From a virus, in the IMG/VR virus record IMGVR_UViG_3300033153_003388, positions 1 to 20,863 of that record: a stretch of DNA of 20,863 nucleotides; one strand, 5' to 3'. The notes below the pieces were generated by a model, which saw only the letters and a list, made by a program, of their open reading frames with translations, searched no databases and was not told the DNA's origin. Positions 1 through 20,863 of this stretch are shown piece by piece. Position 1 is the first letter of the stretch. Each line of letters starts with the position of its first letter. The position numbers and the translations under genes were made by a program.

Positions 1-181
1 CAGAAATATTATCAGAAACAATGCGGTCAGCATAAACAGTATGAAATCTTTTTGTTGGAGAACCCAGTCTTATGGTAGCATCATTATTAGGCTTCATGTC
101 ACCACCAATGACATTCTTTCTATCTAATGACAAAAAGTTTGTTCTTAGGTCGGCTACGTAACCAGCACTGTCCCTTTCCAT
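1..181 (-). CDS. Tail fibre or baseplate protein, N-terminal fragment at window edge
   Basis: The first 60 residues of a gene that runs off the window. It starts with ATG at 181, 3 nt after the hub TAA, with GGGAG 8 nt upstream. The fragment reads MERDSAGYVADLRTNFLSL, then MKPNNDATIRLGSP and RFHTVYADRIVSD. The pattern NNDxTxxLGSPxxRFxxVYAD is common at the N-terminal region of phage tail fibre or receptor-binding proteins. Position after the hub gene fits. Its length and function cannot be seen here. Confidence 0.6.
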   Translation of the reverse strand, partial: MERDSAGYVADLRTNFLSLDRKNVIGGDMKPNNDATIRLGSPTKRFHTVYADRIVSDNIS

Positions 182-184
182 ACT

Positions 185-928
185 TTAAACTCCCAATCTT
201 TTTAATAAAATATCTAGCCTTTCTCCAGAACCGAGTGAAATCTTCATTGTTCTGTTCTTATGATTATAATTTGTTCTTGATACAACAGATACAGCAGCTA
301 ACCTATCACCACTCATGCCCTCAATTCCTGCATCAAGGTCCATAATTCTAATTAAATCGCCTGCTCTTATTTTCCACAACGGTGTTGCCACGCCGTGCCT
401 TGTGAACGCAGACCCAGTTACACTAAGAGTTGATGAATATGTTGGCTCTGTTTTATGCTCAATCATCAGCTCTTCTACTAACTCAGCAATATTAACATTA
501 CCCTCTCCAATAGAAACAACCTCCTGCCTTAACCCATATTTTTCAATACTATTTCTATCTCTAAGTCCAAGAGTAAAACTATTTCCATCAATATCCGGGT
601 CATTGTATTCAACCCAAGCGTGATTTACAATATCATCTCCCTTAACATCCATGTTTAGTGGTTGGTTTCCTACAATATTATGCAAAGATAGCTCCCAATC
701 AGGTTCATCTACTGTAATATCGGGAACTCTTTTAAGTTCTAAAATCCTATCATCATAAATTACATAAAAGAAAGCTCTTCTCTTACTCACTATATAATTA
801 GTTGTATCTAAATAACCAAATTTTCCGGCGGCTTCCAAGGCACTGTTTATTTTTTCTTTTCTTGTAAATGTTAGTGGTCCAATCGGTATCCTATCTAACT
901 CAGCTATTCTTGAGTAGTCATCTCTGCA
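185..928 (-). CDS. Baseplate hub protein, C-terminal portion, in frame after the amber codon
   Basis: 247 codons in the same frame as the previous entry, directly after TAG, ending in TAA. The first 30 residues (CRDDYSRIAELDRIPIGPL...) join naturally to the preceding SKFMTDLNQ and lead into KINSALEAAGKFGY, a typical hub domain stretch. So the two parts read as one protein of 451 codon positions, the amber included. No good start exists: a TTG at 838 lacks a ribosome site and the first ATG lies well inside (LNMDVKGDD). The downstream part is beta-rich with a central domain (GLRDRNSIEKYGL) and a basic end (RTMKISLGSGERLDILLKRLG). Product name is inferred; expression may depend on readthrough. 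Confidence 0.65.
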   Translation of the reverse strand, partial: CRDDYSRIAELDRIPIGPLTFTRKEKINSALEAAGKFGYLDTTNYIVSKRRAFFYVIYDDRILELKRVPDITVDEPDWELSLHNIVGNQPLNMDVKGDDIVNHAWVEYNDPDIDGNSFTLGLRDRNSIEKYGLRQEVVSIGEGNVNIAELVEELMIEHKTEPTYSSTLSVTGSAFTRHGVATPLWKIRAGDLIRIMDLDAGIEGMSGDRLAAVSVVSRTNYNHKNRTMKISLGSGERLDILLKRLGV

Positions 929-931
929 CTA
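929..931 (-). other. In-frame amber codon in the hub gene
   Basis: Context AAT CAG TAG TGC AGA. The frame is open on both sides (203 codons before, 247 after). A possible hairpin (CTACTCA with TGAGTTAG, one bulge, 8-nt loop) lies at 895-917, 11 nt after the stop. Readthrough, a nonsense mutation, or a sequencing error are possible. Confidence 0.75.
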
Positions 932-1540
932 CTGATTCAGGTCTGTCATAAACTTAGAAATAAAATAAGATGTTGAGCCCGTTTCAACTGCGTCTATAGA
1001 AACAACACAGCTTGCTCCACCACCGCCTGTGGTTGAACTAGTTCCTGTTGAGTATCCATACCCATAAGCTCGAATAAGAACTTCTTCAACTTCGCCAGAA
1101 TCTCCCACCCTATCTACTACTACTGTTCCCTCACTACCGCCTGTTGTAAGAGCAAGAACCTCGTCAACAGCATACCCTGAGCCAGCTGTGTCCACACTTA
1201 TATATACTAAAGCTCCTTCAAGATGACCGGAAAAATAAATTGGTCCTGCGGATAGCTTACTCCCCTTTTCAAAATATCCAAGTGCTTTGATGCTCATAAA
1301 GTTTCCAGACATTTTAGGTTTATCACAAAACCCTTCGAATACTCTATCACCATACATATCAAAGATAACTACATGTTTATTAATCCAATAGTTTATAGAT
1401 ATGTTTGGATTGTATGGTATAGAAAAACTAGCGTCCCTGAACCCGCCTTCCATGTCTGTTTGCACAGTAACATCTTGTCTTGTGTGGTTAACAATCATAT
1501 TATCTTCATCATAATTATCATAAATACAAATAGAAAACAT
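929..1540 (-). CDS. Baseplate hub (Tal-like) protein, N-terminal portion ending at an in-frame amber
   Basis: 203 residues up to TAG (931-929). The ATG at 1540 overlaps the Dit-like stop as TAATG, and GGTGG stands 5 nt away, so I prefer it to the ATG at 1573. Residues 1-107 are beta-rich and resemble siphovirus tail-tip hub N-termini (IYDNYDED, DVTVQTDMEGGFRDASFSIP, VVIFDMYGDRVFEGFCD, MSIKALGYFEK). Residues about 108-188 are a GxGY module (GSGYAVDEV and GYGYSTGTS). The last residues SKFMTDLNQ then read into TAG, and the same frame continues for 247 codons. Alone, this product would lack most of the hub domain. Confidence 0.7.
   Translation of the reverse strand: MFSICIYDNYDEDNMIVNHTRQDVTVQTDMEGGFRDASFSIPYNPNISINYWINKHVVIFDMYGDRVFEGFCDKPKMSGNFMSIKALGYFEKGSKLSAGPIYFSGHLEGALVYISVDTAGSGYAVDEVLALTTGGSEGTVVVDRVGDSGEVEEVLIRAYGYGYSTGTSSTTGGGGASCVVSIDAVETGSTSYFISKFMTDLNQ
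977..1219 (-). other. GxGY two-unit module in the hub protein
   Basis: Encodes hub residues about 108-188 (GSGYAVDEVLALTTGG then GYGYSTGTSSTTGG, ending VVSIDAVE). It lies between KALGYFEKGSK and SKFMTDLNQ, so it splits the hub domain in a loop-like spot, as in the tail tube copies. Confidence 0.65.
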
Positions 1541-3690
1541 TAGTCCACCAATCCTAGATAGTTCCCAACACAACCAACCTCAACATCTAAAGTCAAAGCC
1601 ATGCTTGCAGTTCCACCGCCGTCTTCACATAAAAAGTAAAGGGAATTACCAGCATTACTTGGCATTAGTCTAATAGGGGGCATGATACCATCTACCGATA
1701 CCTCTCCTAAGAATGAAGATGAAAATTCTTGTATGTATGGAGCTGTCCTTCTGCTGTCATCTACCAATTTATCAAGTATAAAGAACGGAACATTACCACA
1801 GTTTATGTATCTGAAACCCTGCCCTACTGGAATCAGTGTAATAAAATCAAGGTCTAGGTCATATGTAATTATGTCATCAGAAGCGTTATATACATCATCA
1901 GGTTTTATTTGAGCCTGAAGAATTAATGTAACATCTGGGGAAGACTCTTTAGAGCCGGAAGGTGGAACGACTGCTGACCCAAAATCAAACAACGCATCTG
2001 TATTATTATTTGGTGTCTTCCAATCTGTCTTATCCATTTCAATGAAACTACTATCATAGTCTGTTATGTACCCAACCTTTACTCTATAATTTAAGCTTGC
2101 GTTCCAACAACTTCCTGTTTGTGCTTCCTTTCCCACAATGCGAACACGTTGGTTTATAACTGAAACATACTCCCTGTCTAGTGTCCAAGTAACTAAGTCG
2201 TGTATGCCTTGTCCCGATACACGTAGTGTGGTATAATTACTGTTAAGGTCATCTGTTGTTGAATCGTTTACAGTAATTGTATCTATATTAATTTCACAAC
2301 TAGAGCCTGAGCCGCCAGTTGTTGTGTTCCCGTCAGCAACAGCGTATTCAGCACCGTCCGTAAGAATTGAAACTGTAAGAACCTCACCACTACCACCAAC
2401 TGTATCAATATTTAATGTTAAGTTTCCGTCACCACCGTTTACCGCAAGGTCTTCGTCTTGAACATATCCAGTTCCAGACGAGCCGCCGGGAACTGAAACT
2501 GTTGCTACAGTACCACGCTCATGAACGTCTGTTATTTCATCAATATCAAATGTAGCAACACCATTGCTGACAGCAACGTTTGTGTCAGAAGCGGTGTAAT
2601 CGCTTCCACCATCTTTAACTTCCCATGTTGAAATAGCTCCTGTAGCTGTAACTGATAGGATTCGTATCTTACAATCATCGTTCCCACTACCACCAGTAAA
2701 TGTTAGTATTTCGTTAACAATATAACCAGTGCCGTTTGTGTTTATGGAAATAGAATCTACTACACCAACTCTAAGATTTGATATATCACAATAAGACAGC
2801 GAACTATCTGCTCCTAAGTGGTGCAGTGTGTTTAGTGTAACTGTAGCAGCTGAAGAATGTGTCGCAGGTGAGGTGGCGTTGTGTCCACGAACAATTGTCC
2901 ACACCCCAGCTTCTATATCTGTAACCTGTAAATCTTCTGAATCTATTGTAACAGCAAATGGAACTAACACCTTACCAGTGTAATCTTCATCTACAGTCAT
3001 TTCTGTTACACTACCATCTATACCAGCAGATAAACTAGTTACATAGGAGAAGTTTCCATTACCAATATAAATCTTTTGTGTGCCATTTGAGTACTTACCA
3101 ACAAACTCTAAAACTGTTTCTGTTATTACATCACCGTCTACATCATTAATAGATATTACGTCACCATTGTCTATTGTTGTTGTTACTAGTCTTGAAACAT
3201 CCCCCTCTTTAGTATAAGAAGGGTAGTCAGTAAAGAAAGGAGCTGTGTCAACAGTTAGAACACAGTTATGTAGAACATATGTGTCACCCTCTGTCCAGTG
3301 CGCCCCTGACATACTGAATAACTGTTCAGGAAGTTTCAACTCACCGCTCAAAATTCTAAGGTAGCTTGAATTACTATCCTGTACAGCCACCTCAAGGTCT
3401 ACTAAACCGCCAGTGTTGCCCTCGTTTATAAGCTTTGACACTGTATTGAGGTTGTCCATAAGAGCTGAGTAGGTTGTTCCATAGGCTGTAAAATTTAAAG
3501 ACACTTTTCTATTCGAGTATTCAACATACGAAAACTCTTTACCGTGATAACCAATCAACGGCGAAGAATCAATTCCTTTTGCTTTTGGTTGTCCTAACTT
3601 TAGCCCGCCTTCAGTAACATTGAAAGAAACTAACTTATCAATGAAGTCTGCGGTAGTGTTGCCGTTTGATATTTTCAATACAAATGCCAT
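1540..3690 (-). CDS. Distal tail (Dit-like) protein with inserted GxGY modules
   Basis: Forms the ring at the tail tip that joins tube to baseplate. The first about 160 residues resemble Dit N-termini: beta-rich, SYVEYSNRKVSLNFTAYG, then HNCVLTVDTAPFF. Residues about 236-288 hold a module (VPFAVTIDSEDL... WTIVRGHNATSPATH...) of a kind found in many phage proteins. Residues about 311-475 are four glycine-rich units, i.e. two GxGY modules (GTGYIVNEI, DGGSDYTASD, GTGYVQDED, DGAEYAVADG). The last about 220 residues look beta-sandwich-like. 716 residues is large for Dit (often 250-300); the inserts account for much of the excess. The start overlaps the tape measure stop (TAATG) with GGAG upstream. 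The family name is inferred from gene order and N-terminal pattern. Confidence 0.75.
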   Translation of the reverse strand: MAFVLKISNGNTTADFIDKLVSFNVTEGGLKLGQPKAKGIDSSPLIGYHGKEFSYVEYSNRKVSLNFTAYGTTYSALMDNLNTVSKLINEGNTGGLVDLEVAVQDSNSSYLRILSGELKLPEQLFSMSGAHWTEGDTYVLHNCVLTVDTAPFFTDYPSYTKEGDVSRLVTTTIDNGDVISINDVDGDVITETVLEFVGKYSNGTQKIYIGNGNFSYVTSLSAGIDGSVTEMTVDEDYTGKVLVPFAVTIDSEDLQVTDIEAGVWTIVRGHNATSPATHSSAATVTLNTLHHLGADSSLSYCDISNLRVGVVDSISINTNGTGYIVNEILTFTGGSGNDDCKIRILSVTATGAISTWEVKDGGSDYTASDTNVAVSNGVATFDIDEITDVHERGTVATVSVPGGSSGTGYVQDEDLAVNGGDGNLTLNIDTVGGSGEVLTVSILTDGAEYAVADGNTTTGGSGSSCEINIDTITVNDSTTDDLNSNYTTLRVSGQGIHDLVTWTLDREYVSVINQRVRIVGKEAQTGSCWNASLNYRVKVGYITDYDSSFIEMDKTDWKTPNNNTDALFDFGSAVVPPSGSKESSPDVTLILQAQIKPDDVYNASDDIITYDLDLDFITLIPVGQGFRYINCGNVPFFILDKLVDDSRRTAPYIQEFSSSFLGEVSVDGIMPPIRLMPSNAGNSLYFLCEDGGGTASMALTLDVEVGCVGNYLGLVD
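2266..2760 (-). repeat. Tandem GxGY modules in the Dit-like gene
   Basis: Encodes residues about 311-475. Two successive modules, each of two units: GTGYIVNEI then GGSDYTASD, and GTGYVQDED then DGAEYAVADG. Each unit is followed by a short run rich in G, and the modules end in FDIDEIT and INIDTIT. Copies at protein level only; DNA is diverged. Confidence 0.7.
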
Positions 3691-6600
3691 TAAATCATCT
3701 CCGCAAGTTTATAAGAGATAACCTCAGCCAGTTCGTTGATAGAATCTTCATCTTGAACTACTGGACTATCTATGTTAATATTTATTACTGCACCACTACC
3801 AGCTACATCTCCTGCCATACCAACATCTCTTAAGATTTTATCTGTTAATGATGTTGATGTAACGTGACCAGCAACTGGTGGAGTAAACAACTCCCTTCCA
3901 GCTTCACCAACAATTCCGTATGCTCCAGCTCCAGCATAACCTCCGCCCTGCCACTTGTCTGGATTTGGTAATCTTATATTAATTCTTGATACTAAACTGC
4001 CCGGAGCATCTGCTAGTGAGTTCCAGCCATCAATTAATATTTGTATAAATTTGAATATGCCTTTAGCAAGTTTTACTATAATTGATTTACCCATAGTATA
4101 CATTGCAGAACCAAGGTCATTTACTCCTTCCCACATACTTTCTTTTACATTTGTCCAGAAAGTAATGACTACATCTTTACTGAACACGTTCTCTATAACA
4201 GTCCATGCCGCCTTAAATAATGGTTCTAGCTCTGTCCATAAACCCTTTATCATTTTTATAAAGTCTTCAAACGCAACGCCCCAATTTGTTTTTATGTTTT
4301 CCCACAACTCTGTCACCCAACCTGCATGCTCTGACATATCATCTGAGAATGAATCCCCCCAAAATGCAGCCCATCCGTCAGCGAACCACTGTCCGATTGA
4401 TGTAAAGAAATTTGCTATACCATTCCCTACAGCAACCCAGTCTATGTCTTCCCACATGTCCACCATCCAACTAGTGTGCTCTGACATACCGCTTGAGAAC
4501 GTTGTCCAACCATCAGCGAACCACTGTCCGATTGATGTAAAGAAATTTGCTATACCATTCCCTATAGCAGCCCAGTCTATGTCTTCCCACATGTCCACCA
4601 TCCAACTAGTGTGCTCTGACATATCACTTTTGAAGGTTGCCCAACCCTCAGCAAACCATTGTCCTATACTTGTAAAGAAGTCAGTTATAAATCCCATATG
4701 TTCATCCCAATCAATATCAGTAAAACTTGCAATGAAGATAGCCCACAACATTTTTGCACTCTCCCAAGCTTTCTCTCCGTGCACAACTACAGCCCAAACC
4801 AGAGCAGCAACAGCCGCTATAACAGCCGCTATCAATCCCCACACAGGTAGTGTTATTGCTCCGAACACAGCAGTAAGTGCCGTTGTTATTGCTGTTCCAA
4901 TAGCTGACCATGAAATACTGCTAATAGCCACAAATGCTCTTGCTGCAAGATACTTAAATACTTCCTTCATAGCAATTGATTTTACTGCTGCCTTAAGTGC
5001 GGCTAGTAATATTTTCCCAAATACTACCCCAAGCACACCCAGCTTAATGTTCTTTCCTATTGTGTCTTCATCAAGTGTAAGGTTCTCTAATGTAGTTGCC
5101 AAACCACCAAGTATCTTATCAATATTTTCTAGTGGAGTTGCCCCTTCTTCAAGGTCAACAGACCCACCAAATAATGCTAATATTACTCCTGCAAATTTTT
5201 CTGTTATCTTACCAAGGCTAGTAGCAATTGAAGGTCCATACTCAATCATCATCCTTCCTAACTCACCGAGCGCATATGCTAGGTCATATATTCCGCCAGC
5301 ATCTGCACTACCGTCCATCATATCCTTTACACTAGGTAGTTCTAAATCCTGACCAGTAAACCCAGCCAATAACTCTGTAAAGAATTTAGAAATACCACCG
5401 AGCGCACCGTTGTCTCCAAATATTGGAGCAAGTTCTTCTGCTAATCCTTCTGCTTGTGATATAAATGAGTCCCTGAATGGGTCAAAGTACCCTTCTTTTG
5501 GGATTATATCTGTGTCCTCTGGATATATACCCTCCATAGCCTCAGCCATTTTCGCTTCATCAATAGGTAGTTGATATATTTCATCAATCCTATCCATGAT
5601 AGTGTCTTTAGCTTCTTGTGTTACGTCAGGACCAAACCAACTACTAATAGACTTTACTATATCTTCCTTACTAACCATTTCAGCAAGACTCTTTATTATT
5701 TGTGTGCCCCGCTCACCCATAAACATTGTTATTAAATCTTCTTCTGACTCTGCCTCAAATGCGCTGGCAAAATCATTCATAATATCTTTAACAAACCCTT
5801 CTGGGTCAAAGTTAGCCTTCATTTGTTTTTCTATACCAGCAAATATTTTTTCGGCATCTGCACCGGTTGTAAATATCTCCCACATACCACCAATAGCCGC
5901 AATGATTCCTAAGATAACTTGTTTTACTTTTTCACCAGCTATTTTTAGTGCTATAAACCTAAGTTGCGCCTCAGAATACTTACCAGTTAATTCATCTAAG
6001 CTTGTTCCTCCAAGTGAAATAGCCCCAACTAAATCGCTCATACTATCAGCACCAGAACCACCGCTATCAGCTGTTAGTGACAGCAACTCCTTCCACAAAT
6101 CCGATTGTTCTTGTAGTGCGTTTAGTAGTTCCTTCTGTACATCTAATTGTTCTTGTAAAAGTTGTTCTCTTTTCTCAAGAATAGTTTCTTCTTCAGATAA
6201 AGCTTTATTACTTTGGTCACGTTGATAGGCAGCTGAAGCAATGCTCTCAACCATCTCCTCAGCAGTTGAACCAGAAAGACGGATTACGTCTACTTGTTCT
6301 TCGTACCTATCGTTGACCTTTATTCTTTCTTCTTCAATTTCAGCCAACCTTCTCTGAACTTGCTCTAATTTTAAGTGTGCTTTGATTAACTTTTTCACTT
6401 CATCTGCACTAGAACCATACCCAGACACCAATGAGTCTATATATGCGTCTGATATTTTTACACCCTGTCTGTTTAGTTTAAGAAGCTTAGTGAATTGTTC
6501 TTTGAACTTAATCAAACCCTTTAGAACACTCTTTCTTTCTTTGTCGTCATCCTCTCCAGATGGGGTAAAGTGCAGTGAACCTAATATTCCCTCAATAGTT

Positions 6601-9188
6601 CCTGCTACATCTGATAAGATACCAAAGTCTGCTTTAGCAAATCCTTTCAGATAGGTGTTCATAAGAACAGCCCCCCACATATCAATACCTGACAGTGGTC
6701 CTTCTTTCGGAGGAGAGTGTGCTTCTAAGAAACTAGCTATTGTGTTAGCAATAAGCTTAAGTGAACCAATAATAATTTTAGCTCCTTGAACAAACCCCTG
6801 TGAGAACGACTCCATGATTGCCTTGCCCCACTTTCCTGCGTTCTTCTCTAAATTACCAAATAATTTTTGTGCGTAATCTTGTAGTTTACCCAGACCACCC
6901 ATGTATTGTGATAACAAGGTATATAGTGTCCCACCAATTAATATTAATATTGGGTTTAATGTCAACAACCCAACTACTAGTTTAGTAAATAAACCAATAA
7001 TAGGAACAATTACACCACCAATTCTTTGGAAACCATTAATTAACATTGTAACACCAAACGCTACCTGTGATAAGAACCACGACATAGGTCCGTACAGAGC
7101 TGCAATCATAAGGATTTTTCCAGCCAATTGCTTTGTTGCCATTGACATTCCTTTATATAAATCTGTCACAGCCATTAGAGTAGATTGCGCCATGGTTAGG
7201 AATTTTGATAAAATTGGAATAACGTCATCACCAACAGTAGCACTAAACATTTCAAATGTATTCTTCAGAAGCTTAACCTTTACCTCTGTACTTGCCAGAA
7301 CCTTTGTGTACTCGTCCATTAGAGTACCACCGTCTCTCCATGCTATTTTAGATGCCTCTAACATTTTAGAAAGCATTGATGTTCCGGCTGCCATTTGCGT
7401 TGCTCCCTCAGCAGCTTTAGCTAAGTTAACTAGAAGTCTACCACTTCTCTTTCCAAGAATTTTATTTGCATCTGAAACAGATTTAAGTGCAGATTCATTA
7501 TCTGCTAGAGCTGCGGATAACTCATTTACTGTACCAACGAAGTTAGTATTAAGTGCGTTTAAAAACTGCTGTTTAGTTGCCCAGTTATCTGTTTGAATAC
7601 CAAGTTCTTCAATCATGTCTGCATTTTGAACTAAGTATGCAGGCATATTCTTTAATGCTGTTCCTACTTCTTCTGCTGTCATACCAAATACTTTACCAGC
7701 TGTTGCCCATGCAGCTAAGTGTGAAGCATTTAGTTCTACATACTTTCCGTTATCCATAACACCAGCAGTAAACCCAGCGAAAGAGGTTGTTGCTTTCTTC
7801 AACATAGTAACTACTTCTGGAGCAGTTACTTGGAACTGATTTTCTAATGCGTTTACTGTTTCAGCAAGTCTATCAATATAATCTACTGCATCACCAATAT
7901 TATCAGTATCCGCAAGACTACGCCCAAATGCAGTTGAGATTGTTCCCAAATCCTCAGCGATATTGTCAGCCGCAATGTCCGTTGCTGATGCTACTGCATC
8001 AAAAATCATAACAAGCTCAAGCATAGCCCCTTTATCAGAGACACCAGCTTGACCAAGTTGTTCTGTAAATTTAGATAATTCAGCCGCTGAAGACACAGAC
8101 ACAGACGCTAATTTTGTTAGCTCTTCTCTATATGCTTTCATAGCACCCGGAGCATCAAACAGCTTATCCGTAACCTTAGCCACCCTCACCAACGCTGATT
8201 CAAGGTCAATAGCTGCTGTAACAGATTCTTTTATAAATGCTGTAACAGGTACAGCCACAAAAAACGTCATGGCTCTAGCTAATGTCAGAGCACCTTGTGA
8301 TGCAAGACGAAAACCAGACACCGTATTTTTCATGCCTTCATTAATTCTACCTACTTGTCGAACCATTCCTTTTGATTGTTTTAAAAAGCTAGGTATGGTG
8401 TTTTTAGCCATATTACCTAGTTCTTTCCCAAATGTACTTACAAATTTAGACGCATCAAAATAACCCGGATTCGCTATTTCTGGGGGTGTTCCTCCTCCAC
8501 CGCCTCCGCCGCCCCCGCCTCCTCCGCCACCTTCATTTCCTAAAAGATTTGTTCCACCAAAACCATCAACCTTAGCTAAATATTGGTCAAGAAGATATAC
8601 TAGGTCACTCATTTGCTTTATAAGTGTACCAATATCTCCTGAAGTTTCTGTCATCTCGTTACCTAAGACCTCTGTTGCCTTACCAGCATCTTTAGTCTTG
8701 TATAGAGATGTCTCCATGTACTTAGCAAACGCCGCCTCTGCTTGTGATGCGCCTTTTACTGCACTAGTATTAAGTTTTTCGTACTCAAGTTTCTTTTGAC
8801 CCTCTAAGTTGTAATCGGCTACAATCTTTGTAAGTCTTGTTAACTGACCAGCAGTAGCACCTGCTCCTGCTGCAATTTGTTTTGTAAAACCTCCGCCTTC
8901 TCTAACACCAGAGTTTATAGATAATTGTAGTCTTGTTACAGCTTGTCCTATATCCTTTATTGAAGCTATAGCATTTTCTTTAGCAAAAACTTTTTTGAAG
9001 TCAAGTGGAGTTAATCTTCTTAGTTCATTATCTAGGCGTGTAAAATTAGTTGTTAACGAATTTACACTAACAGGTAGTGCTTTAAGCTCTTGGCTCATCT
9101 TAGCCATTTTTCCTATAAAGGTGTCTATGCCCTTATCAACTACCTTCATGTTGATATTAGCTGTAAACCCTACTACCTGATTTGCCAT
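3690..9188 (-). CDS. Tape measure protein
   Basis: Sets tail length and helps DNA cross the membrane. At 1832 residues, and using about 0.15 nm per residue, it would fit a tail near 275 nm. The N-terminal region (about 1-215) is helical, then 14 glycines (220-233). Residues about 320-650 match the TP901 tape measure core (LTKLASVSVSSAAELSKFTEQLGQ, then ATDIAADNIAEDLG). Hydrophobic clusters lie near 300-322, 690-760, 1088-1103 and 1425-1468, with a coiled coil around 935-1030. Residues 1491-1630 are three tandem Trp-rich repeats. The C-terminus (GYAGAGAYGIVGEAGRELF) is the glycine-rich VGE.GRE motif common to this family. No lytic domain is seen. Both ends overlap neighbours as TAATG. Confidence 0.93.
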   Translation of the reverse strand: MANQVVGFTANINMKVVDKGIDTFIGKMAKMSQELKALPVSVNSLTTNFTRLDNELRRLTPLDFKKVFAKENAIASIKDIGQAVTRLQLSINSGVREGGGFTKQIAAGAGATAGQLTRLTKIVADYNLEGQKKLEYEKLNTSAVKGASQAEAAFAKYMETSLYKTKDAGKATEVLGNEMTETSGDIGTLIKQMSDLVYLLDQYLAKVDGFGGTNLLGNEGGGGGGGGGGGGGGTPPEIANPGYFDASKFVSTFGKELGNMAKNTIPSFLKQSKGMVRQVGRINEGMKNTVSGFRLASQGALTLARAMTFFVAVPVTAFIKESVTAAIDLESALVRVAKVTDKLFDAPGAMKAYREELTKLASVSVSSAAELSKFTEQLGQAGVSDKGAMLELVMIFDAVASATDIAADNIAEDLGTISTAFGRSLADTDNIGDAVDYIDRLAETVNALENQFQVTAPEVVTMLKKATTSFAGFTAGVMDNGKYVELNASHLAAWATAGKVFGMTAEEVGTALKNMPAYLVQNADMIEELGIQTDNWATKQQFLNALNTNFVGTVNELSAALADNESALKSVSDANKILGKRSGRLLVNLAKAAEGATQMAAGTSMLSKMLEASKIAWRDGGTLMDEYTKVLASTEVKVKLLKNTFEMFSATVGDDVIPILSKFLTMAQSTLMAVTDLYKGMSMATKQLAGKILMIAALYGPMSWFLSQVAFGVTMLINGFQRIGGVIVPIIGLFTKLVVGLLTLNPILILIGGTLYTLLSQYMGGLGKLQDYAQKLFGNLEKNAGKWGKAIMESFSQGFVQGAKIIIGSLKLIANTIASFLEAHSPPKEGPLSGIDMWGAVLMNTYLKGFAKADFGILSDVAGTIEGILGSLHFTPSGEDDDKERKSVLKGLIKFKEQFTKLLKLNRQGVKISDAYIDSLVSGYGSSADEVKKLIKAHLKLEQVQRRLAEIEEERIKVNDRYEEQVDVIRLSGSTAEEMVESIASAAYQRDQSNKALSEEETILEKREQLLQEQLDVQKELLNALQEQSDLWKELLSLTADSGGSGADSMSDLVGAISLGGTSLDELTGKYSEAQLRFIALKIAGEKVKQVILGIIAAIGGMWEIFTTGADAEKIFAGIEKQMKANFDPEGFVKDIMNDFASAFEAESEEDLITMFMGERGTQIIKSLAEMVSKEDIVKSISSWFGPDVTQEAKDTIMDRIDEIYQLPIDEAKMAEAMEGIYPEDTDIIPKEGYFDPFRDSFISQAEGLAEELAPIFGDNGALGGISKFFTELLAGFTGQDLELPSVKDMMDGSADAGGIYDLAYALGELGRMMIEYGPSIATSLGKITEKFAGVILALFGGSVDLEEGATPLENIDKILGGLATTLENLTLDEDTIGKNIKLGVLGVVFGKILLAALKAAVKSIAMKEVFKYLAARAFVAISSISWSAIGTAITTALTAVFGAITLPVWGLIAAVIAAVAALVWAVVVHGEKAWESAKMLWAIFIASFTDIDWDEHMGFITDFFTSIGQWFAEGWATFKSDMSEHTSWMVDMWEDIDWAAIGNGIANFFTSIGQWFADGWTTFSSGMSEHTSWMVDMWEDIDWVAVGNGIANFFTSIGQWFADGWAAFWGDSFSDDMSEHAGWVTELWENIKTNWGVAFEDFIKMIKGLWTELEPLFKAAWTVIENVFSKDVVITFWTNVKESMWEGVNDLGSAMYTMGKSIIVKLAKGIFKFIQILIDGWNSLADAPGSLVSRINIRLPNPDKWQGGGYAGAGAYGIVGEAGRELFTPPVAGHVTSTSLTDKILRDVGMAGDVAGSGAVININIDSPVVQDEDSINELAEVISYKLAEMI
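4299..4718 (-). repeat. Three tandem 45-residue Trp-rich repeats in the tape measure gene
   Basis: Residues 1491-1535, 1536-1580 and 1581-1630 each begin DIDW and contain FFTSIGQWFA. The third copy is 50 residues. At DNA level the period is 135 nt; 4378-4488 and 4513-4623 differ at only two of about 111 positions, while the first repeat is more diverged. This suggests a recent copy of one unit. Confidence 0.9.
8490..8531 (-). repeat. Poly-glycine codon run in the tape measure gene
   Basis: Fourteen successive GGN codons (mixed GGA, GGC, GGG, GGT), encoding residues 220-233. The run is C-rich on the plus strand and stands out in this AT-rich DNA. It is probably a flexible hinge between the N-terminal helical part and the core. 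Confidence 0.9.
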
Positions 9189-9610
9189 TATTTCCCCTTA
9201 ACTATACGTGTGTCTTTATTTTTAATACGTTTAGCAATTCCATCACCAGAATCAAGAATAATAATTTCTCCCGGCTTCATTCCATATTTGCGTTTATACT
9301 CTTTTCTTCTTCTTTCGTGAGCACTTGTCCAAGGAGTTAGAGTTGCTACCAACGACTTAGATAAATCTTTTTGTGCCTTATGCATTGCTCTTCCACCTTC
9401 TTTAGACATAGGTGTTCTTGCAAGAGGTACGATAGCAGAAACAATACTCCATTTATGCAACTCAGCTTCTTTACATAACCTGTACTGGTTTTGCATCCAT
9501 AGAATACCATGAAACTCTATACCATCTAAAATGTAATCATCACTCCACCCGTAGGTAGCTCTAAGTGTATGGAGTACAGGTCCATACCTTCTAAGAACTA
9601 GCTTGTGGAG
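9188..9610 (-). CDS. Tail assembly chaperone extension (gpT-like), made by -1 frameshift
   Basis: After slipping at 9616-9610 the -1 frame reads CTC CAC AAG CTA and stays open for 38 codons before the first in-frame Met (9496) and then 102 more to TAA, giving a fusion of about 280 residues with the 140 residues encoded before the slip. The basic C-terminus (RRRKEYKRKYG) fits a domain that contacts the tape measure protein. No ribosome binding site stands before the Met at 9496 (ATTCTATGGATG), so independent starting there is unlikely. The final TAA overlaps the tape measure ATG (TAATG). Confidence 0.8.
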   Translation of the reverse strand, partial: LHKLVLRRYGPVLHTLRATYGWSDDYILDGIEFHGILWMQNQYRLCKEAELHKWSIVSAIVPLARTPMSKEGGRAMHKAQKDLSKSLVATLTPWTSAHERRRKEYKRKYGMKPGEIIILDSGDGIAKRIKNKDTRIVKGK

Positions 9611-10029
9611 AAAAAACGATTGACAACTTTAATATATTCATCCTGCCCCATAAGAACCTCGACACCGTCAAGTAGTGTAGAAATATTAAAGTATTCCTCT
9701 GCCTCTTTTTTTGCGCAACCTGTTACAACAATGAACAACTCTACAAGAGCTGTAGGTGTTGCCACCTCTCCAATTGCACCTAACAGTTGGAAAAGCCCAC
9801 CCTCTCCGAGAGATACGTTTCCTTCATCATCCATAATCTTACTAGCAATACCTGTTCCGTACTTACCAAGCCAGTTTAGGATAGCAGACACTTGCTCTGC
9901 TTGTGCCATACCTGTCTTCTTAAGACTATATTCTTTTTCACCAACAACAATAACTGCTAGTGCTTCTTCTTCAACAACTTCCTCAACAACTTCCTCAATC
10001 ATTTCAGCTTCTTTAGTTTCGTCATTCAT
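9598..10029 (-). CDS. Tail assembly chaperone, short form (gpG-like)
   Basis: Binds the tape measure protein during tail assembly and is not kept in the virion. 143 residues with a very acidic start (EMIEEVVEEVVEEEA), a beta segment and a helical domain, in the usual place between tube and tape measure genes. The end NRFFSTS is encoded across CGT TTT TTC TCC, containing a canonical -1 slippery heptamer, then TAG. AAGGAG precedes the ATG. The short form is the 0-frame product; the long form is listed separately. Identification rests on position, size, and the frameshift arrangement typical of gpG/gpGT pairs. Confidence 0.85.
   Translation of the reverse strand: MNDETKEAEMIEEVVEEVVEEEALAVIVVGEKEYSLKKTGMAQAEQVSAILNWLGKYGTGIASKIMDDEGNVSLGEGGLFQLLGAIGEVATPTALVELFIVVTGCAKKEAEEYFNISTLLDGVEVLMGQDEYIKVVNRFFSTS
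9610..9616 (-). promoter_or_regulatory. Programmed -1 frameshift site (U UUU UUC)
   Basis: The heptamer T TTT TTC is in the gpG frame as CGT TTT TTC and matches the X XXY YYZ rule. A possible downstream stimulator is a 9-bp stem with one bulge (AAGGTATGG, arm 9582-9590, with CCATACACTT, arm 9563-9572), but the 19-nt spacer is longer than the usual 5-9. Confidence 0.85.
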
Positions 10030-10050
10030 CTCTTACTCCTTAAAATAACA

Positions 10051-10080
10051 AGACCCCATAGCTACACCGCTATAGGGTCT
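10051..10080 (-). terminator. Strong hairpin after the tail tube genes
   Basis: A 12-bp stem (AGACCCTATAGC with GCTATGGGGTCT on the minus strand, one G-U pair) and a 6-nt loop, followed by TTGTTATTTT. The wobble pairs only on minus-strand RNA. The imperfect T run suggests a partial terminator or RNA processing/stability element lowering expression of tail chaperone and later genes relative to the tube. Confidence 0.65.
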
Positions 10081-10119
10081 ATTGATAGTTTTATTCTTAG
10101 CCTGAGACTACGTTATTCC

Positions 10120-10650
10120 TTACGGGAAAGTAGCAGGCTTTTCAGTTCTATATAATTCTCCGCTTCCTGAAAAATCTACATCCAGTGTTACATAGTCTTC
10201 CACTGGTGTTGACATGTCAATTGAGCCTAGAATTATTTTTCCTAACCAATATTGTGTTGGTTCTGCATCATCTGAAGGTGCATCATTAGTTTTACTGTTG
10301 ATAAATATTACCCACAAGCTTGCGCCTGCTTTCATATTCACAAAAATTGTATCTGTTGAGCTGTCTAAATATCCAGACATACTACCAGACCAATCCATAA
10401 ACAGTCTTGCTTTGTCTACCCAAGCGTCAGCGGGACTTGCAACAAACACTTTGTGCTCTGCAATGTCTACAGAAATACTGATTGAAAATTCGTTTCTTTC
10501 TGGAAACTGTAACCAGTTGTAGTTTGTAGGATAATCTGTATCCCAAACTAATGTATCTGTACTCCACTTAGGAAGTTCGCAAGTTTCTCCTGATGCGTCC
10601 GTTTCTGATACAAACAAAATATCAGCATCAATTCCTATAATTGCGGTCAT
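10120..10650 (-). CDS. Major tail tube protein, copy C, without insert
   Basis: 176 residues, the plain form of the tube protein. The N-terminus MTAIIGIDADILFV is followed after a short linker (ETCELPKW...) by the same core as copies A and B, starting at residue 49. It lacks the GxGY insert, so it shows where the insert lies in A and B. The end differs (LYRTEKPATFP). A 125-nt gap separates it from copy B, unlike the 12 nt between A and B, and a hairpin follows. Its size matches ordinary siphovirus tube proteins, so it may be the ancestral form. AGGAG stands 9 nt before the ATG. Confidence 0.8.
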   Translation of the reverse strand: MTAIIGIDADILFVSETDASGETCELPKWSTDTLVWDTDYPTNYNWLQFPERNEFSISISVDIAEHKVFVASPADAWVDKARLFMDWSGSMSGYLDSSTDTIFVNMKAGASLWVIFINSKTNDAPSDDAEPTQYWLGKIILGSIDMSTPVEDYVTLDVDFSGSGELYRTEKPATFP

Positions 10651-10775
10651 GTTCTTTTACTCCTGTAGTTTACGTTTAAATCATCGTCCTCCTGTTTGAC
10701 ACATCTCCACACATTTGCTCTCATTTATTCTTCTCTCTGTATACTATAATCTATTTCCAACAGTTTTTGTTACTT
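10651..10775 (-). other. Spacer between tail tube copies B and C with a 25-codon micro-ORF
   Basis: The longest gene-free stretch in the window. A possible micro-ORF runs 10724-10647 (start MRANVWRCVKQ, 25 residues); its TGA overlaps the copy C ATG (ATGA), so it could couple or limit translation of copy C. Its own ribosome site is weak (AGAGAGAAG). A TATAGTATACA stretch resembles a -10 box, but no matching -35 is seen. Treat it as a leader of unproven function. Confidence 0.3.
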
Positions 10776-11567
10776 TTAGTATGGCATTTCTGAGCGATAC
10801 AGTGCACCACTACCAGCGAAATCTACATCCAATGTTACATAATCCTCAACAGGTGTTGACATGTCTACTGAACCTAGAATTACTTTGCCTAGCCAGTATT
10901 GTTCTGCCCACTGGTCATCTATTGCTTGGTCATTAAGTTTACTGTTCAAGAAAAGAACCCACAAACTTTCTCCAGCCTTCATGTTGTTAAATATAGCATC
11001 TGTTGATGCGTCTAAGTAACCAGACATTGAGCCCGACCAATCCATAAACAAACGAGCCTTGTCTACCCAAGCATCTGCTGGGCTGGCGACAAATACTTTG
11101 TGTTCCGCAATATCAACCGAAATTGAAATGCTAAACTCATTTCTTTCTGGGAACTGCATCCATGAGAATTCATCCCCATCACCACTATTTACTACAAGTG
11201 ACCAAGTGTTATCTGTTAAATCCCAAATTGGTAAAACCAATCCGTGAATTGAATCTACATCTACTGTAAGGTTATTATCTCCAGAAGCAGAGGCGTTTGA
11301 TGTCGCTACAGCTGCCGCTGTTGGGATACCAGAACCTGCAATATTTGCAGTAATCCCTACCAAATCTACCACACCAGCTGTTTGACTGATAACATACCCT
11401 TGTGCTACTATATCAGAAGTGCCACCTATGTCAAATGTTTCATCATCTGCATAACCTGCACCCCCAACAGCAACGCTGATAGTTGCAGCTCCACCTTGCG
11501 TGCATGCCAAGATATCTGATTCTGTTGCGAACAGTATATCGGCATCTATTCCAATTATTGCTGACAT
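10776..11567 (-). CDS. Major tail tube protein, copy B, with inserted GxGY module
   Basis: 263 residues. It starts MSAIIGIDADILFA and has the same layout as copy A: an insert at residues 24-107 containing GAGYADDETFDIGG, a second more diverged unit (around AGSGIPTAAAV), and a closing LTVDVDSI. The core from residue 139 is identical to the other copies over 48 residues; the ends differ slightly (GALYRSEMPY versus GELYRSEMPY in A). The insert point is the same as in copy A, yet insert sequences are much more different than cores. The AAAGGAG site lies in the 12 nt between copies A and B. A paralogous tube subunit, or a decorated tube variant, is the likely role. Confidence 0.8.
   Translation of the reverse strand: MSAIIGIDADILFATESDILACTQGGAATISVAVGGAGYADDETFDIGGTSDIVAQGYVISQTAGVVDLVGITANIAGSGIPTAAAVATSNASASGDNNLTVDVDSIHGLVLPIWDLTDNTWSLVVNSGDGDEFSWMQFPERNEFSISISVDIAEHKVFVASPADAWVDKARLFMDWSGSMSGYLDASTDAIFNNMKAGESLWVLFLNSKLNDQAIDDQWAEQYWLGKVILGSVDMSTPVEDYVTLDVDFAGSGALYRSEMPY
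11247..11498 (-). other. GxGY two-unit insert module in tail tube copy B
   Basis: Encodes residues about 24-107, at the same insertion point as in copy A. The first unit is clear (GAGYADDETFDIGG), the second is degenerate, and the closing LTVDVDSI matches the LTVDTETI of copy A. The low similarity of the inserts contrasts with the identical cores that follow. Confidence 0.65.
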
Positions 11568-11579
11568 ATTTTTACTCCT

Positions 11580-12365
11580 TTAGTACGGCATCTCTGAACG
11601 ATATAGTTCTCCGCTACCAGCGAAGTCCACATCCAGAGTTACATAATCTTCTACGGGTGTTGACATATCAATTGAGCCCAAAATAACTAGACCAAGCCAA
11701 TACTGCGTTGGTGCAAAGTCATCTGTTGGTGCATCATTAGTTTTACTATTGACAAATGCTACCCATAGACTTTCTCCTGCTTTCATGTTTGTAAAGATTT
11801 CATCGTTTGATGCGTCAAGGTATCCTGACATGCTCCCTGACCAGTCCATGAATAGTCTTGCTTTATCTACCCATGCATCAGCAGGTGAAGCTACGAATAC
11901 TTTATGCTCTGCAATGTCCACTGAAATTGAAATACTAAATTCGTTTCTTTCTGGAAATTGAGTCCATGAGTATGTGCCGTCATTTACTAACACAGTCCAA
12001 ACGTTTGTTGATGTGTCCCAAGGTGGGATAACCAGTGAATTGATTGTTTCAGTATCAACTGTAAGCCCTGTACCACCAGCGGGCTCTACTGTTGTTGCCA
12101 TTGCGTCATCCCCTATTACATATCCAGAACCAACTTCGATTCTCGTAATACTATCAGGAATACCAGTAGTAGCTACCACTGCGAAAGTAGCCGCTACATC
12201 TTGGTTTGCGCCACCAGTTACAGTAACCACATCACCAGTATCATTATACCCAGTACCTGCTGCTGCTATAGAAGCTGTAGCGATACCACCTTGTAGTGTT
12301 TCTGCATCTACAGTACTCTTTTTCACAAACAGAATATCGGCATCAATGCCTATAATTGCTGTCAT
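11580..12365 (-). CDS. Major tail tube protein, copy A, with inserted GxGY module
   Basis: Tail tube subunit, one of three tandem paralogues. 261 residues. It starts MTAIIGIDADILFV, a start shared with copy C and nearly so with copy B. Residues about 25-108 are a glycine/threonine-rich insert with two units (GTGYNDTGD...GG and GSGYVIGDD...GG) ending in LTVDTETI. The core follows: from residue 137 (FPERNEFSIS) a 48-residue block is identical in all three copies, and DMSTPVEDYVTLDVDF is also shared. The core is typical of a beta-sandwich tube protein; assignment rests on position before the tail chaperones and on the high conservation. AAAGGAGT precedes the ATG. Either the tube mixes the copies or only some are assembled; this cannot be told from sequence. 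Confidence 0.8.
   Translation of the reverse strand: MTAIIGIDADILFVKKSTVDAETLQGGIATASIAAAGTGYNDTGDVVTVTGGANQDVAATFAVVATTGIPDSITRIEVGSGYVIGDDAMATTVEPAGGTGLTVDTETINSLVIPPWDTSTNVWTVLVNDGTYSWTQFPERNEFSISISVDIAEHKVFVASPADAWVDKARLFMDWSGSMSGYLDASNDEIFTNMKAGESLWVAFVNSKTNDAPTDDFAPTQYWLGLVILGSIDMSTPVEDYVTLDVDFAGSGELYRSEMPY
12042..12293 (-). other. GxGY two-unit insert module in tail tube copy A
   Basis: Encodes residues about 25-108. Two glycine/aspartate-rich units (GTGYNDTGD and GSGYVIGDD, each followed by GG) end in LTVDTETI. The limits are judged by comparing with copy C, which has no insert. Related modules occur at 11247-11498, 2266-2760 and 977-1219. Confidence 0.7.
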
Positions 12366-12368
12366 GTT

Positions 12369-12665
12369 TTACTCCTTTATAAATATTAAATTCCATCTAT
12401 CTCCCCCAGCTTCATGCTGTTGCATGACCTCTGGAAGCTCTATTTCTTTTACTAGCCATCTTCTTACATGAAACTCTTTCTTAGTAGCTAGGAAAGAATA
12501 GTAAATCCCTTTACGAATTTGGTCTACCGTTCCTTTCTTTCTTTTGAAAGTTTTTACACTAGGCATCATTTTAATGATGTCAATTGTATTTGGTTTTACA
12601 CGCATATCTGGCTGGTCCGCCATTCTCATTACATCAAACCAATTCATTTCCCAAGTTCTTTCCAT
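12369..12665 (-). CDS. Hypothetical neck/tail protein
   Basis: A 98-residue, basic, Met-rich protein that I do not recognise. Its ATG overlaps the preceding stop (TAATG), so translation is coupled to the probable tail terminator. Sequence marks: MNWFDVMRMADQPD near the start, a basic middle (KTFKRKKGTVDQIRKG) and an amphipathic end (RRWLVKEIELPEV). It sits directly before the tail tube genes and ends in TAA 3 nt before the first tube start. It could be a neck component or a tube assembly factor; only position supports this. Confidence 0.55.
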   Translation of the reverse strand: MERTWEMNWFDVMRMADQPDMRVKPNTIDIIKMMPSVKTFKRKKGTVDQIRKGIYYSFLATKKEFHVRRWLVKEIELPEVMQQHEAGGDRWNLIFIKE

Positions 12666-13123
12666 TATGTTCCCCCATAGTTTACTAACATAGTAAAGGG
12701 TAAGAAGTAAAATGGTCTTTCCCCTATAACTGTTCTCTGTGGTCTTTCGATACGGGTAATGTTAATTTTATCCATTGCTGTAAGTCTTTTGTTTATACCA
12801 TACCCACCCTGAAAAGCACCCATTAGAGAGCCAATCATGTTTTCCTTTGCGTCTTCAGTTGCTTCTGTTCCTGAATATCCAAACACCATAACGCCGCCAA
12901 TATATACATCCCACAAATCTTTATTTCTAATAGGTTGCCCTGAATGTGGTGTGGCATAAAGAAAGTCTAACAAACAACCAGTAGTGTTATCTGACTCATC
13001 TACTAATGCGTCAATCACTGCCTGAACTGTTCCATAACTTATTGTTGCCAAACTTAACTCTGTTATACTTGTTGCGAGATAAGACTTTACCGAATCCAGT
13101 ATGTCTGTATAAACATTACTCAT
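12665..13123 (-). CDS. Probable tail terminator or neck protein
   Basis: A 152-residue protein beginning with a helix (YTDILDSVKSYLA) and ending with a beta segment (RPFYFLPFTMLVNYGG), a layout seen in siphovirus tail terminator proteins that cap the tail tube. It lies between the connector and tail tube genes, the correct position, and its stop overlaps the next start (TAATG). No diagnostic motif is visible, so head closure or tail completion are equally possible. AAAGGG is about 8 nt before the ATG. Confidence 0.5.
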   Translation of the reverse strand: MSNVYTDILDSVKSYLATSITELSLATISYGTVQAVIDALVDESDNTTGCLLDFLYATPHSGQPIRNKDLWDVYIGGVMVFGYSGTEATEDAKENMIGSLMGAFQGGYGINKRLTAMDKINITRIERPQRTVIGERPFYFLPFTMLVNYGGT

Positions 13124-13135
13124 TTTTTCTACCCT

Positions 13136-13726
13136 TTAGCGTATCCTCACTCTGGTTCTCTTACCAATCAAACTATCTAATATAGAGTTCAAATGGTCAA
13201 CAAGACCAATGCTTTGATTGGGTGTTCTTAGTCCATATTCTGGAGCTATAGAAGCCCACTCCATATCAGAATCACTACCCTTACGTGCTTCGTAGTTCAG
13301 TATCGCTATAATCATTAGAGAAACAGCGAAAGTATAAATCTCTTTTTTAGGAACTGTGCCTGAATAGGCAACCACATAATTCCTGTATCCATCATACCAT
13401 TTACCCTGCTCCGAATCAAATATTAGTTCGTTTCCTACAACTGTGATATAATCCAAACTAATTGATTCGTCTGCTACTTCCCCACCACGTGTGCGAGTAA
13501 CAGATGTAAGTGAAGTAACTGGATGTGAAGTAAGAAGTATCTGACCGTTTGTTCCTGAAAGGTAGTCTGTAAAGGCAGTTTGGTTTATAAGCTCATTAAC
13601 AGTGTCTTTGCCTAAGTATTCTAATAACAAGGACTCTGCATATGTACTCCACTCATCTTCTAATTCTTCAATGTCTTTTTTATAAAGAGAATAAACGTCC
13701 GATTTAGTGGCTATTGTCCAAGCCAT
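13136..13726 (-). CDS. Head-tail connector (gp6-like adaptor)
   Basis: Likely adaptor ring that binds the portal after packaging. The 196-residue protein begins with helical sequence typical of gp6-like adaptors (LYKKDIEELEDEWSTYAESLLLEYL), followed by a beta-rich middle (LTSHPVTSLTSVTRTR, YITVVGNELIF, YVVAYSGTVP) and a C-terminal helix (EIYTFAVSLMIIAILNYE). The pattern of helical start, a strand with HPV, and YSGTVP then a helix is common in this family. It has GGGAG upstream of the ATG. It sits between the membrane protein and tail genes, where connectors are expected. No invariant catalytic motif exists to confirm it. Confidence 0.65.
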   Translation of the reverse strand: MAWTIATKSDVYSLYKKDIEELEDEWSTYAESLLLEYLGKDTVNELINQTAFTDYLSGTNGQILLTSHPVTSLTSVTRTRGGEVADESISLDYITVVGNELIFDSEQGKWYDGYRNYVVAYSGTVPKKEIYTFAVSLMIIAILNYEARKGSDSDMEWASIAPEYGLRTPNQSIGLVDHLNSILDSLIGKRTRVRIR

Positions 13727-13737
13727 GTGCTACTCCC

Positions 13738-14058
13738 TTATGCGGAACGTGCTAAGAATCTTTGATACGCTACTTCACCAATCAATGCGAATGAGCCCCA
13801 GTAAGCTAACACAGCTTCTAGTGTCCAATCAATTCCAACAGGACTAAATTCACCTGTTAAGAACATTATTATTAGTGCAAGCACCATAAAGAATCCAACC
13901 ACGCTATAGTGCATCAGCTGGTCAGCCCAGCCTGTTTTATCTTTCAACCACTGCAAAATATTAATTGCTGGGAAAAATGCAAACAACGCACCAATCCCAC
14001 TTATGATAATTTGTTGGGCTGTATACCCCTCAAAAAAATGTCTAAAAAATTCTAACAT
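13738..14058 (-). CDS. Small membrane protein with three predicted helices, holin-like
   Basis: A 106-residue hydrophobic protein with about three membrane helices: residues 14-36 (QQIIISGIGALFAFF...), 47-70 (MHYSVVGFFMVLALIIMF) and 80-98 (EAVLAYWGSFALIGEV), with charged turns and a short basic end. Size and topology resemble class I holins, which puncture the inner membrane at lysis. No endolysin is adjacent, however, and the gene sits between capsid and connector, an unusual place. A head-proximal or DNA-entry membrane protein, or a superinfection factor, are alternatives. It has an AAGGAG site 8 nt before the ATG and follows the RNA structure at 14085-14147, so it may be expressed at a lower level than capsid. 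Confidence 0.7.
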   Translation of the reverse strand: MLEFFRHFFEGYTAQQIIISGIGALFAFFPAINILQWLKDKTGWADQLMHYSVVGFFMVLALIIMFLTGEFSPVGIDWTLEAVLAYWGSFALIGEVAYQRFLARSA

Positions 14059-14084
14059 TGTTTTCTCCTTAATTTCTACTCAAT

Positions 14085-14147
14085 TTGAAACTAAAAGGGA
14101 GGCGTATTACCGCCTCCCATTACGAGCGGTCTGCCCGTTAGTTTCAA
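14085..14147 (-). ncRNA. Three-way-junction RNA structure after the capsid gene
   Basis: Between the capsid stop and the membrane-protein start. An outer perfect 10-bp helix (14085-14094 TTGAAACTAA with 14138-14147 TTAGTTTCAA) encloses two hairpins: a perfect 8-bp one (14097-14104 with 14111-14118, GGGAGGCG arm, 6-nt loop) and a 5-bp one (14123-14127 with 14133-14137). The 5-bp helix contains a pair that is G-U on minus-strand RNA but A-C on plus, so the fold fits the transcribed strand. The GC-rich hairpin followed by TTTT on the minus strand could also be a weak terminator. It may stabilise capsid mRNA or tune downstream transcription. Confidence 0.65.
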
Positions 14148-14159
14148 TTTATATCTCTA

Positions 14160-15479
14160 TTACGCTAATTTTACGTGTCTTAGAACTGAGAACAGTTCGC
14201 CATTGACAATCTTCATAGCTAAGTACGCTTTCAACATGTAATCGTATGTATCTTTTGTACGAGCAAGAGGTACATATGAGACCATGTTATCCACGGACTG
14301 ACCCATGCTGTCAATAAGACCCATGTATGAAGCACCGTTTCTTGAGCTTGCATTAGCAAGAAGAATAATCTCTTCCCCTGCTTCCAGTGGCTCAACCTCA
14401 TGTTCTACTGCAAAATCTGCATCATTGAAAGCCAATACTGTTCCGTTTACTGTTCCATCTGAATCGTAAGTAAGAGCAGGGATAATGTCCACAAGTTTGT
14501 GACCATCTGCTGCTGTTGTTGGCTCACGGAAAATCATATATGCGTATGCATCTGCATCTGCTGTCCATGATAGGTCAACATCAAAATCTGCTGTTGGGGT
14601 AACTACTGCCTCAGCAACACCAACACATTCGCCTTGGAATGTAACTGAAGATACTCTATATCCGTAAACTTCGTTAGCAGCACCAGATGAAACATCTGAG
14701 CCCGCAACTGCGGCTAGAGAACCAACGCCTGATGTTCCGGCTTTTAGCATATTTGTTTTGAAAATTGGTAAGGTATCGTATGTTCCCATAGTAAGCTTAC
14801 CATCAAATAGTTCCATGCTTTCAATAGGCATTTGAACTTTTGTTTGTAGACCATCTGTGATTTGCTTCATTCTACTTGACATAGAAAAGAATTTTGGGTC
14901 TCCCTCTGTGCCACGGTAGTCAATAGCATCAATCATTTGGTCTAGTTCATCTAATGTGATTTTATTTCCACCACCGTTAATGACGTTTGAAACATGTTCT
15001 GAATACACGAAAGGTAGGATACCTGTGTATTGGTATGCATCACCTGAAAATTGGTCATCAGCGTCTCCACTTGAACCGTAAAGAGTTGACCACTCAATAA
15101 TATCAGCAACGCCCTGTAGTGACAGGTCGATTTCTTGTGCAAGAGCATCTAGGTCTTTGTCTGTTACTGCTTGGTTGAACCCACTTACTGAACCCCAATT
15201 GCGTAGGATTTTAAGTTGTACAGAGTCACGACCATAAGTACCTTTTCTGCTATTAGCTGGTGTTACTTCGCCTTCGAACCAACCCTTCGGATGTGTAAGA
15301 ACTCTACGAAATTCGTGTGTCTTACCATCAGCTTTTTCTAGTCCGAACAAACTAACAAGCGGTTGCTTGTCAACTAGCTCTTCGTGAAGAACAGGGTCTA
15401 GGTCTTCTGAACGTAGGTCTACCGTATCGGCTGAAACAAGAGCCTTTCTTAATGCGGTTAATACGTTTTTTTCTTCCAT
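14160..15479 (-). CDS. Major capsid protein (HK97 fold) with inserted Fn3-like domain
   Basis: Forms the icosahedral shell. It directly follows the protease and has a strong AAGGAG site. The 439 residues are longer than the usual 300-400. Residues 1-245 and 366-439 read as a capsid core: an N-arm, FEGEVTPANSRKGTY, a helix around QEIDLSLQGVADIIEW, and a C-terminal DTYDYMLKAYLAMKIVNGELF strand. Between about 248 and 365 lies a different composition (VSSVTFQGECVG, VDLSWTADADAYAYMIFRE, then a T/D-rich stretch) that resembles a fibronectin type III fold. This probably protrudes from the capsid surface. The N-terminus lacks an HK97-like delta domain. Identification rests on gene order, size and core pattern. 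Confidence 0.85.
   Translation of the reverse strand: MEEKNVLTALRKALVSADTVDLRSEDLDPVLHEELVDKQPLVSLFGLEKADGKTHEFRRVLTHPKGWFEGEVTPANSRKGTYGRDSVQLKILRNWGSVSGFNQAVTDKDLDALAQEIDLSLQGVADIIEWSTLYGSSGDADDQFSGDAYQYTGILPFVYSEHVSNVINGGGNKITLDELDQMIDAIDYRGTEGDPKFFSMSSRMKQITDGLQTKVQMPIESMELFDGKLTMGTYDTLPIFKTNMLKAGTSGVGSLAAVAGSDVSSGAANEVYGYRVSSVTFQGECVGVAEAVVTPTADFDVDLSWTADADAYAYMIFREPTTAADGHKLVDIIPALTYDSDGTVNGTVLAFNDADFAVEHEVEPLEAGEEIILLANASSRNGASYMGLIDSMGQSVDNMVSYVPLARTKDTYDYMLKAYLAMKIVNGELFSVLRHVKLA
14385..14738 (-). other. Fn3-like insertion domain within the capsid protein
   Basis: Residues about 248-365 of the capsid protein. The order strand, GEC, VTPT, DLSW, YAYMIFRE, then a closing DSDGTVNGT/FNDADF fits a fibronectin type III pattern (conserved Trp in the B strand, Tyr/Phe-Arg in the C strand). 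The boundaries are estimates. Surface-exposed Ig-like or Fn3 domains are well known on phage capsids; binding function is inferred. Confidence 0.6.
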
Positions 15480-15497
15480 TGTAATTCTCCTTATAAA

Positions 15498-16859
15498 TTA
15501 TTGCGTTTTGAAGTAGTTTTGCAAAGCACCTTTGATACGTGAAACACTCTTCTCTGATTCTTCCTCAAAGAAAGTTAGCTTCTTGCGGTTTGCAACTTCT
15601 TTATTTTCTTCCGTTGTCTCGACTGTTGTCTTGCGATTAGCGGGGGCATCGTCTACGTCTTTTGAAACTTCCTCTGTCTCTTCTTCGAGAGTCCCTACTG
15701 CTTTGTCTTCAGTAGCCTCATCAATCTCAGGTTCAGATGAAAGTAATTTCGCCAGCATAGCCTCAATCTCTACTAGTCTATCAAGCATATTGTCGTCTTC
15801 ATTATCTATAATCGCTTTTTCTTCCATTTCGTTATTTTCAAGAAGTTCTTTTTCTTCTTCAATAACTTCCTCTTCTTCATCTTCTTCCTCAGAAGACTCT
15901 TCAATAGGAAGCTCCGCCTCTGGTACTTCCAGAAGTTCTTCTTCTTCTTCGACTTCTTCTGTAACTGCTTCGACTTCTTCTGTAACCGCTTCGGTTTCCA
16001 CCGCTTCCACTACAGCTTCAGTTTCTACAGATTCTTCAAGAGCTTCAGCTTCTTCAATACTTCCGACAACCTCTGCATCTTCAAGTTCTTTCTCTTCCTC
16101 AGCTTCCTCAACCTTTTCTTCCTCAACCTCTTCAAGTTTCTCTACTTCCTCAAGTTCTTCTGAAACCTCATCAACAGTCTCAAGTTCCTTCTCTTCGTCC
16201 TCTTCTACCACAACTTCACCAGCGGATAGTGATTTAAAGATAGGTACTAAAGCTTCTGCTGTTCCAGCTTCTCTGATTGCTTTACGAGCTTTTTCATTTA
16301 ATTCAAACATAACGTCACCTTCTATTGATTTGAGTGCATGCTCAATAATACTTGCATGTGGGTTGGCTGGGTGGTCAACAACGCTGATTTCTGCCAGCAT
16401 GTATTCATGAATTTTCCATCCACCACTGTCCATCCATTCCACTGCTTTTTCATCAAAAGGGTTGAAAAGGATTCCAACTGATAGTCCCTTCATTACACCT
16501 GTCTGCACTAATTTGATTGTCTCTTTGTCAACTAATTTAATAACAACTTCATTCCATGCCAAACCTTCGACCCCGTCACCTTCACCAATGTTTCTGGCAA
16601 GTCCAACTGGTTTTGGTTGGTGCATAAAACGAATGTTTCTCCATTTCTTATAGTCAGGAAGAGCGTTTCCTGTAGCATCCTTGGTAATAATATCCCCAAC
16701 GCTATCTAAGTTATCGTCTGTGAAATACGCTCTGATGTCCAACTCATCCGGGGTATCTCCCCCACTATCTATGCTCTTTTGTTCTTGAGCAATTGAAATG
16801 ATATTAGTATCGTCAAAGCCAAAGAATTTAGTTACAAATTTTAGCTTCTTTTCTTCCAT
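15498..16859 (-). CDS. Prohead protease (HK97 / S78 type) fused to an acidic scaffold-like domain
   Basis: Cleaves scaffold and capsid proteins during prohead maturation. Residues 1-175 form the protease: GDIITKDA, FMHQPKPVG with the likely catalytic His80, MKGLSVGI with Ser127 as nucleophile, and LAEISVVDHPANPHA with Glu157 as the probable third residue. Usual proteases of this family are about 200 residues; this one has 453. From about residue 215 to 345 it is an extreme Glu/Val/Ala repeat, then a leucine-rich helix (MLDRLVEIEAMLAKLL, about 358-373) and a basic end (RIKGALQNYF). This resembles protease-scaffold fusions in which the C-terminus binds capsid subunits. The capsid protein lacks an evident N-terminal delta domain, consistent with scaffold supplied here. 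AGGAGG lies 5 nt before the ATG. Confidence 0.85.
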   Translation of the reverse strand: MEEKKLKFVTKFFGFDDTNIISIAQEQKSIDSGGDTPDELDIRAYFTDDNLDSVGDIITKDATGNALPDYKKWRNIRFMHQPKPVGLARNIGEGDGVEGLAWNEVVIKLVDKETIKLVQTGVMKGLSVGILFNPFDEKAVEWMDSGGWKIHEYMLAEISVVDHPANPHASIIEHALKSIEGDVMFELNEKARKAIREAGTAEALVPIFKSLSAGEVVVEEDEEKELETVDEVSEELEEVEKLEEVEEEKVEEAEEEKELEDAEVVGSIEEAEALEESVETEAVVEAVETEAVTEEVEAVTEEVEEEEELLEVPEAELPIEESSEEEDEEEEVIEEEKELLENNEMEEKAIIDNEDDNMLDRLVEIEAMLAKLLSSEPEIDEATEDKAVGTLEEETEEVSKDVDDAPANRKTTVETTEENKEVANRKKLTFFEEESEKSVSRIKGALQNYFKTQ

Positions 16860-16867
16860 TATTCCTC

Positions 16868-17149
16868 CTAATGTATATCTTTTATAGCGTCTAAAATTCT
16901 TTCTGTTCTACGCTCATAAAACAATTTCTCAAGTTGTACTACTGGAATCTTCTTTACCATGTCACAGGTAATACTTTTAATTCCACCCCTAAAAGTAATT
17001 GGCTCGTCCCACTTGTACCTCTTTATGCCGTCTCCCCATAAATCATACACCCTTCTATTATCTGCTTCTGTTAGACATAAGTCTATAGGTTTAGCTAATG
17101 ATAGTACTTCAACGCCCCTTCTCTGTACCATTTTATGTGGGTATCCCAT
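16868..17149 (-). CDS. Hypothetical protein between portal and protease
   Basis: A 93-residue, basic protein that I do not recognise. It starts with an ATG directly after the TAA stop of the zinc-ribbon gene (TAAATG) with GGAGGAG in front, and ends in TAG 8 nt before the protease start, so it is part of the head operon. It contains two cysteines (LCLTEAD and ITCDMV) but no clear metal site, plus a helical basic C-terminus (FYERRTERILDAI). A head assembly or regulatory role is suggested by position alone. Confidence 0.7.
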   Translation of the reverse strand: MGYPHKMVQRRGVEVLSLAKPIDLCLTEADNRRVYDLWGDGIKRYKWDEPITFRGGIKSITCDMVKKIPVVQLEKLFYERRTERILDAIKDIH

Positions 17150-17458
17150 TTACTCCTCCTCTCTTTTCACATTAAAACTGTCTTCATTAAGTTCTTTATG
17201 TATTATATTCAAAGCTCTCCTTGCAATTATGTACGATAGTGTGTCTAAAAACTGCTCAAGTGACCGCACAAGGGGGCTTGATGAGTACCACACTTTCTCA
17301 TTATTACATTTCGGACAATGAATAATCATTGAGTTTCCACTTGACCTAACTATTGATGGGTCAACCGTGTCAGCAAGGGTAAGTTCTCCCCCTAATATAA
17401 ATCCCAATGTTGCACCGCACGCTCTATCAGTGCAGTACCATCTCTTAAGTTCGCTCAT
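17150..17458 (-). CDS. Zinc-ribbon protein in the head module
   Basis: A roughly 102-residue protein of unknown function. Near the N-terminus it has CTDRAC, and about 35 residues later HCPKCNNEK: two Cys pairs that would bind one zinc as a ribbon. The rest is helical and basic to acidic, ending KREEE. An upstream ATG at 17464 is only 1 nt from GGAG, whereas the ATG at 17458 has 7 nt spacing from AAAGGAG, so I prefer 17458. It sits between portal and protease genes, right after the portal stop. Similar small zinc-ribbon proteins occur in phage head operons; a nucleic-acid or structural role is inference only. Confidence 0.75.
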   Translation of the reverse strand: MSELKRWYCTDRACGATLGFILGGELTLADTVDPSIVRSSGNSMIIHCPKCNNEKVWYSSSPLVRSLEQFLDTLSYIIARRALNIIHKELNEDSFNVKREEE

Positions 17459-17470
17459 CGACATACTCCT

Positions 17471-19087
17471 TTATGTTCCTACGTATAAATGTCTTCTTAG
17501 TTCTTCCATGCTCTCAATAAATTCATCTTTAGTCTCAGACTTAGACAAAATTTGTTGAACAGCTTTCATTGTTTTTGCATCTTCGTGATTCCAGAAAAAC
17601 TCCACGTAGTCCTCTCTCCTACTAGACCATCTATTGAGAACAAAACGTTGTAAGGCTGCTAGTTCATTAATTAGTTCTAGCTCAAACAATCGTCTGTCTC
17701 CTCTAGGCGGGTCTTGGTCATCAATAGTTGGCTCACCAACTTCGGACGGAGAATCTGGTCTGTCTTCTCTTCCTTCCGGCGGACTTCCTTGTTCTTCGCT
17801 TTGATTATTTGTGATTGGGTCAGTGAAGTCTCCACCCTTCCCATCCTCTCTAGGAGGTAAACCACGTTCCGCTCTAATTTCATTGGCGTTCATAACTCCA
17901 ATTTGTCTATAGCGCATGTGAACTGTGGCTTGTTCCACATCATCAAGAAAATCTACTCTTCCGAATTTGAACACCCAGTCATCTATCTCAAAAAGTCTTT
18001 TATGTACTTGAGTATATAACCCTTCTTCAATAAATCTAAACAAAGGAATGACTGTTGACTCAAAGAACTCTTTTCTATAATCTTCTGATAACTCATTTTC
18101 TGTATCTATACCGAGCTTGTTAGCCATAGTCCCAACAACAGAAAGAATCTCCTGTCTTGTTCCATTTCTGGCTTCCATGTAAGGGATTTGGTCTGGGAAC
18201 GAAGCTAAACGTTTAATGTTTATTTCTCCCGACACAACGATAGGAACTTTACCTATGTTGTTTGCCCCTTTATAGTTATCTTCGATGTAGTCCGCAAGAG
18301 CATTGAACTCTTCTTCGTCTACTTTCTCTGGTAACTCCCAAATTGCAGGAGGAAGCTTACTTTCCTGTAGATACTGTATAGCTGCTGTTTGCAGATATAT
18401 ATCTAGTGGTAATGGAAAGTTTGTTAGTGACTCAACAAGCGCATCACCCCAAGGTCTCCCTGTTAGGTCTGGTGATACGATGAATACTACCTCGTCACTA
18501 CTATAACTGGCTAACTCTTTACCTGTATCCAACGATAAGTGAATAAAGGCGGGGTCTTTAAAATAACCCTCTTCATCTACATTAGGTATCACAAATCCAT
18601 AGATATATTCAAAACCTAAAGGTTCTCCTGCTTGGTTCTTCACTATTTGAAAAGCTGCTTGTCCAAAAAACTTTAGATAGAACAAAGCCGCCACTAGTTT
18701 AGATGGCATACCGTAAAAATCTTTGATGTTGTTCCAGTCTGGCGAACTGTATCCATAGAAGGCTAAGAGTTTTTCCTTGTTCTCATCGCTTGCTTCTAAA
18801 AAATGGTTCTTATGTTTTTCAACTGCCCAATCTGCCCCGACACCAGCGTTTGTTACAGTAGTGATTGCCGCCTTGAAGTAACCGTCCACCTTTAGTGCAT
18901 CCATAATATCTTTGTACAGAACATATCTTTTCAGTACTTGATTATTTTGGATAAGGTTTAGAATTTCTCTTTGAGAAGACGTTAGCGTTGCTGTTAAAGC
19001 TTTGCTACTTTTTGAGCTCCCAGAGGTTGGAGATAACCTGCGGTAATGTAGTTTCCTACCCTTATTACCTGATGTTGCTATTTGCAT
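17471..19087 (-). CDS. Portal protein (HK97 / phage_portal family)
   Basis: Dodecameric ring at one capsid vertex through which DNA is packaged and ejected. The 538 residues fit the usual portal size. Typical features are an N-terminal region with IMDALKVDGYFKAA, a central alpha/beta body containing GRPWGDALVESL, and the wing/crown motif MNANEIRAERGLPP near residue 415, a hallmark of the family. After it comes a hydrophilic, Pro/Glu/Asp-rich linker (about 425-475) and a helical tail. GGAGG sits 5 nt before the ATG. It is the first gene after the terminator and starts the head module. Phages normally have the large terminase just upstream; here the neighbour is the reductase unit, so terminase must be encoded elsewhere. 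Confidence 0.88.
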   Translation of the reverse strand: MQIATSGNKGRKLHYRRLSPTSGSSKSSKALTATLTSSQREILNLIQNNQVLKRYVLYKDIMDALKVDGYFKAAITTVTNAGVGADWAVEKHKNHFLEASDENKEKLLAFYGYSSPDWNNIKDFYGMPSKLVAALFYLKFFGQAAFQIVKNQAGEPLGFEYIYGFVIPNVDEEGYFKDPAFIHLSLDTGKELASYSSDEVVFIVSPDLTGRPWGDALVESLTNFPLPLDIYLQTAAIQYLQESKLPPAIWELPEKVDEEEFNALADYIEDNYKGANNIGKVPIVVSGEINIKRLASFPDQIPYMEARNGTRQEILSVVGTMANKLGIDTENELSEDYRKEFFESTVIPLFRFIEEGLYTQVHKRLFEIDDWVFKFGRVDFLDDVEQATVHMRYRQIGVMNANEIRAERGLPPREDGKGGDFTDPITNNQSEEQGSPPEGREDRPDSPSEVGEPTIDDQDPPRGDRRLFELELINELAALQRFVLNRWSSRREDYVEFFWNHEDAKTMKAVQQILSKSETKDEFIESMEELRRHLYVGT

Positions 19088-19153
19088 TACTCCTCCAATA
19101 TTTTATTGTCCTCTGTTAAATCACGACAACGGAGATGTTATTTCTCCTAACAT

Positions 19154-19189
19154 AAAAAACCCCATATCTTGCTAGATGCGGGGCTTTTT
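19154..19189 (-). terminator. Rho-independent terminator closing the reductase transcript
   Basis: On the minus strand a GCCCC/GGGG-based stem with an inner ATCT/AGAT helix and a short loop is followed by TTTTTT. The plus strand also reads into a T run (GGGGC then TTTTT), so it could act in both directions. It lies between the 64-residue gene and the portal gene, separating the reductase unit from the late structural genes. Confidence 0.85.
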
Positions 19190-19206
19190 AATACAATTCT
19201 TATGCT

Positions 19207-19401
19207 TTATGCGATAAGTACCTTATCCACTCCACCGATAAATACTACTTTATCACCAAGTTTCTCCGTCATAGTATCTGTAAACTCTTCTAACTCATCT
19301 TGTGTTAGGTCTTCACGTATACAAACAACAAAGGTCTCATCCCTTTTCAGCTTCAGCGTTCTCAACTCATTTCTAAGAACCCAACTAACAAACCTGTTCA
19401 T
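19207..19401 (-). CDS. Small hypothetical protein downstream of the reductase
   Basis: A 64-residue protein that I do not recognise. The ATG lies 1 nt after the reductase TAG stop, and the GGAG of its ribosome binding site overlaps the last reductase codons, so the two are translationally coupled. The sequence is mixed charged and hydrophobic, with an acidic middle (TQDELEEF) and a hydrophobic end (KVVFIGGVDKVLIA). That looks like a small alpha/beta fold; there is no signal peptide, membrane segment or metal motif. It is the last gene before a rho-independent terminator, so it belongs to the reductase transcript and not to the head operon. A role in nucleotide metabolism is only suggested by position. 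Confidence 0.7.
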   Translation of the reverse strand: MNRFVSWVLRNELRTLKLKRDETFVVCIREDLTQDELEEFTDTMTEKLGDKVVFIGGVDKVLIA

Positions 19402-19402
19402 A

Positions 19403-20863
19403 CTACTCTCCTTTAATTACAGCCAACTCATCAGATATTTCACAAATGTCACCAGAACAAAATGATTCTCCGAGAGCTTCACTAGCTAATTTGTTGTCGT
19501 AATTTAACTTAATATGATTCAACTCTCTCTTCTCACTCACTACCTCTAACGGCAGTTGTTCATAGTAATCTGTGTTCTCTGGTAAAAAGCTAATTGTTTT
19601 TATCTTTGCTTCCTGTATAATTTCTACAATCTCTTTCTTGTCAGTTCCTTCTGGGATAATAGCCGTAAGACTGATGGAGTTGTCTGCCCACCATTTTTGT
19701 AGGGCTTCTACTATCGCAACTTGTTTTTGTAGTGGGTACTCTGTATTAGCATAAGACAGTGTTCCTCCATTAAAGTTGTAGGGGAACTCAAATATAGTTG
19801 TATGTTTCTCAACTATAGCTGGCTCATTCGGTACTCCACTATCTGTTAAACTTTTAATCAAATCTTCACGAATGTTTGGAATACGCACTCTCTTTATCAT
19901 AAGAGGGGCTGGAACAAGGTGAGCCCCAGAAGATGCCCCAGATAGAAGGGATATTGTGCCAGACGGTTTAATTGTTGTAAGCTTTATTGATTCTTCCACA
20001 CCAGCAATTGCTGATATTTGTTTATCAAGTGTTCTTAAATACCTATACCCTAAGTCGCTCCAAGAAATAAGGTCATTGAGGTCGTGCTTGCCTAAAAACT
20101 GGGCTACCCCGTCTAAACTTATACCAAGTCTTCTGTTTCTTTTTATTACTCCGGCTGACTGCTCCCATCTTGAGTTTGCTAAGAACATTGTAATAGCTTT
20201 ACTATACAAGTAAGAAAGTTTCACAATATTTATAAACTCTTTCAAACTATCTATTCTCGAAAGTACAATAGCACTCAATAAACAATGCTCAAAAGATTCT
20301 AAATTCATTTCAGCACAAGCGTTGACACCAGTGGCTTTATCTGGTATACTACTCTTACCGTCCGCAAACCTACCATACTCTTGCCCACGCTTAATCCACA
20401 CTAGCGCAGGCTCTCCATTCAACATAATATTATCCGCAAGACTTTCAAAGTCTACTACATCCTCACCGTATAAAGAATGGTTAGCCAACCACCCATGACT
20501 TGCCCGTTCTGGATATTTGCTATAGTCTTTCAAGTCCATAAGTTCTTCTGGTAACAAAGCTAACAACGCTGTTCTTCTTACATTCCCAGAAACAACTGCT
20601 TTCCCTATTAGTGTGAAGATATCTACAATCATTCTTCCTGAAAGAGGGTTGCCTATATTAGCCTCAAACATTTCCATAAGGCTAAGGTGTAGCTCAATCA
20701 GTGGCTCAGGTCCGGGGCATACGCCGCCAAACGTCTTGATTGGAACGCCCAACTCTCGTATCTTTGAGTAGTCAAACAAGGGCACACCCGCTCCGCTGAG
20801 ATACCCATCAATTAGCATCATTGTAGAATCGACCCAGCCCTCTCTACTATCTGGTATAAAATA
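19403..20863 (-). CDS. rtpR: Adenosylcobalamin-dependent ribonucleoside triphosphate reductase (class II, monomeric), 5' end outside window
   Basis: Reduces ribonucleoside triphosphates to deoxy forms using a B12 radical, supplying dNTPs for phage replication. The frame is open to the window edge: 14 codons precede the first in-window ATG (20821) and encode PDSREGWVDS, a family-typical stretch, so the true start lies upstream. Numbering from that ATG, NACAEMNLE gives Cys169 and Glu171, and Cys180 follows; the 11-residue Cys-Cys spacing and Cys-x-Glu match C408/E410/C419 of the Lactobacillus leichmannii enzyme. SGNVRRTA and TIKPSGT are conserved core motifs. Near the C-terminus, CSGDIC (455-460) has the CxxxxC spacing of the shuttle cysteine pair C731/C736. 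The stop is TAG, and a 64-codon gene follows almost immediately. The C-terminal portion is complete; the N-terminal third, including the first active-site cysteine, is not visible. Choosing class II over class I rests on family resemblance and these spacings. Confidence 0.9.
   Translation of the reverse strand, partial: YFIPDSREGWVDSTMMLIDGYLSGAGVPLFDYSKIRELGVPIKTFGGVCPGPEPLIELHLSLMEMFEANIGNPLSGRMIVDIFTLIGKAVVSGNVRRTALLALLPEELMDLKDYSKYPERASHGWLANHSLYGEDVVDFESLADNIMLNGEPALVWIKRGQEYGRFADGKSSIPDKATGVNACAEMNLESFEHCLLSAIVLSRIDSLKEFINIVKLSYLYSKAITMFLANSRWEQSAGVIKRNRRLGISLDGVAQFLGKHDLNDLISWSDLGYRYLRTLDKQISAIAGVEESIKLTTIKPSGTISLLSGASSGAHLVPAPLMIKRVRIPNIREDLIKSLTDSGVPNEPAIVEKHTTIFEFPYNFNGGTLSYANTEYPLQKQVAIVEALQKWWADNSISLTAIIPEGTDKKEIVEIIQEAKIKTISFLPENTDYYEQLPLEVVSEKRELNHIKLNYDNKLASEALGESFCSGDICEISDELAVIKGE

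Follow-up and report, generated by a model that had tools for sequence, protein, structure and literature searches.

A two-unit GxGY module inserted in several tail proteins of a virus appears to belong to a widespread family of phage surface domains

Why does one glycine-rich module recur in tail tube, tail tip and hub proteins of a single virus, and what could it do there? The question arises from a virus record of 20,863 bases (hereafter the window, meaning the whole stretch of DNA analysed), whose genes, on the minus strand, run in head-to-tail order and comprise a reductase-like gene (judged by eye, a ribonucleotide reductase), portal, protease, an SU10-type capsid protein, connectors, three tail tube genes, a tail chaperone pair, the tape measure, a Dit-like distal tail protein and the hub. 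No sheath gene was found among the head-to-tail genes of the window, and from this gene content the tail is likely to be long and non-contractile. Searches of viral collections, with alignments, retrieved only two close relatives, contigs L005 and L006, and the genome collection yielded none, so that the related genomes are three, this virus included. Isolate phages showed no tube homologue above noise. At fourfold-degenerate sites the tube genes of the three phages were only 30–53% identical. Other features of the window are recorded here in their own right. The tail chaperone pair (9188–10029) has a run of six T directly upstream of the stop of its first frame, typical for a -1 frameshift product; the tape measure gene contains a tandem repeat at 4369–4679 (135 bases or 45 residues, 2.3 copies, 89% matching); and capsid protein residues ~245–350 (14430–14747), behind the SU10 capsid match (20–215), resemble by eye an FN3-type insert, a segment with no Pfam match and no clear PDB match.

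All proteins considered below are encoded on the minus strand. Tube paralogues A (11580–12365, 261 amino acids) and B (10776–11567, 263 amino acids) carry the module and paralogue C (10120–10650, 176 amino acids), aligned with A, B and their relatives, lacks it. The three matched PHROG 1407, a major tail protein family, with E-values of 4e-7, 4.5e-6 and 4e-7, respectively, and the closest fold matches of the tube core, none at E <= 0.001, were the tail tubes of monocin, SPP1 and NF5. The profile matches, with the fold matches of A, identify the three as tail tube (major tail) proteins. The gene for the Dit-like protein (1540–3690, 716 amino acids) follows that of the tape measure, and the assignment draws on the L006 orthologue, which matched Pfam Sipho_tail with an E-value of 0.0045, below the curated cut-off. 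Residues about 205–290 of this protein (2821–3078), just ahead of its modules, form a second, different domain (DEDYTG...TIVRG) with only a sub-threshold Pfam match to HepII_C. The hub or tip protein gene (185–1540) is weakly identified, through a match of the L006 orthologue to phrog_31, central tail fibre J (E 0.013). It contains an in-frame TAG at 929–931, the frame being open on either side; in L005 and L006 the position is occupied by sense codons, in uninterrupted frames, and the TAG could be a real amber codon, read-through or an assembly error. In L005 the Dit-like and hub proteins are fused in one frame of 1065 residues (16198–19395), the end of the former and the start of the latter being absent at the joint.

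Modules were located by HMM, and those of the window, L005 and L006 were aligned. Each spans ~80 residues with two GxGY units, as described in an earlier note on this DNA; this is so in general, the second unit of the tube B module being degenerate (GSGI, without Y). The modules occupy residues 26–111 of tube A (12033–12290) and 25–110 of tube B (11238–11495), both also delimited by paralogue alignment, residues 309–389 (module 1, 2524–2766) and 393–475 (module 2, 2266–2514) of the Dit-like protein, and residues 109–188 of the hub (977–1216). Dit module 1 is kept in both relatives and module 2 is missing in both. An I/V...GxGY-type motif occurs 14 times in the proteins of the window, overlaps counted, and is confined to these four, compared to a mean of 0.84 and a maximum of 6 in shuffled proteins; none of the head proteins of the window carries the module. 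Searches of Pfam and NCBIfam, and of the PDB with single proteins, returned nothing of use for the modules, Pfam families of Ig, Big or FN3 type did not match the module-bearing proteins of the window and its two relatives, no residue pattern suggesting a ligand site was seen in the module, and the literature gave no match under the name of the motif. AlphaFold models built on 6–8 sequences had mean pLDDT values of 51 and 32 and yielded no confident module. Each module would be an independently folding beta-domain, in which the two units, of ~40 residues, would contribute about three strands each.

The homology of the segments was assessed by a profile comparison, which the earlier note had proposed. 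With each family left out in turn, HMMs scored Dit module 1, Dit module 2 and the hub module at 31.1, 31.3 and 28.4 bits; among 12,000 shuffled modules the highest score was 16.8. The tube A module scored 14.9 bits (decoy maximum 15.4) and that of tube B had no reported score. Since by plain HMM the tube modules are at decoy level, their membership rests on the profile–profile comparison, in which the tube profile aligned with the Dit/hub profile with a probability of 97.5 and a score of 62.6, the best of 200 column shuffles scoring 24.2. The shuffled controls were thus surpassed, the tube alone being borderline by plain HMM, and the claim that one module is present in four tail proteins was confirmed.

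The absence of the module from tube C had been read as evidence of insertion, a reading that is borne out here. The core of C is 76–81% identical to those of B and A, and ~85 extra residues follow residue 24 in A and B only. L005 has two decorated tubes and one bare, and L006 one of each; the order and identity of C are conserved, this gene being always last and always bare. Further, L005 and L006 lack Dit module 2 and their sequences run uninterrupted across the site, indicating that this module is a presence/absence polymorphism. Insertion is therefore shown twice by sequence comparison, through the bare tube C of this phage and both relatives and through Dit module 2 against the relatives. 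The count of four carriers holds within the window and has to be extended outside it by at least one: downstream of the hub, L005 encodes a further tail protein with two modules, a fifth module-bearing tail protein, the window and the L006 record both stopping short of this gene. A search of the complete L005 and L006 records found modules in tail genes only.

In a tree of the modules, those of the tubes, of Dit site 1 and of the hub each grouped according to the protein that carries them, whichever of the three phages they came from; the insertions at those sites thus predate the split of these phages. Modules from outside (phiM9, S-CAM1 and Dpo31) were unseparated from the non-tube ones. The tree gave no sign of copying within the virion, and the data leave an origin within the virion and one outside it undistinguished. 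An origin of Dit module 2 by tandem duplication was unsupported, its best scores being with hub and tip modules and not with Dit module 1; its place in the tree is unsettled.

The likely position of the module on the tube was approached through a low-confidence model of tube A. This has a strand at residues 9–15, strands from residue 142, a helix at 189–195 and three more strands, which is the order of a tube protein and would place the insert between the first two core strands. The beta1–beta2 loop of lambda gpV makes contact with the outer Ig domain belonging to the next subunit (PMC8718954); as the insert would lie in this same loop, the module is likely to be on the outside of the tube. 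Together with two solved relatives that protrude from their host proteins (see below), the lambda loop lends indirect support to surface exposure, and in this respect to the location on the outside of the tail that was originally proposed; the adhesion or reinforcement proposed with it would still be a matter of interpretation.

Bare and decorated tube genes are retained together in all three phages, and similar ribosome-binding sites precede all three tube genes of the window. Subunits A, B and C, made side by side, would give a tube partly studded with modules, and the Dit-like, hub and tip proteins would bear the same knobs at the distal end of the tail. A tube of this kind exists in SPP1, where bare and FN3-bearing proteins are present at 3:1 (PMC8718954). 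In a quartet comparison of tube core columns from two genomes, 9 columns sorted by genome, 17 by paralogue and 0 in the third pattern, fourfold sites being near saturation; the columns sorted by genome would suit subunits that share interfaces, with old gene conversion as the alternative. Recent gene conversion among the tube genes was ruled out, given that fourfold sites were equally different within and between genomes (0.30–0.53 identical). It is possible, though we consider it unlikely, that the three proteins are not mixed in one tail and that decorated and bare forms serve different tail parts or conditions: the conservation of gene order and identity, with C last and bare throughout, and the likeness of C orthologues (80–88%) would fit such a division, whereas the similar ribosome-binding sites and the core columns that sort by genome argue against it, even if ancient gene conversion would leave the same columns.

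Combined, these observations make it fairly probable, in our judgement, that the module is an exchangeable, outward-facing beta-domain of a phage-wide family, inserted in loops of tail proteins and displayed by a mix of decorated and bare tube subunits. Its likeliest job would be weak docking, either to glycans on the host surface or to fibres of the phage itself, as the T4 sheath protein gp18 does through its domain I. Docking or adhesion is favoured over reinforcement, the function being a reasoned guess. That the modules mainly reinforce the virion, clamping neighbouring tube subunits or rings and cementing the tip, is a rather unlikely reading. It has a precedent in the YSD1 tube, whose inserted domain2, a beta-sandwich, folds over onto the following subunit (PMC8718954), and occurrence in tube, Dit-like protein and hub would suit stacking contacts. 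However, the tube modules diverge fast (34–64% between non-orthologous copies, against 68–88% for the core), which ill suits a conserved packing interface, a bare tube is retained, and in T4 gp18, domain I takes no part in contacts between sheath subunits (PMC3004832). More doubtful still is that the module is merely tolerated as a passenger, being a mobile and well-folding domain that recombination has placed in surface loops to little or no advantage. The restriction of Dit module 2 to one of three phages, the variable number of module-bearing tube genes (two or one) and the degenerate second unit in tube B are what such a passenger would leave, but the tube, Dit1 and hub modules occupy the same sites in three phages despite a fourfold identity of 30–53% in the tube genes, suggesting that selection has maintained them. 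Finally, it is highly improbable that the segments are unrelated glycine-rich linkers alike by composition, since this accounts for the low identity between module classes (about 25–30%), their high glycine content and the decoy-level HMM score of the tubes against the other modules, but is largely refuted by composition-preserving shuffles, which did not reproduce the profile scores, and by an order of elements that is identical in all classes.

The docking domain proposed here appears to be one of a widespread family of phage surface domains that point outward and are barely catalogued. The module profile found the sheaths of S-CAM1, phiM9 and Atu_ph04 with 34–41 bits, and hhalign of the module against phiM9/Atu_ph04 gave 96.7. 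In cyanophage S-PM2 the module matched six different open frames, including several large proteins, and PHROG families with the module comprise baseplate wedge, head closure (neck), head decoration and tail fibre proteins. The spread of the repeat across one virion, which had been taken as the outstanding trait of this virus, is consequently nothing exceptional for this repeat, as the cyanophages demonstrate. The window shares with the GxGY virion-domain family of cyanophage and rhizobial phage type two consecutive units recognizable by profile, and has host virion proteins that also exist without the module, namely the tube (C) and the Dit-like protein (module 2). As in those phages, the same repeat unit is found in several proteins of one virion; those phages are contractile-tailed, and no tube with a GxGY insert was seen among those considered here. 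New here is a tail tube protein that carries the module next to a paralogue without it; new as well are the polymorphic insertion and the connection with two domains of solved structure.

A broader proposition, for which we see the chances as evenly balanced, is that the GxGY module ranks with Ig-like domains as a promiscuous accessory domain and is hardly covered by Pfam, uniting T4 gp18 domain I, domain D3* of Dpo31 and the repeats of head, baseplate, sheath and tube proteins, and that the tube here is built of module-bearing and bare paralogues together. If true, this would provide a sequence handle on widespread phage surface domains missed by current annotation, connect such domains with two known structures and with a T4 mutation that impairs fibre docking, and offer a natural decorated/bare tube pair for testing what they do.

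The family of inserted surface domains would include D3* of Dpo31, the tailspike of Cobetia phage Carin-1 (PDB 28lx, 28mg and 8ck1; PMC13317679), and, more distantly, T4 gp18 domain I. A PDB profile search matched Dpo31 residues 446–506 (E 0.0011), and hhalign of the module against Dpo31 gave a probability of 95.2, 200 shuffles reaching at most 4.9; with a wider module profile, Dpo31 was not among the PDB matches listed. This profile similarity points to a D3*-like inserted domain. Like the module, D3* is inserted (~100 residues) and shows the GVLVDITIDDAGAGY / GGVSAITITDGGSGY pattern; it projects from its host protein and is soluble when expressed alone (PMC13317679). Unlike the module, it lies within the beta-helix of a podovirus tailspike, and the match covers residues 446–506, not the whole module.

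With the wider profile, T4 gp18-type sheaths were the top three and four of the six best PDB matches (E 0.03–0.24), at residues 102–171 of T4-type gp18. Module and T4 gp18 domain I were aligned by hhalign with a probability of 88.4 over ~45 residues, one unit only, 100 shuffles reaching at most 1.7. Pfam Gp18_dom_I (PF22639) matched the phiM9 sheath module best, with an E-value of 0.034 and 14.5 bits; its curated cut-off of 27 was reached by no module here, and one module of the present set was at E 0.43. The GxGY family may thus include T4 gp18 domain I, through a link that is weak by E-value and covers one unit. This domain, a six-stranded barrel present as an insertion, projects from its protein and binds the baseplate and retracted fibres, and three mutations in it, including G106S, block fibre retraction (PMC3004832). 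When the numbering of that paper was matched to the sequence (initiator Met uncounted, which fits all three mutated residues), G106 was the first glycine of the GSNY motif. Like the module, domain I is an insertion (~90 residues) and has a motif of this type, GSNY-VGDKI-GKITEVDADGKI, in its first half; it protrudes outward and docks fibres, as is proposed for the module. It differs in that the first unit alone aligns, in containing a helix and in belonging to a contractile sheath.

The decorated and bare tubes resemble gp17.1 and gp17.1* of SPP1, where one phage likewise has tube protein with and without surface decoration. By contrast, frameshifting adds a C-terminal FN3 in SPP1, whereas this virus has separate paralogous genes, an internal insertion and another domain. 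Phage Ig-like domains (Big_2, FN3 and I-set, in lambda gpV, T5 pb6 and others) are promiscuous accessory beta-domains of many virion proteins, as is proposed for the module; the module has a different sequence signature, and no Pfam Ig, Big or FN3 domain was matched by the modules of this virion.
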